This document shows, in pieces, positions 1 to 64,000 of a DNA stretch of 64,000 nucleotides. The stretch is from assembly GCA_021801795.1 (NCBI GenBank), contig JAJYXR010000031.1, forward strand, positions 1 through 64,000. Reading direction: 5' to 3'. The notes under the pieces were generated by a model, which saw nothing but the letters and a program-made list of their open reading frames with translations, did not search any database and was not told where the DNA came from. Made by a program: the position numbers and the translations under genes. How positions within the stretch are numbered: the first letter of the stretch is position 1; each line of letters starts with the position of its first letter. The stretch comes from Actinomycetes bacterium. Its GTDB lineage: Bacteria; Actinomycetota; Acidimicrobiia; Acidimicrobiales; JAJYXR01.

Positions 1-230
1 CGGCATCGGTGGCTGAGCTGACGACCGCCGGATCGATCAGGGACATGGCAGGAAGGATACGCGGGGGGTGTATCACTCACGGGGGAGTGGGGCGGCCAGT
101 TCCAGTCACCGCCGCACGGCCAGCAGCGCAGAGCGTGGTGGGGCTCAGTGGCAGAGCTCCTGTGGTGAGCCTGAGCATGCGATAGGTGGATTGGCAGGAG
201 ACGCTCCGCGCCCTGGGCTAGAAAGATACG

Positions 231-833
231 GTGCAGCACTTCATCTCCACCTGGGGCTACCTGGCAGTCTTCCTTCTGATGCTGGGGGAGTCGGCATGCG
301 TGCCGATCCCGTCGGAGGTGGTGATGAGCTTTGCGGGGGCGCTTGGGGCAGCGGGGAAGATAGATGTGTTCGGTGCGCTCGGAGCCGGGGTGGTGGGAGA
401 GCTGGCCGGTGCGTACCTGTCGTGGGCGGTTGGTGTGACCGGCGGTAGGGCGCTGGTGGAGCGTTATGGACGTTACGTGCTGCTCACGAGGTCTGACCTC
501 GACCGCGCGGAGGGCTGGTTCAAGAGCCGGGGTGAGCTGAGCGTTCTGGTGGGTCGCGTCCTGCCGGTTATAAGGACCTTCATTTCCCTGCCTGCAGGGA
601 TAGCGGAGATGCCCCCGGTGCGATTCGGGGCATTCACACTGCTGGGCAGCCTGGTCTGGGACGCGATGCTCGTCGGGGTCGGCTACGCGTTGGGATCCAG
701 GTGGTCGAGCATCACTCATGGGTTCAACGACGCGGGCTACGCGATCGGAGCGGTGGCGGCAGTGGTGATCGTTGGGTTCGTGGCCCACCGATGGCGAGTG
801 GTGCGAAGGGAGCGTGCGGGCGAGACTGCCTGA
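231..833 (+). CDS. DedA family (SNARE-associated) integral membrane protein
   Basis: A 200-residue polytopic membrane protein of the DedA/VTT family, which members use for lipid flipping, membrane homeostasis or small-molecule tolerance. Visible family marks are the early acidic-proline loop ESACVPIPSE (about residues 20-29), a re-entrant-loop motif GRVLPVIRTFISLPAG (about 108-123), and hydrophobic segments near residues 5-20, 30-70, 128-150 and 165-185. Length is typical. The start is GTG with no strong Shine-Dalgarno site, so it is approximate. The gene converges on the ABC permease to its right, 11 bp away, and no operon partner is visible. Family assignment is firm; the transported substrate is unknown. 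Confidence 0.9.
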   Translation: MQHFISTWGYLAVFLLMLGESACVPIPSEVVMSFAGALGAAGKIDVFGALGAGVVGELAGAYLSWAVGVTGGRALVERYGRYVLLTRSDLDRAEGWFKSRGELSVLVGRVLPVIRTFISLPAGIAEMPPVRFGAFTLLGSLVWDAMLVGVGYALGSRWSSITHGFNDAGYAIGAVAAVVIVGFVAHRWRVVRRERAGETA

Positions 834-844
834 GCTGGCTACGG

Positions 845-1648
845 TCAGCTCTTTATGTCCTTGCGCCCGAACCACCACCAGGCAATCCCGAGGAATGCTC
901 CCGCGTAGGCCAGCTGGATGAGGACTCCGCGCACCATGTCGGCCAGGCTGGTCCCTGGCACGAACAGAGCGTTCCAGGCCTGCCAGTAGTGGGTTGGGAA
1001 GCCGTAGCGCACGGAGTCGAAGGCCGGTATGGCATCCAGTATCTCCGAGACCACGCCCAGGGCCACTCCGCCGGCGACGGCGCCGAAGGAGCTGTCGGTC
1101 ATGGTCGACAGCATGAAGGCGAAGGCGACCACGCCCGCCATGCACCAGGATACGTAGACGACGGAGAGGCCGAGGCGGGCCAGTGCCGCACCCTGGGACA
1201 TCAGGAGGCCGGCAGGGGTGACTATCGGGTGCCAGCCGAACGCGGCCACGCCTGCGATCAGCGCGACGAGGGTGAGCACCAGGGTCGCAGCAAACGAGAG
1301 CAGAGCTGCCACAGAGAGCTTCGCTGCCAGCAGCCTGCCTCTGGAGACCGGGCGTACGAGAAGGTAGCGAAGCGTGCCCCAGGATGCTTCTCCGGCGACT
1401 GCGTCCCCCGCGAATAGGGCGACCACGACTACCAGCAGGAAGCCCTCCATGGCCGTCAGGGCAGCCAGTGGCATGTCGATGCCGGATCGTGTGGCCACCG
1501 CGAAGAAGTCGGCTTCGCCGTGGGCGTGATGGGGATGCCCCCCGAAGACGAAGGCAATGGTGATGAGGACAGGCACCAGGGCTACGATGCCTAGGGCAAC
1601 GTAGGTCCTCAGCCTGCGGACCTGCTTCGTTAGCTCCACGCGGATCAA
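845..1648 (-). CDS. ABC-2 type transporter permease
   Basis: A permease of 267 residues forming an ABC exporter with the ATPase encoded just upstream on the same strand. It has an N-terminal membrane segment (about 15-37), a second near 60-82 and four more clustered towards the C terminus. A cytoplasmic stretch reading GTLRYLLVRPVSRGRLLAAK is typical of ABC-2 permeases of the Bcr/Nat type. The start is placed at TTG 1648 because its TTGA overlaps the TGA stop of the ATPase (1645-1647), and the protein then begins IRVELTKQ, as ABC-2 permeases usually do. The same frame stays open far upstream to 2251, but that part is only the shadow of the ATPase gene. Substrate unknown. Confidence 0.88.
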   Translation of the reverse strand: MIRVELTKQVRRLRTYVALGIVALVPVLITIAFVFGGHPHHAHGEADFFAVATRSGIDMPLAALTAMEGFLLVVVVALFAGDAVAGEASWGTLRYLLVRPVSRGRLLAAKLSVAALLSFAATLVLTLVALIAGVAAFGWHPIVTPAGLLMSQGAALARLGLSVVYVSWCMAGVVAFAFMLSTMTDSSFGAVAGGVALGVVSEILDAIPAFDSVRYGFPTHYWQAWNALFVPGTSLADMVRGVLIQLAYAGAFLGIAWWWFGRKDIKS

Positions 1649-2562
1649 GGGCTGTGATCTCCTACCAGCTCTAGGAAGGCATCCTCGAGTCGATGTCGCG
1701 CCTGGACCGTCTCGACTCCCACGCCACCGTGAACCAGCGCTGCGACCACTTCTGAACGCTCGGCACCTCCTAGGGTAACCAGGAGTCCAGGTGGCCTGTC
1801 CTCGACCGCGGTCACGCCGCTCAGGGCGGACAGGGCGTGTCGGGCCAGATCGAGATCGCTCACCTCCAGGTACACCGTTCGTGTCGTCCCGGTCAGGTCG
1901 GAGACGCTCCCGGTGGTTACGAGCCGGCCCTTGTCTACGACGGCCGCGTGGGTGCAGACTTCCTCGACCTCTGACAGCAGGTGGCTGGAAAGAAGCACCG
2001 TGGTGCCCGAGCGCGCCATTCGCGTCACAGCCTCCCGGATATGGCGCATCTGCTGGGGATCCAGTCCAGATGTGGGTTCGTCGAGGATCAGGAGCCTGGG
2101 ACGACCGAGGACAGCCTGGGCGAGACCCAGCCGCTGTCGCATGCCGTGGGAGTAGGTGCGGTACTTCCTGCCGAGCGCAGTACCCAGGTCGGCCACTTCG
2201 AGCGCGCCGTCCAGGTCGGCTTGTGCCCACCGCCGCCCGCCGGCTTCCCACCAGAGCTGAAGGTTGCGCAGCCCTGAGAGGTGGGGCACGAAGCCAGGGT
2301 TGTCGACGAGGCTGCCCACCTTCTGGAGCACAGGAGAGCCTGGCAGGATCTCTTCGCCGAAGACGAGCGTCCTACCGGACTGCGGTCTGATGAGGCCTAG
2401 GATCATCCTGAGAGAGGTGGTCTTGCCAGCCCCGTTCGGGCCGAGCAATCCGAGCACCTGGCCCTCTTCGACCACGAGATCCAGCCCGTCCACCGCGAGT
2501 ACCTGCTTGTCGAAGCGCTTGGTCAGCTTTTCGATGGAGAGGGGAGGTGGCGAAGCGCTCAC
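1645..2562 (-). CDS. ABC transporter ATP-binding protein (exporter type)
   Basis: A 305-residue ATPase that powers the ABC-2 permease overlapping its 3' end by 4 bp. It carries Walker A GPNGAGKTT (about 41-49), the signature SHGMRQRLGLAQ (about 138-149), Walker B LLILDEPTSGLDP (about 157-169) and an H-loop SSHLLSEVEE. The C-terminal 80 residues form the accessory domain seen in BcrA/DrrA-like proteins involved in antibiotic or lipid export. The ATPase-permease order and translational coupling are usual for two-gene exporters. Substrate cannot be read from sequence. Confidence 0.92.
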   Translation of the reverse strand: MSASPPPLSIEKLTKRFDKQVLAVDGLDLVVEEGQVLGLLGPNGAGKTTSLRMILGLIRPQSGRTLVFGEEILPGSPVLQKVGSLVDNPGFVPHLSGLRNLQLWWEAGGRRWAQADLDGALEVADLGTALGRKYRTYSHGMRQRLGLAQAVLGRPRLLILDEPTSGLDPQQMRHIREAVTRMARSGTTVLLSSHLLSEVEEVCTHAAVVDKGRLVTTGSVSDLTGTTRTVYLEVSDLDLARHALSALSGVTAVEDRPPGLLVTLGGAERSEVVAALVHGGVGVETVQARHRLEDAFLELVGDHSP

Positions 2563-2591
2563 CGGCGCAGGCTACCTTTCCCAGGACCCGC

Positions 2592-3548
2592 TTAGCTGCT
2601 CATGCGGCTGAGGAGCCGCTCAGGATTCCTGACGACGATGGCTTCCTTCATGGCAGCATTGACGTCGCCAAGGGCCTGGACCGGGTCTTGAACGCCCATG
2701 GGATAGGGCCAGTCGCTGCCGAGCACCACATGCTCCGGGCCGAAGGTCCTCAAGACGCTCTCCAGGGCGTGCTCGTCGTGGACTACCGAGTCGGCGAACA
2801 GGCGCCTGGCCTCTGCCGCGACCGTCTGGTCCAGGTGGGGCAACCCGGGCCTCGATGTGTCGACTCCTCGCTGCCAACGCCCCAGCACCGCGTGGAGGCA
2901 GCCCCCGCCATGAGCGAGGACGATGCGTAGCCCGGGGTGGGCTCTAAGGACTCCGCCGAATATCAGCTGGGCACTGGCCAGCGTGGTCTCGAAGGGATTG
3001 CCGAGCAGGTTGGTGAGGTAGTGGCGGCCCAGTCGTGGGTCTGGCGAGGTGCCGGGGTGGAGGAACAGCGGGGAACCGGTTTCCTCCATGGTGCACCAGA
3101 AGTCCGACAAGTCTGGCGAGTCGAGGTGTGTGGAGCGTCCCCCTGCGGAGGCTGTGAATCCCGAGAACCCAGATCTGGGGATGCTTCGCTGCAGCTCTTC
3201 CAGGGCTATCTCGGGGTGCTCGAGTGGCAGGTATGCCAGGGGAAGCAGTCTGGGCTTGTCCCGCACCATCTCGAGGAGCCCATCGTTGATCTGGCGGGTC
3301 CATGCGTGACACGCCAGGGTGTCGAGGTGCTGGCGGTAGCAGGGGGGAGGAACGGAGACCACCGCGCTGGCAAGCCCAGCCGAGTCGAGGTGGTGCTCCA
3401 GTGCCTCCGGAGATGACAGCTCCGCCGGACCAACCGGGAGGCCGTCGATCTCGACGGCGCCTTCGCGGTCGCGGGTTACGGCAGGGTCGCTCGGGAACCC
3501 GGATAGAAGCAGGGGAGCCAGGTGGGTGTGGAAGTCGGTACCGTTCAC
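2592..3548 (-). CDS. Amidohydrolase-2 family metal-dependent hydrolase, ACMSD-like
   Basis: A 318-residue TIM-barrel enzyme of the amidohydrolase-2 family, closest in motif pattern to 2-amino-3-carboxymuconate-semialdehyde decarboxylase (ACMSD). Metal and active-site marks are DFHTHL at the N terminus (HxH), FLHPG near residue 160, VLAHGGG near 212 and VLGSDWPYPMG near 275. The run NPFETTLASAQLIFGGVL is characteristic of the ACMSD branch. It lies 13 bp downstream of the GntR regulator on the same strand and probably shares its transcript. Facing it is an importer and oxidoreductase/cupin/RidA/FAH operon, so it likely belongs to the same catabolic route. Whether it decarboxylates or hydrolyses is unresolved. 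Confidence 0.87.
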   Translation of the reverse strand: MNGTDFHTHLAPLLLSGFPSDPAVTRDREGAVEIDGLPVGPAELSSPEALEHHLDSAGLASAVVSVPPPCYRQHLDTLACHAWTRQINDGLLEMVRDKPRLLPLAYLPLEHPEIALEELQRSIPRSGFSGFTASAGGRSTHLDSPDLSDFWCTMEETGSPLFLHPGTSPDPRLGRHYLTNLLGNPFETTLASAQLIFGGVLRAHPGLRIVLAHGGGCLHAVLGRWQRGVDTSRPGLPHLDQTVAAEARRLFADSVVHDEHALESVLRTFGPEHVVLGSDWPYPMGVQDPVQALGDVNAAMKEAIVVRNPERLLSRMSS

Positions 3549-3561
3549 CGCGAGGTGCAGC

Positions 3562-4308
3562 TCACCATCGAGCGCTCTCGGATCCCTGTGTGGAATGGGT
3601 CAGCAGCTGGTTCACGCTCGAGGTGGTGAGTGCGAGATGCGCTCGCGTGAGGGCTACTGCCTCGTCGACGTTTCCAGCACGTGCTGCCTCGAAGATCCCT
3701 CGGTGCTCGCGGGCACGATCCGTGGGACTGCCGCGCTCGGCCAGCGATAGCCTCTGGTAGCGCTCGCTGTTGTCCCAGAGGAGGCGCAGCAGCCGGAGCA
3801 GCCAGGGGGATCCGCATGACTGGTAGATGGAGAAGTGGAAGAGGCGATGTGCGAAGCGGTGGGCCTCGGCGTCGTCGCGGTCGTAGGTGGATATGAGGGA
3901 TTCGAGGGCTTCTTCGGAGGCCTTTATATCCTCTGCGGTCAGCCTGGGGACGGCCAGCTCCACTGCCAGTGGGTCGAGCACCATCCGTATACGGTAGGTG
4001 TCCTCCAGGTCCGCGTGGCTCGCGGGGCTGACCTGGTAGCCACGCTGGGGCAGCGCGGTCACGACTCCCTCTGCAGCCAGAGATCGGAGTGCCTCGCGCA
4101 CGGGCGTCGCGCTGGTCCCGAAGCGTCTGGCAAGCTCGAGAGGCCGGATCCAGGACCCGGGTTCCAGCCGCCCGCTCAGGATCTCCTCGCTGAGCGCCGC
4201 CGCGACGGTCTGGGTGAGGGTGCTGCCACCAGCGCCTCCTAGGTAGTCCGACTGGGTGTGGTCACGCTGGCGGATGTTGGGGTCTGGCTGGCTTGACTTG
4301 TTCATCAT
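3562..4308 (-). CDS. GntR family transcriptional regulator, FCD domain
   Basis: A 248-residue FadR-subfamily regulator with an N-terminal winged helix-turn-helix (about 32-95, including LELARRFGTSATPVREAL and the wing LPQRGYQV) and an all-helical C-terminal FCD ligand domain (about 105-235). Conserved Asp/His positions such as AHRLFHF and DRAREH are the usual metal-site residues. Two start codons are possible at 4308 and 4305. Perfect TATAAT hexamers lie directly upstream in the 21-bp gap to the importer gene, so the mRNA is probably leaderless. It most likely represses the divergent catabolic operon and itself, with a pathway intermediate as inducer. This role is inferred from position. Confidence 0.92.
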   Translation of the reverse strand: MMNKSSQPDPNIRQRDHTQSDYLGGAGGSTLTQTVAAALSEEILSGRLEPGSWIRPLELARRFGTSATPVREALRSLAAEGVVTALPQRGYQVSPASHADLEDTYRIRMVLDPLAVELAVPRLTAEDIKASEEALESLISTYDRDDAEAHRFAHRLFHFSIYQSCGSPWLLRLLRLLWDNSERYQRLSLAERGSPTDRAREHRGIFEAARAGNVDEAVALTRAHLALTTSSVNQLLTHSTQGSESARW

Positions 4309-4325
4309 ATATTATATATTATATC
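4307..4325. promoter_or_regulatory. AT-only divergent promoter/operator between GntR and importer
   Basis: Eighteen consecutive A/T bases in very GC-rich DNA, built from two ATATATT direct repeats (4307-4313, 4314-4320) followed by ATATC. On the minus strand it reads TATAAT twice (4323-4318 and 4316-4311). On the plus strand TATATT occurs at 4308 and 4315. The spacing puts transcription starts at or next to ATG 4330 (plus) and ATG 4308 (minus), which suggests leaderless messages and a shared GntR operator. Confidence 0.7.
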
Positions 4326-4329
4326 AAAC

Positions 4330-5535
4330 ATGACGCCGAAGCCAGCAAATCCAGCTCATATGCACGAGACCGAGGGCAGGAGCTCATCAGGCCCAGCTCA
4401 GGTGGCTGGAGAGGACGGGGGACCGACCGCTCCAGTAGCTGGTGAGGCCGTTGGAGGCCATGGCCTCGGCCGGCTGGGGGGAATGGTGGCTGGTCCGATG
4501 TCGCGGCGGGGCTTCTTCGGCAGCTCGGCAGCCCTGGTGGGCGCGGTGGGCCTCGGCTCCCTGCTCGAAGCCTGCAGCTCGTCTAGCCCGACGCCGTCGG
4601 CGAAGCCCTCGGTGGTGACGAGGAGGACTTCACTCACCCTCCAGCTCGACTTCCTCCCGCTCGGACGTTACGCACCCTATTACTACGCAGCAGAGCGGGG
4701 GTTCTACTCCAGGCGGAACCTGGACGTCTCCATCCAGCCCTCTACGGGAACGGGTCCTGCACTGGAACAGCTCGTGGCGGGCCGAGTCCAGGCGCTGTTC
4801 GTCGACATACCTTCCATGATGGACCTGATGGGGAAAGATCCCCACCCCCAGATGCGCAGCTACGCTGTCCTCTATGCTAAGGCACCGGAGACGGTGTTCT
4901 TCTTCGAGGGTGGGTCCATAAAGACGCCGAAGGACTTGGACGGGAAGACCATAGCCACCTCGCCGGGGTCCACTGACTTCGAGCTCTTCCCGCTCTTCGC
5001 GAAGGCGAATGGCATCGACTACGGCTCGATTCATTGGGACGAGGTGGCAGCGTCGGCCAAGGTGAGCCTTCTTCTGGAGCACAAGGTGGACGCCACGACT
5101 ACCTACATAATGGGACTCCCCGATGCCGAGGCCGGCCTGAGCCCTGGTGAAAAACTCGGCACCTTCACCTACGGCGATTACGGGGTGAATGTCTACGGTA
5201 ACGGAATCGTCTTCGCCGACTCCTACGCCAGGAGCAACCCTGATGTGGTGAAGGCTTTCGTGGAGGCCTCGCTGGAAGGTTATGTGGCTGCCTTCGCGAA
5301 CCCCGAGGCAGCGGTATCGGCCATGGCGGCCCAGGTCCCCAGTCTGAAGCCGGCGGTCGCGGTGAAGGAGATCGCCATCGTGAAGCAGCTTGCCTACGGT
5401 CCAGCCCAGCGTGTTCACGGCATCGGCTACCAGGATCCGGCAGTCATGAAGAACTGCTACGACGCTGTGGTAGAGGAGCTGCATCAGCACATTGGCCTGC
5501 CACTGGATTCGCTTTACTCCGACGCCTACGTCTGA
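4330..5535 (+). CDS. ABC transporter substrate-binding lipoprotein, NMT1/THI5-like (SsuA family)
   Basis: Periplasm-side binding protein of an importer completed by the next two genes. A Tat-type lipoprotein signal begins at the internal ATG 4498: SRRGFFG, a hydrophobic core, and lipobox LEAC. The mature part starts with the NMT1/THI5 pattern LQLDFLPLGRYAPYYYAAERGFY, split here as LQLDFLPLGRYAPYY and AAERGFY, and contains GTGPALEQLVAGRVQ. The family binds pyrimidine precursors, sulfonates, nitrate or aromatic acids, so the ligand is open. The longest frame starts at 4330, suiting a leaderless transcript from the AT-only promoter. ATG 4483 or 4498 would instead give a standard signal peptide. 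Stop and next start overlap by one base. Confidence 0.9.
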   Translation: MTPKPANPAHMHETEGRSSSGPAQVAGEDGGPTAPVAGEAVGGHGLGRLGGMVAGPMSRRGFFGSSAALVGAVGLGSLLEACSSSSPTPSAKPSVVTRRTSLTLQLDFLPLGRYAPYYYAAERGFYSRRNLDVSIQPSTGTGPALEQLVAGRVQALFVDIPSMMDLMGKDPHPQMRSYAVLYAKAPETVFFFEGGSIKTPKDLDGKTIATSPGSTDFELFPLFAKANGIDYGSIHWDEVAASAKVSLLLEHKVDATTTYIMGLPDAEAGLSPGEKLGTFTYGDYGVNVYGNGIVFADSYARSNPDVVKAFVEASLEGYVAAFANPEAAVSAMAAQVPSLKPAVAVKEIAIVKQLAYGPAQRVHGIGYQDPAVMKNCYDAVVEELHQHIGLPLDSLYSDAYV

Positions 5536-6431
5536 TGCCAGCGGGCCCCGGCGCGGCCAAGGGCGTCAGCGTAGATATCGACGGGGTGATGCGCATCTTC
5601 TCGGCCAAGGGGAGACACGACCTTCGTGCCCTTGGTCCCATCGACATGTCGGTGGAACCCGGTGAGTTCGTATCCCTGGTCGGCCCATCAGGCTGTGGCA
5701 AGTCGACCCTGCTGTCGATAGTCGCTGGTCTGGTGAGGCCGACTGCCGGAGAGGTCCGGATCGACGGCACCCCGGTCGTCGCTGCATTCGACCGGCTGGG
5801 CATGGTCTTCCAGAAGGATCTGCTGCTGCCCTGGAAGTCCGCCCTCGACAACGTCCTGGTCCAGGTAGAGGTGCGTGGACTGCGTCGGCGCGACTACGAG
5901 GAGCGCGCGAGGGAGCTTCTTGATCTGGTCGGACTGGGTTCGTTCGAGGAGCACATGCCCGCTGAGCTCTCAGGTGGCATGCGTCAGAGAGTCGGGATCT
6001 GCAGGGCGCTGCTTCACGACCCTCCGCTGCTGCTGCTCGACGAGGCATTCACTGCCCTGGATGCCATCACCAGGGACCAGCTGGCAGTCGACTTCCAGAG
6101 GCTCTGTGCTGATGGCACGACAGTTCTGTTCGTCACCCATGACGTGGGCGAGGCGGTGCTTCTCGGTGACCGCGTGGTGGTGATGTCGCCACGGCCCGGC
6201 CGGGTGGCCGACGTGCTCAGCGTGGATCTGGCCAGGCCACGCCGGCTCGCCGTTCGTGAGTCGGAGCGCTTCGCTACCTATACGCGCCATGTGAGAGAGG
6301 TGTTCGAGTCCGAGGGAGTGCTTAGCTCGTCGGATCCCATGGCGGAACCTGCCGGCAGACCGGCGCGACCCCCTGAGCCAGAGTCGCATCCCGACCAGGT
6401 TCTGGCCGATTCGCCGGGCGAGAGCGCGTAG
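5535..6431 (+). CDS. ABC transporter ATP-binding protein, SsuB/TauB type
   Basis: A 298-residue import ATPase. Walker A GPSGCGKST (about 56-64), Q-loop FQKDLLLPW, signature LSGGMRQRVGICRALL (about 141-156), Walker B LLLLDEAFTALD (about 160-171) and H-loop FVTHDVGEA are all intact. The pattern DxxLLPW plus DEAFTALD is typical of the nitrate/sulfonate/taurine/pyrimidine group, matching the SsuA-like binding protein before it and the permease after it. ATG 5535 overlaps the preceding TGA (TGATG). The C-terminal 40 residues are a low-complexity Pro/Glu tail beyond the family core. Confidence 0.93.
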   Translation: MPAGPGAAKGVSVDIDGVMRIFSAKGRHDLRALGPIDMSVEPGEFVSLVGPSGCGKSTLLSIVAGLVRPTAGEVRIDGTPVVAAFDRLGMVFQKDLLLPWKSALDNVLVQVEVRGLRRRDYEERARELLDLVGLGSFEEHMPAELSGGMRQRVGICRALLHDPPLLLLDEAFTALDAITRDQLAVDFQRLCADGTTVLFVTHDVGEAVLLGDRVVVMSPRPGRVADVLSVDLARPRRLAVRESERFATYTRHVREVFESEGVLSSSDPMAEPAGRPARPPEPESHPDQVLADSPGESA

Positions 6432-6433
6432 CG

Positions 6434-7306
6434 ATGGGCATTCCCGCTGGGGATATGGGCATTAGGCCACCGAAGCTCGACGGCCGGGATCGAGAGATGC
6501 ACAGGCCATCGTTTTCGTCCAGGCTGATCCATGCTGCGGGAGTAGTCGCGGTGCCGGTCGCGTCGGTGGTGGTGGTTCTCGTCCTGTGGCAGCTGATCGC
6601 AGGTGCGGTCCACGTGAACCCGGTGCTGCTCCCGCTGCCGTCGGTCATATTCCGCACCATGTGGCATGACCATTCCCTCCTCGCGTCCTACACATGGACG
6701 ACCCTGAAGGAGATACTCCTGGGGTTCGCTTTGGCGGTGGCAGTGGGTGCTCCCCTGGGGGCACTCATCGTCTTCAACCGTTTCTTCTACCGGGCCTTCT
6801 ACCCGCTCATCGTGGCTTCGCAGATGGTGCCCAAGGTGGCCGTGGCTCCGCTGTTCGTGGTCTGGGTGGGTACGGGCCTCAGCTCCAAGGTCCTGGTGGC
6901 CTTCCTGATCTCCTTCTTTCCCATAGTGGTCTCCACGACCGTCGGCTTCATGGCCGTCGACCCCGACCAGGTGACGCTATTCCGCTCCATGGGCGCCAGC
7001 AGGTCGCGTACCTTCTTCACCCTTAGGGTGCCGGTAGCTCTGCCGAGCGTCTTCGGTGGGCTGAAGGTGGCGATGAGCCTCGCGGTGGTCGGAGCCATAG
7101 TCGGCGAGTTCGTGGCCGCCAACAGTGGTCTGGGCTACTACCTGCTCGTCGCCAACGGTCAGGTGGACACCCCTGGCGTGTTCGCTGCCCTCTTCGTCCT
7201 CACCCTGCTCGGTGTGGTTCTCTACTACTGCGTGGAGTTAGCCGAGAGGCTGCTCGTGCCGAAGGCCCTTCTGAACCGTTCCCTGGGCGCGGCTGCGACG
7301 ATGTGA
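6434..7306 (+). CDS. ABC transporter permease, SsuC/TauC type
   Basis: A 290-residue inner-membrane permease with about six transmembrane helices and the binding-protein-dependent transport loop around residues 180-210 (SMGASRSRTFFTLRVPVALP, then SVFGGLK), where the ATPase docks. It starts 2 bp after the ATPase stop and its own TGA overlaps the GTG of the dehydrogenase gene (GTGA). The three importer genes and the enzymes that follow therefore form one coupled operon. The first 30 residues are unconserved-looking, so an internal start is possible. Confidence 0.92.
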   Translation: MGIPAGDMGIRPPKLDGRDREMHRPSFSSRLIHAAGVVAVPVASVVVVLVLWQLIAGAVHVNPVLLPLPSVIFRTMWHDHSLLASYTWTTLKEILLGFALAVAVGAPLGALIVFNRFFYRAFYPLIVASQMVPKVAVAPLFVVWVGTGLSSKVLVAFLISFFPIVVSTTVGFMAVDPDQVTLFRSMGASRSRTFFTLRVPVALPSVFGGLKVAMSLAVVGAIVGEFVAANSGLGYYLLVANGQVDTPGVFAALFVLTLLGVVLYYCVELAERLLVPKALLNRSLGAAATM

Positions 7307-8466
7307 GACCAGGCACCGTGCCCACAGCTCATCCCCCGACGGCCGGGGCCCCACCCCCGTACCGTATTGACGGAACCCTGCTGGAGCGCTTCGTCGCGGA
7401 TCTCTTCGAGTCAGCAGGTGTGCCGGCACAAGATGCCGCCACGGTCGCAGCACTGCTGGTCGAGGCCGACCGCTCCGGGGTGCCCACCCACGGATGCATG
7501 CTGGTGCCTCTATACCTGGAGCGCATTATCGCGGGCTCGGTGAATGCCGAGGCCGACATCCAGGTGGTGAGCGACTCCGGGACCATGGTGGTACTCGACG
7601 CCCGGAATGCCCTGGGACAGCTCAGCAGTATCTACTCGATCGACCTGGCCATTGCCAGGGCAGGCGTGCACGGGATCGGGCTGGTGGCCACACGCCATGC
7701 ATTCCACTTCGGACGTGGGGCACCCTACGCGCGTAGGGCTGCAGAGGCTGGGCTCATAGGGGTGGCGCTGTCGAACACCCGTCCCCTGATGCCAGCTCCT
7801 GGGGGTTCGAATCCGGCGATCGGTAACAATCCTGTTTCCGTGGCCATACCCCGGGCTGGGCATCCTCCGGTAGTGGTCGACCTGGCGTTGTCGGAGACGT
7901 CGATGGGCGCTCTGAGGGTGGCTGCTGCGAGCGGCTTGGATATACCACCCACCTGGGCAACGGACTCGGCCGGCAATGTGACCACCGATCCCGAGGTAGC
8001 CCTGGGGGGCATGCTGTTGCCTTCAGGTGGTCACAAGGGCTTTTCCCTGGCACTGGTGGTGGAGGTCATGACGAGTGTCCTCGCGGGTGGTGCCGTGGGT
8101 CCGAGGGTCCAGGGGCTCTATGGCGACCGGTCGGTGCCATACGACTGCTCCCACTTCTTCGCCGCTGTCTCACCCGCAGCCTCCGGTGACCCCTCTGGTT
8201 TCGCTGAGCGGATGGAGGAGCTCTGCGGCTGGATCACTGGGCCGGGGGACCGCTTGCCGGGGGACCGCTTGCCGGGGGACCGCTTGCCGGGCACCCGCTT
8301 GCCGGGGGACCGCTTGCCGGGCACCCGCTTGCCGGGGGACCGATCACGCATGGCGGCCGAGGAAGCCGACCGCTCCGGGGTGCCCCTCTACCCGTCGGTG
8401 GTGGAGGACCTGCGCCGCATAGGAGGGCAGATGTCGGTCGACACGAGCCTCCTGGCTGATGAGTGA
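7303..8466 (+). CDS. Ldh2-family NAD(P)-dependent oxidoreductase (malate/lactate/ureidoglycolate dehydrogenase type) with repeat insert
   Basis: A 387-residue member of the malate/L-lactate dehydrogenase (Ldh2) fold. Evidence is the helical N-terminal region FVADLFESAGVPAQDAATVA, the segment SGVPTHGCMLVPLY (usually SHG in the family), ARAGVHGIGLVATRHAFHFG with its active-site His, IGNNPVSVAIP and GGHKGFSLALVVEVM. Family members oxidise 2-hydroxy acids or reduce cyclic imino acids. A stretch of about 35 residues made of PGDRL/PGTRL units (about 313-347) is inserted near the C terminus and is not a family feature. The gene is coupled to the importer by a GTGA overlap. Its substrate is presumably an intermediate of the imported compound. 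Confidence 0.88.
   Translation: MRPGTVPTAHPPTAGAPPPYRIDGTLLERFVADLFESAGVPAQDAATVAALLVEADRSGVPTHGCMLVPLYLERIIAGSVNAEADIQVVSDSGTMVVLDARNALGQLSSIYSIDLAIARAGVHGIGLVATRHAFHFGRGAPYARRAAEAGLIGVALSNTRPLMPAPGGSNPAIGNNPVSVAIPRAGHPPVVVDLALSETSMGALRVAAASGLDIPPTWATDSAGNVTTDPEVALGGMLLPSGGHKGFSLALVVEVMTSVLAGGAVGPRVQGLYGDRSVPYDCSHFFAAVSPAASGDPSGFAERMEELCGWITGPGDRLPGDRLPGDRLPGTRLPGDRLPGTRLPGDRSRMAAEEADRSGVPLYPSVVEDLRRIGGQMSVDTSLLADE
8241..8342 (+). repeat. 15-bp in-frame tandem repeat in the Ldh2 gene
   Basis: Six full copies of the 15-bp unit GCCGGGGGACCGCTT (8241-8330) plus a partial seventh. Copies 4 and 6 differ by the same change (GGGAC to GCACC), so a 30-bp higher-order duplication is visible. It encodes alternating PGDRL and PGTRL. 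Confidence 0.95.
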
Positions 8467-8579
8467 CTCGCTCTCAGGCGATGCGAGCGGACCAGACCAT
8501 CCCGGGATGGGCAGTGGCAGTGCAGAGGTGTGAGCAAGAGCGGGTGACAATGACCGAATGGGAGCAAGGAGGTAACGAG

Positions 8580-9041
8580 GTGGCAGACGGTTCGATTCGA
8601 TCCAAGGTGGAGGAGGGGTCGCCAGGAGGCGCCGAGCCAGGTGGGCCTGGCAGTGCGACGCTGCCCGATGGAAGCGTCGTGGAGCTGGTACCCGTCGGCC
8701 AGAGAGTGCTGCTCGAGAACGAGCACACGCGGGTCTGGGAGGTCTCCCTGGACCCCGGCGAGGGCCAGCCATGGCATCGCCACGATCATCCATATCTGGT
8801 GCTGGCCATAGAGCCTGGAGATAACCGCATCGACGCCCTGGACGGAGCGGTTCGCCACGTGCACGAGCCCGTAGGCGGTGTGGTCTACCGGGACCCAGGT
8901 GAAGTCCACCGGCTCACGAACATCGGGACCACTCATTACAGGAGCCGTCTGGTGGAGCTACTGGATGCCCCAGCAGGAGATCACTACGCGGGTGCCCACG
9001 ATGCCGATGGACCGGCCATGACCGGCCAGGATCCCAGATGA
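8580..9041 (+). CDS. Small cupin-domain protein
   Basis: A single-domain cupin of 153 residues. The first metal-binding motif reads PWHRHDHPYLVLAIE (about residues 62-76) and the second YRDPGEVHRL (about 104-113). GTG 8580 is chosen because a strong AAGGAGG lies 7-8 bp upstream. A longer frame from GTG 8463 overlaps the dehydrogenase stop (GTGA), but its extra 39 residues look non-conserved. Cupins in such clusters act as dioxygenases, isomerases or decarboxylases. The specific activity cannot be told from sequence. Confidence 0.8.
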   Translation: MADGSIRSKVEEGSPGGAEPGGPGSATLPDGSVVELVPVGQRVLLENEHTRVWEVSLDPGEGQPWHRHDHPYLVLAIEPGDNRIDALDGAVRHVHEPVGGVVYRDPGEVHRLTNIGTTHYRSRLVELLDAPAGDHYAGAHDADGPAMTGQDPR

Positions 9042-9601
9042 GTGGTCCCGGAGAGCACCAGGAGGAGCCGGGAGAGGCAGCGCTGAGCGCCTCTGCTCCA
9101 CCAGAGGAGCAATTCTCGCAGCCACACGCGTATGGCGGCGCGCTGGCCATGATGGGCCTGGTAAGGCGTCTTGCCGAGGAGCCGGGGGGATCGTCGCTCG
9201 GCAGGGAGGAGCAGAGCATATATGGGCTGTTCCGCGAGGTGGTCGTAGAGACTGCGAGCCTGGAGTGGTCTGAAAAGAGCCTTCCGGGTCTGTCCCAGAA
9301 GATGCTCTGGCGCGACGGCTCCAGTGGTGCGTCGATCGCGCTGGTCCGCTTCGCTGAAGGAGCGGGGATCCCATCCCCTCATGCCCACGCGTCGAACCAG
9401 TTCATGCTGTGCCTTTCGGGACGTTATAGGTATGTTCCCACAGGTCTGACTCTGGTAACAGGTTCCTTCTACTGGAACCCGAAGGGCTCCATGCATGGCC
9501 CGACCCTGGCAGAGGAAGAGTCTGTGCTCCTGGAGATATACGACGGCCCCCACTATCCGACAACGCCCGACTGGTATACGAACCCAGAAGACGCGAGATG
9601 A
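9038..9601 (+). CDS. ChrR-like cupin-domain protein
   Basis: A 187-residue protein with a cupin fold resembling the ChrR/anti-sigma cupin and 2,4'-dihydroxyacetophenone dioxygenase group. The metal motif reads IPSPHAHASNQFMLCLSG (about 110-127). The position that normally holds Glu after HxH is occupied by Gln. A second-motif His lies in PKGSMHGP. ATGA at 9038-9041 couples it to the preceding cupin gene. It may be an oxygenase of the catabolic route, or a sensor domain without catalysis given the Gln. Confidence 0.78.
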   Translation: MSGPGEHQEEPGEAALSASAPPEEQFSQPHAYGGALAMMGLVRRLAEEPGGSSLGREEQSIYGLFREVVVETASLEWSEKSLPGLSQKMLWRDGSSGASIALVRFAEGAGIPSPHAHASNQFMLCLSGRYRYVPTGLTLVTGSFYWNPKGSMHGPTLAEEESVLLEIYDGPHYPTTPDWYTNPEDAR

Positions 9602-9611
9602 GGAGTCCGAC

Positions 9612-10022
9612 GTGGCTGTAGAAAGAATTGTGTCGAGCAGACTTGCTCCACCTAACGGGCATTTCTCCCAGGCTGTAAGCGCACCTCTTCAGGGCAGGAT
9701 TGTCTTCGTCTCAGGCATGACGGCACGTGCTCCTGATGGGACCGTGGTCGGGGTGGGGGATATCGAGGCCCAGACGCATCAAGTCTGCCAGAACATTGCG
9801 GAAGCATTGATGGCTGCAGGGGGAAGTATGGATGACGTCGCGCGCTTGGATGTATACGTAAGAAACATTGGGGACTTCGAGACGATACACAGAGTTAGGA
9901 GGCAGTACTTCACAGGAGTGCCACCCGCGTCGACGATGGTCGAGGTGTCCGGGTTCGTGCATCAGGATTACCTGATCGAGATCAATGCGATTGCCGTTGT
10001 AGACCAGGCCAAGGGGGAGTGA
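9612..10022 (+). CDS. RidA/YjgF/2-aminomuconate deaminase family protein
   Basis: A 136-residue protein of the RidA (YjgF/YER057c/UK114) superfamily of trimeric enamine/imine deaminases. Visible marks are PNGHFSQAV near the N terminus, a central VFVSGMTARAPDG, VARLDVYVRNIGDF, and the C-terminal PASTMVEVSGF with its strongly conserved acidic residue. GTG 9612 has GAGGAG 6 bp upstream. The classical substrate-binding Arg of RidA (in PxRxxxEV) is replaced here: the run reads PPASTMVEV. That points to a non-RidA subfamily such as aminomuconate- or aminoacrylate-type deaminases. It sits between cupins and an FAH-family gene. Confidence 0.88.
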   Translation: MAVERIVSSRLAPPNGHFSQAVSAPLQGRIVFVSGMTARAPDGTVVGVGDIEAQTHQVCQNIAEALMAAGGSMDDVARLDVYVRNIGDFETIHRVRRQYFTGVPPASTMVEVSGFVHQDYLIEINAIAVVDQAKGE

Positions 10023-10918
10023 TGAGGATTGCGACTGTCCGGCTGGGCGATGCCAGCTACGTAGGTGTGGTGAACCCTACTGCAGATCCCAGCGGGGGAA
10101 CTGTAGCGGTGATCGATGGCATCGGATCTCTCGACGACGTGGTGCGTGGGGGTACGGAGATGCTCGATCGGTTACGTGACCTCCTGGCGAGTGCGAAGGT
10201 CGTCGACCTGGACAGTGTCTCGATCGAGGCCCCCCTCAGCAGGTTCAACCGAGACATCCTCTGCACCGGCTGGAACTACTGGGAGCACTTCGAGGAGTCA
10301 TCGGGACTGCGTGGATCTTCCGAACCCCTCGCGCGTCCCGACAGGCCCACCTTCTTCACGAAGGCTCCCGGTACCGTGGTCGGTCCCTACGACCCGATTG
10401 CGTACGATCCGGGACTGTCTACTCAGTGGGACTATGAGGCTGAGATAGCCATCGTCATTGGTCGTGATGGGCGATCGATACCCGAGGAGCAGACCATGGA
10501 CCATGTGTTCGGCTACGCGGTGGCTAACGACATATCCCTGCGGGACATGCAGCGTGCCCACGGCGGGCAGTGGATGAAGGGTAAGAGCATCGACTGCACG
10601 ATGCCCTTCGGGCCCTGGATAACCACGCTGGACGAAGCTGGTGACCCTGGCGACATGCACGTCGAGTGCGAGGTGAACGGTGAGTTGATGCAGGATGCCA
10701 TGGCTTCGCAGGTAGCCTTCTCCTTCCCCCGTATTATCGCCGAGCTGAGCTGGGGTATGACGATACATGCGGGCGACGTCCTCCTTACGGGGACTCCACC
10801 AGGGGTAGGCAACGCCCGCTCGCCCCAGGTGTTCCTCGCCGACGGAGACCTGGTCGTCACCCGCGTCAGCGGGCTCGGCGAGCTGCGCAACAGGGTGACC
10901 TCTACGGTGCTCACCTGA
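10019..10918 (+). CDS. Fumarylacetoacetate hydrolase (FAH) family protein
   Basis: A 299-residue enzyme with the FAH fold. The core runs from NRDILCTGWNYWEHFEES to the C terminus. PTFFTKAPGTVVGP, the metal ligands in WDYEAEIAIVIG, YAVANDISLRDMQ and HAGDVLLTGTPPGVG are diagnostic. The family cleaves or decarboxylates 2-oxo acids of aromatic catabolism (fumarylpyruvate, oxalocrotonate, ring-fission products). Translation may start at GTG 10019, which overlaps the RidA stop, or at ATG 10022. It is the last gene of the island. Its stop codon lies in the first copy of an 18-bp tandem repeat. Confidence 0.92.
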   Translation: MMRIATVRLGDASYVGVVNPTADPSGGTVAVIDGIGSLDDVVRGGTEMLDRLRDLLASAKVVDLDSVSIEAPLSRFNRDILCTGWNYWEHFEESSGLRGSSEPLARPDRPTFFTKAPGTVVGPYDPIAYDPGLSTQWDYEAEIAIVIGRDGRSIPEEQTMDHVFGYAVANDISLRDMQRAHGGQWMKGKSIDCTMPFGPWITTLDEAGDPGDMHVECEVNGELMQDAMASQVAFSFPRIIAELSWGMTIHAGDVLLTGTPPGVGNARSPQVFLADGDLVVTRVSGLGELRNRVTSTVLT

Positions 10919-10992
10919 GCAGCCAGGGCAGCCTGAGCAGCCAGGGCAGCCTGAGCGGCCTGAGCAGCCAGGGCAGCCTGAGCAGCCAGGGG
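10914..10992 (+). repeat. 18-bp tandem repeat duplicating the FAH stop region
   Basis: About four and a half copies of CCTGAGCAGCCAGGGCAG fill the gap between the FAH gene and the convergent reductase gene. The first copy includes the FAH stop codon (TGA 10916-10918), so every later copy also carries that TGA in the same phase. One half-unit (CCTGAGCGG, 10950-10958) interrupts the array. Confidence 0.93.
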
Positions 10993-11003
10993 CAGATCCA
11001 GCC

Positions 11004-11630
11004 TTAGCTGGCGGGCTGCTGGCGCAGCGGGCGCATGGCAGCCGTCCATCTGGCGAGCTCGGTGAGCATCGCGACGACGGACTCCTCGGCTAGCTCGTTG
11101 GGTTCGAAGACCCCTTCCTCCAGGTACTGCTGCACGAAGGGGATGCTGACGGCCTCAGGCAGCGGCGGCATCTTCAGCGTGGTGAGCACCTGCTTGAGCA
11201 TCTGGACGCCGCGGGTGCCTCCCGAGATCCCTCCGTAGCTGACCAGACCTACTGGCTTGTAGAGCCACTCGTGGTAGAGGTAGTCGAGCGCATTCACGAT
11301 GGTGGGGCTGCAGCCGTAGTTGTACTCGGGGACTACGAACACGAAGGCGTCGGCACGGGAGATGATGGCACTGAAGCGGCGGGTGTGCTCCTGGGTGTAG
11401 TCGGAAAGACGGGGGTGGTTCGGCTCGTCTAGTAGGGGGAGGTTCACCTCGGCCAGGTCCACCAGCTCCACCTCGAATGATCCGTGAGTCACCGACCGCT
11501 CGTAGGCCCAGCGACCGACGGGCAGGCCTATGCGTCCTGGCCGTGTGCTGGCGATGATCACCTGGAGTCGTGGGCGCGGCTCCATGGCATGGGAGTCCCC
11601 AGGAGCTGCGGGAGGTCCTTCATCGGTCAT
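11004..11630 (-). CDS. NADPH-dependent FMN reductase family protein
   Basis: A flavodoxin-like reductase of about 208 residues. The FMN phosphate loop reads IIASTRPGRIG near the N terminus, and the isoalloxazine contact VVPEYNYGCSPTIVNALDYL lies near the middle, followed by SYGGISGGTRG. Such enzymes reduce FMN, quinones, chromate or azo dyes. ATG 11630 is preferred (GAGGAA just upstream); an in-frame start at 11660 is possible. It converges on the FAH gene and diverges from a MarR regulator about 260 bp away. Confidence 0.9.
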   Translation of the reverse strand: MTDEGPPAAPGDSHAMEPRPRLQVIIASTRPGRIGLPVGRWAYERSVTHGSFEVELVDLAEVNLPLLDEPNHPRLSDYTQEHTRRFSAIISRADAFVFVVPEYNYGCSPTIVNALDYLYHEWLYKPVGLVSYGGISGGTRGVQMLKQVLTTLKMPPLPEAVSIPFVQQYLEEGVFEPNELAEESVVAMLTELARWTAAMRPLRQQPAS

Positions 11631-11890
11631 GTCTTCCTCGGTTCGGGTCTCGGGTCGCACCTGATGCTGCGACTGGCATAGCCAGGACGGTCCAGCATAG
11701 CGAGGGAGTCGGACTGTCGTTTCGTCGGCATCCAGTGCAAACGCGTGGCTGACCAGACGCGCCCTGGGTCAGCGCGATTCTCGCGGCGCAGTAGATGAAG
11801 AGGTGGCAGGTAATGGAAATAGGGTTCTACGCGATCAGGCATAGGGAGGATGATCCCCGCTCCGGCTACCAGGGCGGGAATAATGGTCCT

Positions 11891-12424
11891 ATGGGATCGC
11901 TCGGCCAGACTGGGAACGCAGGTGATGTGACCGACCGGCCGGCGCCGGGAGGATCGGCTGACGACCAGCCTCACGCGGTAGTGGAGGCTGTGCTGGGGGC
12001 CAGCAGGGTCCTGGTAGCAGTCGCTGCACGTTCGCTGGCGGGGGTTGGTGATGATGTCACGCTTCCCCAATACCGTGCTCTCGTGGTGCTCGCATCTCGG
12101 GGACCCCAGCGCGTAGCCGATCTGGCCGACGCTCTCGGTGTGACCCCTCCCACGGCGACGCGGATGTGCGACCGTCTGGTCCGAAAGGGATTGGTGCGCC
12201 GTCGCACCTCACGGGACGACCGGCGGGAGGTGCATATGGCGCTTACCTCGACGGGTCGGCTGCTGGTGGGCGAGGTGACACGCAGGCGGCGGGAGGAGAT
12301 AGAGGGGATACTGGCGAGGATCGCCCCGGCGGATCAGGTGAGGATGGTGGAGCTCTTCAGGAAGTTGAACGACGCAGCGGGAGAGATGGCAGACGAGTAC
12401 TGGGCAGCAGGGTGGGATCTCTGA
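11891..12424 (+). CDS. MarR family transcriptional regulator
   Basis: A winged-helix regulator of about 177 residues. It shows dimerisation helices at both ends, a recognition segment RVADLADALGVTPPTATRMCDRLVRKGLV and a wing RRTSRDDRREVHMALT (cited as separate motifs). Starts are possible at 11795, 11813, 11891 and 11927. ATG 11891 is favoured because AATAAT lies 7-12 bp upstream, fitting a leaderless transcript. It may control the divergent FMN reductase gene or the channel gene to its right. This rests on position only. Confidence 0.85.
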   Translation: MGSLGQTGNAGDVTDRPAPGGSADDQPHAVVEAVLGASRVLVAVAARSLAGVGDDVTLPQYRALVVLASRGPQRVADLADALGVTPPTATRMCDRLVRKGLVRRRTSRDDRREVHMALTSTGRLLVGEVTRRRREEIEGILARIAPADQVRMVELFRKLNDAAGEMADEYWAAGWDL

Positions 12425-12434
12425 GGCCCCGGTC

Positions 12435-14555
12435 CTAGACCTCTCGACTGGCCGGGTCCGCTCCTGTCAGAAGTGCTCTCAGCTCCTGGGAGCTCTCGGG
12501 GTTCACGAGGGCGCTCACCATGTCGCCTTCCGCGAAGACGATGCTCCCGGTGGCGAACACTATGTCTTCACCATGCTGGATGCTCACCACGATGCAACCG
12601 GGTGGTAGGGGTGCATCTCTGAGTGTCATGCCGACGAGGGCTGACGCGCGCCCGACACGCTCCTCGAGCGCCGTGGCGTGAGAGGCCACTGCCGTCATCA
12701 GCCCGGCGCTACGGGCAAGCGCGTTTCGGTACCCCCGCAGGATCCCACCGACCGAGAGTATCCCCACCACCCTCCTGTCTCCACTGGTCACCGCTACCCA
12801 TCTACCCCCGGCCTGGATCAGCGCTTCGAGGCCGACGTCGAGGTTAGACGTGATGGTGACTGTAGCTATAGAGGCGTCGAGTAGGGAGGTGAGTGGTGCT
12901 CCTGGGTCGTCGAGTGCAGCATCGGCAACCCGCGACAGGTCCACGGCACCTACGTAGGTACCGCGCTGATCGACCACGGGAGCACCGGGCACTCCGGCGC
13001 CCTGCATGATCCTCATGGCTTCACTCACGCTGGACCGGTCTGCGAGCAGCACCTTCGGCTCCGTCGCGACCTGGTCTACACCTAGCGTTGCCAGCAGCGG
13101 CAGGCCGAACTGTAGGCGAGCAACGGGCGAGTCTGCTCTCGTGCGCAGCTGGGCGCGATAGATGGAGTCGTCCGAACGGCGCACGATGAACCAGGCGATC
13201 GCCACGGCCACCATGCCGGGTGCGAGAAGGGAGATGCTGCCGGTCATCTCGGCCACCATCAGCATGACGGCCAGGGGAGCACGTGAGATCCCTCCGAACA
13301 CTGCCATCATCCCGACGATGACGAAGGGGGCGGGATCGTGCCCCACGGCCGGGGCTATCGGTTCGAGTATCCGCCAGACTGCCAGCCCGGTGAAGGCGCC
13401 TATGACCATCCCCGGGCCGAACACCCCGCCGGATCCCCCTGAACCGATGGAGAGACTGGTGGCGACTATCCGTGCCAGAGGAAGGGCCAGCACGATGATC
13501 AGTGGGGTGTGGAGCATCTCGCCTGCCAGACCCTTCTGGACCCAGCCATAGCCGGTGCCGAGCACCTCGGGCAGTCCGAGGGCGATGAATCCGACCAGCA
13601 AGCCAGCCAGAGCGGGCCGGAGCTGGCGGGTCAGCCGCGAACGGTGGGAGAGGTCGACTACGGCGTAGAAGGACTTCGAGTAGGCGAGCCCGATTCCACC
13701 TGCCAGTATCCCGATGATGGCGAACCAGACCAGCTGCAGGGGATGGTCGAAGTGGTAGCCGCCAGGTATGGCGAACAGCGGCTGGTAGCCGAACACCCCG
13801 CCGAAGATCGCGTAGGCGATTATGGAGGCGAACACGCCAGGCAGGAGAGCCTCGTACTCGAAATCGTCCCGGTACACGATGTCGGCCGCGAGGACGGCGC
13901 CTCCCAGCGGGGCACTGAAGATGGCCCCTATGCCGGATCCGATACCGATGGAGACTGCGATGCGGCCATCCTCGGGAGACAGGTCGAACAGGCGGGCCAG
14001 CAGGGAGCCGAAGCCAGCACTTATCTGTGCCGTGGGACCCTCGCGCCCTCCCGATCCACCCGAACCGATGGTGAGGGCCGACGCGAGGATCTTCACGATG
14101 ACCGCGCGCAGCCTGATGCCGCGGGGGTTATGGTGGACGGCGTCGATGGCCGCGTCGGTCCCGTGCCCCTCTGCCTCGGGTGCCCAGGTGAAGACCAGCA
14201 GACCCGATAGGAGCCCACCGAGAGCCACTACCAGAGGGATGGCCCAAGGGCGTGAGTAGCCAGCTGAGCCGGCTGCATTTCCCTCTCCTCCCGGAGTCGG
14301 GACATGGTAGCCCCCGAGAGTTCCCAGGAAGAAGTGGGTGGCCAGGCGCAGGGCTTCGTAGAAGACCACTGCTCCGAGGCCTGCTACTGCGCCGATCACC
14401 GAGGCCAGGATCACCCATTTCGGCAGGTAGGAGAGGCCGTTCAGCCGGGTGCCGAGATAGCTGGTGGTGGCTCGCAGGCCCGGGCGGCCGGCTCGAATGC
14501 GATCCAGCCAGCTACGCGAAGAGCCAGGCAGGGGAGATCCGGCAGATACTTGCAC
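12435..14555 (-). CDS. ClC-type chloride channel/transporter with CBS and RCK-C (TrkA-C) domains
   Basis: A 706-residue ClC protein. The membrane part (about 40-460) carries the paired selectivity-filter motifs GSGGSGGREGPTAQI and GSGGSGGVFGPG. Two CBS domains follow (about 500-625; GVPGAPVVDQRGTYVGAV is visible), and the last 70 residues resemble a TrkA-C/RCK-C ligand domain. The first filter motif carries REGP rather than the GKEGP form of the best-studied exchangers. On the minus strand TAATAC (14568-14563) lies 7 bp before GTG 14555, suggesting a leaderless mRNA. Chloride transport is likely; channel versus proton exchange cannot be decided here. Confidence 0.93.
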   Translation of the reverse strand: MQVSAGSPLPGSSRSWLDRIRAGRPGLRATTSYLGTRLNGLSYLPKWVILASVIGAVAGLGAVVFYEALRLATHFFLGTLGGYHVPTPGGEGNAAGSAGYSRPWAIPLVVALGGLLSGLLVFTWAPEAEGHGTDAAIDAVHHNPRGIRLRAVIVKILASALTIGSGGSGGREGPTAQISAGFGSLLARLFDLSPEDGRIAVSIGIGSGIGAIFSAPLGGAVLAADIVYRDDFEYEALLPGVFASIIAYAIFGGVFGYQPLFAIPGGYHFDHPLQLVWFAIIGILAGGIGLAYSKSFYAVVDLSHRSRLTRQLRPALAGLLVGFIALGLPEVLGTGYGWVQKGLAGEMLHTPLIIVLALPLARIVATSLSIGSGGSGGVFGPGMVIGAFTGLAVWRILEPIAPAVGHDPAPFVIVGMMAVFGGISRAPLAVMLMVAEMTGSISLLAPGMVAVAIAWFIVRRSDDSIYRAQLRTRADSPVARLQFGLPLLATLGVDQVATEPKVLLADRSSVSEAMRIMQGAGVPGAPVVDQRGTYVGAVDLSRVADAALDDPGAPLTSLLDASIATVTITSNLDVGLEALIQAGGRWVAVTSGDRRVVGILSVGGILRGYRNALARSAGLMTAVASHATALEERVGRASALVGMTLRDAPLPPGCIVVSIQHGEDIVFATGSIVFAEGDMVSALVNPESSQELRALLTGADPASREV

Positions 14556-14625
14556 ACTGCCAGTATTACATAATGCATATACCTCTGGCGGTGGGCGAAG
14601 CGGAGCATGATGAGCGTCCGCTCAG

Positions 14626-14696
14626 AGCGGGCGACGGGAATCGAACCCGCATGACCAGCTTGGAAGGCTGGGACTCTGCCATTGAGCTACGCCCGC
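14626..14696 (-). tRNA. tRNA-Gly (anticodon TCC)
   Basis: The minus strand folds as a complete cloverleaf: acceptor GCGGGCG/CGCCCGC, D-arm GCTC/GAGT, anticodon stem CCAGC/GCTGG around loop CTTCCAA, and T-arm with TTCGATT. The anticodon is TCC. The discriminator is T and no CCA is encoded. Confidence 0.96.
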
Positions 14697-14813
14697 GAAC
14701 TGCTCCAGCATAGGGCCTGGCGAAGCCCACGATGTTCGCCAGCGGTTGAGCGAAGACTCGTATACTGACAGCTCTGCCTGCCCGAGGTGGGGAAGGAAGC
14801 GAAGGGTGCGGTC

Positions 14814-15815
14814 GTGAGCCAGCTGATGATAGATGCCAGGGGGGTGACAAAGTCCTTCGGAACCACCCTGGCACTGGACCATGTCGACCTCCAGGTCCAG
14901 GCCGGCACGGTGCTGGGGCTGCTCGGGCCAAACGGTGCCGGGAAGACCACGCTGGTGCGGATACTCACCACTCTGTTGAAGGCTGATTCCGGGGTCGCGA
15001 AGGTGGCAGGGTACGACGTCGAGTCCGATGCGGCATCGCTTCGTTCGATGATCGGCCTGGCTGGTCAGTTCGCTGCAGTCGACGAGATGCTGACAGGGCG
15101 TGAGAACCTCGAGCTGGTCGGTCTCCTCTACCACCTGGAGAAGCCGGAGCGTAAGCGTCGAGCCGAGGAGGTACTGCAGAGGCTGGGCCTCGAGGACGCC
15201 GCCGACAGGCAGGTGAAGACCTACTCGGGCGGGATGAGGAGGCGCCTGGACCTTGGTGCCAGCCTGGTCGGTCGGCCCGCTGTGCTCATACTGGACGAGC
15301 CGACCACCGGTCTCGATCCTGCTACCCGCATCGATCTGTGGAAGTTCATCGAGATGCTGGTGGCCGACGGAGCGACTCTTCTGCTGACCACCCAATACCT
15401 CGAGGAGGCCGATCGTCTGGCAGATCGGATAGTGGTGATCGACCACGGCCACGTCATCGCGGAGGGTACGGCCGGCGAGCTGAAGGATCAGATGGGAGCC
15501 GACGTGATCGAGGTGGTGGTGCGCGACCCCGACGATCTGGATCGGGTGAGCCCGCTCGTGGCGGATCTGGGACACGGCACGCCGGTAGTCGACAGGTCAC
15601 GCAACCTGTTCACCATGCCCGCCGATGGCAGGGTTCGTGCTGTCGTGGAGGCAGCCAGTCGACTCGACGCCGCGGGTATCGAGATAGAGGACATCGGCAT
15701 GCGGCGGCCCTCCCTCGACGACGTGTTCCTGAGGCTCACAGGTCACACTGCCGAGGATGACGACGTGGCTGGATCACCAGGGACGCCAGGCGCTCTCAGG
15801 CGCTCCTCGAGGTGA
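14814..15815 (+). CDS. Daunorubicin-resistance-type ABC exporter ATP-binding protein (DrrA-like)
   Basis: A 333-residue ATPase: Walker A GPNGAGKTT, signature YSGGMRRRLDLGASLV, Walker B VLILDEPTTGLDP and H-loop LTTQYLEEADRLADR. The phrase ATRIDLWKFIEML is typical of DrrA proteins, and the C-terminal 90 residues match the DrrA accessory domain (ending DVFLRLTG). GTG 14814 is preferred; an in-frame GTG at 14787 is also open. A TATACT hexamer (14761-14766) is a possible -10. Its last bases overlap the permease gene (GTGA). Drug or glycolipid export is likely. Confidence 0.92.
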   Translation: MSQLMIDARGVTKSFGTTLALDHVDLQVQAGTVLGLLGPNGAGKTTLVRILTTLLKADSGVAKVAGYDVESDAASLRSMIGLAGQFAAVDEMLTGRENLELVGLLYHLEKPERKRRAEEVLQRLGLEDAADRQVKTYSGGMRRRLDLGASLVGRPAVLILDEPTTGLDPATRIDLWKFIEMLVADGATLLLTTQYLEEADRLADRIVVIDHGHVIAEGTAGELKDQMGADVIEVVVRDPDDLDRVSPLVADLGHGTPVVDRSRNLFTMPADGRVRAVVEAASRLDAAGIEIEDIGMRRPSLDDVFLRLTGHTAEDDDVAGSPGTPGALRRSSR

Positions 15816-16660
15816 CGGCGCGGATGACTGCGAAAACGACACCGAAGACGACGACCCAGGCACCCCTAGCCAGCGGAGACGGCCGGCCCGCGCGGCCGAT
15901 CACCCCGAGGATCGCCCTGATAGACATCGGCGGCATCACGCGAAGGAACCTCCTGAGGATCATCAGGACCCCGAGGCTGCTGGTCTTCTCCAGCATCCAG
16001 CCGGTGATGTTCGTGCTTCTCTTCAGGTATGTATTCGCGGGGGCCATCCACGCGCCAGGGGGTAGCTACGTGGACTACCTGATGCCCGGGATCTTCGTCC
16101 AGACAGCACTCTTCGGCGGGGCCTCGACCGCAGTGGGCCTGGCCACCGACCTGCAGGGCGGGATGGTCGACCGGTTTCGCTCCCTCCCGATGGCTCGCTC
16201 GGCAGTGCTGGCCGGTCGTACCGTCGCAGACCTGGTGAGGAACATCCTGGTGGTGCTCCTGATGGTGATAGTCGGTCTCCTGGTCGGCTTTCGGTTCCAT
16301 GGAACGCCGTGGACTGACCTCGGGGGGGTCGGCATGGTCCTGCTCTTCGGGTATGCCTTCTCCTGGGTCTTCGCAGCCATCGGCCTCATCGTGAAGGACC
16401 CAGAGACGGCACAGGTCGCGGGCTTCCTGCCACTGTTCCCGCTCGTGTTCGCCAGCTCCGCGTTCGTGCCGGTCAGAAGCATGCCGGGCTGGCTGCAGGC
16501 GTTCGCGAACGTTCAGCCGGTGAGCGTCACTGTGAACACGGTGCGATCGTTGGTGATCGGTGGACCGGTGGAGCACTGGCTCTGGCAGTCCCTGGTCTGG
16601 GCGGCAGGTATTCTGGCAGTGTTCGTGGTGTTGGCTGTGCGCCAGTATCGTCGGCTCTGA
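15812..16660 (+). CDS. ABC-2 exporter permease (DrrB-like)
   Basis: A 282-residue DrrB-type permease with six predicted membrane helices after a 45-residue polar, Thr/Lys-rich N terminus. The ABC-2 signature is visible as MVDRFRSLPMARSAVLAGR (about 112-130), followed by LPLFPLVFASSAFVPVRSMP, given here as two motifs LPLFPLVFASSAF and VPVRSMPGWLQ. It starts inside the last codon of the ATPase gene (GTGA overlap). The two-gene exporter lies between tRNA-Gly and tRNA-Pro, both on the opposite strand. Confidence 0.9.
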   Translation: MTARMTAKTTPKTTTQAPLASGDGRPARPITPRIALIDIGGITRRNLLRIIRTPRLLVFSSIQPVMFVLLFRYVFAGAIHAPGGSYVDYLMPGIFVQTALFGGASTAVGLATDLQGGMVDRFRSLPMARSAVLAGRTVADLVRNILVVLLMVIVGLLVGFRFHGTPWTDLGGVGMVLLFGYAFSWVFAAIGLIVKDPETAQVAGFLPLFPLVFASSAFVPVRSMPGWLQAFANVQPVSVTVNTVRSLVIGGPVEHWLWQSLVWAAGILAVFVVLAVRQYRRL

Positions 16661-16697
16661 GCTGATCTGGCCGGGGCACGTCGTGAAGACCTCGCGG

Positions 16698-16769
16698 TCG
16701 GGGAGACGGGATTCGAACCCGCGACCTCCTGCTCCCAAAGCAGGTGCGCTACCACTGCGCTACTCCCCG
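16698..16769 (-). tRNA. tRNA-Pro (anticodon TGG)
   Basis: A full cloverleaf is seen on the minus strand: acceptor CGGGGAG/CTCCCCG, D-arm GCGC/GCGC, anticodon stem CCTGC/GCAGG around TTTGGGA and T-arm GCGGG-TTCGAAT-CCCGT. The anticodon is TGG, the discriminator A, and CCA is not encoded. Confidence 0.96.
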
Positions 16770-16886
16770 TACTGCATCATCCTAGGCTCTCGGAGAACCC
16801 GGCGGCCGCTGGTATGCGGCGATGGGTGAGGGGAGGCATGGGCCGATCACCGGATCCAGGAGGCCGAGCCGGTAACCTTCAGCGTC

Positions 16887-17828
16887 GTGGTGCGTGTCGC
16901 TGTATGTGATCTCGGAAGCAGCTCCTTTCACCTGCTCGTGTGCGACGTCTCGGCAGAGGGGGCCCTGCTGCCGGTGCTTCGCCGCCGCTCGACCTTGCAC
17001 CTCGGGATCGCCGTGGGCCAGCGCGGCCTCATACCCGCCGACCGGATAGCCATGGCTCAGGCGGCAGCCCGCCGGATGCGTCAGGGCATCGAGGAGTCGC
17101 GGCCAGACAGGGTGGTGGCAATGGCCACGGCCGCGCTGCGTGACGCCGGCAATGGTCCGGAGGTGGTCGATCGGATCTCCAGATGCCTGGGCGTACCAGT
17201 AGCCGTACTCGACGGTGCGGAGGAAGCACGCCTGTGCATGCTCGGTCAGGGTGCGTCGGTCTGGACTCCCGATGACCCCTGGCTGGGAGTGGATCTGGGT
17301 GGTGGGAGCCTGGAGGTGGCAGTGGCCAGCGGTCCTAGCGTCCTTGTCGGCCTGAGTCTTCCCCTTGGTCCGGCGCGCCTGAGTGGTGAGATGGTGCTCG
17401 GGGACCCCATCTCGTCAGCGGAGCGAGACCGGCTCTTCGGCCGGGTGTTCGACGAGGTGAAGACCATGGCTGTCCCACTGCGCGGATACGGTGAGCTGGC
17501 CAGACGCACGGTCGTGAGTGGCGGCACGGCCAGGGCGCTGGCTCGTCTTGCCAGCGGTGGTACCGGGCCGAGTGCACGTCGGGGTGTCAATCAGGTGGAG
17601 CTGCCTGTCGGCCAGGTGAGGGACTTGGCAGATCGGATCTCGAGGCTCGACCTGGATGGCAGGCGTGGGCTTCCGGGGATACCGGCACGCCGCGCCGCAT
17701 TGCTCGGGGTGGGAGCGGTGGTGCTCGACGCCCTGGGCGCCGCGCTCGGAGCCGAGCGGTTCGTGGTGAGCGAGTGGGGTTTGCGGGAGGGGGCAATGGT
17801 GGACGTGCTTGCCAGGGAGCTGGGCTGA
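16887..17828 (+). CDS. Ppx/GppA family exopolyphosphatase / pppGpp phosphohydrolase
   Basis: A 313-residue actin-fold phosphatase. The phosphate-1 loop CDLGSSSFHLLV lies at the N terminus and the second nucleotide loop VDLGGGSLEVAV near residue 135. VSGGTARALARL marks the second half. This is the short, two-domain form common in actinobacteria without the HD-like C-terminal domains. It hydrolyses polyphosphate or pppGpp in related organisms; which is used here is not visible. The start is one of two adjacent GTG codons (16887, 16890). A strong hairpin follows 77 bp after the stop. Confidence 0.9.
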   Translation: MVRVAVCDLGSSSFHLLVCDVSAEGALLPVLRRRSTLHLGIAVGQRGLIPADRIAMAQAAARRMRQGIEESRPDRVVAMATAALRDAGNGPEVVDRISRCLGVPVAVLDGAEEARLCMLGQGASVWTPDDPWLGVDLGGGSLEVAVASGPSVLVGLSLPLGPARLSGEMVLGDPISSAERDRLFGRVFDEVKTMAVPLRGYGELARRTVVSGGTARALARLASGGTGPSARRGVNQVELPVGQVRDLADRISRLDLDGRRGLPGIPARRAALLGVGAVVLDALGAALGAERFVVSEWGLREGAMVDVLARELG

Positions 17829-17904
17829 GCACACAGCCCTAGAGGCCGGATCACCTCCGGCATAGCGGTCACCGGAGCAACTCGGCAGTCCCGGGACGGC
17901 AGAA

Positions 17905-17945
17905 CAGCCCGACCCCGCACCAAGCCTGGTGCCAGAGTCGGGCTG
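17905..17945. terminator. Hairpin between convergent genes
   Basis: An uninterrupted outer stem CAGCCCGAC/GTCGGGCTG (17905-17913 with 17937-17945) encloses an inner stem GCACCA/TGGTGC with loop AGCC. It sits between the converging Ppx/GppA and DUF5679 genes. No T-tract follows on either strand, so it is a likely bidirectional terminator or RNA stabiliser rather than a classical intrinsic terminator. Confidence 0.6.
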
Positions 17946-17996
17946 CTGCCATGGATGATTCGATATGCGGGCTCTAGTGCCCCCATATGTGAAGCC

Positions 17997-18146
17997 CTAC
18001 TTCTTGCCGAGCATCCTGTTCATCTTCGTGCCACAAGTCGGGCAGGTGCCCTGTGCGGCACGCCGACCGTTTGCCAGCTCGACTTCCTTACCGTCGAACT
18101 GTCGCTTCTCGCGGCACTTCACGCAGTAACCCTCGTAAGACGACAC
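17997..18146 (-). CDS. DUF5679 family small zinc-ribbon protein
   Basis: A 49-residue protein reading SSYEGYCVKCREKRQF, then a polar middle, then GTCPTCGTKMNRMLGKK. The two CxxC pairs (YCVKC and TCPTC) form a probable zinc ribbon, and the whole length matches the actinobacterial DUF5679 family. GTG 18146 is chosen because GGAGG lies 9 bp upstream. An open frame continues upstream to 18206, but it overlaps the EAL gene's 3' end and looks non-coding. Function is unknown; Lys/Arg content suggests nucleic-acid or ribosome contact. Confidence 0.88.
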   Translation of the reverse strand: MSSYEGYCVKCREKRQFDGKEVELANGRRAAQGTCPTCGTKMNRMLGKK

Positions 18147-18196
18147 TATGCCATTCCTCCTCGCTTGCTCCGCCCCGTCGGGGGAACGTCCAGACG

Positions 18197-21100
18197 CTAG
18201 CGCCACTCGGGCGGCGGCTGGGGGATGCTTGGCGCCGACGGTACACCAGTAGCCTGAACAGGGCTGGCGGGATCCGGTGCTCCTCGGGATCCCACCGGTC
18301 CGATCTGCCCGTCAGGCAGGGGCGTCGCGCTGCTACTAGCCCCGCCAGCGGCGGAGCCGTCACCAGCGGCGTCACCAGCAGCAGTCGCGCTGCCACCAGC
18401 CCCGCCACGGGGGCTGGTCCGGAGCATGCGCTCCACGTCGTTCGGCAGGAGGGGCGGGCTGAAGAAGAACCCCTGGGCCGTGGTGCAACCGCGCTGGAGC
18501 AGCACCCTGCTCTGATGGGAGGTCTCCACTCCCTCGGCTACGCAGTCGACGCCGAGACTCTGCGCGAGGTTGATGATGGCGGTGATGAGGGCCGACGACT
18601 CTTCCTCTGGGCCCAGAACCTGCACGAAGGACTGGTCGATCTTCAGCGTGGAGACCGGGAAGGTGCCGATCCGGCTCAGTGCGGAGTTCCCCGTTCCGAA
18701 GTCGTCGATGGAGAAGCGAACTCCGAGGGCCTGCAGGCGCTCCACGTTCCGGCCCATGACGCCGATCTCGTCCATGACCACCCGCTCTGTTATCTCGAGC
18801 TCGAGCAGCGAGGGATCGATACCTGTGTCGGTGAGCGCGTGCTCGACCGCCATGACGAAATCATCGCTCGCGAGATCCCGGCTCGAGACGTTCACGGCGA
18901 TTCGAAGGGTGGGCAGGCCAGCTTCGGCCCAGCCCCTGATCTGGTGGCAGGCCTGGCCCACCACCCAGCTGTCGATGCCGACGATCAGGTTCGACTCCTC
19001 CGCGATCGGTATGAAGGAGTCGGGTTCGAGGACGCCCTTAGTCGGATGCCGCCAGCGGGCCAGGGCCTCCACGCCCACCACGGAGGCGGTCTGGAGATCT
19101 ATGAAGGGCTGGTAGAGGACGAACATCTCCCCTCGCTCGATAGCGTGGTGGAGCTCGGTCTCTATCTGAAGCGTTCCCACTGGTGCTTCGGCCTCGTCGG
19201 CGTCGAACATCTGGAAGGTGTTCCTGCCGAGGCCCTTGGAGCGATACATGGCGGCATCGGCATTCGACAGCAGCTCGTCGTAGGTCTCGCCGTGCAGGGG
19301 TGCCACGGCGACCCCGATGGAGGCCGAAGTGTGGACTTCCTGACCCGCGATCAGGTAGGGCCGGTTCAGGCTCTCCAGGGCGCGGCGGGCAAGCTGGTCG
19401 ATCGCGACCGGGTCGCCGAGTCCCGGCAGCAGGACGGCGAACTCGTCTCCACCGAGCCGTGCAACGGTGTCCTGACGCCGGACGGTCTCGCAGAGCCGGC
19501 GGGCCACCTCCTGGATGAGCTCGTCGCCGGCAGCGTGCCCGAGGGTGTCGTTCACATGCTTGAACCTGTCCAGGTCTACGAAGAACATGCAGACAGATTC
19601 ACCGGTCCGCTTCGAGCGGATGAGCTCCTGGCCTGCGCGATCCTCCAGTAGGCGCCTGTTAGGCAGGCCGGTGAGCGCGTCGTGGACCGCGAGGTGGCGG
19701 ATCTCCTCCAGCAGCCGGGCGTTCTGCAGGGCGGTGACCGCCTGGTCCGCCAGACCGGTGATCCTGTTCTTCAGGTCCCGGTCGCCAGCCAGTGCGCTGT
19801 CCGAACGCGTGTCGAAGTTCGCAGATACGAAGCCGAGCACCTCGTCGGATGCGACCAGAGGGGCCAGCACCGCGGTGGCGGTCGCGGTCGCGCTGAGGAG
19901 CTCCACCGCCACGGGGTCCTCGCTGCGCTGGTCCAGCACCATGATGTCGCGTGTGGCGAGAAGCCGGTCGACGAGTGGTGAAGCGGAGCGGGATATCACC
20001 AGTTCGCCTTCGTCGCCCAGGGTGACTCCCTCTGGCAGGCCAGGTGCCCCGGGGGTGCTCATGGGCATGGCCCCAGTACCGGCGTCTGCGTCGGCCCGCG
20101 AGGCGCCTCCCGAGATCCCAGCTTGGCCCCCATGCTGGGGGCCACCTGTGCTGGCCGCAGAGTCACCTTCCCCCCCGGCTCCGGTTGTGTTACCGGTGCC
20201 GTTGCCCGTGGTCTCCAGCTCCGAGCCCCCGGTCCTGGCGTGGACGCGAATCGTCTGGGACTCGGGATCCCAGAGCATCACGGTGGCACGGTCGCACCCG
20301 ATCACGAGAGGAACGGTGTCGGCGAGGCGCTGGACCACCTCCTTCACCCTCGTCGCCTGGGCGAGGGTTCGCGAGAACTCCAGCAGACCGTTGGCGGTCC
20401 TGTTGGAGGTTCTGGCCTCCTCCAGGGAGGATACGACGTCGAGAGCCGTGGCTGCGTAGTTCGAGTAGACCTCGAGCGCCCTCTTCTCGCTCTCGAGGAA
20501 CTGGCCGCCGACGGGGTACACCGCGGCCAGCCGACCGTAGTGGCGCCGTTTCGAGGCAATGTCGCTGATCAGACGCGCCCCAGCCCTCGTGTCGGGATTG
20601 TCCTGCAGGAGCTCCTCTGCCAATGCCTGGGCTTCTGCCGGGGTAAAGCCATGGTGCTGGGTGCGGTAAGGGGCATCTGGGGCGAGCTGGACGACGAGAA
20701 GGTACCTAGGTGCGTTCACCGCGTGGGCCGCCCGCTCCGTTATTCGCTTCAACAGCCCATCGATGTCGTCGGTGCCGAGAAGATCAGCAGCGGTGCTGTA
20801 GACGGCATCCAGGCGGTCCTGAAGCTGCTGGACCTGCTTTTCGAGCTGGGCCGAACGGGTCTCCTCGTCGAGCTCTATCTCGGACTGAGCCTCCACGACC
20901 CCCTGCTCGTCCCAGGCCATCGTGTAGAGGCTCGTTCGCTCGTCTACGAAGGCAGACCACTGGCGGGCTTCCCAGGCGACGCTGTAGAGGCAGAACCTGC
21001 CGCCGCGCGCCTGGCACTCGGACTCGGCCACCACGCCAGGCACGAGGCCGAAGAGCACCGGCACCTGGGACAGCAACCCCTTCGTGAACTCGCACATCTG

Positions 21101-21565
21101 TATGTGACGGCTGAACCCTGGCCTGGTAACGGCCCGGACCACTGCATGTGCGTCGCCCACCTCGAGAGGTTCCATCGTGGACACGGTCGTGAACTTCGCA
21201 GCCGCAGCCGCCACGTTGCGAAGCAGCTCACCTGGAGAGCCGAGGGAGCGGAGGAGGTTTGCCACCTCCGTGCCGTCGTGCTGGCGGAGCATCTCCTCGC
21301 CGACGTGCCTCCCGATGTCAGGATCGCCGGTAACACGGGCTCCAGCGTCGAAGAGGGCTATCGCCTCGTCGTGCGAGCTCCAGCTGGTGGGATCCTCTAG
21401 CACCGCAGCCGGGCGCGTCTCTCCTGCCAGGCGCAGCATCTCGGCTACAGCAGGCTCCCCGCCGCGGTTGCGCACGTAGCGCAGGATGACGCTGGTCATG
21501 GCCCCCGAGATGTCCTGGCGGATGCCGACACCGAAGGCATCCGAGCCGTACTGGCCCATGGTCAT
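18197..21565 (-). CDS. GGDEF-EAL cyclic-di-GMP protein with N-terminal sensor region and GAF domain
   Basis: A 1122-residue signalling protein. The first 230 residues form a helical sensor-like region ending in a cysteine-bearing stretch, SECQARGGRFCLYSVAWE, that resembles the ends of heme-NO/4-vinyl-reductase-type ligand domains. A short coiled coil (about 245-275) and a GAF-like region follow, split by a 60-residue Gly/Ala/Ser linker. Then comes a GGDEF domain with intact catalytic motif RLGGDEFAVLLPG and an EAL domain with VGVEALARWRHP, DDFGTGNSAL and AEGVETSHQ. Both enzymatic motifs look competent, so it may make and degrade c-di-GMP. The C-terminal 60 residues are Ala/Gly/Pro-rich. ATG 21565 has GGAGG upstream. 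Confidence 0.93.
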   Translation of the reverse strand: MTMGQYGSDAFGVGIRQDISGAMTSVILRYVRNRGGEPAVAEMLRLAGETRPAAVLEDPTSWSSHDEAIALFDAGARVTGDPDIGRHVGEEMLRQHDGTEVANLLRSLGSPGELLRNVAAAAAKFTTVSTMEPLEVGDAHAVVRAVTRPGFSRHIQMCEFTKGLLSQVPVLFGLVPGVVAESECQARGGRFCLYSVAWEARQWSAFVDERTSLYTMAWDEQGVVEAQSEIELDEETRSAQLEKQVQQLQDRLDAVYSTAADLLGTDDIDGLLKRITERAAHAVNAPRYLLVVQLAPDAPYRTQHHGFTPAEAQALAEELLQDNPDTRAGARLISDIASKRRHYGRLAAVYPVGGQFLESEKRALEVYSNYAATALDVVSSLEEARTSNRTANGLLEFSRTLAQATRVKEVVQRLADTVPLVIGCDRATVMLWDPESQTIRVHARTGGSELETTGNGTGNTTGAGGEGDSAASTGGPQHGGQAGISGGASRADADAGTGAMPMSTPGAPGLPEGVTLGDEGELVISRSASPLVDRLLATRDIMVLDQRSEDPVAVELLSATATATAVLAPLVASDEVLGFVSANFDTRSDSALAGDRDLKNRITGLADQAVTALQNARLLEEIRHLAVHDALTGLPNRRLLEDRAGQELIRSKRTGESVCMFFVDLDRFKHVNDTLGHAAGDELIQEVARRLCETVRRQDTVARLGGDEFAVLLPGLGDPVAIDQLARRALESLNRPYLIAGQEVHTSASIGVAVAPLHGETYDELLSNADAAMYRSKGLGRNTFQMFDADEAEAPVGTLQIETELHHAIERGEMFVLYQPFIDLQTASVVGVEALARWRHPTKGVLEPDSFIPIAEESNLIVGIDSWVVGQACHQIRGWAEAGLPTLRIAVNVSSRDLASDDFVMAVEHALTDTGIDPSLLELEITERVVMDEIGVMGRNVERLQALGVRFSIDDFGTGNSALSRIGTFPVSTLKIDQSFVQVLGPEEESSALITAIINLAQSLGVDCVAEGVETSHQSRVLLQRGCTTAQGFFFSPPLLPNDVERMLRTSPRGGAGGSATAAGDAAGDGSAAGGASSSATPLPDGQIGPVGSRGAPDPASPVQATGVPSAPSIPQPPPEWR

Positions 21566-21869
21566 CGGTTCCGTACACCTCCTACACACTTCCTGCGCTC
21601 AACCATCATTCCCACCACTCCAGGTCAACCTCGGCACCTCCATCTAGTATCATAACTGCGCTCAGTGGCCGTCGCTGGCTGCGCTCGCGCTGTTCGTCAC
21701 CTACTATTGTCACCCCGTTGTCTGAGTACCTGTTGCAAGCGGGCACTGATGCAGCATAGGCACTCGCCAGTTCCCCCGCCCGCCAGTTCCTGATCGCCGT
21801 TGCTGGTCCCTCGATGACGCGCCGACATGCGCCGGACATGCGCCAGCGCCCGATAGACTGACTAACTCT
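21566..21869. other. Intergenic region upstream of the GGDEF-EAL gene and trigger factor
   Basis: A 304-bp divergent region with no convincing gene. It is less GC-rich than its surroundings at 21640-21720. Near the trigger-factor start are a direct repeat of GACATGCGCC (from 21829 and 21837-21848 area) and TAGACT about 12-17 bp before ATG 21870, which could be a -10 box for a nearly leaderless tig message. No RNA gene was recognised. Confidence 0.55.
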
Positions 21870-23411
21870 ATGCGTGCCACTGCCGAGCCAGTCGAGGGAA
21901 ACCATGTGAGGGTCAGCGTGCAGCTCGATGTGGCCGAGGTGGATCGTGCCGTGCAGGCGACCGTCCGCCGCCTGGGCAGGCAGATGCGCGTTCCGGGATT
22001 CCGTCCGGGCAAGGTGCCGCGCCAGGTGCTCGAGGCGCGCCTAGGCGGTGCGTCGGCACTTCGTGAGGAAGCCGTCCGCGACGTGATTCCCGAGCTCTTC
22101 GTCGAGGCCGTGGCCCAGACCGAGATCGACCCGATAGCGCCTCCACGCATTGAGCTGAAGGTGGGTAGCGCTCCGGGACCTGTGAGCTTCGATGCCCTGG
22201 TGGAGGTGCGGCCGAAGGTGGGAATCCCTGGCTACGCAGGTCTGGTCGTGAAGGTGCCCTCTCCGAGCGTCTCCGACGAAGAAGTCGACCGCCAACTGGA
22301 CAGGGTGCGTGAGCAGTCGGCTGAGCTGGTGGTGGCAGATCACCCGGTGTCCCGGGGGGACTTCGTCACCCTCGACATCCACGGCAGCCGTCCAGGTTCG
22401 GAGGATCTCCACGTGGAGGACTACCTCTATGAGGTCGGAGCCGGCGAGCCCCTGCCCGGCCTGGACGAGCGGCTGGTCGGCAGGTCTCCCGGAGATGCGC
22501 TCGAGTTCGACCTGACCCCAGGAGCAGCGGACGCTTCTACAGGCGAGCCCGCGGGCTCGCCCGGCGGCGAAGCAGAACCGGCCGGCGAAGCAGAACCGGC
22601 CGGCGAAGCAGAACCGGCTGGCGAAGCAGAACCGGCTGGCGAAGCAGTGGGGGCTCACTATCGTGTTCTCATAAGGGAGGTCCAGTCGAAGGTCTTGCCG
22701 GATCTCACCGACGAGTGGGCTGCCGAGGTGTCCGAGTTCGACACGGTCGACGAGCTGCGTGCCGACACGCGCAGCCGGCTGGAGCGTGCGAAGCTGATCC
22801 AGGCACGGATGCTCCTGAGGGAGGAGGCGCTGGAGGCGCTGGCGGAGCTGGTGGTGGAGGAGATCCCCGCAGCGATGGTGGAATCCGAGCTGTCGAACGC
22901 GATGCACGAGCTGAGCCACGAGCTGGATTCCCGGCGGATCAGCACGGAGCAGTACATCGCCATGACAGGCATGGACGAGGAGTCGCTGGTCGCTTCGATG
23001 AGGCAGCAGGCGGAGCGTGCCGTGCGGGTAGACTTGGCCCTCAGGGCGCTGGCCGACGAGGAGGGCATCGAGGTAACTCCCGAAGAGGTGGACGAGCAGA
23101 TCAAGTCCTTGGCCAGTAGATCGGGGGTCTCTCCTGCTGAGGCACGGGCCAGGATGGAGCGCAGAGGGGCTGTCTCGGAGCTACGCTCGGAGCGTCGGAA
23201 GGCTAAGGCACTGGAATGGTTGGTCGACCACGTCGAGGTGGTGGACGAGGAAGGCAGACCCCTGGCAGTCGAGGATCTGAGGAATCCCCAGTCCCGAGAG
23301 GCACGGGAGCTTCCAGAAGACAGGGGAGGCGAGGTGCCGGGTGCTGGAGATACAGCTCCGGCGGGGCCAGAGGACGGGGAAGGTGACGAGGGAATGGAGC
23401 TCGAATCGTGA
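21870..23411 (+). CDS. tig: Trigger factor (ribosome-bound chaperone, peptidyl-prolyl isomerase)
   Basis: A 513-residue trigger factor. The N-terminal ribosome-docking signature is [16 protein letters not shown] (about 40-55). The PPIase (FKBP-like) domain spans about 150-275, and the helical chaperone domain fills the rest. Inside the PPIase domain, between [13 protein letters not shown] and [12 protein letters not shown], lie about 40 extra residues dominated by GEAEPA repeats that the family lacks. The last 45 residues are an acidic tail. The gene heads the usual tig-clpP-clpX block. Its stop overlaps the clpP start region (GTG 23408 lies inside the last codons). Confidence 0.96.
22566..22647 (+). 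repeat. 18-bp in-frame tandem repeat inside the trigger-factor PPIase domain
   Basis: Four complete copies of GGCGAAGCAGAACCGGCC (last base T in copies 3-4), then a 10-bp partial copy. It encodes GEAEPA four times plus GEA. The frame is kept exactly. Confidence 0.95.
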
Positions 23412-24064
23412 AGGATGCCGGTAGGCCTGCCAGCGGGGGTGTGTACGGCTATCTCGTGCCCACCGTTGTGGAGCAGAGCAACAGAGGTGAGCGTTCCTAC
23501 GATCTCTACTCCCGCCTGTTGAAGGAGCGGATCATCATCCTCGGCACCCCGATCGACGACGCGGTGGCCAACCTGGTGTGCGCCCAGCTCCTCTTTCTCG
23601 AGTACGAGGACCTGGAGAAGGACATACACGTCTACATAAACTCACCGGGGGGCGACATAACGGCGCTCTTCGCGATCTACGACACGATGAAGTTCGTGAA
23701 GCCCGACGTGTCCACCTTCTGCTATGGCCAGGCCGCCTCGGCTGCGGCGGTGCTGCTGGCTGCGGGGACCCAGGGAAAGCGCTTCGCCCTGCCCCATACC
23801 CGGATCCTTCTCCACCAGCCCTGGGGTGGGGCGGCGGGCCAGGCAAGCGATATCGAGATCCAGGCGAAGGAGATCCTCAGGATGCGCGACCTGCTGAACA
23901 CGATGCTCGCGCAGGACACGGGACAGTCCATAGAGAAGATCGCCAGCGACACCGATCGTGACTTCGTGATGACTGCCGAGGAGGCAGTCTCATACGGGCT
24001 GATCGACGAGGTCATAACCAGCCGCGACGAACCAGCTGCCCTGGAGGCAGCTGGAGCCGCATAG
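23408..24064 (+). CDS. clpP: ATP-dependent Clp protease proteolytic subunit
   Basis: A 218-residue serine protease subunit that forms the ClpXP chamber with the downstream ClpX. The catalytic triad is visible: Ser in [15 protein letters not shown], His in [10 protein letters not shown] and Asp in SDTDRDFVM. The stretch [19 protein letters not shown] is the oxyanion-hole region. The serine motif carries Gln-Ala (GQAASAAA), where many ClpP enzymes have Gly-Met/Ala (G[MQ]AASMGA). GTG 23408 overlaps the tig 3' end; GTG 23441 would give a shorter protein. Confidence 0.96.
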
Positions 24065-24079
24065 GACGAGGAGGTAGCG

Positions 24080-25354
24080 GTGGCAAAGTTCGGTGATGGT
24101 GGAGAGCTGGTGAAGTGCAGCTTCTGCGGCAAGTCCCAGAAGCAGGTGAAGAAGCTGATCGCGGGACCGGGTGTGTACATATGCGACGAGTGCATCGAGC
24201 TGTGTAACGACATCATCGCCGAGGAGCTCTCCGAGACCACCGAGCTGTCCTTCGAGGAACTGCCGAAACCGCGACAGATATTCGACTTCCTGAACGACTA
24301 CGTGATCGGCCAGGAGTATGCGAAGAAGATCCTGTCGGTGGCGGTATACAACCACTACAAGCGTGTGCAGGCCGGGCCTGCCCAGTCGGCCGACGTGGAG
24401 CTGGCGAAGTCGAACATCCTGCTTCTCGGGCCCACGGGATGTGGCAAGACGCTCCTGGCCCAGACACTGGCACGGATGCTGAACGTGCCCTTTGCCATAG
24501 CAGACGCGACGGCTCTCACCGAGGCCGGATACGTGGGAGAGGACGTCGAGAACATCCTGCTGAAGCTGATCCAGGCAGCCGACTACGACGTGAAGAGGGC
24601 GGAGACCGGGATCATCTACATAGACGAGATCGATAAGATCGCCCGTAAGAGCGAGAACCCGTCGATCACGAGGGACGTCTCCGGCGAGGGAGTGCAGCAG
24701 GCGCTTCTGAAGATCCTGGAGGGGACCACGGCCTCGGTTCCTCCACAGGGGGGACGTAAGCACCCCCACCAGGAGTTCATACAGATCGACACCACTAACG
24801 TGCTCTTCGTCTGTGGTGGGGCTTTTGCGGGTCTGGATCGGATAATCGAGAACCGTCTCGGGCGTAAGGGAATCGGGTTTCGCGCCGATGTGAGGCGGGA
24901 CGTGACCGAGCACGACGACGAGGTGCTGCGACATGTCCTGCCCGAGGACCTGATCCGTTTCGGCCTGATTCCGGAGTTCATCGGCCGGCTGCCTGTGGTG
25001 GGGGCGGTGTCGAGCCTGGACAAGGAGGCGCTGATAAGGATCCTGGTGGAGCCGAAGAACGCGCTGGTGAAGCAGTACCACCGTGTGTTCGAGCTCGACA
25101 ACGTGGAGCTGGAGCTGACCGACGACGCACTCGAAGCCGTTGCCGAGCAGGCCCTTCTCCGAGGAACCGGTGCCCGCGGGCTCCGAGCGATCCTCGAGGA
25201 GGTTCTGCTGGAGGTCATGTACGACCTACCCAGCCGTAGTGACGTGCGTAAGTGCGTGGTGGACCGTTCGGTGGTGCTCGACAGGGTCCATCCGACCCTC
25301 GTACCCCACGGTGAGCCGGCCAAGTCCACCCGGACTCGCCGGGCTGCCTCCTGA
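24080..25354 (+). CDS. clpX: Clp protease ATP-binding subunit ClpX
   Basis: A 424-residue AAA+ unfoldase. An N-terminal zinc-binding domain (CSFCGK and CDECIELC) recognises adaptors. Walker A GPTGCGKT lies near residue 116, Walker [12 protein letters not shown] near 180, and pore and sensor motifs follow ([25 protein letters not shown]). It lies 15 bp after clpP with GAGGAGG in the gap, so the two subunits are co-expressed. Length and motifs are fully canonical. Confidence 0.98.
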
Positions 25355-25372
25355 GCCGGGGTATTACGAGCG

Positions 25373-26701
25373 GTGTCGGCCGGCGACCTGCCGGATCTAC
25401 TCGGCTGGCTCGACGGGCATGTGAACCTGGAGGCAAGCATGCCAGGTCGCGCAGGCGCTCCTACCCTGGAACGGATAAGGGCGATCTGCCATGTCCTGGG
25501 AGATCCCGAGCGTGCCTATCCCGTCATCCACGTCACCGGCACGAACGGCAAGGGATCGACCGTTCGCATGGCCACGGAGCTCCTGCGCACGAAGGGACTG
25601 AAGGTCGGGACCTACACGAGCCCGAACCTGGAGCGGGTGAACGAACGTATCTGCATCGATGCAGAGCCCATAGCCGACGAGGACTTCGCCGAGGTTCTCG
25701 ACTCACTCCGCCGGATCGAGGAGACGCTTCGAGGTCCCGCGACACGCTTCGAGCTGCTCACCGCGGCAGGTTTCATGGCATTCGCCGACGCTGCCGTCGA
25801 GGTGGCAGTGGTGGAGGTCGGTCTCGGCGGCCTATGGGACGCGACGAACGTCGTGGATCCGCTGGTGGCAGCGGTGACGAACGTGAGCTACGACCATGTA
25901 GAGATCCTGGGGCCGACGCTGGAGGACATATCGCGTGAGAAGGCGGGTATCCTGAAGCCAGGCTGCCGGCCGGTGCTCGGCGAGACCTCGGAGCGGCTGC
26001 TGGCGATCTTCGAGGATGCTGCATCGAGGGTCGGCACTCTGGAGCCCTGGTTACGCGACAGGGACTTCGCATGCGAGCGGAACCGGGTAGCCATGGGGGG
26101 ACGGTTGGTAGACCTCGCCGTGCCGGGCGCTCGCTACGAAGACGTCTTCCTCTCGCTCCATGGTTCCCACCAGGGTGAGAATGCCGCATGTGCTCTGGCG
26201 GCAGTAACGGGGTTTTTCGAGGATGCCCCGAGCGCATCCATCGTGCATGAGGCCCTCGGATCACTGAGGATACCGGGGCGCATGGAGATAATGGACCGCT
26301 CTCCCCTCACCCTTCTCGACGGCGCTCATAATGTGGCCGGCATGGAGGCACTGGCTGGTTCGATCAGCGAGGAGCTGCTGGTGCAGGGTCCGAAGGTAGC
26401 CGTGGTGGGCATGCTGGGCGGGAGGGACCCCAGCGCGATGCTGGGGGCTCTCGGACACTGCGGCCTCAGCCGGGTGGTTGCCTGTGAACCGCCTTCTCCC
26501 CGTCGCATCCCCGCCGCCGAGGTGGCCGAGGCGGGAGCCTCCCTCGGCATGGAGGTAGAAGCCTCCCCTGGGGTCTCGGCCGCCATAGACAGAGCGCGGG
26601 ATCTGGCCGGTGCCGATGGGATGGTGCTCGTGACGGGCTCCCTCTACGTGGTCGCAGAGGCGCGCAAGGTACTGTCGGCCAGCGGAGCCCGGGCCCAGTG
26701 A
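25373..26701 (+). CDS. folC: Bifunctional folylpolyglutamate synthase / dihydrofolate synthase
   Basis: A 442-residue Mur-ligase-fold enzyme that adds glutamate to folates. The ATP loop reads HVTGTNGKGSTVRM (about 47-60). GLGGLWDATNVVDPL, SYDHVEILGPTLEDISREKA (as motif) and LDGAHNVAGMEAL are FolC signatures. GTG 25373 is 18 bp after clpX. Gene order clpX-folC-ndk is common in actinobacteria, where valS may intervene; it is absent here. Confidence 0.95.
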   Translation: MSAGDLPDLLGWLDGHVNLEASMPGRAGAPTLERIRAICHVLGDPERAYPVIHVTGTNGKGSTVRMATELLRTKGLKVGTYTSPNLERVNERICIDAEPIADEDFAEVLDSLRRIEETLRGPATRFELLTAAGFMAFADAAVEVAVVEVGLGGLWDATNVVDPLVAAVTNVSYDHVEILGPTLEDISREKAGILKPGCRPVLGETSERLLAIFEDAASRVGTLEPWLRDRDFACERNRVAMGGRLVDLAVPGARYEDVFLSLHGSHQGENAACALAAVTGFFEDAPSASIVHEALGSLRIPGRMEIMDRSPLTLLDGAHNVAGMEALAGSISEELLVQGPKVAVVGMLGGRDPSAMLGALGHCGLSRVVACEPPSPRRIPAAEVAEAGASLGMEVEASPGVSAAIDRARDLAGADGMVLVTGSLYVVAEARKVLSASGARAQ

Positions 26702-26749
26702 GCCGGTGGGATTTCCCGGTAGGCTGGAGTGCATGTAGGGTCACGAGCC

Positions 26750-27160
26750 ATGAACCGCACGCTGGTGATCTGCAAGCCTGACGCCGTCGAACGGCGCCTG
26801 ACCGGGGAGATCCTCTCCCGCCTGGAGCGCAAGGGACTGAGGTTGGTGGCTGCGGAACTGAGGCTGATAGACCCAGAGACGGCGGCCCGCCACTACGCGG
26901 AGCACGAGGGTCGGCCGTTCTACGGGGAGCTGGTGGCATTCATCACCCGCTCCCCGGCCCTGGTGGCGGTTCTGGAGGGCCCGCCGGACACCTGGAGAAT
27001 CGTGAGGAACCTGATGGGCTCCACCGATCCGTCGGAGGCTGCCCCGGGCACGATTCGAGGAGACCTGGCGACCCTGCTGAGCGAGAACCTGGTTCACGGG
27101 TCCGATTCAGCCGCATCGGCCGAGCGGGAGATAGGCATCTTCTTCCCCGGTCTTGTCTGA
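26750..27160 (+). CDS. ndk: Nucleoside-diphosphate kinase
   Basis: A 136-residue kinase that balances nucleoside triphosphates. The N-terminal [35 protein letters not shown] with the phosphorylated His, and a C-terminal EREIGIFFP are canonical. ATG 26750 is selected because the family begins a few residues before LVICKPDAV. An upstream GTG (26729) would add seven residues. Confidence 0.96.
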
Positions 27161-27294
27161 GTTTCCCACTTTTCGCGCAACCCGGTGAGCCGGGGTTGTG
27201 CTCTGGCCCACGGTCGCGTACCCTTTGGGGCACCCCCTGCTGTTCCGAAACGCCCGCCAAGAGGCGCGGGCCTGATCGTCGAAGGAATGGAACC

Positions 27295-28320
27295 ATGGCG
27301 GACAACCGTCTTTTCTTTCTCGGCCGTGACATGGCCGTGGACCTCGGTACCGCGAACACCCTGGTGTACGTGCGTGGCAAGGGCATCATCCTGAACGAGC
27401 CGTCGGTGGTGGCCGTGAACGTGAAGGACGGCCGGCCACTGGCGGTGGGCGTCGAGGCCAAGCGCATGATCGGCCGCACGCCCAGTCACATCCAGGCCAT
27501 CCGTCCGCTGAAGGACGGGGTCATAGCGGACTTCGAGATCTGCGAGAAGATGCTCCGTTACTTCATCCAGCGGGTCCACCAGAGGCGCTTCGCGAAGCCC
27601 CGGATGGTCATCTGCGTCCCGTCTGGTATTACCGGCGTGGAGCAGCGGGCGGTGATGGAGGCGGCAGAGTATGCCGGCGCCCGCCGGGCCTACATCATCG
27701 AGGAGCCCATGGCCGCAGCGATCGGAGCAGGTCTACCGGTTCACGAGCCCACCGGTAACATGGTGGTGGACATCGGAGGCGGCACCACCGAGGTGGCCGT
27801 CATATCCCTCGGCGGCATCGTGACCAGCCAGTCGGTCCGCATCGGGGGAGACGAGCTGGACGAGGCGATCATCTCCTACATAAAGAAGGAGTACAGCCTG
27901 GCGCTCGGCGAGAGGACCGCCGAGGAGATAAAGATGGCTCTCGGCTCCGCGCATCCCCTGGAGGAGGAGCTCCAGGCGGAGATCCGCGGTCGAGACCTCG
28001 TGTCGGGTCTCCCGAAGACCGTCATGGTGACCACCGAGGAGATACGCCGTGCCATCGACGAGCCGGTGTCCGCGATCGTGGACGCGGTGAAGGTCACCCT
28101 GGACAAGACGCCCCCCGAGCTGGCTGCCGACATCATGGAGCAGGGCATCGTGCTCACCGGAGGCGGTGCCCTGCTGCACGGCCTGGACGCGCGCCTGCAG
28201 AACGAGACGGGCATGAACATAGTGGTGGCTCGCGACCCACTGAACTGCGTGGCCACCGGCAGCGGCCAGTGTCTCGAGGAGTTCGAGGCGCTGAAGCAGG
28301 TTCTCATCACCTCCTCCTGA
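27295..28320 (+). CDS. mreB: Rod shape-determining protein MreB
   Basis: A 341-residue bacterial actin that organises lateral wall synthesis. The phosphate-1 loop [19 protein letters not shown] (19 residues) follows a short amphipathic N terminus ([10 protein letters not shown]) that binds membrane. PHOSPHATE-2 [15 protein letters not shown] and the adenosine motif [11 protein letters not shown] are intact. ATG 27295 heads the mreBCD-mrdA operon, so a rod-shaped or elongating cell is likely. About 130 bp of upstream DNA probably hold the operon promoter, though no clear boxes were identified. Confidence 0.97.
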
Positions 28321-28333
28321 CCGTCAGCTCCCG

Positions 28334-29173
28334 ATGCCGCCCCGCACCAGACGGGCAAGCCGTCCCAGGCTCACGCTCGTTCTACTGGTCCTGGCCTCGA
28401 TCACCATTATCACGCTGGACTTCCGGGGCGACACGAAAGGCGTCATCCCAGGCATCCAGCACATCGCCGAGGACGCCTACTCGCCTATCCGCTCCGCATC
28501 CGACGCGGTGGTGGCGCCCATAGGCAGCTTCCTAGCTGGGGCGCTGAACGCCGGAAACCTCGAGCACGAGAACGCGCTGCTTCGCAACGAGAACGGGGAC
28601 CTGAAGCGCCGCATCCTCCAGGCCGAGGATGCCCGGCGGCGCCTGGCCGAGATCAGCGCGCTGGACCATCTGCCCTGGACAGGGAATATCCCACGGGTCG
28701 ACGCAGAGGTAACGGAGGACAGCACCTCTAACTTCGACGCGACCATCACCATCGACAAGGGGACTGCATCCGGGGTGGCCGATGGGATGCCGGTAGTAGC
28801 AGGTGCCGGCCTGGTGGGCAGGGTGGTCGACTCCTGGTCGTCGGGGTCTACGGTCCAGCTTCTCACCAGCGCCCAGTCCGACGTGGGAGTGCGCTTCGGA
28901 TCGAAAGGGGACCTGGCGCTGGTAACAGGTCAGGGAAAGCAGCGGGCGCTCCAGGTCGACTACGTAGCACCTGGAACGAGGCTGCGGAAGGGCGAGGTGC
29001 TCTTCACCAGCGGTCTGCAGAACGACATATTCCCGGCCGGGATCCCGGTGGCGTCGGTGGCATCTGTAGCCTCTTCCTCATCTGCCACCCAGGAGTCGGT
29101 CACGGCGGTTCCCGAGGCGCACCTGGCCGAGCTCCAGTACGTGAGCATCCTGCTCTGGGAGCCTGCCTCGTGA
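28334..29173 (+). CDS. mreC: Rod shape-determining protein MreC
   Basis: A 279-residue membrane-anchored scaffold of the elongasome. One N-terminal helix (about 12-30), a coiled coil (LEHENALLRNENGDLKRRI, about 73-95) and the extracellular beta-barrel region with DKGTASGVADGMPVVAGAGLV, cited as DKGTASGVADGMP and GLVGRVV, fit the family. It starts 13 bp after mreB. The last residues YVSILLWEPAS end without the long tail some homologues have. Confidence 0.93.
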   Translation: MPPRTRRASRPRLTLVLLVLASITIITLDFRGDTKGVIPGIQHIAEDAYSPIRSASDAVVAPIGSFLAGALNAGNLEHENALLRNENGDLKRRILQAEDARRRLAEISALDHLPWTGNIPRVDAEVTEDSTSNFDATITIDKGTASGVADGMPVVAGAGLVGRVVDSWSSGSTVQLLTSAQSDVGVRFGSKGDLALVTGQGKQRALQVDYVAPGTRLRKGEVLFTSGLQNDIFPAGIPVASVASVASSSSATQESVTAVPEAHLAELQYVSILLWEPAS

Positions 29174-29228
29174 GCTGGCCTGAGGTTCGGCTAGGTGGCG
29201 TCATGCCCTGCAGGTCCGCCCGGAGGCC

Positions 29229-29783
29229 ATGTCTGCCCCCTCGTCTCCCAGCGCCATGAGGTCCCAGACAGCCGCTCGGGTGTCGGTTCTCCTATTCGTC
29301 TGCCTGGTGGTCCAGCATGCCATCCTGGAGAGGCTCACCTTCGCAGGTGCCCACCCCGACCTCATGGTCCTGCTGCCCTTCGCGGCAGGCTATGTGGCAG
29401 GTCCTGAGACCGGTGCGGCTTTCGGCTTCGGGTCGGGACTGGTAGCCGACCTGCTCCTGCCCACTCCCTTCGGGATGTCGGCGCTGGTGGGATGCATCAT
29501 CGGATACTCCACCGGTCTGGCCACCTCTGGCCTGGTGCGGGGATCGTGGTGGATCACGGTCGTGGCTGGTCTGCTGGCGACCGCAGTCTCCCTCGCACTG
29601 TATGCAATGCTCGGGGCTGTGTTGGGCCACCCGGCCATGGTGCATGTCGATCTCCTGCCTGCCCTGGAGGTGGGCATTCCCGGTGCGGTCGTCATGGCAG
29701 CTCCTGCCTGCAGCCTGGTCGCCTGGGCGCTTCCCCGTGACTCGCGAAGTGGCCTCATGGCCGCCTCTGGGCCTGCCAGGTGA
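29229..29783 (+). CDS. mreD: Rod shape-determining protein MreD
   Basis: A 184-residue polytopic membrane protein with five or six hydrophobic segments, between mreC and mrdA. The stretch PDLMVLLPFAAGYVAGPETG and the following GFGSGLVADLLLPTPFGMSA (20 residues) match MreD. ATG 29229 or 29259 may be used. Its stop overlaps the mrdA ATG (ATGA-type overlap at 29780-29783). Confidence 0.88.
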   Translation: MSAPSSPSAMRSQTAARVSVLLFVCLVVQHAILERLTFAGAHPDLMVLLPFAAGYVAGPETGAAFGFGSGLVADLLLPTPFGMSALVGCIIGYSTGLATSGLVRGSWWITVVAGLLATAVSLALYAMLGAVLGHPAMVHVDLLPALEVGIPGAVVMAAPACSLVAWALPRDSRSGLMAASGPAR

Positions 29784-32194
29784 GCATGAGGCGAAGGCAC
29801 CGGCTGGCTAGGAGGATCGGTCCTGCCGATGGCGTGAGGAGCCTCCGCGCCCGGCGAGCTCGGCAGGCCACCGGCAGGTCCCGCCTGCTGGGCCTGCTGC
29901 CTCGTCACCACATGAACCCACGGAGCAGGAGGTCTGCTCGGACCAGCCGTCGGCCCTCGGGTCACAGTCCCCGGATGAGACCCCGTCGTTCCATCATCAC
30001 GCGGGTGACTAACCCAGGGCCTCCCGGCAGTGCCAGGCCGGCCCTGAGGCTGCGCATCGTAGGGCTGGTGGTCATCGCCATGTTCGCCTCGATATTCCTG
30101 CGCCTGTGGTACCTCCAGGTGCTCGACAGCGCTTCCTACAGCAAGGTGGTCGTGGCCAACCAGATACGGGCCGTCTCCGTGTCCCCGCCACGTGGCCTGG
30201 TGCTGGCTCGCGGGGGACAGGTGCTCGTGGGAAACCGGGTCACCGAGGCCATCACGCTCTCACGTGTAGCGGCAGTCCAGCATCCAGGGGTGGTCGGTCG
30301 CCTGGCGGCGTTGCTGAACGTGTCCCGTTCGTCGGTTCGCGCCGATCTCGCGGATCCCCAGTACAGTCCGTACCGGCCTGTCCCGGTCGCTTCCGACGCG
30401 CCCCTCCAGGATCTCATTTACATAAGAGAGCACTCCGCGGAGTTCCCCGGCGTCTCGGCGAGCGCCCAGAGTATCGAGACCTATCCCCAGGGAACCACCG
30501 CAGCCCACCTGCTCGGCTACGTCGGCCAGATAACCCCAGCGGAGCTCTCTGCGCTGAAGGGGCAGGGCTACCAGCTCGGCGACCAGATAGGTCAGTCGGG
30601 AGTCGAAGCATCCTTCCAGTCCTGGCTCAGGGGGAAACCCGGGGTGAATCGCCTCGAGGTGGACGCCCAGGGTCAGGTCATCGGTTCGCTGGGGGAGACC
30701 CCCCCCACACCCGGTGCCGACGTGGTCCTCACCCTGGATCTAGGGCTCCAGAAGCTCGTCGACCAGGCCCTTCCTGCCGAGATAGCGAAGCTCCACTCCC
30801 AGGGCGAGGTGGCACCGAGCGGGGCAGCCATAGTGCTGGACCCGAACAACGGCCACGTGCTTGCCATGGCCTCCTACCCGACCTATGACCCATCTGAGTG
30901 GGTTGGTGGCATCTCCACCGCCAACTACGACGCGCTGGTGTCTCCGGCGAGCCACGACCCGTTGTTGAACAGGGTGATCGCGGGTGCCTACACGCCAGGA
31001 TCCACCTTCAAGATCGCCTCGGCCACCGCCGCGCTGGAGACGGGCCTCATGACCGGCAGCACCCCCTACGACGACACTGGCCGCTTCTACATCCCGAACT
31101 GCACCGGTCCACACTGCACCCTGCACAATGCCGGCTACGAGGCCCTGGGCGTCATATCGATGCCGCTCGCCATCGCCGCGAGCGACGACGACTTCTTCTA
31201 CAACATCGGCTTCCAGTTCTGGAACGCCCGCGCCCGCTACGGGCTCACCCCGATCCAGAACGTCGCAGCCGAGTACTCCATGGGACAGCTGACCGGCATC
31301 GACATCCCTGGGGAGCTGCCCGGCCAGGTGGACAGCCCAATGCTCCGCGAGCGCCAGCACCAGCTGGACCCCAAGGCATACCCCTCGGGAGGATGGTACG
31401 TGGGGGACAACCTCGAGATGGCCTTCGGTCAGGGAGAGACCGCGCTCACCCCCATCGAGCTAGCCACCGCCTATGCGACCTTCGCCAACGGGGGCACCCG
31501 GTATGCGCCTCAGGTGGCAGCAGGTGTGGTCCTGCCCTCGGGCAAGGTGAAGACCTTCCCACCCAAGGTGATGGGTCATGTCTCTCTCCCCCCGAACGTA
31601 CGTGATCCGATGCTCCAGGGCTTCGAGGAGGAGACCACCAATCCACTTGGCACCGGGTACCCGCCATTCCTCGGCTTCCCCTTCTCGCAGTTCCCCATAG
31701 CCGGCAAGACCGGTACCGGTAGCGTCACCGGAAGGCAGCCGAACGGCCTCTACTGTGGTTTCGCACCTGCCAACGCCCCGCAGTACGTAGCCTGTGTGGT
31801 GATACCCCAGGCGGGCTACGGCGATGCCTCGGCTGCCCCCGTTGTGAGGAAGATCTGGGAGTACCTCATGGCGCACCCCCCGGCGCCGGTCCGCCTGTCA
31901 GCGCCCTCCTCGTCCTCCTCCTCCTCCTCCTCCACTACGCCAGCTTCCACCACGCCAGCCTCCACTACGCCAGCCTCCACGGGATCCGCTCCGAAGCGAC
32001 CTGCCGGCCCCAGCACCTCGAAGGCTTCGACAGGGCACGCGGTAGGGCATGCGATAGGTCGCGCCGCAACGGCATCTGTGGCATCGGCAGGCGCGCAGGC
32101 CTCCTACGGTTCGGGTCCCAGCTCCCGTGCAGATGAGCCCCCAGTGGGGCGGGAAGCCGTCTACCGGTCGCGGGGACCCTGGCGTGGCGGTTAG
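29780..32194 (+). CDS. mrdA: Penicillin-binding protein 2 (elongasome transpeptidase)
   Basis: An 804-residue class B PBP that cross-links peptidoglycan with MreBCD. After a very basic N terminus of about 90 residues there is one membrane helix (LRIVGLVVIAMFASIFLRLW), a dimerisation region with GQIGQSGVEASFQ, and the transpeptidase domain: GSTFK (active Ser), an S-x-D motif in AASDDDFFYNIG, and GKTGTGS. The C-terminal 130 residues are a Ser/Thr/Pro/Ala tail with tandem repeats and probably lie outside the fold. ATG 29780 overlaps mreD. Later starts (for example near 29972) would trim the basic leader. rodA, often the next gene, is not here. Confidence 0.93.
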   Translation: MSMRRRHRLARRIGPADGVRSLRARRARQATGRSRLLGLLPRHHMNPRSRRSARTSRRPSGHSPRMRPRRSIITRVTNPGPPGSARPALRLRIVGLVVIAMFASIFLRLWYLQVLDSASYSKVVVANQIRAVSVSPPRGLVLARGGQVLVGNRVTEAITLSRVAAVQHPGVVGRLAALLNVSRSSVRADLADPQYSPYRPVPVASDAPLQDLIYIREHSAEFPGVSASAQSIETYPQGTTAAHLLGYVGQITPAELSALKGQGYQLGDQIGQSGVEASFQSWLRGKPGVNRLEVDAQGQVIGSLGETPPTPGADVVLTLDLGLQKLVDQALPAEIAKLHSQGEVAPSGAAIVLDPNNGHVLAMASYPTYDPSEWVGGISTANYDALVSPASHDPLLNRVIAGAYTPGSTFKIASATAALETGLMTGSTPYDDTGRFYIPNCTGPHCTLHNAGYEALGVISMPLAIAASDDDFFYNIGFQFWNARARYGLTPIQNVAAEYSMGQLTGIDIPGELPGQVDSPMLRERQHQLDPKAYPSGGWYVGDNLEMAFGQGETALTPIELATAYATFANGGTRYAPQVAAGVVLPSGKVKTFPPKVMGHVSLPPNVRDPMLQGFEEETTNPLGTGYPPFLGFPFSQFPIAGKTGTGSVTGRQPNGLYCGFAPANAPQYVACVVIPQAGYGDASAAPVVRKIWEYLMAHPPAPVRLSAPSSSSSSSSSTTPASTTPASTTPASTGSAPKRPAGPSTSKASTGHAVGHAIGRAATASVASAGAQASYGSGPSSRADEPPVGREAVYRSRGPWRGG
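31911..31981 (+). repeat. Ser codon run and 15-bp repeats in the mrdA tail
   Basis: A run of TCC serine codons is followed by about three copies of a 15-bp unit related to CCAGCCTCCACTACG (roughly 31935-31981). It encodes a poly-Ser stretch, then STTPA repeats. It is in frame and downstream of the catalytic domain. Confidence 0.85.
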
Positions 32195-32206
32195 GCTCGG
32201 TGGCAG

Positions 32207-34198
32207 ATGACCGAACGCGTCCCGCAGGCTCCTGGCTCCAGCCAGGGGAAGGATGTCCGCTCGCTGTGGCCCCGTATAGAGCCGCTCCTGGCAAGGGTGA
32301 CTAAGCCTGCCCGGTACATCGGTGGTGAGCTTCACGCGGCCAGCCCGGTGCACGAGCCAGGACGGGTCGCATGGCTGCTTCTCTACCCCGATACATACGA
32401 GATCGGCCTTCCGAACCAGGGGCTCCAGATCCTCTACGAGATACTGAACGAGCGCGACGACGCTCTTGCGGAGCGTGCCTACGCGCCCTGGCTGGATCTG
32501 GAGGCCCTGATGCGTGCCTCGGGTCTGCCGCTGTTCTCCCTGGAGTCCCACCTGCCCGCGTCCCGCTTCGACGTCCTGGCGTTCAACCTCTCGGCCGAGC
32601 TCACGGTCACGAACGTGTTGAACATGGTGGACCTGGCCGAAGTGCCGATGCGGGCAGCCGATCGGACCTGTGAGCATCCCCTGGTAGTGGTCGGCGGCCA
32701 CTGCGCGTTCAACCCCGAACCGATGGCGGACTTCGTCGACGCCTTCGTCATGGGTGACGGAGAGGAGGTGGTCGGTGAGCTGAACCAGGTGATCGGTGAC
32801 TGGCTGCGTTCCGGCCGCCCGTCGCGCGGGGACCTTTTGAAGGAGCTGGCCATGGTAAGGGGCGTGTACGTCCCATCTCTCTACGAGCCGCGTTACGAGG
32901 GCGGCAGGCTCGTGGGTGTCGAGCCCGTGGTCCCAGGCACACCCGAACGGGTGGAGAAGCGGACAGTGGCCGATCTCGACGCATGGCCCTATCCTCGCCA
33001 CCAGCTCGTTCCCCTCGTCGAGGTGGTCCACGATCGTCTGAACGTGGAGGTGTTCCGGGGATGCACGAGAGGATGCCGCTTCTGCCAGGCCGGGATGATC
33101 ACGAGACCGGTTCGTGAGCGTTCGGAGCGGGAGGTGTCCAGGATGGTGAGAGAAGGTCTGGCGGCGAGCGGCTATGACGAGGTGGCCCTCACCTCGCTCT
33201 CGACGGCTGACTTCTCTGGCGTCGAGCCGGTGATAGAAGGGGTGCTCGACTCTGCCGCGGGCTGTCCCGGTGCTCCACCGGTGTCGGTAAGCCTTCCCAG
33301 CCTGCGGGTGGATGCCTTCACGGTCGGGCTGGCCTCACAGATCCAGCGCGCGAAGCGGACGGGGCTTACCTTCGCACCCGAAGGCGGCACCTGGCGCATG
33401 CGACGGGTCATAAACAAGCTCATACGCGAAGAGGACCTCTATGCAGCTCTGGATGCGGCCTTCTCCCAGGGATGGAGGCGGGTGAAGCTGTACTTCCTGG
33501 TCGGGCTGCCCACGGAGACCGACGAGGATGTGCTCGCCATAGCGGACCTGTCGAAGAGATGCGTAGAGATAGGGCGTCGTTACCACCAGAACGTAACCGT
33601 GGTGGTGTCCGTCGGCGGGTTCGTGCCGAAACCTCACACCCCGTTCCAGTGGTTCGGCCAGGATACCGGGGCCGAGATTCGCCGGAAGGTGATCCTGCTC
33701 AGGGAGGCCTGCAGGGGCGCCAGAGGTATCTCCCTGCGCTGGCACGACCCCGACGCATCCGTGGCCGAGGGGATAGTGAGCCGCGGCGACAGGCGGGTGG
33801 GAGCTGTCATAGAGCACGTCTGGAGGCACGGTGGCACCTTCCAGGAGTGGTCCGAGCACTTCGACCTCGGCCTGTGGCAGGCAGCCCTGGATGCCTGTGG
33901 CCTCAGCCTTCACGATCTGGTGCATCGCGAGAGGGAAGAGGACGAGGTACTGCCCTGGGACCACATCTCCGCAGGTCTGCACCGTGACTTCCTCTGGCAG
34001 GACTGGCAGGACGCTCAGGCCGAGGAGGCGGTTACGGACTGTCGCTGGACCCCCTGCTACGACTGCGGGGCATGCACCGACGGCGGCCTCGAGCACGTGG
34101 TGGCCTCTCCGGTCCCTCCAGCAGGTGGGAGCCAGGGAACCGGCCAGGATATCGGGGACGCGCGCGTACCGGCTAGCCTGGTGAGGGGTCCAAGGTGA
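32207..34198 (+). CDS. TIGR03960-family radical SAM protein with B12-binding-like domain
   Basis: A 663-residue radical SAM enzyme. The N-terminal 200 residues form a cobalamin-binding-like Rossmann domain (VVVGGHCAFNPEPMADFVDA). The cluster motif is FRGCTRGCRFCQAGMI (CxxxCxxC, near residue 286). Further marks are FAPEGGTWRMRRVINK and YFLVGLPTETDEDVLAIADL. Cys-rich CYDCGACTDGG lies near the C terminus. The family is almost always followed by the TIGR03936 protein, as here, with a 4-bp overlap. Its reaction is unknown; linkage to rne/rplU suggests RNA or ribosome modification, but this is inference. Confidence 0.93.
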   Translation: MTERVPQAPGSSQGKDVRSLWPRIEPLLARVTKPARYIGGELHAASPVHEPGRVAWLLLYPDTYEIGLPNQGLQILYEILNERDDALAERAYAPWLDLEALMRASGLPLFSLESHLPASRFDVLAFNLSAELTVTNVLNMVDLAEVPMRAADRTCEHPLVVVGGHCAFNPEPMADFVDAFVMGDGEEVVGELNQVIGDWLRSGRPSRGDLLKELAMVRGVYVPSLYEPRYEGGRLVGVEPVVPGTPERVEKRTVADLDAWPYPRHQLVPLVEVVHDRLNVEVFRGCTRGCRFCQAGMITRPVRERSEREVSRMVREGLAASGYDEVALTSLSTADFSGVEPVIEGVLDSAAGCPGAPPVSVSLPSLRVDAFTVGLASQIQRAKRTGLTFAPEGGTWRMRRVINKLIREEDLYAALDAAFSQGWRRVKLYFLVGLPTETDEDVLAIADLSKRCVEIGRRYHQNVTVVVSVGGFVPKPHTPFQWFGQDTGAEIRRKVILLREACRGARGISLRWHDPDASVAEGIVSRGDRRVGAVIEHVWRHGGTFQEWSEHFDLGLWQAALDACGLSLHDLVHREREEDEVLPWDHISAGLHRDFLWQDWQDAQAEEAVTDCRWTPCYDCGACTDGGLEHVVASPVPPAGGSQGTGQDIGDARVPASLVRGPR

Positions 34199-34902
34199 AG
34201 ATTCGTTTCCGCTATTCAAAGCTCGGCAAGGTTCGATGGACGAGCCAGCGTGATGTCGCGCGGATGTGGGAGCGGGCTCTACGTCGTGCCGGCCTGCCTG
34301 TGGCGTACTCGCAGGGATTCTCGCCACGACCCCTGCTCAGCTTCGGGCTGGCATTGCCCACGGGGTGCGAGTCCCTGGGCGAGTATGTGGATGTGGCGAC
34401 CACACAGCCCCTCGACGTGGCCGGTCTCGGCGACTGCATTTCGACGCTGCTCCCGGCCGGTGTGGACGTCCAGGCAGTGGCCGGCCTCCCCGACGGGTCG
34501 GCTTCGCTCCAGCAGGCGGTGACATCCTGCGTGTGGCAGCTCGACGTGTGTGCAGGGAGCACCGAAGAGCTCCGTAGACAGGTAGCAGGGGTGCTTTCGG
34601 CGGGCTCGCTGCCCATCGAGCGTGAGCGCAAGGGCAGGGTGGAGCTGGACGATCTGCGACCGGCTATCGTCCGGCTGCAGGTGGTGGGTTCGGATCAGTT
34701 GGCGGGCCAGGAATTCTCCACGCTGCTGGCAGAAGTGCTCACCCAGCCACGTGGGGTGAGGCCACCGGAGTTGTGCAGCGTGCTCGGGGCCGAGCTGTGG
34801 CTCGCCCGCAGGACGCATCATTGGATCGAACACGACGGGAGGCGCTCTGAGCCGCTCCCCATCGACGCACCCCAGGTACGTCGATGGAAGGACGCGTCGT
34901 GA
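34195..34902 (+). CDS. TIGR03936-family (DUF2344) radical SAM-associated protein
   Basis: A 235-residue partner of the preceding radical SAM protein. It begins KIRFRYSKLGKVRWTSQRDV and contains AYSQGFSPRPLLSFGLALP, both diagnostic of DUF2344. GTG 34195 overlaps the upstream stop. In some bacteria the two are fused into one chain, which supports joint action. No catalytic motif can be assigned. Confidence 0.92.
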   Translation: MKIRFRYSKLGKVRWTSQRDVARMWERALRRAGLPVAYSQGFSPRPLLSFGLALPTGCESLGEYVDVATTQPLDVAGLGDCISTLLPAGVDVQAVAGLPDGSASLQQAVTSCVWQLDVCAGSTEELRRQVAGVLSAGSLPIERERKGRVELDDLRPAIVRLQVVGSDQLAGQEFSTLLAEVLTQPRGVRPPELCSVLGAELWLARRTHHWIEHDGRRSEPLPIDAPQVRRWKDAS

Positions 34903-34926
34903 CCAGAACTAGAAGGGACTTTCCCG

Positions 34927-37071
34927 ATGTCAGAACAGATAATCGGGGAGCAGGTACCTCGGCCCTCGGCCGGCGGACCTGCCCCCGAGCCAGATCTAAC
35001 GGCCCACGCGGCTGGAGGTAGCGAGCGGGAGGCTGACGTCAATGCCCAGGGCTCTACGGCTGCTGCTGCTGCCCTCTCGCCCAGTGCCAGGCGTCGTCGC
35101 CGGAGGAAGACCGCAGCTCAGCGCGCTGCCTCAGCTCTCCAGGTAGAGGGCTCCAGCACACCGGAGCAGGCTGGTGGTGCTGGCCAGGCCGGTGGTGCCG
35201 GTGGTGCCGGCGGTGCCGGCGGTGCCGGAGGAGCCGGTGGTGCTGGCCAGGCCGGGCAGGCCGGAGCCCCCGTCGCCACGGGCCCCGCCGCGCAGTCGGC
35301 GCAGACAGCCCCGGCTGTCGAGGCAGACGGCCCTCGCCAGGCAGGGAGCCAGCGCCAGCCAGGGGCGGGTCCCGATCCGGTAGGCCCTCGCCAGGAGGTC
35401 GTAGCCCCTGCGCCCCGCATAGGCGACACCCGCCCTGCACCACCGCCACCCCGCATAGGCGACACCCGCCCTGCACCACCGCCACCCCGCATAGGCGACA
35501 CCCGCCCGGGCGGTCCGCCGCCGGGAGCCACGCCGAACTCTGGTCGTCGAGACAGTGCTGGCCAGGCGAGCGGTTCACCGGACGAGGGACGCCCGCGCAG
35601 TGGTTCGGGGCGCCGCCGTGGTGGCCGCGGACGGGGGCAGTCGGCCACCAGCACTGGGGTGGCTGCCGGCTCGACCAGCCCAGCAGGGACCAGCTCGTCA
35701 GGGACCAGCCCAGCAGGGACCAGCCCAGCAGCACCGGGACCGTCAGCGGCGGTGTCGGGGCGTTCGCGTAGGAGGAGCGGGAGCGAGCGGGGGGGCCGGC
35801 CGGTTGGCAGGTACCTGATGTGCGTGCATGTCCGTGGACACGCGACCCAGATCGCGATACTGGAGGGCCGTACCCTGGTGGAGCACTACGTGTCCTGGGC
35901 GGCCGACGCGAGCACCCAGATAGACGGGAACATCTACCGCGGGCGGGTGCAGAACGTGCTGCCTGGCATGGAGGCTGCGTTCGTCGACATCGGGACCCCG
36001 AAGAATGCAGTCCTGTACCGGGGCGATGTTCGCTACGACCTGGATGACGTGGAGGTGGCCTCAGGGAACGCCCCCCGTATCGAGGACGTGCTCCGCCCGG
36101 GTCAATCGATCCTCTGCCAGGTGACGAAGAACCCGATAGGCGCTAAGGGGGCGCGCCTCACCCAGGAGGTGTCGCTTCCCGGCCGGTTCGTCGTGATGGT
36201 TCCGGAGTCGTCCACCTTCGGGATCTCGAAGCGACTCGACGACCAGGAGCGTCGCAGGCTTCGCAGGATTCTCGACGAGGTCCGTCCGAAGGGACATGGC
36301 CTCATAGTCCGTACGGCGGCCGAGGGGGCGAGCAAGGAAGAGCTGGCCCATGACGTGGAGCTGCTGATGGCCCAGTGGGCTCGGATCGAGACCCAGGCTG
36401 CGAATGGCACGAACGCGACCCTTCTCTATCAGGAGCCAGACCTGGCCGTGAGGATGGTTCGGGAGGAGCTGAACAGGGACTACAGGGGCGTGATAGTGGA
36501 CGACCCGAACCTGCATGCCCAGATACTCAGCTACGTCGAAGGGGTGAACCCGGAGCTGGCAGACCGGGTGGAGCTCTACGACGCAGAGGAAGAAGGTCTG
36601 CCGATCTTCGAGCGCTACCACGTTCACGAGCAGCTGCACAAGGCTCTGGACAGGAAGGTCTGGCTGCCATCGGGCGGGTCGCTCATCATCGACCGGACCG
36701 AGGCACTCACGGTCATCGACGTGAACACCGGTAAGAACGTGGGTAAGTCGAACCTGGAGGAGACGGTCTACAGGAACAACCTGGAGGCGGCAGAGGAGGT
36801 GGCCCGCCAGCTGCGCCTGCGGGACATCGGGGGCATCATCGTCATCGACTTCATCGACATGGATATACGGGAGAACCGGGTGAAGGTCGCCTCTGCCCTT
36901 CGCAGCGCGTTGGCCAGGGACAAGACGAGGACCCAGGTGTTCGACATATCGGAGCTGGGCCTCGTCGAGATGACCAGGAAGCGTGTGTCGGAGGGTTTGG
37001 TCGAGTCCCTGTCCTCCACCTGCACTCTCTGCGGGGGGCGTGGAATCGTGCTCGACGAGACACTGCTGTAG
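34927..37071 (+). CDS. rne: Ribonuclease E/G family endoribonuclease with long disordered N terminus
   Basis: A 714-residue RNase. Residues 1-295 are low-complexity Gly/Ala/Pro/Ser with three separate tandem-repeat blocks and Arg-rich patches (RRRRRRK, SGRRRGGRGRGQ), suitable for RNA binding. The catalytic part starts near GRYLMCVHVRG, followed by an S1 domain (NIYRGRVQNVLPGMEAAFVD, 20 residues), the metal-binding aspartates in ALTVIDVNTGKNVGKSN and GGIIVIDFIDM, and the Zn-link CTLCGGRG. It precedes rplU-rpmA as in most actinobacteria. Whether it is called RNase E or G cannot be settled by sequence alone. Confidence 0.94.
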   Translation: MSEQIIGEQVPRPSAGGPAPEPDLTAHAAGGSEREADVNAQGSTAAAAALSPSARRRRRRKTAAQRAASALQVEGSSTPEQAGGAGQAGGAGGAGGAGGAGGAGGAGQAGQAGAPVATGPAAQSAQTAPAVEADGPRQAGSQRQPGAGPDPVGPRQEVVAPAPRIGDTRPAPPPPRIGDTRPAPPPPRIGDTRPGGPPPGATPNSGRRDSAGQASGSPDEGRPRSGSGRRRGGRGRGQSATSTGVAAGSTSPAGTSSSGTSPAGTSPAAPGPSAAVSGRSRRRSGSERGGRPVGRYLMCVHVRGHATQIAILEGRTLVEHYVSWAADASTQIDGNIYRGRVQNVLPGMEAAFVDIGTPKNAVLYRGDVRYDLDDVEVASGNAPRIEDVLRPGQSILCQVTKNPIGAKGARLTQEVSLPGRFVVMVPESSTFGISKRLDDQERRRLRRILDEVRPKGHGLIVRTAAEGASKEELAHDVELLMAQWARIETQAANGTNATLLYQEPDLAVRMVREELNRDYRGVIVDDPNLHAQILSYVEGVNPELADRVELYDAEEEGLPIFERYHVHEQLHKALDRKVWLPSGGSLIIDRTEALTVIDVNTGKNVGKSNLEETVYRNNLEAAEEVARQLRLRDIGGIIVIDFIDMDIRENRVKVASALRSALARDKTRTQVFDISELGLVEMTRKRVSEGLVESLSSTCTLCGGRGIVLDETLL
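35172..35262 (+). repeat. 9-bp Gly-Gly-Ala repeats in the RNase E/G N terminus
   Basis: About ten imperfect copies of GGTGGTGCC or close variants encode GGA/GQA units. All keep frame. This is the first of three repeat blocks in the same disordered region. Confidence 0.85.
35413..35506 (+). repeat. 36-bp tandem repeat in the RNase E/G N terminus
   Basis: Starts at 35413, 35449 and 35485, giving two complete and one partial copy of a 36-bp unit that begins CCCCGCATAGGCGACACC. It encodes PRIGDTRPAPPP repeated. The copies are identical over their full length, so the expansion looks recent. Confidence 0.93.
35671..35730 (+). repeat. 15-bp repeats in the RNase E/G N terminus
   Basis: Four copies of a 15-bp unit related to GGGACCAGCCCAGCA (35671, 35686, 35701, 35716) encode STSPA/GTSSS/GTSPA units. 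In frame. Confidence 0.88.
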
Positions 37072-37082
37072 GATTGCCTGCC

Positions 37083-37394
37083 GTGTATGCCGTCATAAAG
37101 ACCGGAGGGAAGCAGGAGCGCGTGGTCGAGGGCCAGCGCCTGCGCGTGGAGCGCCTGGGACGGGCCGTCGGCGAGGTGGTGGAGCTGGAACCCGTGCTGG
37201 TCGTCGATGGCGGTCGGGTGCTGGCGAAGCCCGGCGAGCTGGCCGGGACCACCGTGTCGCTGAGGGTGGTAGGCGAGGAGTTGGGGCCGAAGATCCGCGG
37301 CTTCACCTATAAGCCCAAGAGTAATAACCGCAGGCGCTTCGGTCACCGCCAGCACTACGATACGGTAGAGGTGACCGGGATCAGGGTTCCCTGA
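37083..37394 (+). CDS. rplU: Large ribosomal subunit protein bL21
   Basis: A 103-residue ribosomal protein beginning MYAVIKTGGKQERVVEGQ, as bL21 does. GTG 37083 is therefore chosen over the in-frame TTG 37074. GFTYKPKSNNRRRFGHRQHY (20 residues) is the rRNA-binding C-terminal signature. It begins 11 bp after rne and is followed by an unusually long gap to rpmA filled with tandem repeats. Confidence 0.96.
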   Translation: MYAVIKTGGKQERVVEGQRLRVERLGRAVGEVVELEPVLVVDGGRVLAKPGELAGTTVSLRVVGEELGPKIRGFTYKPKSNNRRRFGHRQHYDTVEVTGIRVP

Positions 37395-37423
37395 GTCGGA
37401 TGCCTCACCCCGCCCTGTCGGCC

Positions 37424-37531
37424 GGGTCCGGGAGCCAGAGAGCAGCCCGCGGGTCCGGGAGCCAGAGAGCAGCCCGCGGGCCCGGGAGCCAGAGAGCAGC
37501 CCGCGGGCCCGGGAGCCAGAGAGCAGCCCGC
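37424..37531 (+). repeat. Four 27-bp tandem repeats between rplU and rpmA
   Basis: Copies start at 37424, 37451, 37478 and 37505. Units begin GGGTCCGGGAGCCAGAGAGC (first two) or GGGCCCGGGAGCCAGAGAGC (last two) and end AGCCCGC. Each junction makes the self-complementary CCCGCGGG, so the transcript could fold into a series of hairpins. There is no spacer, so it is not a CRISPR array. Confidence 0.95.
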
Positions 37532-37628
37532 GGGCTGAGCACGAGGTGGATCCGGGTCGCGTAGATACCGGTAGAGACGGAGTGTCCAGCTTGTCCGCTG
37601 GAGGCACGCAGATCGAGGAGAGGTAGGC

Positions 37629-37883
37629 ATGTCCAAGACAAAGGGAGGCGGTTCCACCCGAAACGGCCGGGACTCGAAGGCCAAGCGCCTGGGGGTGAAG
37701 GCTTATGACGGTATGGCGGTGCCTGCCGGCGCGATCATCGTGCGCCAGCGGGGAACCCACTTCCACCCCGGTGAGAACGTGGGGCGTGGGGGGGACGACA
37801 CCCTCTTCGCCCTCGCGGACGGGGTGGTGAAGTTCGGCGCCCGTAAGGGCCGCCGTCTGGTCGACGTGATCAGCAGCTCCTGA
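37629..37883 (+). CDS. rpmA: Large ribosomal subunit protein bL27
   Basis: An 84-residue protein with the bL27 pattern [46 protein letters not shown] and a GRR-rich end. The N-terminal tail reaches the peptidyl-transferase centre. ATG 37629 has GAGGAGAGG about 6-14 bp upstream. Its length is normal. Confidence 0.97.
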
Positions 37884-37932
37884 GGGGCCCGAAGCGGGGA
37901 GAGAATCCCGCTCGGGGCTGCTGGGTGGCCAT

Positions 37933-39318
37933 ATGTCAGGGTTCGTAGACGAGGCGCAGCTCCACGCCAAGGGCGGCGATGGAGGGGCAGGCGCGGTCTC
38001 CTTCCGACGCGAGGCCCACGTATCGCGTGGAGGTCCTGATGGCGGAGACGGCGGCCGGGGCGGTGACGTGTGGCTGGTGGCCAGCACCAGGCGGGGGTCG
38101 CTGCTCAGCTTCCAGAACCACCCCTTCAGGCGCGCCGGCGACGGCGGTCATGGAAAGGGCGGGAACAGGCACGGTCCTAATGGATCGGACCTGGAGGTGG
38201 AGGTCCCCCTCGGTACCGTGGTCCGCTCCCTGGACGGGGGGGTCCTGGTGGACCTGTCGGGGCCGGCCGAACGCTGGCGCGCCGCCGAGGGCGGTCGAGG
38301 CGGTCATGGCAACGCCCGCTTCCTCACGAACCGGCGCCGCGCCCCTGGCTTCGCGGAGCAGGGGGAGAAGGGAGAGGAGCGCTGGTACGACCTGGAGCTG
38401 AAGCTGATGGCCGACGTCGCGCTGGTGGGGTTCCCGAACGCGGGGAAGTCGACCCTGGTGGCTCGGATATCGGCGGCGCGGCCGAAGATCGCCGACTACC
38501 CATTCACGACCCTCCAGCCTCACCTCGGGGTGGTGAGGGTAGGCAGGGCCGGGGATGATACCGAGTTCGTGGTGGCCGACGTCCCGGGTCTCGTGGAGGG
38601 CGCTGCCGAAGGACGCGGGCTGGGACAGAGGTTCCTCCGCCACGTCGAGAGGGCGCGGATCCTGCTCGTGCTGGTCGACCTGGCTTCCCCCGACGGGCGA
38701 CCTATCGATGCCCAGGAGCGGGTGCTCCTGGACGAGCTGCGACGTTACCGGCCGGAGCTGCTCGAGCGTCCTCGCATGGTGGTCGGCACGAAGGTGGACG
38801 TGGCGGGCCGGGCGCCGAGGCATCCTGGGGCTGGGCAGATCGCGCAGGGTAGCGGGGACGGCGGATCACGAGCCGCGGCCGGCATGGAGATGGCAGGTCC
38901 GGCGCTGTGCATATCGGCGGTAACGGGGGAGGGGGTGACCGAGCTGCTCGGCCGGCTGGCCCAGCTGGTGATCGAGGCCCGTGCTGGGGAGGAGCTGACC
39001 GGCACCGGGGGCGAGGTGACCCTGCACAGGCCCCTCTCGGAGGGGATAGAGGTGAAGAAGGTGTCGGCTGGCGTCTTCGCGATCGAGGGCAGGTCGGTGG
39101 CGAGAGCAGTGGCCCTGAGCGACCTCACCGACGCAGATGCCGCCGAGGAGGTGCGGGACCGTCTCTACAGGCTCGGCGTGGACCGTGCGCTGGTCCGCGC
39201 GGGCGTGCGAGATGGTGACACCGTGCTGGTGGGTAGCGTGGAGCTCACCTACCAGTCAGACGATGTGCTGGTGGGCGCGCCGCAGCGGCCCAGACGCCCA
39301 CGCCGCAGCGAGCGGTGA
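37933..39318 (+). CDS. obgE: Obg family GTPase (ribosome assembly, stress)
   Basis: A 461-residue GTPase. The glycine-rich Obg domain runs over about 2-155 (AKGGDGGAGAVSFRREAHV). The G domain has G1 GFPNAGKST, G2 YPFTTLQPHLG, G3 DVPGLVEGA and G4 VGTKVD. A C-terminal OCT domain follows (HRPLSEGIEVKKVSAGVFAI, 20 residues). Between G4 and the SAVTGEG motif (G5) lie about 30 extra residues. It follows rpmA as usual. Its GTG/TGA end overlaps the proB start. Confidence 0.96.
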   Translation: MSGFVDEAQLHAKGGDGGAGAVSFRREAHVSRGGPDGGDGGRGGDVWLVASTRRGSLLSFQNHPFRRAGDGGHGKGGNRHGPNGSDLEVEVPLGTVVRSLDGGVLVDLSGPAERWRAAEGGRGGHGNARFLTNRRRAPGFAEQGEKGEERWYDLELKLMADVALVGFPNAGKSTLVARISAARPKIADYPFTTLQPHLGVVRVGRAGDDTEFVVADVPGLVEGAAEGRGLGQRFLRHVERARILLVLVDLASPDGRPIDAQERVLLDELRRYRPELLERPRMVVGTKVDVAGRAPRHPGAGQIAQGSGDGGSRAAAGMEMAGPALCISAVTGEGVTELLGRLAQLVIEARAGEELTGTGGEVTLHRPLSEGIEVKKVSAGVFAIEGRSVARAVALSDLTDADAAEEVRDRLYRLGVDRALVRAGVRDGDTVLVGSVELTYQSDDVLVGAPQRPRRPRRSER

Positions 39319-40451
39319 GGAAGCCAGGAACGGTGAGCCAGGATTCTCAGGTAGACCACTCGATGACTGCCGTGGTGAAGGTGGGCTCCTCGTCCCTCAC
39401 GCTGCCGGACGGAGGCGTGGACGCGCAGGCGATAGGGCAGATCTGCTCCCAGGTGGCAGACATGGTCATGGCAGGGAACGTGGTGGTGGTGGTGACGTCG
39501 GGGGCCATCGCGGCAGGGTGGGCTGCCCTGGGGGGTGGTACCAGGCCAGCCGATCTCGCCACACTCCAGGCAGTGTCGGCTATCGGGCAGCACAGGCTGA
39601 TGCGGGTCTACGACGACAGCCTTGCCAGGGCCGGGCTCCATGTGGGACAGGTCCTGCTCGCCTCCATAGATTTCGCGGATCGCCGGCAGTACCTCCAGGC
39701 CCGCCAGACCCTAGGGAGGCTCCTGGAGCTGGGGGTGGTGCCAGTGGTGAACGAGAACGACGCGACCTCCGACGACGAGATCAGATTCGGCGACAACGAC
39801 CGGCTGGCCGCGCTGGTGGCCCAGATGGTCGCCGCGGACGTGCTGGTGCTCCTCACCGACGCCCCTGGGCTGCTCAGCGTCGACCCGAAGCTGAGCTCGA
39901 CCGGTACGCTCATCGAGGAGGTGGTGGAGATAGATCACCGGATCGAGGCAGTCGCAGGCGGCGCAGGCTCCGAAGCAGGCAGCGGGGGGATGGCGTCGAA
40001 GCTGGCAGCCGCGAAGATCGCCTCTTGGTCGGGCATCCGCACCGTGATAGCCGATGCGGCCAGGCCGGGTGTCATATCGGCGGCCCTGTCGGGGGAAGCC
40101 GGGGTAGGCACGGTGGTCCGACCCAGGGGCAGCCGGCTGCCCCAGCGCAAGCTCTGGATCGCGTTCGCGATCGGCGCAGCGGGGACGGTGGTGGTGGACG
40201 AGGGCGCGCGCTCCGCACTGGTCGGTGCGGACGCCTCGCTGCTGCCTGCAGGCGTGCTGGAGGTACATGGTGATTTCGACGCGGGCGAGGCCGTGGAGAT
40301 AGCGGGACCCGACGGGATCGTCTTCGCGAAGGGTCTTGCCCGTTCGTCCTCGGAGCGGGTCGCAGCGTGGGCAGGGCAGCGCACCGATGCCATCCCTGCC
40401 GGCTCTCCGGTGGAGGTGGTCCACCGCGACGACCTGGTGGTCCTCGTCTAG
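39315..40451 (+). CDS. proB: Glutamate 5-kinase
   Basis: A 378-residue kinase for the first step of proline synthesis. VVKVGSSSLT binds phosphate, VTSGAIAAGW and PVVNENDATSDDEIRFGDND mark the amino-acid-kinase core, and a C-terminal PUA domain is present (about 285-378). GTG 39315 overlaps the obgE stop; ATG 39363 would be a shorter alternative. The stop TAG (40449-40451) lies in the first copy of a 20-bp tandem repeat. Confidence 0.95.
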   Translation: MRKPGTVSQDSQVDHSMTAVVKVGSSSLTLPDGGVDAQAIGQICSQVADMVMAGNVVVVVTSGAIAAGWAALGGGTRPADLATLQAVSAIGQHRLMRVYDDSLARAGLHVGQVLLASIDFADRRQYLQARQTLGRLLELGVVPVVNENDATSDDEIRFGDNDRLAALVAQMVAADVLVLLTDAPGLLSVDPKLSSTGTLIEEVVEIDHRIEAVAGGAGSEAGSGGMASKLAAAKIASWSGIRTVIADAARPGVISAALSGEAGVGTVVRPRGSRLPQRKLWIAFAIGAAGTVVVDEGARSALVGADASLLPAGVLEVHGDFDAGEAVEIAGPDGIVFAKGLARSSSERVAAWAGQRTDAIPAGSPVEVVHRDDLVVLV

Positions 40452-40500
40452 AGTCCCTTGTCCTCGTCTAGAGTCCCTTGTCCTCGTCTAGAGTCCCTTG
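40441..40500 (+). repeat. Three 20-bp tandem repeats across the proB stop
   Basis: Three perfect copies (40441, 40461, 40481) of TCCTCGTCTAGAGTCCCTTG. The first copy holds the last codons and TAG stop of proB; later copies repeat TCTAG. The 20-bp period is not a multiple of three. The proA ribosome site AGGAG lies just after the array. Confidence 0.96.
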
Positions 40501-40521
40501 TCCCAGGAGCTAGCCTATGGC

Positions 40522-41778
40522 ATGACCTCTGGCACTCCACCGGCCCTGGCCGCGCTCGGGGCATCCAGCCAGCGGGCCGCGCGGCTGCTCGCCGGTGCCA
40601 CCTCTCACGCGAAGAACCAGGCGCTGGTTCTGGCTGCCGAGATGCTGGTCGAGCGCGCCGGGGAGATCCTGGATGCCAACGGACGAGATCTGCAGGGCGC
40701 TGAGGCTGCTGGGGCCACACCGACCCAGATAGACAGGCTACGGCTCGACCCGGCGAGGATCGAGTCGATGGCGTCGGGTCTCACCGAGGTGGCCGCCCTG
40801 GCGGACCCGGTTGGCGAGGTGGTCGAGGGATGGGTCAGGCCCAACGGGCTGCGCGTGGAGCGGGTCCGGGTGCCGCTCGGAGTGGTGGGGATCATCTACG
40901 AGAACAGACCGAACGTGACCAGTGATGCAGCAGCATTGTGCCTGAAGTCCTCCAATGCGGTGATGCTGCGGGGTTCTTCGACGGCCATCGAGTCGAACAG
41001 GGCGATCGTGGGGGTGCTGCGTGCGGCCGTGGCGGGGGCGGGACTGCCATCCGACGCCATCTGCCTGGTGGACGATACGAGCCGCCAGGGTGCTCTGGCC
41101 TTCATGCGGATGTCGGGTGTGATCGACTGCCTGATCCCGAGGGGTGGAGCAGAGCTGGTGGCCTCGGTGCGCGAGAACGCTACTGTGCCGACGGTCATCG
41201 ACGGTGACGGTAACTGCCATGTGTACGTCGATGCCTCCGCCGACCTCGACATGGCCCTGGACATCGTCGTGAACGCGAAGACCCAGCGTCCGGGAGTGTG
41301 CAACGCGGCTGAGACACTGCTGGTGCACGCCGGGGTCGCCGAGGAGTTCCTACCCCGCGCCCAGGCGGCGATGCCCGGTGTGGAGCTGGTCGGCGACGAG
41401 GGCGCCCGTCGGGTGCTGCCGGACATCGCCCCGGCGAGCGAGGAAGATTTCGCCACCGAGTTCCTGGCGCCGAAGCTCGCTCTAGCCGTGGTGGACTCCA
41501 TCGACGCGGCGATCGACCACATCCAGCGCTTCGGTTCTGGGCATTCCGAGGCCATCGTCACCCATGACCTGATGGCCGCAGACCAGTTCTGCGCCGAGGT
41601 GGACGCGGCTGCCGTGCTGGTGAACGCATCCACCCGGTTCGTAGACGGCGGCGAGCTGGGTCTCGGCGCGGAGATAGGCATATCGACACAGAAGCTCCAT
41701 GCCCGAGGTCCAATGGGCCTACGGGAGCTCACCTGCACGAAGTTCGTGGTACGGGGTACCGGCCAGGTACGCCAGTGA
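40522..41778 (+). CDS. proA: Gamma-glutamyl phosphate reductase
   Basis: A 418-residue aldehyde-dehydrogenase-fold enzyme, second step of proline synthesis. GVVGIIYENRPNVTSDAAAL (20 residues), VMLRGSSTAIESN, IPRGGAELV and the catalytic Cys in QRPGVCNAAETLLVH are canonical. ATG 40522 follows AGGAG by 12 bp; TTG 40498 is an in-frame alternative. It overlaps the MoxR gene by 4 bp at its end. Confidence 0.96.
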   Translation: MTSGTPPALAALGASSQRAARLLAGATSHAKNQALVLAAEMLVERAGEILDANGRDLQGAEAAGATPTQIDRLRLDPARIESMASGLTEVAALADPVGEVVEGWVRPNGLRVERVRVPLGVVGIIYENRPNVTSDAAALCLKSSNAVMLRGSSTAIESNRAIVGVLRAAVAGAGLPSDAICLVDDTSRQGALAFMRMSGVIDCLIPRGGAELVASVRENATVPTVIDGDGNCHVYVDASADLDMALDIVVNAKTQRPGVCNAAETLLVHAGVAEEFLPRAQAAMPGVELVGDEGARRVLPDIAPASEEDFATEFLAPKLALAVVDSIDAAIDHIQRFGSGHSEAIVTHDLMAADQFCAEVDAAAVLVNASTRFVDGGELGLGAEIGISTQKLHARGPMGLRELTCTKFVVRGTGQVRQ

Positions 41779-42746
41779 AGCCCGACCGCACCGAGCGCAG
41801 GCACGCCGACGCCGGGGGTCCTCCCGCCGTGGACCCGATGGGGTTCTTCGATCCAGGCCCTCCCCGCTTCGGGTCGATCACCGACGTGAACGAACGGCTC
41901 GCAGGCGCTGGCTACCTGGCTGACGAGGGGATGTCGAGCGTCGTATACCTGGCAGACCGTCTGGTGAAGCCGGTGCTGGTGGAGGGACCGGCTGGAACCG
42001 GGAAGACCGAGCTGGCGAAGTCTGTGGCCAGGATCACCGGGAGCCGGCTGGTGCGCCTGCAGTGCTACGAGGGTCTCGACGAGTCGAAGGCACTTTACGA
42101 GTGGAACTACTCCAAGCAGCTTCTCAGGATCCAGGCAGAGCAGGTCCTGGAGGAGAACCGAGGATGGGAGGAGATCGAGGAGGACATATTCGGGGAGGGA
42201 TTCCTCCTGGCCCGCCCCCTGCTGGAGGCGATCCGGTCAGTCGAGCCGGTGGTGCTGCTGGTGGACGAGGTGGACAGGGTGGAGCTGGAGACCGAGGCGC
42301 TGCTGCTGGAGGTGCTCTCCGAATACCAGGTGTCGATACCCGAGCTAGGGACCATCAGGGCGACGAGCCTGCCAATGGTGTTCCTCACATCGAACAACAC
42401 CCGGGAGCTCTCCGAGGCTCTGAAGAGGCGCTGCCTGTACCTGCATCTGGACTACCCCTCGATCGAGCGCGAACGGGCCATCGTGCTCGCCCGGGTGCCT
42501 GGTATCAGCCATGAGCTGGCCGACCAGGTCGCCCGGATAGTCCGCTCGCTGCGGTCCATGGAGCTGAAGAAGCACCCGTCGGTGTCCGAGACGCTCGACT
42601 GGGCCAGGACGCTGGTGCTGCTGGGCGTGGATTCGATAGATGCGGAGCAGGCCGGCGCTACCTTGAACATCCTCCTCAAGTATCGCAGTGACATCGAGCG
42701 TGCCTCGAAGGAGCTTGCAGGAACCGCTGGGCCCGATAGGAGCTAG
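41775..42746 (+). CDS. MoxR-family AAA+ ATPase
   Basis: A 323-residue AAA+ chaperone-like ATPase of the kind that works with VWA-domain partners. Walker A GPAGTGKTEL lies near residue 71, Walker B VVLLVDEVDR near 158, sensor 1 PMVFLTSNNTREL near 198 and an arginine finger in SEALKRRCLYL. GTG 41775 overlaps the proA stop, and the VWA gene follows 6 bp later. No molybdenum hydroxylase or CO dehydrogenase genes are in view, so its client is unknown. Confidence 0.92.
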   Translation: MKPDRTERRHADAGGPPAVDPMGFFDPGPPRFGSITDVNERLAGAGYLADEGMSSVVYLADRLVKPVLVEGPAGTGKTELAKSVARITGSRLVRLQCYEGLDESKALYEWNYSKQLLRIQAEQVLEENRGWEEIEEDIFGEGFLLARPLLEAIRSVEPVVLLVDEVDRVELETEALLLEVLSEYQVSIPELGTIRATSLPMVFLTSNNTRELSEALKRRCLYLHLDYPSIERERAIVLARVPGISHELADQVARIVRSLRSMELKKHPSVSETLDWARTLVLLGVDSIDAEQAGATLNILLKYRSDIERASKELAGTAGPDRS

Positions 42747-42752
42747 CGGCGA

Positions 42753-44204
42753 ATGCTGGAGGTCCTGTCGGGGTTCGTCGGGGAGCTGCGTGCCGCAGGG
42801 CTCCCGGTATCCCTGGCCGAGAGCATCGACGCAGCGGATGCGATTCGCCATGTGCCCCTGGAGGACCGCGAGGCCCTGAAGTACACGCTGGCCGCGACGC
42901 TGGTGAAGTCCTCCACCCACTGGCGCGCGTTCGAGACGGCATTCGAGGTCTACTTCTCCATGCGCGGGGACGAGTTCTCCATCGAGGGCACCGCTCAGAA
43001 CCTGTCGCCTCTGGAGCTCCAGGAGCTGCGCCAGTCGGGCCGGGGCGCCATGTCGTCGGGCGGGTTACCCGCGGGCGGGGCCGGAGGCGAAGCTCTCAGC
43101 GCCGAGGAGCTGGCCGAGATGATCTTCAGGGCCATGCGCTCCGGCGGCGACGCGGAGCTGACGGCAGCTGCGCGCTACGCGGTTGCCCGCTATGCGGGGA
43201 TGGAGGCCGGTCGGCCGGTCGGAGGCACCTATTACCTCTACCGGACCCTCAGGAACCTGGATCTCGAACGGTTGGCGGAGCGGCTGGTCGAAGCTGCTCG
43301 CGAGGACGCCCCGTCAGGCAGGTTCACGACGCTGGAGGCTCGGATGGCTGCCGAGGAGGCCCAGGCGAGGATCGACCGCCTGCGGGCAGAGATCGAGTCG
43401 GAGATCAGGCGCCGCCTGGTGGCAGACCGGGGCGCGGAGGCACTCGCGAGGTCGCTGCGAAAGCCCTTACCGGAGGACATCGAGTTCATGCACGCCACCA
43501 AGGAGGAGCTGGCAGCGCTCCGACGAACGGTCCAGCCCCTCGCCAGGAAGCTGGCGGTTCGTCTGGCCCGTAAGCGCCGGCACGGTCGCAGGGGCCCCCT
43601 CGACTTCAGGGCCACCATGCGCCGGTCTCTCTCCACTGGTGGGGTTCCCGTATACCCCCGCTACCGGTTCCCGCGCCCTGCGAAGCCCGAGTTGGTCGTC
43701 ATTGCTGACATCTCGGGATCGGTGGCCGCCTTCGCCCGCTTCACGCTACATCTGGTGCATGCCATAAGCACCCAGTTCTCGAAGGTCAGGAGCTTCGTGT
43801 TCGTCGACGGCATAGACGAGGTGACTGGCTTCTTCGAGGGCTCAGAGGACGTAGCAGAAGCCATCGCGAACGTGAACACCAGGGCCGACGTGATCTGGGT
43901 GGACGGCCACTCCGACTACGGTCACGCCCTGAAGGTCTTCATGGAGCGCTGGGGCGAGGAGGTTAGCAGCCGGTCGAGCGTGCTGATCCTCGGAGACGCC
44001 CGTAATAACTACCACGCGTCCGAGGCCTGGGTCCTTAAGGAGCTGCGCAGCCGTGCGCGGCACCTGCACTGGCTGAACCCAGAGCCTAGCGCCTACTGGG
44101 ACAGCGGTGATTCCATAGTGGGGGAGTACGCGCTCTATTGCGACAGCGTGGTCGAGTGCCGGACGCTCCGCCAGCTCGAGCGCTTCGTGGCGGATCTCGC
44201 GTGA
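42753..44204 (+). CDS. VWA domain protein, CoxE-like
   Basis: A 483-residue partner of the MoxR ATPase. A helical N-terminal half (with SGGLPAGGAGGEALSAEELA linker) precedes a C-terminal von Willebrand A domain whose MIDAS metal motif reads VVIADISGSVAAFARF (DxSxS), followed by VWVDGHSDYGHALKVF-like and SVLILGDARNNYH segments. Such pairs remodel or load cofactors into target proteins. Its stop overlaps the next GTG (GTGA). Confidence 0.9.
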   Translation: MLEVLSGFVGELRAAGLPVSLAESIDAADAIRHVPLEDREALKYTLAATLVKSSTHWRAFETAFEVYFSMRGDEFSIEGTAQNLSPLELQELRQSGRGAMSSGGLPAGGAGGEALSAEELAEMIFRAMRSGGDAELTAAARYAVARYAGMEAGRPVGGTYYLYRTLRNLDLERLAERLVEAAREDAPSGRFTTLEARMAAEEAQARIDRLRAEIESEIRRRLVADRGAEALARSLRKPLPEDIEFMHATKEELAALRRTVQPLARKLAVRLARKRRHGRRGPLDFRATMRRSLSTGGVPVYPRYRFPRPAKPELVVIADISGSVAAFARFTLHLVHAISTQFSKVRSFVFVDGIDEVTGFFEGSEDVAEAIANVNTRADVIWVDGHSDYGHALKVFMERWGEEVSSRSSVLILGDARNNYHASEAWVLKELRSRARHLHWLNPEPSAYWDSGDSIVGEYALYCDSVVECRTLRQLERFVADLA

Positions 44205-44977
44205 GCGACCCGACGGCGGGGGGATCTGCCCCGGTGCCCGAGGGGGTGCGGACACTCCCCGGCGCTGGCCACCCCGGTGCCGTCACCCGACTGGTGCTGG
44301 TGAGGCACGGGGAGTCGGCCTGCTCCGTAGCGGGTGTCATAGGTGGGCCGCGGGGATGCACGGGTCTCTCGGGCCAGGGCCGTCTGCAGGCAGCGCGCCT
44401 ACGCGATCGCCTGATGGCCACCGGCGAGGCGAGGACTGCAGTAGCTCTCTACTCGAGCCCCCTGGCCAGGGCCCGCGAGACCGCGGAGGCGATTGCGCCC
44501 GGGGTGGGAGACGGATCGCTCGCGGTGATCGAGGACTGCGGGCTCTGCGAGCTCCACCCCGGGGAGGCTGACGGGCTTCGCTGGGAGGAGTACTCGCGCC
44601 GCTACCAGGTTCCGGACTTCGAGGCCGACCCAGACATGGAGGTGGCGCCCGGCGGGGAAAGCTGGTCGGGCTTCGTGGCCAGGGCCTCGGCCGCGCTGGA
44701 GCATCTGGCCACCCGCCATCCCGGTGGTCTGGTGGTGGTCGCCTGCCACGCGGGCGTGGTCGAGTCTGCCTTCCTCGAGTTCCTGCCCATCGACACCGCC
44801 ACGAGACGCCTGCGCCTTCCGACTGCCAACACCTCGATCACCGAGTTCGAGCGCGACCCCGATAGGTGGAGGCTGGTCAGGTACAATGACTCGACTCACC
44901 TCGCGCCAGGAGCGTTCGCGCCCCCGTCGCGCCAGGGCGCCGTCTCCGGGGGCCTCATCCAGGCCAGCGGCGATTAG
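44201..44977 (+). CDS. Histidine phosphatase family protein
   Basis: A 258-residue phosphoglycerate-mutase-like phosphatase. The catalytic RHG motif is in RLVLVRHGESACSV, the second arm is SSPLARARETAEAI, and a later His lies in VVVACHAGVVESAF. Related enzymes hydrolyse sugar phosphates, alpha-ribazole phosphate or phosphoproteins. GTG 44201 is chosen for its 4-bp overlap with the VWA gene. The first 25 residues are unconserved-looking. Confidence 0.9.
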   Translation: MSDPTAGGSAPVPEGVRTLPGAGHPGAVTRLVLVRHGESACSVAGVIGGPRGCTGLSGQGRLQAARLRDRLMATGEARTAVALYSSPLARARETAEAIAPGVGDGSLAVIEDCGLCELHPGEADGLRWEEYSRRYQVPDFEADPDMEVAPGGESWSGFVARASAALEHLATRHPGGLVVVACHAGVVESAFLEFLPIDTATRRLRLPTANTSITEFERDPDRWRLVRYNDSTHLAPGAFAPPSRQGAVSGGLIQASGD

Positions 44978-45004
44978 TCATAGCAGGCCATGGGGGGCTC
45001 GGAC

Positions 45005-48000
45005 ATGTGGAAGCTGCGAATGCTCACCTCGGTTGGGATCCTCCTCGGTGCCCTCATGGTGCTCGCGCCCTCCCTACCCGCAGGGGCCACTGCGCTACCT
45101 GGTGCCCGCACTGGAGCTGCCAGCCGCCAGGCGGCTTCCCTGCCATCGGGCGACAGCTACTTCCCACTGTCCCCGAGGCGGATAGCCGACACCCGTTGCT
45201 CGGCGCGCCCGGCTCCGGCCTTCTGTGGAGCTGAGTCGATCCCCGCTGCGAACGGTGCCCTGATGCCGCTCGGACCGGCTCCTGGATGGGGACCGCCTGC
45301 CGATCCGGACCAGGTGGGTGGGAACCTCGACTCGGTCTCCTGTGTCTCCCCTGCCTTCTGCGTGGCCATGGACAGGAGCGGGGAAGCCGCCACCTTCGAA
45401 TCGGGAGCCTGGTCGGCACCGGCTGCGGTTGCGCCCGCCTACCCGGGAGGATCGGACCTGGTCTCCTGCGCGACAGAGAAGTTCTGCATGGCGGTTGGCT
45501 CGGCGGGCTACGCCCTGTCCTTCGACGGATCGACCTGGTCGCCGCCCACCTACCTGGAGGCCAACGGTGGCATCACCTCGGTCTCCTGCGGATCCGACCG
45601 GTTCTGCGCAGCCGTGGATGCCTATGGCTCCGTCTTCACCTACAACGGCTCTGCCTGGTCTGCCCCGCTGCTCGTCGACCCAGGCGAAGACCTCACCTCT
45701 GTGGCCTGCACCAGCCCGAGCTTCTGCATGGCCGTGGATTCCTTCGGGCAGGCCATCACCTTCGACGGCGTCTCCTGGTCGACACCGGTTCAGGTCGGCC
45801 AGGCCTATGACGACCTCGACTCGGTGTCCTGTGCATCGGCATCCTGGTGCGCTCTGGGCTCGGGGGTGCCCGATGGAGGCTTGTTCACCTACGACGGGTC
45901 CGCGTGGACCGACTGGTCCTACGCGGACACCACCTCTCCTACTGAGTCTCTCTCCTGTACGAGCCCGAGCTTCTGTGTGGCCGTGGACTCGGCCGGAGAC
46001 GCGGTGAGCTTCGACGGAGCAACATGGGGGACCCCGGTGGCGGTCTCGGCCGGGGCCGCGCTCAGCTCTGTGTCCTGCACCAGCGCGAGCTTCTGCATGG
46101 CCCTGGACACCACCTCGAGCGCGTTCGTCCTCGGCTCCTCGGGCTGGTCTGCGTCCGGCTCCTTCGACCCGGTGCACGGAGACCTCACCTCGGTGTCCTG
46201 TGTCTCGGCTGCTTACTGCGTGGCGGTCGACTCCGAGGGCGAGGCGTTCAGCTATTCCGGCTCCTCGTGGTCCCTACCGGAGCTTGCCACCCCTGGGGCC
46301 GCGCTCAGCTCCGTCTCCTGTGCGAGCCCGAGTTTCTGCATGGCCGTGGACTCGGCCGGAGACGCGGTGAGCTTCGACGGAGCAACATGGGGGACCCCGG
46401 TGGCGGTCTCGGCCGGGGCCGCTCTCAGCTCCGTCTCCTGTGCGAGCCCGAGCTTCTGCATGGCCGTGGACTCGGCCGGAGACGCGGTGAGCTTCGAGGG
46501 CACCACCTGGGGCACCCCGGTGGCGGTCTCGGCCGGGGCCGCGCTCAGCTCCGTCTCCTGTGCGAGCCCGGTGTCCTGCCAGGCAGTGGACGGGCAGGGC
46601 CAGGCGGTTGGGTTCGGGCTGGTCTCACACGACACCGACGAGGTCCAGGTGGGGGGTGTGGGGGGAGTGCCGACTGGTGCCGCCGCGGCGGTGCTGAACG
46701 TCACCGCAGCCGCCCCTAGCTCTGCGGGCTACCTGAGCGTCTACCCGGCGGGCTCCCCGGTTCCGGCGACCTCGACCCTGAACTTCTCCGCGGGGCAGAC
46801 CGTGGCGAACCTGGTGGTGGCAGGCCTGTCGAGCTCGGGACAGATCCAGGTGAGCATCGGTGGATCGTCCGGCAGCGCCCAGGTGGTGATCGACGTCGAG
46901 GGCTATTTCGCTCCGGCTTCCCTGGGTTCCACAGGTGAGTCCTACGACCCGACTGCGCCGGTGAGGGTTCTGGACACCAGGTGCTTCGACCTCGAGTTCG
47001 TCCCGCCCGCGCCCTCGTACTGCGATTCTCTCCACGGGGCTCTGAGCCCGCCGATGGCGCTCGCGCCGCATTCCTCTCAGCGCCTGGCCCTGCCGGATGG
47101 GATCGCGTCAGCCTCCGCGGTGGTGGCGAACCTGACGGTGGTCGACGCCGGTGCCACGGGATACCTGACGGCCTACCCGCCTACCGACCCCATCCCGGAT
47201 ACATCGAGTGTCGACTTCGTGCCCGGCCAGACCGTGTCGAACGAGGCCTACGTCGCTCTGGCTGAGGGCGGCCTGGATCTCTACAACGGCTCGACTGCTC
47301 CACTGGAAGTGGTGGTGGACGTTGAGGGCTACTTCTCCACCACTGCCAGCTCAGGAGAGCTCTATTACCCACAGAGCCCGGAGCGCATCGCCGACACGCG
47401 CTGCGGCGGACCCGCCCCCCCGTCCTTCTGCGCTTCGGAGGACCTTCCGGTCGCGAACTCCGCCCTGTCTCCGCTCGGCTCCTATCCTGCCTGGTCGAAG
47501 CCCCTGGAGGTGGATCCCGGGAACTCCATCACCTCCGTCTCATGCGTCAGCGCGAGCTTCTGCATGGCCGTCGACTCAGCTGGCAACGCGCTCAGCTACG
47601 ACGGGGTCTCCTGGTCTGCCCCCGTTGAAGCCGATGCGGACACGGCTCTCGTGGCGGTGTCCTGTGCCACCACCGACTTCTGCGTGGCGGTGAACAGTTT
47701 CCAGGAGATCACATGGGATGGCACCTCCTGGAGCGGCCAGGAGGTGATAGACGACAACGTCGGCATCACTGCCATCTCCTGTCCGACGGCCGGATTCTGT
47801 GCGGTGGTCGACTCGTCGGGCGACGCGATCACCTATGACGGGACCAGCTGGACGGCGCCCGTGCTCCTCGATCCCGAGGTGGCCCTCACCTCGGTCTCCT
47901 GCGTGACCGCCAGCTACTGCATGGCAGTGGACGACGAGGGCAACGCCTTCTTCTGGAAAGGTTCCGCATGGTCCGGAGCAGATCCAGTCGATCCCCTGGG

Positions 48001-48502
48001 TGGTCTCTCCAGCGTGTCCTGTGTAGCTCCAGGGTCATGTACGGCAGTGGGTTATGGAGGTCACGTGTTCGCTGCCACGAGCGGTTCCTGGTCGGAGGAG
48101 GGCACAGCGGGGCCAGCCGGATACGACGCCTCCATATCCTGCGAGCTGTCTGGTGGTTGCATGGTGGCAGACGGGGCAGGTGATGTCTCGGACTACGCGA
48201 CTAGCTCCGACGCGCTCGACGTGGTCCAGGTGAGCGGGATCGACGGCGTAGCATCTGGCGCCGGTGCAGCCGTCCTGGACGTCACCGTCACCGGAGCCAC
48301 CCACAGCGGTTACATCACCGTCTACCCGGCGGGCACCGAGGAGCCCGAGACATCGACGGTGGACTTCCTCCCTGGCCAGACGGTGGCCGTGATGGCTCTG
48401 AGTGCTCTAGGTGCCTCGGGTGGCGTGGATGTGGCCATCGGCGCCCCCGTTGGATCCGTTCAGGTGGTCGTAGACCTGGAGGGCGATTTCACCGGCGAGT
48501 AG
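45005..48502 (+). CDS. Large secreted repeat protein (SVSC/SFC beta-propeller-like repeats with DTRC modules)
   Basis: A protein of 1165 residues with an N-terminal signal peptide (MWKLRMLTSVGILLGALMV, cleavage likely after PAGATA). Seventeen repeats of about 40 residues follow the pattern SVSCxSxSFCMAVDSxGxA, then FDGxxWSxP. Eleven lie in one block and six in a second. Paired Cys seven residues apart could form a disulfide per blade. Three modules like PLSPRRIADTRC, APVRVLDTRC and SPERIADTRC introduce segments that end in VVVDVEGYF. It is likely a secreted or surface beta-propeller adhesin or binding protein; the ligand is unknown. ATG 44990 is another possible start. No C-terminal anchor is seen. 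Confidence 0.88.
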   Translation: MWKLRMLTSVGILLGALMVLAPSLPAGATALPGARTGAASRQAASLPSGDSYFPLSPRRIADTRCSARPAPAFCGAESIPAANGALMPLGPAPGWGPPADPDQVGGNLDSVSCVSPAFCVAMDRSGEAATFESGAWSAPAAVAPAYPGGSDLVSCATEKFCMAVGSAGYALSFDGSTWSPPTYLEANGGITSVSCGSDRFCAAVDAYGSVFTYNGSAWSAPLLVDPGEDLTSVACTSPSFCMAVDSFGQAITFDGVSWSTPVQVGQAYDDLDSVSCASASWCALGSGVPDGGLFTYDGSAWTDWSYADTTSPTESLSCTSPSFCVAVDSAGDAVSFDGATWGTPVAVSAGAALSSVSCTSASFCMALDTTSSAFVLGSSGWSASGSFDPVHGDLTSVSCVSAAYCVAVDSEGEAFSYSGSSWSLPELATPGAALSSVSCASPSFCMAVDSAGDAVSFDGATWGTPVAVSAGAALSSVSCASPSFCMAVDSAGDAVSFEGTTWGTPVAVSAGAALSSVSCASPVSCQAVDGQGQAVGFGLVSHDTDEVQVGGVGGVPTGAAAAVLNVTAAAPSSAGYLSVYPAGSPVPATSTLNFSAGQTVANLVVAGLSSSGQIQVSIGGSSGSAQVVIDVEGYFAPASLGSTGESYDPTAPVRVLDTRCFDLEFVPPAPSYCDSLHGALSPPMALAPHSSQRLALPDGIASASAVVANLTVVDAGATGYLTAYPPTDPIPDTSSVDFVPGQTVSNEAYVALAEGGLDLYNGSTAPLEVVVDVEGYFSTTASSGELYYPQSPERIADTRCGGPAPPSFCASEDLPVANSALSPLGSYPAWSKPLEVDPGNSITSVSCVSASFCMAVDSAGNALSYDGVSWSAPVEADADTALVAVSCATTDFCVAVNSFQEITWDGTSWSGQEVIDDNVGITAISCPTAGFCAVVDSSGDAITYDGTSWTAPVLLDPEVALTSVSCVTASYCMAVDDEGNAFFWKGSAWSGADPVDPLGGLSSVSCVAPGSCTAVGYGGHVFAATSGSWSEEGTAGPAGYDASISCELSGGCMVADGAGDVSDYATSSDALDVVQVSGIDGVASGAGAAVLDVTVTGATHSGYITVYPAGTEEPETSTVDFLPGQTVAVMALSALGASGGVDVAIGAPVGSVQVVVDLEGDFTGE
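45960..46559 (+). repeat. Near-identical 120-bp blade repeats
   Basis: Three units of 120 bp (about 45960-46079, 46320-46439 and 46440-46559) encode SPSFCMAVDSAGDAVSF, then a TWGTPVAVSAGAALSSVS segment, nearly base for base. The other blades are much more diverged, so these three come from recent duplication or gene conversion. Confidence 0.88.
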
Positions 48503-50517
48503 GCGCTCTGCTCGGCGCGCCGGGCTCGTTCGAGGAGCGAGTCGCGCTCTTCGGGAAGGATCGCCGATAGCTCGGTGGCGTACTCCGAGAGGGTTTCCGC
48601 CGGTCGGCGAGGTCGTCCAGAACGTCTTCCCAGGCGCTCGATGTCTCTGGCCACACGCTCCGCCCAGGTGCGTGGCCGGCGCCGGCGCCACTCGTAGAGA
48701 AGGGCAGCGACCCCGAGGACTCCGAGGACGCTGCCGGTGGGCACCGGGGGTATTCTCTTCAGCCCGTCGATGGCCTGGTGCAGCAGAACGGAGCCTGGAG
48801 ATGGGTTTGCGAGGGGGACCACCGCGGTGGGATCGAAGCTCTGCCAGCCGAATCCGGGGAACCACACCTGGACCCACGCGTGGGCGTCCTTGGCCTCCAC
48901 CTGCCATAGGTCGGTGATCGGGTCGTAGCTGCCCGGCACGTAGCCAGCGGCTACCCGAGCAGGTATTCCGAGGCTGCGCAGCATGACCGCCAGCGAGGTG
49001 GCTATCTGCTCGCAGAAGCCGGTGCGGTTCCCGAAGAGGAACTCGTTCACCGAGTCCTGGCCGGGCTTCAGCGGTGGGATGTCGAGGGAGTAGTGGGTGT
49101 GGGCGCCGATCCATCCGATCAGGTCCTCCACCTCGGCATAGCGACTGGTGGCGCCATGGGTGACCCGCCGGGCAAGGGCGGATGCCCTGTGGTAGGCTCG
49201 GGGCAGCTGGAGGTCCTGGGAGAAGGCGAACCCCTCCACCGTGAAGGTGAAAGGGTGCTTGGTGCTCTCGGGCAGTGCCTTCCTCTGCCCCGGTGGACTC
49301 GCGTAATAGGCGCTCGGGCCAGCGGGGACGGTCTCTAGCTCTGCGGGAGTGGCCTGGTTCACCGACGAGAGCACTGTGTAGACGGTGCCGGCCCCCATGC
49401 CCACCCCGGTTCGTATCGACCCGTTGCTCGTGACGTAGAGGTCGCGCTCGGGGAACCAGACCTCGAGGGCGTCCGATGCGTGGAAGACGAGGTTCGGCCC
49501 GTTCACCGTCAGGTAGAAGGTCTGGAGGTCCGAGCTGCCCCCTCCGGTGTCCCCGGTGGGCAGAGGTATCTGGAACGGAGAGCCGCTGGTCAGCTCGCGC
49601 GTACCGGGGTGTGGATCGGACCAGCTCTGGCCGTTCCAGTGGTCGTAGACCTCGCCGATCCAGTAGGTAGGCCGCTGGGCCCTCACCCGCATGACCACCT
49701 CGTTGCCGAGCGACGGTCTCAACGCAGTGTCGAGCGGGCCGGCCAGCCCTAGAAACCCTCCAACTCGGGTCGCTCCAGAGGGGGTTGCCGCCCGGGCGGG
49801 CTCGGTCGCGTGGGTGCCGTTGCCGGCCAGGCCGCCGGGGTCCGATACGGGGAGATCGCCGGCGAGGCTAGAGGGGAAGACCAGCCGTGAGGAGGGCTTC
49901 GGCGCCGGTAGCACCAGCACGGCCAGTGCTGTGATGCTGAGGGCACCCGCACCCGCGAGGGCTACCTGCCGCATGGCCGGGCGCCGGGCGTGGCTCATGG
50001 AAGCCCAGGAGGCCCCGAGGCCGGTCAGGGCCAGCAGGGCCCAGGCTACGACGAAGAGGCCGAAGCGCAGGGTGAGAGCCTCCGAAGCCGCCACCGCCAT
50101 GAGCGCTGCAGAACCTGCCAGGGAGAAAGCGATGTCACGCCGGGCGGGCACGTCGAAGGAGTGCGCGACCTGGATCCACACGAAGAGCACTGCGAGGGGA
50201 GCTTCCAGGGCACCAGCCTGGCCAGTGGTCGTAGCCGAGGAGACGGCATGGAAGAACCAGACGAAGGCCGCGATCATGACCGCTGCCAGGACTGGCTTCA
50301 CCCACCTGACTGGCCGCTCTCGGGTCAGGTGGGAGAAGAGCATCCCTGTGCAGAGCAGCACGCCTGACGCGAGGGCGTCTATGGTCGACAGCTCGCCTTC
50401 GGCCAGGCAGGCGCCGATGCCCACCAGCACCGCGCCGGTCGCCGCCAGACGCAGTGCCGCGGAGCCCTCGGGAGGCCCAGGCTGGTTAGCCCGCCGAACG
50501 GCGTCGAAGAGTCTCAT
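48460..50517 (-). CDS. Transglutaminase-like (TgpA-type) membrane protein
   Basis: A 685-residue protein with about six N-terminal helices (18-210), an extracellular transglutaminase domain and one more helix near 600 before a cytoplasmic, Arg-rich tail. The catalytic Cys-His-Asp are in NRTGFCEQIATSLAVMLRSL (20 residues), EAKDAHAWVQVWFPGFGW and SFDPTA. ATG 50517 overlaps the DUF58 stop (ATGA), so it completes the MoxR-DUF58-TgpA operon. Its last 43 bp overlap, tail to tail, the secreted repeat-protein gene. It may cross-link or process surface proteins, but the substrate is unknown. Confidence 0.93.
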   Translation of the reverse strand: MRLFDAVRRANQPGPPEGSAALRLAATGAVLVGIGACLAEGELSTIDALASGVLLCTGMLFSHLTRERPVRWVKPVLAAVMIAAFVWFFHAVSSATTTGQAGALEAPLAVLFVWIQVAHSFDVPARRDIAFSLAGSAALMAVAASEALTLRFGLFVVAWALLALTGLGASWASMSHARRPAMRQVALAGAGALSITALAVLVLPAPKPSSRLVFPSSLAGDLPVSDPGGLAGNGTHATEPARAATPSGATRVGGFLGLAGPLDTALRPSLGNEVVMRVRAQRPTYWIGEVYDHWNGQSWSDPHPGTRELTSGSPFQIPLPTGDTGGGSSDLQTFYLTVNGPNLVFHASDALEVWFPERDLYVTSNGSIRTGVGMGAGTVYTVLSSVNQATPAELETVPAGPSAYYASPPGQRKALPESTKHPFTFTVEGFAFSQDLQLPRAYHRASALARRVTHGATSRYAEVEDLIGWIGAHTHYSLDIPPLKPGQDSVNEFLFGNRTGFCEQIATSLAVMLRSLGIPARVAAGYVPGSYDPITDLWQVEAKDAHAWVQVWFPGFGWQSFDPTAVVPLANPSPGSVLLHQAIDGLKRIPPVPTGSVLGVLGVAALLYEWRRRRPRTWAERVARDIERLGRRSGRPRRPAETLSEYATELSAILPEERDSLLERARRAEQSAYSPVKSPSRSTTT

Positions 50518-51524
50518 CTCGCTGGTCCTGCCTGGTCGGCATCGCTCGGAGGGACTATCCCGGGCCCGGTGTGCTCGTGGGGATGCCATGGCCCCTTCGG
50601 ACCTGCCCGGGCCAGGCGCCTCCCGGCCTGGCGCCTGTCGGCCACCATCGCCAGCACCGGAGCACCGTTCTCGAAGGTCCCGAGCATGACCCTGCGGCCC
50701 CGGGAGACCAGCGAGCTCACCGTTGCCAGGACACCCTCGGCCATCCGCTCCGACTCCTCCCCGTCCTCGGGCAGGTCCGCCCAGAGGGTTACCGGAGGCG
50801 AAGGCACGGAGATCTCGTGGTGGCGCACCATCAGGTCGCCGACGTGGGCGGTGGCCGGCCAGTGGACATGGCGTCTCTCGTCGCCGTGCTCGTATGACCG
50901 TGCGCCTGCTGGATCGCCGCCGATGTGGCGGTGATATCCGACTCGGGATTCGGTGATGTCGGTGATGGCGCGAACCTCGGGCTGCTCGCCCGTATAGGCC
51001 AGATGGGTCGGCCACGCAGCCTCCCTGCCGGTCCTGGGGCTCACCAGCAGCTCTGCCCCGAGAGGCAGGTCTACCCTGGCCGACCACCACATGAGCCCGA
51101 AGGGCGCCGCGGAGCCGATCTCGAGCGCGATGGATCCGTACGCACCGCGGTGGGTAGGCAGCAAGACGAGCGTGCTGGGGTGATCCTCGCCACCGGCGAA
51201 GGCCTCGGGTCCGGGTGGCTCGAGGGGCCTGACGCGCACCCGTGTCGAAGCGGCTACCTCGATCCTGAGCTCCAGGCCAGCCACCCCGTCGGCAGGGCTC
51301 GAAGAGCATGCCAGCCGCGCCCCCCGCAAGGCGAACCACCCCCCACCGAGGCCCACCAGGAGCACCCCGGCCAGGCCTGCTCCGAGTGCCTGCACCCAGC
51401 CCGAGCCGCTGTTGTGGGCGACGGCTTCCCAGCCCAGGAGGACCGCGACGGTCGTCACCAGGGTGCCCCCAGGCCTTACCGGCCGGATCCGCCGGCACCG
51501 GACCCAGTCCAGGGTCTCGCTCAT
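50514..51524 (-). CDS. DUF58 domain protein
   Basis: A 336-residue protein with two N-terminal membrane helices (about 22-60) and the DUF58 signature GDPAGARSYEHGDERRHVHW (20 residues), followed by PATAHVGDLMVRHHE. The C-terminal half is VWA-like. It sits between a MoxR ATPase and a transglutaminase, the standard partner set. It begins 1 bp after the MoxR stop and overlaps the TgpA start by 4 bp. Confidence 0.93.
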   Translation of the reverse strand: MSETLDWVRCRRIRPVRPGGTLVTTVAVLLGWEAVAHNSGSGWVQALGAGLAGVLLVGLGGGWFALRGARLACSSSPADGVAGLELRIEVAASTRVRVRPLEPPGPEAFAGGEDHPSTLVLLPTHRGAYGSIALEIGSAAPFGLMWWSARVDLPLGAELLVSPRTGREAAWPTHLAYTGEQPEVRAITDITESRVGYHRHIGGDPAGARSYEHGDERRHVHWPATAHVGDLMVRHHEISVPSPPVTLWADLPEDGEESERMAEGVLATVSSLVSRGRRVMLGTFENGAPVLAMVADRRQAGRRLARAGPKGPWHPHEHTGPGIVPPSDADQAGPAR

Positions 51525-51525
51525 G

Positions 51526-52659
51526 TCAGGGCCGGGGGCTGGGGGTTCCGTCGAGTATGCGCCGGACGGTCTCGATGGCCTGTTCTATACCCTCCTCCGC
51601 TACCAGCCTGTGTGCCAGGCAGGCGACGGCCACTGCCTTCACGTCGCCTGGCACCACATGGGACCTGTGGGAGATCACGGCATGAGCCCTCGCGGCCCTG
51701 AGAAGCCAGATCGTGGCCCGGGGGCTCGCTCCCAGGCGTATGCCCGGTGCGGTCCGGCTGGCCCTGGAGAGCTCGACCGCGTATGAGGCGATCGCGGGTG
51801 CCACGGGTATCGCTTCGGTTGCCCGTTGGGCATCGAGCCAGGCGGCCGGGCTGCAGACAGGGCCGAGGGAGTCGATGGCGTTTGATCCGGCCTGCCTCAG
51901 GGCGAGCCTGGCCTCGTCCTCCGGTGCCGGATAGCCGATCGAGGTGGCCAGGGCGAAGCGGTCCCGCTGGCTTTCCACCAGTGGGAAGGTTCCGAGCTCC
52001 GTGACCGGGTTCTGGGTGGCGAGAACCAGGTGGGGCCTCGGGAGTGGCCGCGTGAGGCCGTCCGCGCTGACCTGGCCCTCCTCCATCGCCTCCAGGAGCG
52101 CCGCCTGGGTTCTCGGAGGAGTCCGGTTCAGCTCGTCGAAGAGGACCACATCTGCGAACACCGGGCCTGGCCTGAACTGCCAGGTGCCGTCAGCGGGCGA
52201 GAACACCGAGACGCCGGTTACGTCGGAAGGCAGGAGGTCGGGGTGCCCCTGGATCCTGGCCAGGTTCCCGCCAAGGCTGATCGCCAGGCTGCGAGCGAGC
52301 ATGGTCTTGCCCACCCCAGGTACGTCCTCGATGAGCAGGTGGCCACCTGCCAGGCAGGCGATGACCGCCGCGGCAAGTGCACCAGGGGATCCGAGCACCA
52401 CCCTGGACAGGTTCCGCCCGAGCGCCTCGCCAAGCGTCATCGCCATCTCCACGCCAGCCTGACCCACGCCAGCCTGACCCACGCCAGCCTGACCCACGCC
52501 AGCCTGACCCACGCCGGGCCGTAGAGCGTCGCTGGCGGGCGCGGCGCGAGCCAGGTCGCTGGCAGCCGGGTCGCCGGACGCGGGCGCCGGTGGGCTGCCC
52601 TCGGTGCTATGAGCGGGGCTGGTGCCGGCCGGCCAAGTAGTTGGTTCCACGCCTGCCAC
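51526..52659 (-). CDS. MoxR-family AAA+ ATPase with repeat-bearing N terminus
   Basis: A 377-residue ATPase. The AAA core starts at MTLGEALGRNLSRVVLG (about 73 on). Walker A is EDVPGVGKTMLARSL, Walker B VVLFDELNRTPPRTQAALLE and sensor 1 LVLATQNPVTELGTFPL. The first 72 residues are low complexity with four GVGQA units and look added. The ATGs within MAM/MTLGEALG (near 52447-52441) may be the original start. It is the first gene of the MoxR-DUF58-TgpA operon. Confidence 0.92.
   Translation of the reverse strand: MAGVEPTTWPAGTSPAHSTEGSPPAPASGDPAASDLARAAPASDALRPGVGQAGVGQAGVGQAGVGQAGVEMAMTLGEALGRNLSRVVLGSPGALAAAVIACLAGGHLLIEDVPGVGKTMLARSLAISLGGNLARIQGHPDLLPSDVTGVSVFSPADGTWQFRPGPVFADVVLFDELNRTPPRTQAALLEAMEEGQVSADGLTRPLPRPHLVLATQNPVTELGTFPLVESQRDRFALATSIGYPAPEDEARLALRQAGSNAIDSLGPVCSPAAWLDAQRATEAIPVAPAIASYAVELSRASRTAPGIRLGASPRATIWLLRAARAHAVISHRSHVVPGDVKAVAVACLAHRLVAEEGIEQAIETVRRILDGTPSPRP
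52451..52510 (-). repeat. 15-bp tandem repeat in the MoxR N-terminal region
   Basis: Four perfect copies (52451, 52466, 52481, 52496) of ACGCCAGCCTGACCC on the plus strand, read on the minus strand as GVGQA. It lies just upstream of the conserved ATPase core and keeps frame. Confidence 0.95.
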
Positions 52660-52722
52660 CCTACCGGTTTACCTGTTCACAGGCAGTACGGACTGCCATT
52701 TCAAGTGTCCTGGTGCCAGGAC

Positions 52723-54180
52723 TCAGAAATCCAGTGCTGACAGCTCGGGTATGGTCCTGAGCGAGCGCTCTCTCGCCTGGAGCCACCTGGCGCGCCTGGC
52801 CTGGCGGTCGGCCTCTGTCCGGGCAGGCTCTAGGACGCGGCTGGGGGACCAGAGGGAGGAGACCTCCTCCTCGCCTGACCAGACGCCGGTGGCGATGCCC
52901 GCGAGGTAGGCCGCTCCGAGGGTGGTGGCCTCGGTCAGCGGGGCGACCTCGACAGGCCGTCCTATGGCATCTGCGAGGGATTGGACGAAGGTGGCGTTCG
53001 CGCACATCCCCCCGTCGACTCTGAGGCTGCTCACCTCTAGACCGGTATCGGCCTCGGCTGCTTCCAGTAAGTCGGCGCCCCGGTGGGCGATCCCATCCAG
53101 CACGGCGCGTACCACCTCGGCACGTCCGGTCCCGCGGGTGAGGCCGATCAGGGTGCCGCGGGCACCGAAGTCCCACAGTGGCGTGCCTATTCCCATGAGC
53201 GCGGGCACGAACCAGACGTCTGCGTCGGGAGCCCCAGCGCCAGCCAGATCGTCGGACTGTGCGACATCGGAGATGATGCCGAGGTCGTCCCGGAGCCACT
53301 CCACGCAGCTGCCGGCCGATAGCATCAGTGCTTCGACTCCCCAGGTCAGATGCTTGTCGCGTTTCCAGGCCACTATGGGGATGGTGCCCGATGGTCCCCG
53401 TGCGGGGAAAGCCGGCCGCTGGGACCCTACACAGCAGTCGAGCATGCCGCCGGTGCCGAAGGTGGCCTTGGCCATACCCGGTAGGGTGCATCCCTGCCCG
53501 AACAGGGAGGCCTGCTGGTCGCCGACGATCCCGGCAATGGGTGGGGCGCCGTCGAGGGCGGTGGCCGGCCCCAGGGTCGCGGAGGAGTCCACGAGCTCCG
53601 GCAGCACCGATAGGGGTATCCGGAGGGCCTCGAGCACCCGGTGGTCCCAACCGGATCCGTCGGCCTCGAGCATTCCGGTGACCCCAGCGTTGGTGGCATC
53701 GGTGACGTGCAGGGAGCCCTCGGAGAGGATCCAGGCGACCCATGTGTCGACGGTACCGAAGCACAGGTCGCGCTCGCGACCAGGGTCGGCCATGTCGAGG
53801 AGCATTGCCAGCTTCGTAGCCGAGGCATTCGGAGCCAGGCGTATCCCATCGGCCTGGAGGGCAAGGCAGGTTCCCACGGTACGCAGGTCCTGCCAACCGA
53901 TTCCAGGGCCGACAGGCTGTCCGGAGGAGCGCTCCCAGACGATGGTGGAGGCTCGCTGGTTCGCTATCCCGACTGCCTGCACCGGGCCGCCATCAGCTAG
54001 GGCACGGGCCGCGACCTGGTGGACCGCGGATGCCATCGCGAGAGGGTCTATCTCGACTAACCCCGGCGCCGGGGTGGCAGGGAGCACGGGAAGGTGGTGA
54101 ATGTGGTCGACCGAGGCGTCGGGACGGACGACAGCCGCACGTACACCGGAGGTGCCGACGTCTACCACCAGGACGCTCAT
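52723..54180 (-). CDS. glpK: Glycerol kinase-like FGGY carbohydrate kinase
   Basis: A 485-residue FGGY-family kinase. The N-terminal VLVVDVGTSGVRAAVV, the substrate region GIANQRASTIVWERSSGQPV (20 residues), WQDLRT, VGDQQASLFGQGC and KATFGTGGMLDCCVG follow the glycerol kinase plan. The signature MGIGTPLWDFGARGTLIGLT lies in the second half. It is translationally coupled to the FAD oxidase (ATGA) and lies in one operon with glpD, so phosphorylation of glycerol to G3P is very likely, though another triose or polyol cannot be excluded. The open frame continuing upstream to 54723 is a shadow. Confidence 0.9.
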   Translation of the reverse strand: MSVLVVDVGTSGVRAAVVRPDASVDHIHHLPVLPATPAPGLVEIDPLAMASAVHQVAARALADGGPVQAVGIANQRASTIVWERSSGQPVGPGIGWQDLRTVGTCLALQADGIRLAPNASATKLAMLLDMADPGRERDLCFGTVDTWVAWILSEGSLHVTDATNAGVTGMLEADGSGWDHRVLEALRIPLSVLPELVDSSATLGPATALDGAPPIAGIVGDQQASLFGQGCTLPGMAKATFGTGGMLDCCVGSQRPAFPARGPSGTIPIVAWKRDKHLTWGVEALMLSAGSCVEWLRDDLGIISDVAQSDDLAGAGAPDADVWFVPALMGIGTPLWDFGARGTLIGLTRGTGRAEVVRAVLDGIAHRGADLLEAAEADTGLEVSSLRVDGGMCANATFVQSLADAIGRPVEVAPLTEATTLGAAYLAGIATGVWSGEEEVSSLWSPSRVLEPARTEADRQARRARWLQARERSLRTIPELSALDF

Positions 54181-55760
54181 GGCCAGGCCACCTCGCCGAA
54201 GTCGCAGGGCAGGCCGAGCTTTCCTGGGTTCATGATCCCCTTCGGGTCCAGCGCGCGCTTTATCGAGCTGAGCACGCCGAAGCTCTCGCCGATGGCAGGC
54301 TCGAGGAAGCGGGATCTGTTCAGGCCGATCCCGTGGTGGTGGCTTATGGCTGCCCCGTAGTCCGTGACCACCTCCATCACGGCTCGCCAGGCAGCGTTGT
54401 AATAACTTTCCTCCCAGCTGGCGTCCTTCCACGAGAAGGAGCCGTCGGGGGAGCGGCCTGCGAAGGTGAAGTAGATGCAGGCGCCGTCCAGGTACGAGTG
54501 GGACTGGTGAGCGGATGCGACCAGGGTGCCCTCCAGCTCTCCCAGGGCCCCGACACAGGATTCGTATAGGGAGCTCAGAGAAGACCATCGGCCGGCCACC
54601 TCTATGGTGTCCACGACCACCCCGGACTGGTAGAGGGGGGCGAGGGCGGACACGTCGTTCCTGTGCGCCAGCCACCTCGCGACCAGCGAGTCGTCGAGAC
54701 GGCTTGCACCGCCGCCAATGCACTCCCGATCCACGATCGCGTCGGTGGCCTCCAGGATCGCCGGCTCTGCCTCGTCCAGCACCAGCAGCAGGGAGGTCCC
54801 GGTGACGCCGAAGTTCCGCTCGGACTCGGCCGGGTCATAGAGGCGCAGCACGGCCGGCGTGCTCCCGGCGCGCAGGATCCTCCTGCAGGCGTCCAGGCCA
54901 TCGGCGAAGGAACCGAACCCGTAGGCGCGCCGGGTCTCCGCGGGGGGCAGCGGATGCAGCCTCAGCCATGCGCTGGTCACCACGCCGAAGGTTCCTTCGG
55001 AGCCGACGAACACCTGGGTGAGGTCGGGTCCCATGGCCGCCCTCGGGGAGGCAGTGCCGGTGTGCACCACGCGGCCGTCTGCCAGGACCACCTCGAGGCC
55101 GAGCACCATGTCCTCGATCTTGCCGTAGCGGGTGGAGTACTGACCTGCTCCCCTGCAGGCGATCCAGCCACCCAGCGTGGACAGGTCCATGGACTGGGGC
55201 CAGTGCCCCAGGGTCAGCCCCTCGGCCCTCAGCGCCGCCTCCAGGTCCGGCCCGAAGGTGCCCGCAGCGACCCTCGCCACCAGCGAGTCGTGGTCGAGGT
55301 CGATGACCCCGCTCATGGCGGTCGTGTCCAGGGCTACGCCGCCGAAGACCGGCACGCTCCCTCCGCATACGCCTGAGCGTCCTGCCAGCGGGGTGATCGG
55401 CACCCCCGCGTCGTTACAGGCGGCGAGGACGCCACTGACCTGGTCGGTGCTCCCTGGCCGGGCAAGGGCTGCTGCACGGGCGGGAACCTGGCCCCCCAGT
55501 GCCCACCCGATGCTGATCGGCCACCAGTCGCGCCCTGCCTCCGCCAGCTCGGCAGGGGAAGTCGTCAGCTCATCGCATATGGCGCTGAGACGACCGACCA
55601 GGGCCGGATCGGGGTCCAGGCGGGTACCGCCTAGGCGTTCCGATGCTGTTTCTGGCGACCCATCGATGGCAACCGGTGCTCTGGGAGCGATGGTGGCAGC
55701 CCCCACATGCTGCTGTGCTCGGTCCTCGGGGGGCTCGCCGGCGGGGGATGCTGGTTTCAC
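54177..55760 (-). CDS. FAD-linked oxidase, alkyl-DHAP synthase-like
   Basis: A 527-residue flavoprotein of the VAO/FAD-binding-4 class. The FAD loop reads ITPLAGRSGVCGGSVPV, and STLGGWIACRGAGQYSTRYG, GSEGTFGVVTSAWLRL, a C-terminal HHHGIGLNRSRFLE and DPKGIMNPGKLGLP follow. HHHGIG is shared with alkyl-dihydroxyacetonephosphate synthase, so ether-lipid synthesis or oxidation of a glycerol-derived acid are possible. It lies between glpD and glpK. The GTG start at 55760 lies in the last copy of a 50-bp tandem repeat; the first 35 residues are unconserved-looking. Confidence 0.88.
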   Translation of the reverse strand: MKPASPAGEPPEDRAQQHVGAATIAPRAPVAIDGSPETASERLGGTRLDPDPALVGRLSAICDELTTSPAELAEAGRDWWPISIGWALGGQVPARAAALARPGSTDQVSGVLAACNDAGVPITPLAGRSGVCGGSVPVFGGVALDTTAMSGVIDLDHDSLVARVAAGTFGPDLEAALRAEGLTLGHWPQSMDLSTLGGWIACRGAGQYSTRYGKIEDMVLGLEVVLADGRVVHTGTASPRAAMGPDLTQVFVGSEGTFGVVTSAWLRLHPLPPAETRRAYGFGSFADGLDACRRILRAGSTPAVLRLYDPAESERNFGVTGTSLLLVLDEAEPAILEATDAIVDRECIGGGASRLDDSLVARWLAHRNDVSALAPLYQSGVVVDTIEVAGRWSSLSSLYESCVGALGELEGTLVASAHQSHSYLDGACIYFTFAGRSPDGSFSWKDASWEESYYNAAWRAVMEVVTDYGAAISHHHGIGLNRSRFLEPAIGESFGVLSSIKRALDPKGIMNPGKLGLPCDFGEVAWP

Positions 55761-55810
55761 GGCTGTGCTCGGTCCTCGGGGGGCTGGCCGGCGGGGGATG
55801 CTGGTTTCAC
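55757..55810 (-). CDS. Possible 17-residue mini-ORF 2 in the glpD-oxidase chain
   Basis: Same 17-residue peptide as mini-ORF 1. Its GTG (55810) overlaps the stop of mini-ORF 1, and its TGA (55757-55759) overlaps the oxidase GTG at 55760. The oxidase N terminus repeats the same peptide with one change (Gln9 to Glu). Confidence 0.35.
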   Translation of the reverse strand: MKPASPAGQPPEDRAQP

Positions 55811-55860
55811 GGCTGTGCTCGGTCCTCGGGGGGCTGGCCGGCGGGGGATGCTGGTTTCAC
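55807..55860 (-). CDS. Possible 17-residue mini-ORF 1 in the glpD-oxidase chain
   Basis: GTG start overlapping the glpD stop, then a peptide MKPASPAGQPPEDRAQP, then TGA overlapping the next GTG. No independent Shine-Dalgarno site is visible; translation would depend on coupling. It probably exists only to pass ribosomes on, or is a by-product of repeat expansion. Confidence 0.35.
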   Translation of the reverse strand: MKPASPAGQPPEDRAQP

Positions 55861-57620
55861 GGTCGTGATAGATCGAGACCCGCGGCCGACCATTCCCTGC
55901 GGGTAGCCTCTGCGAAGGCGGCGGCCTGGGAGGTCGCGTCGTCGGTGCTCATCCCTAGCTCCGCGGCGACGAGCTGCGCTATCTCCCCGGCAGCACAAAC
56001 CGTGTCGGCTGCCCGGCGGATCACCGCGCGGGTGCGGCGCGCCAGCAGGTCGTCAAGCGTGAGCGCCATCTCGTGTCGGACTGCCCAGAGGGCCTCGACT
56101 CGCAGGTGGGGCAGCCCCTCGACGAGGGGCGCGAGAAGTGCAGTATCCCCCTTGGCGAGGGCCAGCACATCTGGTGCCTCGGTGCCGTACCGCCCTATCA
56201 GGCACGACCAGGTGGCCTCGTCTACTCCGGAGTCCTTGGCTGCTCCGGCTGAGCCGAGCTCCTCGAGGCGGCTGGCGTCCGAGGACCCCCTGATGGCGAG
56301 CCGAGCTGTCACGCTCTTCGAGGCTACACCTGGGACAGTGGAGCCGAGCAGACCCGCAGCAGCGTCCACGGTATCCTCGGCCATCCTCCTGTAGGTGGTG
56401 AGCTTGCCACCGGTGACGGTCACCAGGCCGCTTGGCGACACCCGCACCTTGTGCCTCCTGGACAGGTCGGCAGTTCTGGCGCTGGGTGCCCGGCCGGTAT
56501 TGCTGGGTGCCAGCAGTGGCCGGAGCCCCGCCCATATTCCGGTGACGTCATCGCGTGTCACCGGTGTGGTCAGCAGCGCGGAGGCTGCGTCGATGAGGTA
56601 GTCGACGTCCTCGGGCGTGCAGAGAGGGCCATCGAGCGGACCGTCGAAGTCGGTGTCGGTGGTCCCTATGTACACGTCTCCGCCGTCTGGCCACGGCACC
56701 ATGAAGATCGACCGTCGGTCTCGCCTCACCGGCAGCACCGCAGCTATGTCGGCAGGTATCTTCGAGCGGGGGAAGCTGAGGTGTATGCCCTTGGCAGGAC
56801 GCAGGGAGTGGGGATGGGTGGCCTCGTCCAGAGCGCGGATGTCGTCGGCCCATACCCCAGTGGCGTTGACGACTACCGAAGCGGACACCTCGATCTCGCT
56901 GGCAGTGCCACCGTTACCGCCACCGCGACCTTTACCGGGCCCGGGAGCCGTGGGCCGCACCTTCGCACCCCGCACCGCACCGCTCGAGTCGTGTAGGAGG
57001 CCGGTCACCTCGACGTAGTTCGCGGCGACTGCTCCGAAGTCGAGTGCAGCGGTGCGGACTATGGATAACGTCAGGCGTGCGTCATCGGCCCTGGCATCGA
57101 AGTACAGGAATCCTGCCGCCAGGTGGTCGGTACGCAGGGTCGGTAAGTGTCCCTCGACGGCGCTCCTGGTGATCCGCTGGTGACGTTTGCCTATTCTCAG
57201 GCCACCGGTCAGGTCGTACAGCCACAGGGCAGTCGAGTAGGTGCGTGCCACGTTCCGGTTCACCATGCCTTCCCGACCGAAGAGGGGTATGAGGAATGGG
57301 AGAGGGGACACCAGATGGGAAGCGTTGTCGAGCAGCCTCTGGCGCTCGTGGAGTGCTTCGTAGACCAGCCGGAAGTCGTGCTGCTGGAGGTAACGCAGCC
57401 CGCCGTGGACCATCTTGGAGGACTTGGAGGATGTCCCGGATGCGAAGTCGTGGCGTTCTACCAGCGCAGTACGCAGTCCGCGCGATGCGGCATCCAGCGC
57501 CACGCCCGCCCCGGTTATGCCCCCGCCCACTACCAGGACGTCGAATCTCTCGTCGGCCAGGCGTTCGAGCATGCGAGACCGCTCGAAGCCTCCTGGTCTG
57601 CCTGGGGGAGGCGAAGGCAC
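55857..57620 (-). CDS. glpD: FAD-dependent glycerol-3-phosphate dehydrogenase
   Basis: A 587-residue membrane-associated flavoprotein that oxidises G3P to DHAP. The FAD motif is VLVVGGGITGAGVALDAASR, followed by ERHDFASGTSSKSSKMVHGG (20 residues), LRYLQQHDF, WPDGGDVYIGTTDTDFDG and VTGGKLTTYRRMAED. A C-terminal helical domain is present. About 15 residues (PGPGKGRGGGNGG) form a low-complexity insert near residue 230. GTG 57620 or ATG 57572 may be the start; the latter has GGAGG upstream. The stop TGA overlaps the first GTG of the mini-ORF repeat. Confidence 0.94.
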   Translation of the reverse strand: MPSPPPGRPGGFERSRMLERLADERFDVLVVGGGITGAGVALDAASRGLRTALVERHDFASGTSSKSSKMVHGGLRYLQQHDFRLVYEALHERQRLLDNASHLVSPLPFLIPLFGREGMVNRNVARTYSTALWLYDLTGGLRIGKRHQRITRSAVEGHLPTLRTDHLAAGFLYFDARADDARLTLSIVRTAALDFGAVAANYVEVTGLLHDSSGAVRGAKVRPTAPGPGKGRGGGNGGTASEIEVSASVVVNATGVWADDIRALDEATHPHSLRPAKGIHLSFPRSKIPADIAAVLPVRRDRRSIFMVPWPDGGDVYIGTTDTDFDGPLDGPLCTPEDVDYLIDAASALLTTPVTRDDVTGIWAGLRPLLAPSNTGRAPSARTADLSRRHKVRVSPSGLVTVTGGKLTTYRRMAEDTVDAAAGLLGSTVPGVASKSVTARLAIRGSSDASRLEELGSAGAAKDSGVDEATWSCLIGRYGTEAPDVLALAKGDTALLAPLVEGLPHLRVEALWAVRHEMALTLDDLLARRTRAVIRRAADTVCAAGEIAQLVAAELGMSTDDATSQAAAFAEATRREWSAAGLDLSRP

Positions 57621-57664
57621 CAGCTAAGCCTGCCACAGTGCCGGCGAGCACATATCGTAAGTAC

Positions 57665-57694
57665 TTGTCAATCAATAATCCTTGGTATAGGATT
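57665..57694. promoter_or_regulatory. Promoter with inverted-repeat operator between glpD and fur/perR
   Basis: TTGTCA (57665-57670) and TATAGG (57686-57691), 15 bp apart, resemble -35 and -10 boxes for the Fur-family gene at 57704. An inverted repeat AATCCT-N6-AGGATT (57677-57694) covers the -10, as expected for an autoregulatory Fur/PerR site. The region is AT-rich compared with its surroundings. Confidence 0.55.
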
Positions 57695-57703
57695 CTGGTT
57701 GAC

Positions 57704-58150
57704 ATGAGATCACCGGACGACCTGACGAAGCTCTTTCGTTCGACTGGCCGTAAGGTGACACCCCAGCGCCAGTGCATCTTTCGCATTCTCCAGGGCGATG
57801 CCACCCACCCGACTGCCGAGTCGGTCTACATGGCTGCACGATCGGAGATGGAGACGATCTCGCTGAAGACCGTGTACCAGACCCTCCACGAGCTGGCGGC
57901 TCTGGGCCAGCTCGTGCCCATGGACGTCGGAACCGGCACCACGCGCTTCGACCCCAATGTGGAAGAGTCGCACCACCACCTGGTATGCAGGTCATGTGGA
58001 AAGGTCCGTGATCTGTTCGCAGACTTCAGCGGGCTGAAGGTGCCGCCGGGCGCAGGGGAAGGATTCGAGGTCGGTGAGGCAGAGGTGGTATTCCGTGGAC
58101 TCTGCGACGAGTGCCTGAGGAGCGAGCCCCAGCAGCTAGCTGCCCCATGA
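57704..58150 (+). CDS. Fur family transcriptional regulator (PerR-like)
   Basis: A 148-residue metalloregulator. The winged helix contains GRKVTPQRQCIFRILQGDAT and TISLKTVYQTLHELAALGQL (20 residues). HHHLVCRSCGKVRDLF is the dimerisation/metal region, and a second Cys pair, CDECLR, completes the structural zinc site. ATG 57704 lies about 12 bp after the putative -10. With rubrerythrin downstream, a peroxide-sensing PerR role is more likely than iron uptake control, but this is inference. The frame stays open upstream to 57296, which is not coding. Confidence 0.93.
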   Translation: MRSPDDLTKLFRSTGRKVTPQRQCIFRILQGDATHPTAESVYMAARSEMETISLKTVYQTLHELAALGQLVPMDVGTGTTRFDPNVEESHHHLVCRSCGKVRDLFADFSGLKVPPGAGEGFEVGEAEVVFRGLCDECLRSEPQQLAAP

Positions 58151-58237
58151 GTCTCGCCTCCGGGCGAGCCTGCTGCACCCGGCCGAGGCGCAGCGAAAAT
58201 CTAGACATAGAAACCATCCAGATAAAAGGAGACAACA

Positions 58238-58660
58238 GTGGCACCTGCACTAAAGGGAACAAAGACGGAGGAGAACCTGAAGGCAGCCTTTGCCGGAGAG
58301 AGCCAGGCGAACCGTCGCTACCTCTACTTCGCGCAGAAGGCCGACGTGGAAGGCTACCCGGACATCGCGGCCCTCTTCCGTTCGGTTGCCGAAGGAGAGA
58401 CCGGTCATGCTTTCGGGCACTTCGACTTCCTGGCCGAGGTGGGTGACCCCGTGACCGGCGTGCCGGTCGGACCCACGGAGGACAACCTGAAGTCGGCCAT
58501 CGAGGGCGAGACCTACGAGTACACGGAGATGTACCCGGGATTCGCGCGCGTCGCTCGTGAGGAGGGACTCGAGGAGATCGGGGAGTGGCTGGAGACGCTT
58601 GCGAAGGCCGAGAAGAGCCACGCGGGGCGCTTTACGGAGGGCCTGAAGTCGCTCGCCTGA
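58238..58660 (+). CDS. Rubrerythrin (diiron domain only)
   Basis: A 140-residue ferritin-like diiron protein that reduces peroxide. Ligand-bearing segments are FAGESQANRRYLYFAQKAD, EGETGHAFGHFDFL, IEGETYEYTEMYPGFARVAR (20 residues) and KAEKSHAGRF. The C-terminal rubredoxin domain of classical rubrerythrins is absent, so electrons must come from a partner; the Fe-S protein downstream is a candidate. GTG 58238 is preceded by AAAAGGAG. Its position after a Fur/PerR gene suggests peroxide control. Confidence 0.93.
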   Translation: MAPALKGTKTEENLKAAFAGESQANRRYLYFAQKADVEGYPDIAALFRSVAEGETGHAFGHFDFLAEVGDPVTGVPVGPTEDNLKSAIEGETYEYTEMYPGFARVAREEGLEEIGEWLETLAKAEKSHAGRFTEGLKSLA

Positions 58661-58741
58661 GTCAGGCACCGATCCGGCGTACCACTGTATCGACCGGTGG
58701 CCAGATGTCGAAGAGGCACGGTGCACCAAGGAGTCTTTGCG

Positions 58742-58849
58742 ATGACAAGATCGCGCTCCGCGAGCCCCTGGCTTCAGCCATGGGGTCAAGGCGGCGCTGG
58801 CGGCGTAGCCGCCTATCAACGTCAGTGTCACCCCCTCCACATAGGATGA
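58742..58849 (+). pseudogene. Original start of the CCG Fe-S gene, cut off by the IS605-like element
   Basis: AAGGAG (58728-58733) stands 8 bp before ATG 58742, a strong ribosome site. The frame reads ATG ACA and then runs into the element for 33 more codons, ending at TGA 58847-58849. That TGA overlaps the TnpB ATG (ATGA). Removing 58748-59789 joins ATG ACA to AGA GTC ACC TAC, giving MTRVTYNPSEPGY, a natural beginning for the Fe-S protein. The site is therefore the displaced host start. The 35-residue product itself looks meaningless. Confidence 0.75.
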
Positions 58850-59791
58850 AAGCAGTGCCGAAGCCTGTCCACAAGCCAATGGGCCGCTACAAGGTCAAGT
58901 CAGATCGCTCACGCAAGCGCCCGAAGGACGCGCCTGCCTTCGTCTGCACGATCCCGCTTAGGGCGACGCCTAGGGCGGCCAAGGCAGCCGAAGGCCGCTT
59001 CGAGGTAGCCAGGCTGCACTACGACGCCTGCCTTGGCGAGTGCTTCCGGCGCGTAGAGAAGATCCGTCGAGATCCGAGGTACGAAGCTGCGAAGCCAATG
59101 CCAAAGCGGGTGGAGGGGCGGTCGAACCCTGAGCGCTCTGCCCTCTATAGGTCCTTGCGGGCAGACCATGGCTTTACTAAGAGGGACCTTGGAACCTACG
59201 GCTCATCCCTAAGAAGGGACTTCGTGCGGCTCCATGTGGGTGCCCAGGAGGCCCAGGTGCTAGCCGAGCGGGCCTACGACGCTGTGAACGCCTGGTTCAT
59301 GGGCGAACGAGGTCGCCCGAGGTTCAAGGGGAAGGGACATGGACTGCACTCCCTCGTCGTGAAGGACGGTAACGGCGACATCAAGATCAACTCCGATGGG
59401 TCGGGTATCACGTGGGCAGGGACGGCCTTCTCCTTCGTTCTCGCGCCGAGCGATCCTGTGTACTTCTTCTCAGCGCTTCACGTGGCCTCGGGCAGGCTCC
59501 TTCGGGTAGGAATAACGAGGACGATGATCCGAGGACGCCCCACCTACAGGACGCTCTTGGTCCTAGATGGCGTGCCTCTGAAGCGCTACGCACGCGTAGG
59601 TGTCCAGCCTGCGTTGGAGCTGCTCGCGGCGAACACCCAAAACCTCATTCCACGCACGGGCAACGCGCCCGTGCCTCCGGTGAAACCGGAGATGAGCTCA
59701 GCGTCACCTAGGTCTGTTGTCGAAGTCCTGGCAGTAGAGGCGGTGTCGTGAAAGGGGAACCCCCTGGCTTTAGCCATGGGGAGGATGTCAG
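58748..59791 (+). mobile_element. IS200/IS605-like element remnant (tnpB only) with paired end hairpins
   Basis: An element of about 1.04 kb, with boundaries known to 2 bp (58748-59789 or 58750-59791). Both ends carry the same imperfect hairpin, stems CCCCTGGCT and AGCCATGGGG around a 2-nt loop (TC at 58765-58785, TT at 59761-59781). A small hairpin TCGCG-CTC-CGCGA lies at the left end. There is no target duplication, as in this family, which moves as single-stranded DNA. No TnpA is present, so it cannot move by itself. The right end GGGGAGGATGTCAG resembles IS1341-type termini. Confidence 0.82.
58846..59751 (+). CDS. Truncated/internally deleted TnpB-like protein lacking the RuvC domain
   Basis: A 301-residue TnpB-family remnant (full TnpB is about 370-500). 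Residues 1-210 match the N-terminal RNA/DNA-binding part: VCTIPLRATPRAAKAAEGRF, RFKGKGHGLHSLVVKDGNG, and the strand region RGRPTYRTLLVLDGVPLKRY. At the point where RuvC motif I (VGLDLG) should appear, the chain reads ARVGVQPALELLAANTQNL and ends within 50 residues, with no DED catalytic residues and no CxxC zinc finger. It may be a decaying gene or a nuclease-less RNA-binding derivative. Its ATG and TGA overlap flanking frames (ATGA, GTGA). Confidence 0.75.
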   Translation: MKAVPKPVHKPMGRYKVKSDRSRKRPKDAPAFVCTIPLRATPRAAKAAEGRFEVARLHYDACLGECFRRVEKIRRDPRYEAAKPMPKRVEGRSNPERSALYRSLRADHGFTKRDLGTYGSSLRRDFVRLHVGAQEAQVLAERAYDAVNAWFMGERGRPRFKGKGHGLHSLVVKDGNGDIKINSDGSGITWAGTAFSFVLAPSDPVYFFSALHVASGRLLRVGITRTMIRGRPTYRTLLVLDGVPLKRYARVGVQPALELLAANTQNLIPRTGNAPVPPVKPEMSSASPRSVVEVLAVEAVS

Positions 59792-61211
59792 AGTCACCTA
59801 CAACCCTTCGGAGCCTGGGTACTTCGACGACGAGGATCTGCGGGGGGAGATGGATCGTGTCTTCGACCTCTGCCACGGTTGCCGGCTCTGTTTTAACCTC
59901 TGCCCCTCCTTCCCGACGCTGTTCTCCTACGTGGATGCCCACGACGGAGACGCATCAGCGATGTCGCGTGCCGAGCAGGATCAGGTGGTGGACGAGTGCT
60001 ACCAGTGCAAGCTTTGCTATGCGAAGTGCCCGTATGTCCCTCCTCACGAGTGGGAGCTCGACTTCCCGCGATTGATGATGCGGGCACATGCGGTCGCAAA
60101 GCGCACCGGCGCGCCCCTGAGGGAGCGCATGACAGACCAGGTAATGAACCGGACCGATCTGGTAGGAAAGCTGTCGAGTGCGCTGGCCCCCCTGGTCAAT
60201 CGTCTGGTCTCCGAGCCGGAGACCCTGGCCCGACGCGTCATGGAGGGAGCGACCGGCATCTCGTCCAAGCGCCTCCTGCCGCCCTATAGGAGGCAGCGCT
60301 TCACCACCTGGTTTGCCCGGCGGGCCGGCATGGCAGGCCGGCCTTCAGATGGTGTGGCTGGCTCGGCCGGCACCCCCGGCTCGGCCGGCACCCCCGGCTC
60401 GGCCGGCACCCCCGGCTCGGCCGGCACCCCCGGCTCGGCCGGCACCCCCGGCTCGGCCGGCACCGAGAGGAAGGTGAGCGTCTTTCCCACCTGCTTCATC
60501 GAGTACATGGCACCTGGTATCGGGAAGGACCTCGTCCGCGTCTACGAGCACAACGGTGTCCGCTGCTCTCTGCCGGCAGGGACCAGGTGCTGTGGTGCGC
60601 CATGGCTTCATTCGGGAAACGTAGACCAGTTCGTGTCGTCGGCTCGTGCCAACGTGGCATCCCTGGCGCCGGAGGTGAGGGCCGGGTGCGACGTGATCGT
60701 CGCGCAGCCGACCTGCGCCTATGTGCTGAGGAAGGATTACCCCCTCTACCTCGGTACTCCGGACGCGCAGCTGGTGGCAGAGCACACCTTCGATCCAGCG
60801 GAATACCTCATGGCACTCCATAAGGCTGAGGGAGGTGGGCTGCGGACAGACTTCGTCGCCGTCGAATCGGGCCAGGTGCCAGCCAGGGTCACCTACCACC
60901 TGGCCTGTCACCTGCGTGCCCAGATGATCGGTTTCAAGAGCCGTGATCTGCTGAAGGTGGCAGGCATAGCCGTTGACATGATCCAGGAGTGCTCTGGGAT
61001 AGATGGCACGTGGGGCTACCGGGCTGCTAACTACGACTTGGCACGCAAGGTGGCAGAGCCTCTCAGGAGGAAGGTGGCCGATATCCCTGGTCAGGATGTA
61101 TGCGGTGACTGCCATCTAGCCAACGTGGCGATATACGAGGAGACCGGGAAGCGGTCTGTCCACCCGATAGAGCTGCTGGCGATGGCCTATGGCCTGCACG
61201 AGGAAGGGTAG
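59748..61211 (+). CDS. CCG-domain Fe-S oxidoreductase (heterodisulfide reductase/GlpC-like), 5' end supplied by an IS element
   Basis: A 487-residue iron-sulfur protein. Two [4Fe-4S] ferredoxin motifs are CHGCRLCFNLCP and CYQCKLCYAKCP. Two CCG-type regions follow (RCCGAPWLHSGN; CHLRAQMIGFKSRD with CSGIDGTWG; VCGDCHLANVA). GSAGTP repeats are inserted near 205-240. The conserved chain begins RVTYNPSEPGYFDDEDLRG. The preceding 14 residues are translated from the right end of the IS605-like element, and GTG 59748 overlaps the TnpB stop. It probably feeds electrons to the rubredoxin-less rubrerythrin with DUF3501. This module logic is inferred from gene neighbourhood. Confidence 0.88.
   Translation: MKGEPPGFSHGEDVRVTYNPSEPGYFDDEDLRGEMDRVFDLCHGCRLCFNLCPSFPTLFSYVDAHDGDASAMSRAEQDQVVDECYQCKLCYAKCPYVPPHEWELDFPRLMMRAHAVAKRTGAPLRERMTDQVMNRTDLVGKLSSALAPLVNRLVSEPETLARRVMEGATGISSKRLLPPYRRQRFTTWFARRAGMAGRPSDGVAGSAGTPGSAGTPGSAGTPGSAGTPGSAGTPGSAGTERKVSVFPTCFIEYMAPGIGKDLVRVYEHNGVRCSLPAGTRCCGAPWLHSGNVDQFVSSARANVASLAPEVRAGCDVIVAQPTCAYVLRKDYPLYLGTPDAQLVAEHTFDPAEYLMALHKAEGGGLRTDFVAVESGQVPARVTYHLACHLRAQMIGFKSRDLLKVAGIAVDMIQECSGIDGTWGYRAANYDLARKVAEPLRRKVADIPGQDVCGDCHLANVAIYEETGKRSVHPIELLAMAYGLHEEG
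60360..60467 (+). repeat. 18-bp in-frame tandem repeat in the CCG Fe-S gene
   Basis: Six copies of GGCTCGGCCGGCACCCCC (60360, 60378, 60396, 60414, 60432, 60450; the last ends CACCGAG) encode GSAGTP six times. It lies between the ferredoxin part and the first CCG domain, probably a linker. Confidence 0.96.
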
Positions 61212-61879
61212 TGAGGTCCTATCCTGGCGGCGACGGCACGGGGCAGCCCCAGCCTCGCCGCCAGCGTGCCCTCTCGCTCGACGACATAGCCGACCTGCGG
61301 GCCTACGAACACGAGCGGGAGGGATTCCGTCGACGGATCATAGAGCTGAAGCGCCTGAGACGCGTCGGGGTGGGTCCTCTGGTGTCCCTGGTGTTCGAGA
61401 ACCGTGACACGGTCAGGTTCCAGGTGCAGGAGATGGTCAGGGCGGAGCGCATGCTGAGCGACGAGCTGGTCCTGGCCGAGCTGGAGGTCTACAACCCCCT
61501 CATCCCAGATCCTGGGGAGCTATCGGCGACTATGCTCCTGGAGCTCACCGACGAGGACCAGCTGAGGGAGTGGCTGGCGAAGCTGGTCGGTATAGAGCGC
61601 GCTGCGTACCTCCGCCTGGGAGCCCTGGGGCCCGACCCGGCGCGACAGGACGGCGGCCTGGTCATCAGATGCCAGGTGGACGCCGCCCATGCCACCCAGC
61701 TCACCCGCGAGGAGGTGACGGCCTCCGTCCACTACGTGAGGTTCCTTCTCGGTGAAGACGAGGTCGGTGCCTTCGCAGACGGACCCGTCTGGCTCGGCAT
61801 CGATCTTCCCGAATATGCCCACGAGGTGGAGCTGGCCGGAGGCGTGCGTGCCGAGCTGCTCGACGACCTGCGCCAGTGA
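61211..61879 (+). CDS. DUF3501 family protein
   Basis: A 222-residue protein matching DUF3501: SLDDIADLRAYEHEREGFRR, RVGVGPLVSLVFENRDTVRF, MVRAERMLSDELVLAELEVY (each 20 residues or fewer) and a beta-rich second half ending VRAELLDDL. Function is unknown. The family is repeatedly found beside rubrerythrin and CCG-domain genes, as here. GTG 61211 overlaps the last base of the preceding TAG. Confidence 0.9.
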   Translation: MRSYPGGDGTGQPQPRRQRALSLDDIADLRAYEHEREGFRRRIIELKRLRRVGVGPLVSLVFENRDTVRFQVQEMVRAERMLSDELVLAELEVYNPLIPDPGELSATMLLELTDEDQLREWLAKLVGIERAAYLRLGALGPDPARQDGGLVIRCQVDAAHATQLTREEVTASVHYVRFLLGEDEVGAFADGPVWLGIDLPEYAHEVELAGGVRAELLDDLRQ

Positions 61880-61903
61880 ACGTTCCCACCTGGTACCCAG
61901 AGT

Positions 61904-61930
61904 TGATCGGGGATGCGAAATCCCTGATCA
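61904..61930. terminator. Hairpin after the DUF3501 gene
   Basis: An 11-bp stem TGATCGGGGAT/ATCCCTGATCA (one G-U pair) with loop GCGAA, 24 bp after the DUF3501 stop. No T-run follows at once. Likely operon terminator or 3' stabiliser. Confidence 0.55.
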
Positions 61931-62108
61931 CGGGAGGTATTTTCCGGCCTGGCCTCCAGATATGGACATTGGGCTCCGGGGTGATCCATACTGGATATTC
62001 CGTCGTTTTTCCGTGGGGAGCGGGTCCCCGTTAATCCGTGGTATGCGACGGACCAATACACGATCAACTGCGCTGAGAACGCTACTACTCCGAGGAAGTG
62101 ACTCTACG

Positions 62109-62351
62109 ATGACCGCCCAGACGACTGCCGTGTGGCGCAAGCGTGCCGCTTGCCGTGGCATCGATCCCGAGGTCTTCTACCCTGCGTCCGACGAGGATGC
62201 AGGGCAGGCCAAGGCTATCTGCGCGGTCTGTCCGGTACGTGAAGCCTGCCTGGAGCACGCACTCGCGAACCGGGAGCGTGAGGGTATCTGGGGTGGCGCT
62301 ACCGAGCGTGAGCGCCGGCGCATACACCGCCAGCGGCGTAAGTCTGCCTGA
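62109..62351 (+). CDS. WhiB-like iron-sulfur transcription regulator
   Basis: An 80-residue Wbl protein. Four cysteines bind a [4Fe-4S] cluster: RAACRG, then AICAVCPVREACL (CxxC-x5-C). The turn GIWGGATERERR and a basic C-terminal helix are the DNA/sigma-contact elements. ATG 62109 follows GAGGAAG by about 11 bp. Wbl proteins are confined to actinobacteria and their phages, which supports the taxonomic guess. The upstream 178 bp after the hairpin probably hold its promoter. Confidence 0.95.
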   Translation: MTAQTTAVWRKRAACRGIDPEVFYPASDEDAGQAKAICAVCPVREACLEHALANREREGIWGGATERERRRIHRQRRKSA

Positions 62352-62405
62352 GCTGCTTTAGGAGCACCACAGACTGGATCGAGGTCGCTCCAGCTCTCCG
62401 CTGGC

Positions 62406-63299
62406 TCAGTCGGTCTTCGAGAATGCGGCTATGGCGATGGAGAGCATGGTTACGCCGAACACCGCTGCCAGACCGAGCTCCAGGCCGACGGGAACCCTCC
62501 AGGATCCCCAGGTGATGCCGTGGTCGTAGATCGCAGCGAGCTTCGGTGCCACCTGCAGGTGCTCGAATACGGCACGGCGCATGGGGTCCACCAGGTAGCT
62601 GAGGGGGTCTATGAGCGCGAGCGCGTCCAGCCAGGTGGGGAGGCCGCTGAGGGGGAAGAGGGCGCCGGAGAGGAAGAACAGCGGTAGGACTACGAACTGC
62701 ATGACCACCTGGAAGGACTCGACCTGGGCCATGCGCGAGGCGAGCACGGTGCCGAGTGCCGTTATGGCGAAGGCGGCCAGCATCATCTCGCCAACCAGGG
62801 TGATGATGAGCACGGGGGAGTAGGGGACGTGGACGAGACCTGCGAGTGCGAGCATGACGATGGCCTGAGCGGTGGCCACGGTGGCCCCGCCGGCGCACTT
62901 TCCCACCACCAGAGCACCGCGCCTTACCGGAGCCACCAGCATCTCCCTCAGGAAGCCGAACTCACGGTCCCAGACGATGGAGACGGCCGAGAAGATGGAG
63001 GTGAACAAGACTGTCATCGCCACCACGCCGGGGAACATGAAGGTCTTGAAGTCCACCGACCCGGTTGCCCCACCGGCCACGCTGGCCGGAAGGCGCTGGG
63101 AGATCATGGAGGACAGACCGGTGCCGAGGACGAAGAGGAAGAGGATGGGCTGCACCAGGGAGGTGACTATCCTGAGTCGGTTGCGCCGGAAGCGGATGAG
63201 CTCCCTGCGCCATACCATGCCGACCGCGCGCAGGTCGTCCCGCCAGCGGCCACCGGCTATGCGGACCTCAGCTGGAGCTGCGACGCTCAGGGTGCTCAC
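62406..63299 (-). CDS. ABC-2 exporter permease (DrrB-like)
   Basis: A 297-residue permease with six membrane helices. The ABC-2 features REFGFLREMLVAPVRRGALV and PLFFLSGALFPLSGLPTWLD (each 20 residues) are typical of DrrB-type drug exporters. GTG 63299 begins 7 bp after the ATPase stop, and GGAGGAG spans that stop. An upstream extension of the frame to 63494 is an ATPase shadow. The gene converges on whiB with 54 bp between them. Confidence 0.9.
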   Translation of the reverse strand: MSTLSVAAPAEVRIAGGRWRDDLRAVGMVWRRELIRFRRNRLRIVTSLVQPILFLFVLGTGLSSMISQRLPASVAGGATGSVDFKTFMFPGVVAMTVLFTSIFSAVSIVWDREFGFLREMLVAPVRRGALVVGKCAGGATVATAQAIVMLALAGLVHVPYSPVLIITLVGEMMLAAFAITALGTVLASRMAQVESFQVVMQFVVLPLFFLSGALFPLSGLPTWLDALALIDPLSYLVDPMRRAVFEHLQVAPKLAAIYDHGITWGSWRVPVGLELGLAAVFGVTMLSIAIAAFSKTD

Positions 63300-63306
63300 T
63301 GCCTGC

Positions 63307-64000
63307 TCATCTCCTCCGTGAGGACCTGATCCAGGGCTGGGCGGCGTTTCGCTCGCTCTGGCTTGCCTCGGCGTCGCGTATGGTGCGTCCGGTGTACTCC
63401 ATGAAAACGTCGTCGAGCGTCGGCCTGGCGATGCTGACCGACGATATGGGCACGCCCAGCTCGGCGAACAGACGCGGGACGAAGGTCTCTCCACCGGGAA
63501 CGTAGATGGTGAGCGCCCCCTCGCTGCGGGTCGCCTCTATCCCGAACTTCTCCTTCAGGGCCATGGTCGCTGCGTCGTCGTCGTGGGTCTGCAGCTGTAC
63601 CCTGTCGCTGCCGACCTGACCTTTCAGTGCCTCGGGGGTATCGATGGCGACGATCTTTCCCTGGTCGATGATGGCGATCCGGTGGCAATGCTCCGCCTCG
63701 TCCATGTAGTGGGTGGTGAGGAAGATGGTTATCGACTCCCGCCGCCGCAACTCCTCGATGTAGCCCCATATGTGGCTGCGGGTCTGGGGATCCAGGCCTA
63801 CGGTGGGCTCGTCGAGGAAGAGGACCCTCGGGGAGTGCAGGAGCCCCCTGGCGATCTCCAGGCGTCGCTTCATCCCCCCGGAGAAGGTGCGGACGATGCC
63901 GGTACGCCGTTCCCAGAGGCCTACCATCCGGAGCACGTCCCCTATGCGTTCCCCGGCCTGGGAGCGTGGAACGCCGTAGAGCTCTGCATGGAAGCGCAGG
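63307..64000 (-). CDS. ABC exporter ATP-binding protein (DrrA-like), 5' end outside the window
   Basis: The 3' two-thirds of a DrrA-type ATPase. Visible are the signature FSGGMKRRLEIARGLL, Walker B VLFLDEPTVGLDPQTR, H-loop LTTHYMDEAEHCHRI and the C-terminal accessory domain ending DDVFMEYTGRTIRD. Walker A lies beyond position 64000. The frame is open to the window edge (LRFHAELYGVPRSQAGERIG). Partner of the permease just downstream. Confidence 0.93.
   Translation of the reverse strand, partial: LRFHAELYGVPRSQAGERIGDVLRMVGLWERRTGIVRTFSGGMKRRLEIARGLLHSPRVLFLDEPTVGLDPQTRSHIWGYIEELRRRESITIFLTTHYMDEAEHCHRIAIIDQGKIVAIDTPEALKGQVGSDRVQLQTHDDDAATMALKEKFGIEATRSEGALTIYVPGGETFVPRLFAELGVPISSVSIARPTLDDVFMEYTGRTIRDAEASQSERNAAQPWIRSSRRR

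Follow-up and report, generated by a model that had tools for sequence, protein, structure and literature searches.

The locus described here raises the question of how a ribosome proceeds from one gene to the next when the junction between the two genes has itself been repeated. Between a glpD-like gene and the oxidase gene downstream of it, a start codon overlapping a stop codon occurs not once but three times, within a tandem array of 50-bp units. How is the oxidase translated across this array? How did the array arise? Why is the unit 50 bp long? The locus lies on the minus strand of the window (the whole stretch of DNA analysed, 64,000 nucleotides), which comes from a 2.5-Mb draft genome in 43 contigs whose relatives are Acidimicrobiales. 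A sequence-only reading of the window had described a chain of 17-codon mini-ORFs joined by GTGA overlaps, with the glpD stop overlapping the first GTG and the last copy opening the oxidase, and this description is borne out by the open reading frames and by repeat detection (Table 1).

Table 1. Features around the repeated glpD/oxidase junction, in window coordinates.
Feature	Position	Strand	Evidence or remark
glpD-like FAD-dependent glycerol-3-phosphate dehydrogenase (gene A)	55857..57620	-	Pfam PF01266 (DAO) and PF16901 (DAO_C); TGA 55859-55857
GTGA overlap 1 (glpD stop and mini-ORF 1 start)	55857..55860	-	
Mini-ORF 1, GTG...TGA, VKPASPAGQPPEDRAQP	55807..55860	-	
Mini-ORF 2, peptide identical to that of mini-ORF 1	55757..55810	-	Start within GTGA overlap 2 (55810-55807)
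50-bp tandem array, 3.0 copies, 99% identical	55712..55862	-	TRF and repeat search
FAD-linked oxidase (gene B), 527 aa	54177..55760	-	Pfam FAD_binding_4 and FAD-oxidase_C; start within GTGA overlap 3 (55760-55757)
glpK-like FGGY kinase (gene after the oxidase)	52723..54180	-	Pfam FGGY; ATGA overlap with the oxidase at 54180-54177

TRF found one array here (period 50, 3.0 copies, 99% matches, score 295), and a repeat search gave direct repeats spaced 50 and 50 over the same interval. Read along the minus strand, it contains ...CGACC GTGA (55860), then GCC GTGA (55810) and then GCC GTGA (55760). The GTG codons at 55860 and 55810 each encode VKPASPAGQPPEDRAQP*, 17 codons in length, and the third, at 55760, meets no stop within the array and reads on as VKPASPAGEPPEDRAQQHVGAATIAP... 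Only a single base separates the copies, CAG being replaced by GAG in the last one. The operon is arranged in the order glpD, mini-ORF, mini-ORF, oxidase, glpK, with a 4-nt overlap at every joint and a gap of 96 nt between glpD and the oxidase. If a coupled pair is taken as one in which the start overlaps the stop (-4 or -1 nt), coupled starts are found at GTGA 55860, 55810 and 55760 and at ATGA 54180; the last of these, formed by the oxidase TGA and the glpK ATG, had been missed in the sequence-only reading. The best NCBIfam matches of glpD are glycerol-3-phosphate oxidase/dehydrogenase models, all under the curated cut-offs, and that of the FGGY kinase is glycerol kinase, also under the cut-off. 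A known structured or regulatory RNA at the array was ruled out, since no Rfam family matched at the gathering threshold in 54000-58500. The 50-bp unit has no comparable copy elsewhere in its own genome or in 20 relatives, where only short, weak, G+C-rich matches were obtained; a mobile or dispersed repeat was dropped as an interpretation, the full-length unit matching at the glpD/oxidase locus only.

The length of the unit can be understood from simple arithmetic. A unit of length N places the next TGA N + 1 nucleotides from the start, so that the frame is kept for any N of 2 mod 3; 50 is such a number, and every copied start reads through to the TGA of the following copy. With N of 2 mod 3 both proteins stay intact and every stop is joined to a start. 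With N of 0 mod 3 the first start continues into the downstream gene, producing an N-terminal extension. Units of 1 mod 3 let the path touch only every other copy, so that the gene is reached only with an odd copy number. The period had been pointed out to be exactly 54 minus the 4-nt overlap; this is correct, though it is true of any 2 mod 3 unit because the TGA sits one base past the GTG. That 50 cannot be divided by three had also been remarked, as a reservation; this is in fact the key to the design. With three copies, glpD and the oxidase share one frame again, with one TGA between them.

What was the junction like before it was repeated? Among 105 loci carrying both glpD and the oxidase, a set that includes some duplicates of one locus, 49 have a direct NTGA overlap, with oxidase N termini such as MTVPTPVTPIDA, and homologous oxidases start at the glpD stop overlap. 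As judged from this comparison, the plain 4-nt overlap is the ancestral state of the junction. Arrays in which the unit contains the overlap are present in only three lineages in these 105 loci. At L017, in the nearest relative (G001, which belongs to the family but to a different genus; its oxidase is 68-69% identical), the glpD stop lies in an ATGA and a 17-bp unit is repeated six times, giving five MTGPRP* mini-ORFs before the oxidase ATG at 2938. At L104, in another family (G045), steps of 23 and 14 nt place MTTVPTVP* and MTTVP* ahead of the oxidase. The units of the window, L017 and L104 are unrelated, which indicates independent expansions of one junction, and their lengths (50, 17, 23 and 14) are all 2 mod 3. 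An alignment shows the window oxidase to have a variable N-terminal stretch ahead of the conserved region, longer than that of most homologues. These sequences strongly support the proposal, originally made from the window by itself, that the array arose by expansion of a start/stop junction: plain GTGA or ATGA is common in relatives, and two other lineages have expanded it likewise.

To what extent does the same rule of length apply to other gene pairs? Tandem arrays were surveyed in about 1.9 Mb of genome stretches (G000, G001 and G045) plus individual loci, using a simple gene caller; all the assemblies are draft metagenome-assembled genomes. In the 1.9 Mb, unit lengths of 0, 1 and 2 mod 3 are distributed 262:5:1 among arrays inside genes and 76:40:36 among intergenic arrays. 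In an unbiased search for duplications copying a gene's stop at same-strand junctions, 11 of 11 NTGA-type stop arrays keep the stop-start path to the downstream gene. Where no start overlaps the copied stop, the distribution is 4:4:7 (n = 15); a 20-bp array at another junction of the window (40440-40503) also has no overlapping start and thus belongs with the controls. The sole NTGA unit of 1 mod 3, 40 bp at L187, is present in three copies, so that the path is restored by 2 x 40 = 80 nt. One array reported at 28 in this survey consists of two 14-nt units. Since a search for bare NTGA-linked mini-ORFs yielded many chance matches in G+C-rich ORFs, filters for repeat identity and coding profile were added.

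Overall, homogeneous NTGA arrays comprise 14 of 2 mod 3, four of 0 mod 3 and one of 1 mod 3, the last compensated. The 14 cases were pooled from several searches, with many arrays supplied by G001: the window, L017, L104, L044, two in L168, L175, L178, L212, L216, L217, L234, L245 and the L267/L268/L271 locus. The upstream ORF of L217 has no coding-like profile, yet it was counted; the downstream genes of the window and L017 failed the GC3 filter because of their unusual N termini and were kept by homology. Left out of the count were L169, L163 (N = 32) and L024, with non-coding-like upstream ORFs, L028 and the window candidates at 46367 and 18375, in antisense or coding DNA, and the 19-bp GTGAGG array of G001 (L165), which is intergenic. 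Other gene pairs have arrays whose unit includes NTGA, for example L234 (26 x 6) and L216 (14 x 5). Three mixed-length arrays also close the path, L258 (18 + 17), L246 and L264, the steps besides 18 + 17 being 14 then 44 and 14 then 32. In every clear case of a junction array the path to the downstream gene is unbroken. At one junction the copy number differs among related species, with two mini-ORFs in L267 and L271 and three in L268; this, together with the mod-3 bias, supports the earlier suggestion that copy number is free to vary while coupling is kept.

The ratio of 2 mod 3 to 1 mod 3 is 14:1 in NTGA arrays against 58:54 elsewhere, that is, in intergenic, gene-end and non-overlap arrays (Fisher p = 0.0019), and against same-strand non-overlap junction arrays only (7:4) the difference is not significant (p = 0.13). 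An order-wide scan of 397 genomes for ATGAGG triplets gave 15:1 for arrays of similar units with homologous loci collapsed. A second 16-nt ATGAGG entry, in G209, is really an 8-nt unit. In 218 genomes for each motif, hand tallies among the matches listed, counted at all places whether gene junctions or otherwise, gave about 8:8 for CTGAGG control triplets and about 7:5 for GTGAGG triplets; ATG and GTG triplets pooled differ from the CTGAGG control with p = 0.09. As GTGAGG reaches only about 7:5, the support from pattern scans comes from the ATG-type arrays. In the sequences surveyed, the mod-3 bias goes beyond the controls, and we infer that it was made by selection rather than by mutation.

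We regard it as quite probable that the array originated by local tandem duplication of a coupled junction and was kept since its unit length preserves termination-reinitiation. In the ancestor, the glpD TGA would have overlapped the oxidase GTG or ATG by 4 nt, and ribosomes terminating on glpD would have re-initiated on the oxidase. A 50-bp segment bearing this overlap would then have been duplicated twice, leaving a terminating ribosome to find a start at each step: glpD, 17 codons, 17 codons, oxidase. Duplications of such junctions recur in these repeat-rich genomes. Even numbers of 1 mod 3 units break the path and would seldom be kept because the downstream gene needs a delivered ribosome, and units of 2 mod 3 (a mini-ORF chain) or 0 mod 3 (an N-terminal extension) would be tolerated. 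In reporter experiments, coupling was strongest at overlaps, had all but disappeared at about 20 nt in six native pairs, and required no more than the final 15 nt of the upstream gene (PMC10666635); coupling that is weaker but of longer range has been described in other work (PMC12548453). Since coupling is nearly lost by about 20 nt and the gap here is 96 nt, the oxidase is most likely coupled to glpD via the two mini-ORFs, and ribosomes presumably re-initiate at every mini-ORF step. As for pairing with the ribosome, the first junction (55860) has no usable Shine-Dalgarno sequence (duplex -2.2 kcal/mol). Copies 2 and 3 are preceded by a weak GAGGA that comes with the copied unit and that the first junction is without; it lies 12 nt upstream of the start of mini-ORF 2 (duplex -5.9 kcal/mol). 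The unit of the G001 glpD array contains no Shine-Dalgarno-like site, and every unit of L234 bears a strong pairing site (-10 kcal/mol). Many 14-nt units read NTGAGG..., a motif that may serve at once as start, as stop and as the site at which the ribosome pairs for the next start.

Could the number of copies itself be what is selected? If ribosomes are lost at each reinitiation step, copy number would set the oxidase:glpD ratio, in a selected or contingency-like manner. The copies are 99% identical and hence easily gained or lost, mini-ORF number differs among the species of the L267/L268/L271 locus, and three lineages have independently expanded the glpD/oxidase junction. However, the same genomes carry arrays at numerous unrelated gene pairs, as tolerated duplications in repeat-rich DNA predict. 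Tolerance of harmless duplications, with purifying selection acting on coupling, would fit at least as well; adaptive dose tuning of the oxidase is possible, and we consider it an unlikely account of the array. It is also rather improbable that a mutational bias produced these lengths without any role of coupling. Such a bias is real: the frames of the two genes are one base apart, so that codon-phase-matched microhomology is richer at 2 mod 3, by 1.2-1.5-fold over 1 mod 3 for k = 3-6 at 240 plain junctions. It is nevertheless too small for 14:1 (p about 0.002-0.005 for 14 of 15), and it does not predict the closure of the path by mixed-length and 40-bp arrays.

Under independent initiation, translation of the oxidase would begin de novo or at GTG 55706, which is in frame, with the array as an inert spacer. 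This would suit the variable and unusually long N terminus of the oxidase, but the pairing upstream of 55706 is weaker (-3.5 against -5.9 kcal/mol), homologous oxidases begin at the overlap and the mod-3 bias is left unexplained; its chance appears small. A copy number made up by short-read assembly is very improbable. The 150-bp array is about as long as one short read and the genome is a draft in many contigs, but short-read assemblers usually collapse such repeats, the last copy is marked by its own base, and analogous arrays, some of them only 14-50 bp long, are present in many independent assemblies. Frame 1 is open across the array save for the glpD TGA, and a glpD-oxidase fusion made by programmed readthrough or frameshift could be imagined; as the shared frame hinges on copy number and is absent in G001 (5 x 17 nt) and at plain overlaps, such a fusion is scarcely credible.

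The array is real, recurrent and interpretable, and the core of the local-duplication reading, an expansion of the junction that keeps coupling, is well supported, with modest counts from draft metagenome assemblies. To our knowledge, only a few species have been used to test how far 4-nt overlaps matter to bacteria in vivo. Natural experiments on coupling are offered by arrays in which a junction is copied: most unit lengths leave the downstream protein untouched, and a length bias that keeps the path therefore implies that the path is under selection. It suggests that the downstream gene relies for its translation on ribosomes passed on by the upstream gene. Coupling in uncultured lineages thereby becomes testable from sequence alone. 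More tentatively, and less likely than not, acidimicrobial genomes may repeatedly build, from local sequence, arrays of coupled mini-ORFs like the mycobacterial interspersed repetitive units (MIRUs), the length rule may assay dependence on termination-reinitiation genome-wide and copy number may be an evolvable dial for protein ratios. If so, gene pairs that need termination-reinitiation would be recognisable by their unit lengths, either of 2 mod 3 or adding up to a closed path.

Classical tandem-repeat contingency loci alter frame or promoter spacing. The junction arrays resemble them in that copy number could alter expression and differ in that their units spare the path. Plain 4-nt overlapping pairs (PMC6728339, PMC10666635) share the identical, widespread step of a TGA overlapping the next start, with one junction per pair, whereas in the present arrays it recurs two to six times by way of mini-ORFs. 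In the iraD leader (PMC5574718), a short ORF likewise hands ribosomes to the next gene, but it is a single, non-repeated ORF with CsrA as regulator, and neither an array nor an evolutionary length rule is involved. In the open-access literature, subscription papers being outside the scope of the search, we found no report of local, non-mobile junction expansions or of the length rule, and no paper on MIRU together with DTGA. The nearest likeness is to the MIRUs, found in the same phylum, which also lie in tandem between the genes of operons and vary in copy number from strain to strain. According to Supply et al. (1997), as cited in PMC12548453, the MIRU ORF is coupled to its flanking gene with -4 nt spacing, and the 50-bp unit holds a short ORF with the same -4 nt overlap. 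At senX3-regX3, H37Rv has three 77-bp MIRU units and CDC1551 has two of 77 bp and one of 53 bp (PMC4213456), both lengths being 2 mod 3 like the 50-bp unit. In contrast, MIRUs form a dispersed, apparently mobile family, whereas the 50-bp unit is confined to one locus, and every junction surveyed has an 8-50 bp unit of its own, derived from the local junction. Thus, the array would resemble a MIRU array in its working and differ from it in dispersal, which suggests that MIRU-like structures may arise without a mobile element.

With three copies of the 50-bp unit, glpD and the FAD-linked oxidase share one frame with a single TGA between them (window 55650-55920, minus strand), so that readthrough past this lone stop codon would produce a fusion protein; with one or two copies the two genes would not be in the same frame. 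Acidimicrobiia-like glpD/oxidase loci were also found in four records named Bifidobacterium breve (L049, L075, L089 and L090), whose titles look like those of mislabelled MAGs.

Tandem duplications are abundant in the source genome, and four further minisatellites in the window, those with units of 15, 18, 27 and 15/30 bp in the list below, have units that are multiples of three. An ORF at window 58846-59751 resembles, as judged by eye, a putative transposon-associated protein of OrfB/TnpB type.

Repeats in the window and in loci of related genomes
Repeat	Position	Strand	Setting
26-bp unit, about 5 copies	L234 3970-4104 (G001:C50)	minus	
14-bp array, unit ATGAGGCTGAGACG	L267, L268, L271 near 1500		between two ORFs
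20-bp x 3.2, perfect	window 40440-40503		spans another gene junction
33-bp duplication	L057 2749-2812		includes glpD TAG stop; overlapping start absent
15-bp unit	window 52449-52515		
18-bp unit	window 60360-60464		
27-bp unit	window 37423-37535		
15/30-bp unit	window 8241-8342		
120-bp x 5, diverged	window 45951-46570		within large ORF 44990-48502

Chains of mini-ORFs are found at other junctions as well. The 26-bp unit in L234, a locus in the nearest relative's genome, contains GGAGGG and ATGA, which creates chained MSTATGGRE* mini-ORFs, and every one of them has a strong Shine-Dalgarno site. In the 14-bp array, two of the species have two mini-ORFs and a further species has three, a case of copy number varying naturally while the chain of stop/start overlaps stays intact. 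The 20-bp array holds a TAG stop in its first copy, and the likely ATG of the next gene, with AGGAG upstream, lies just past the array; as it lacks a start overlap, it was counted as a control against arrays that copy the NTGA overlap.
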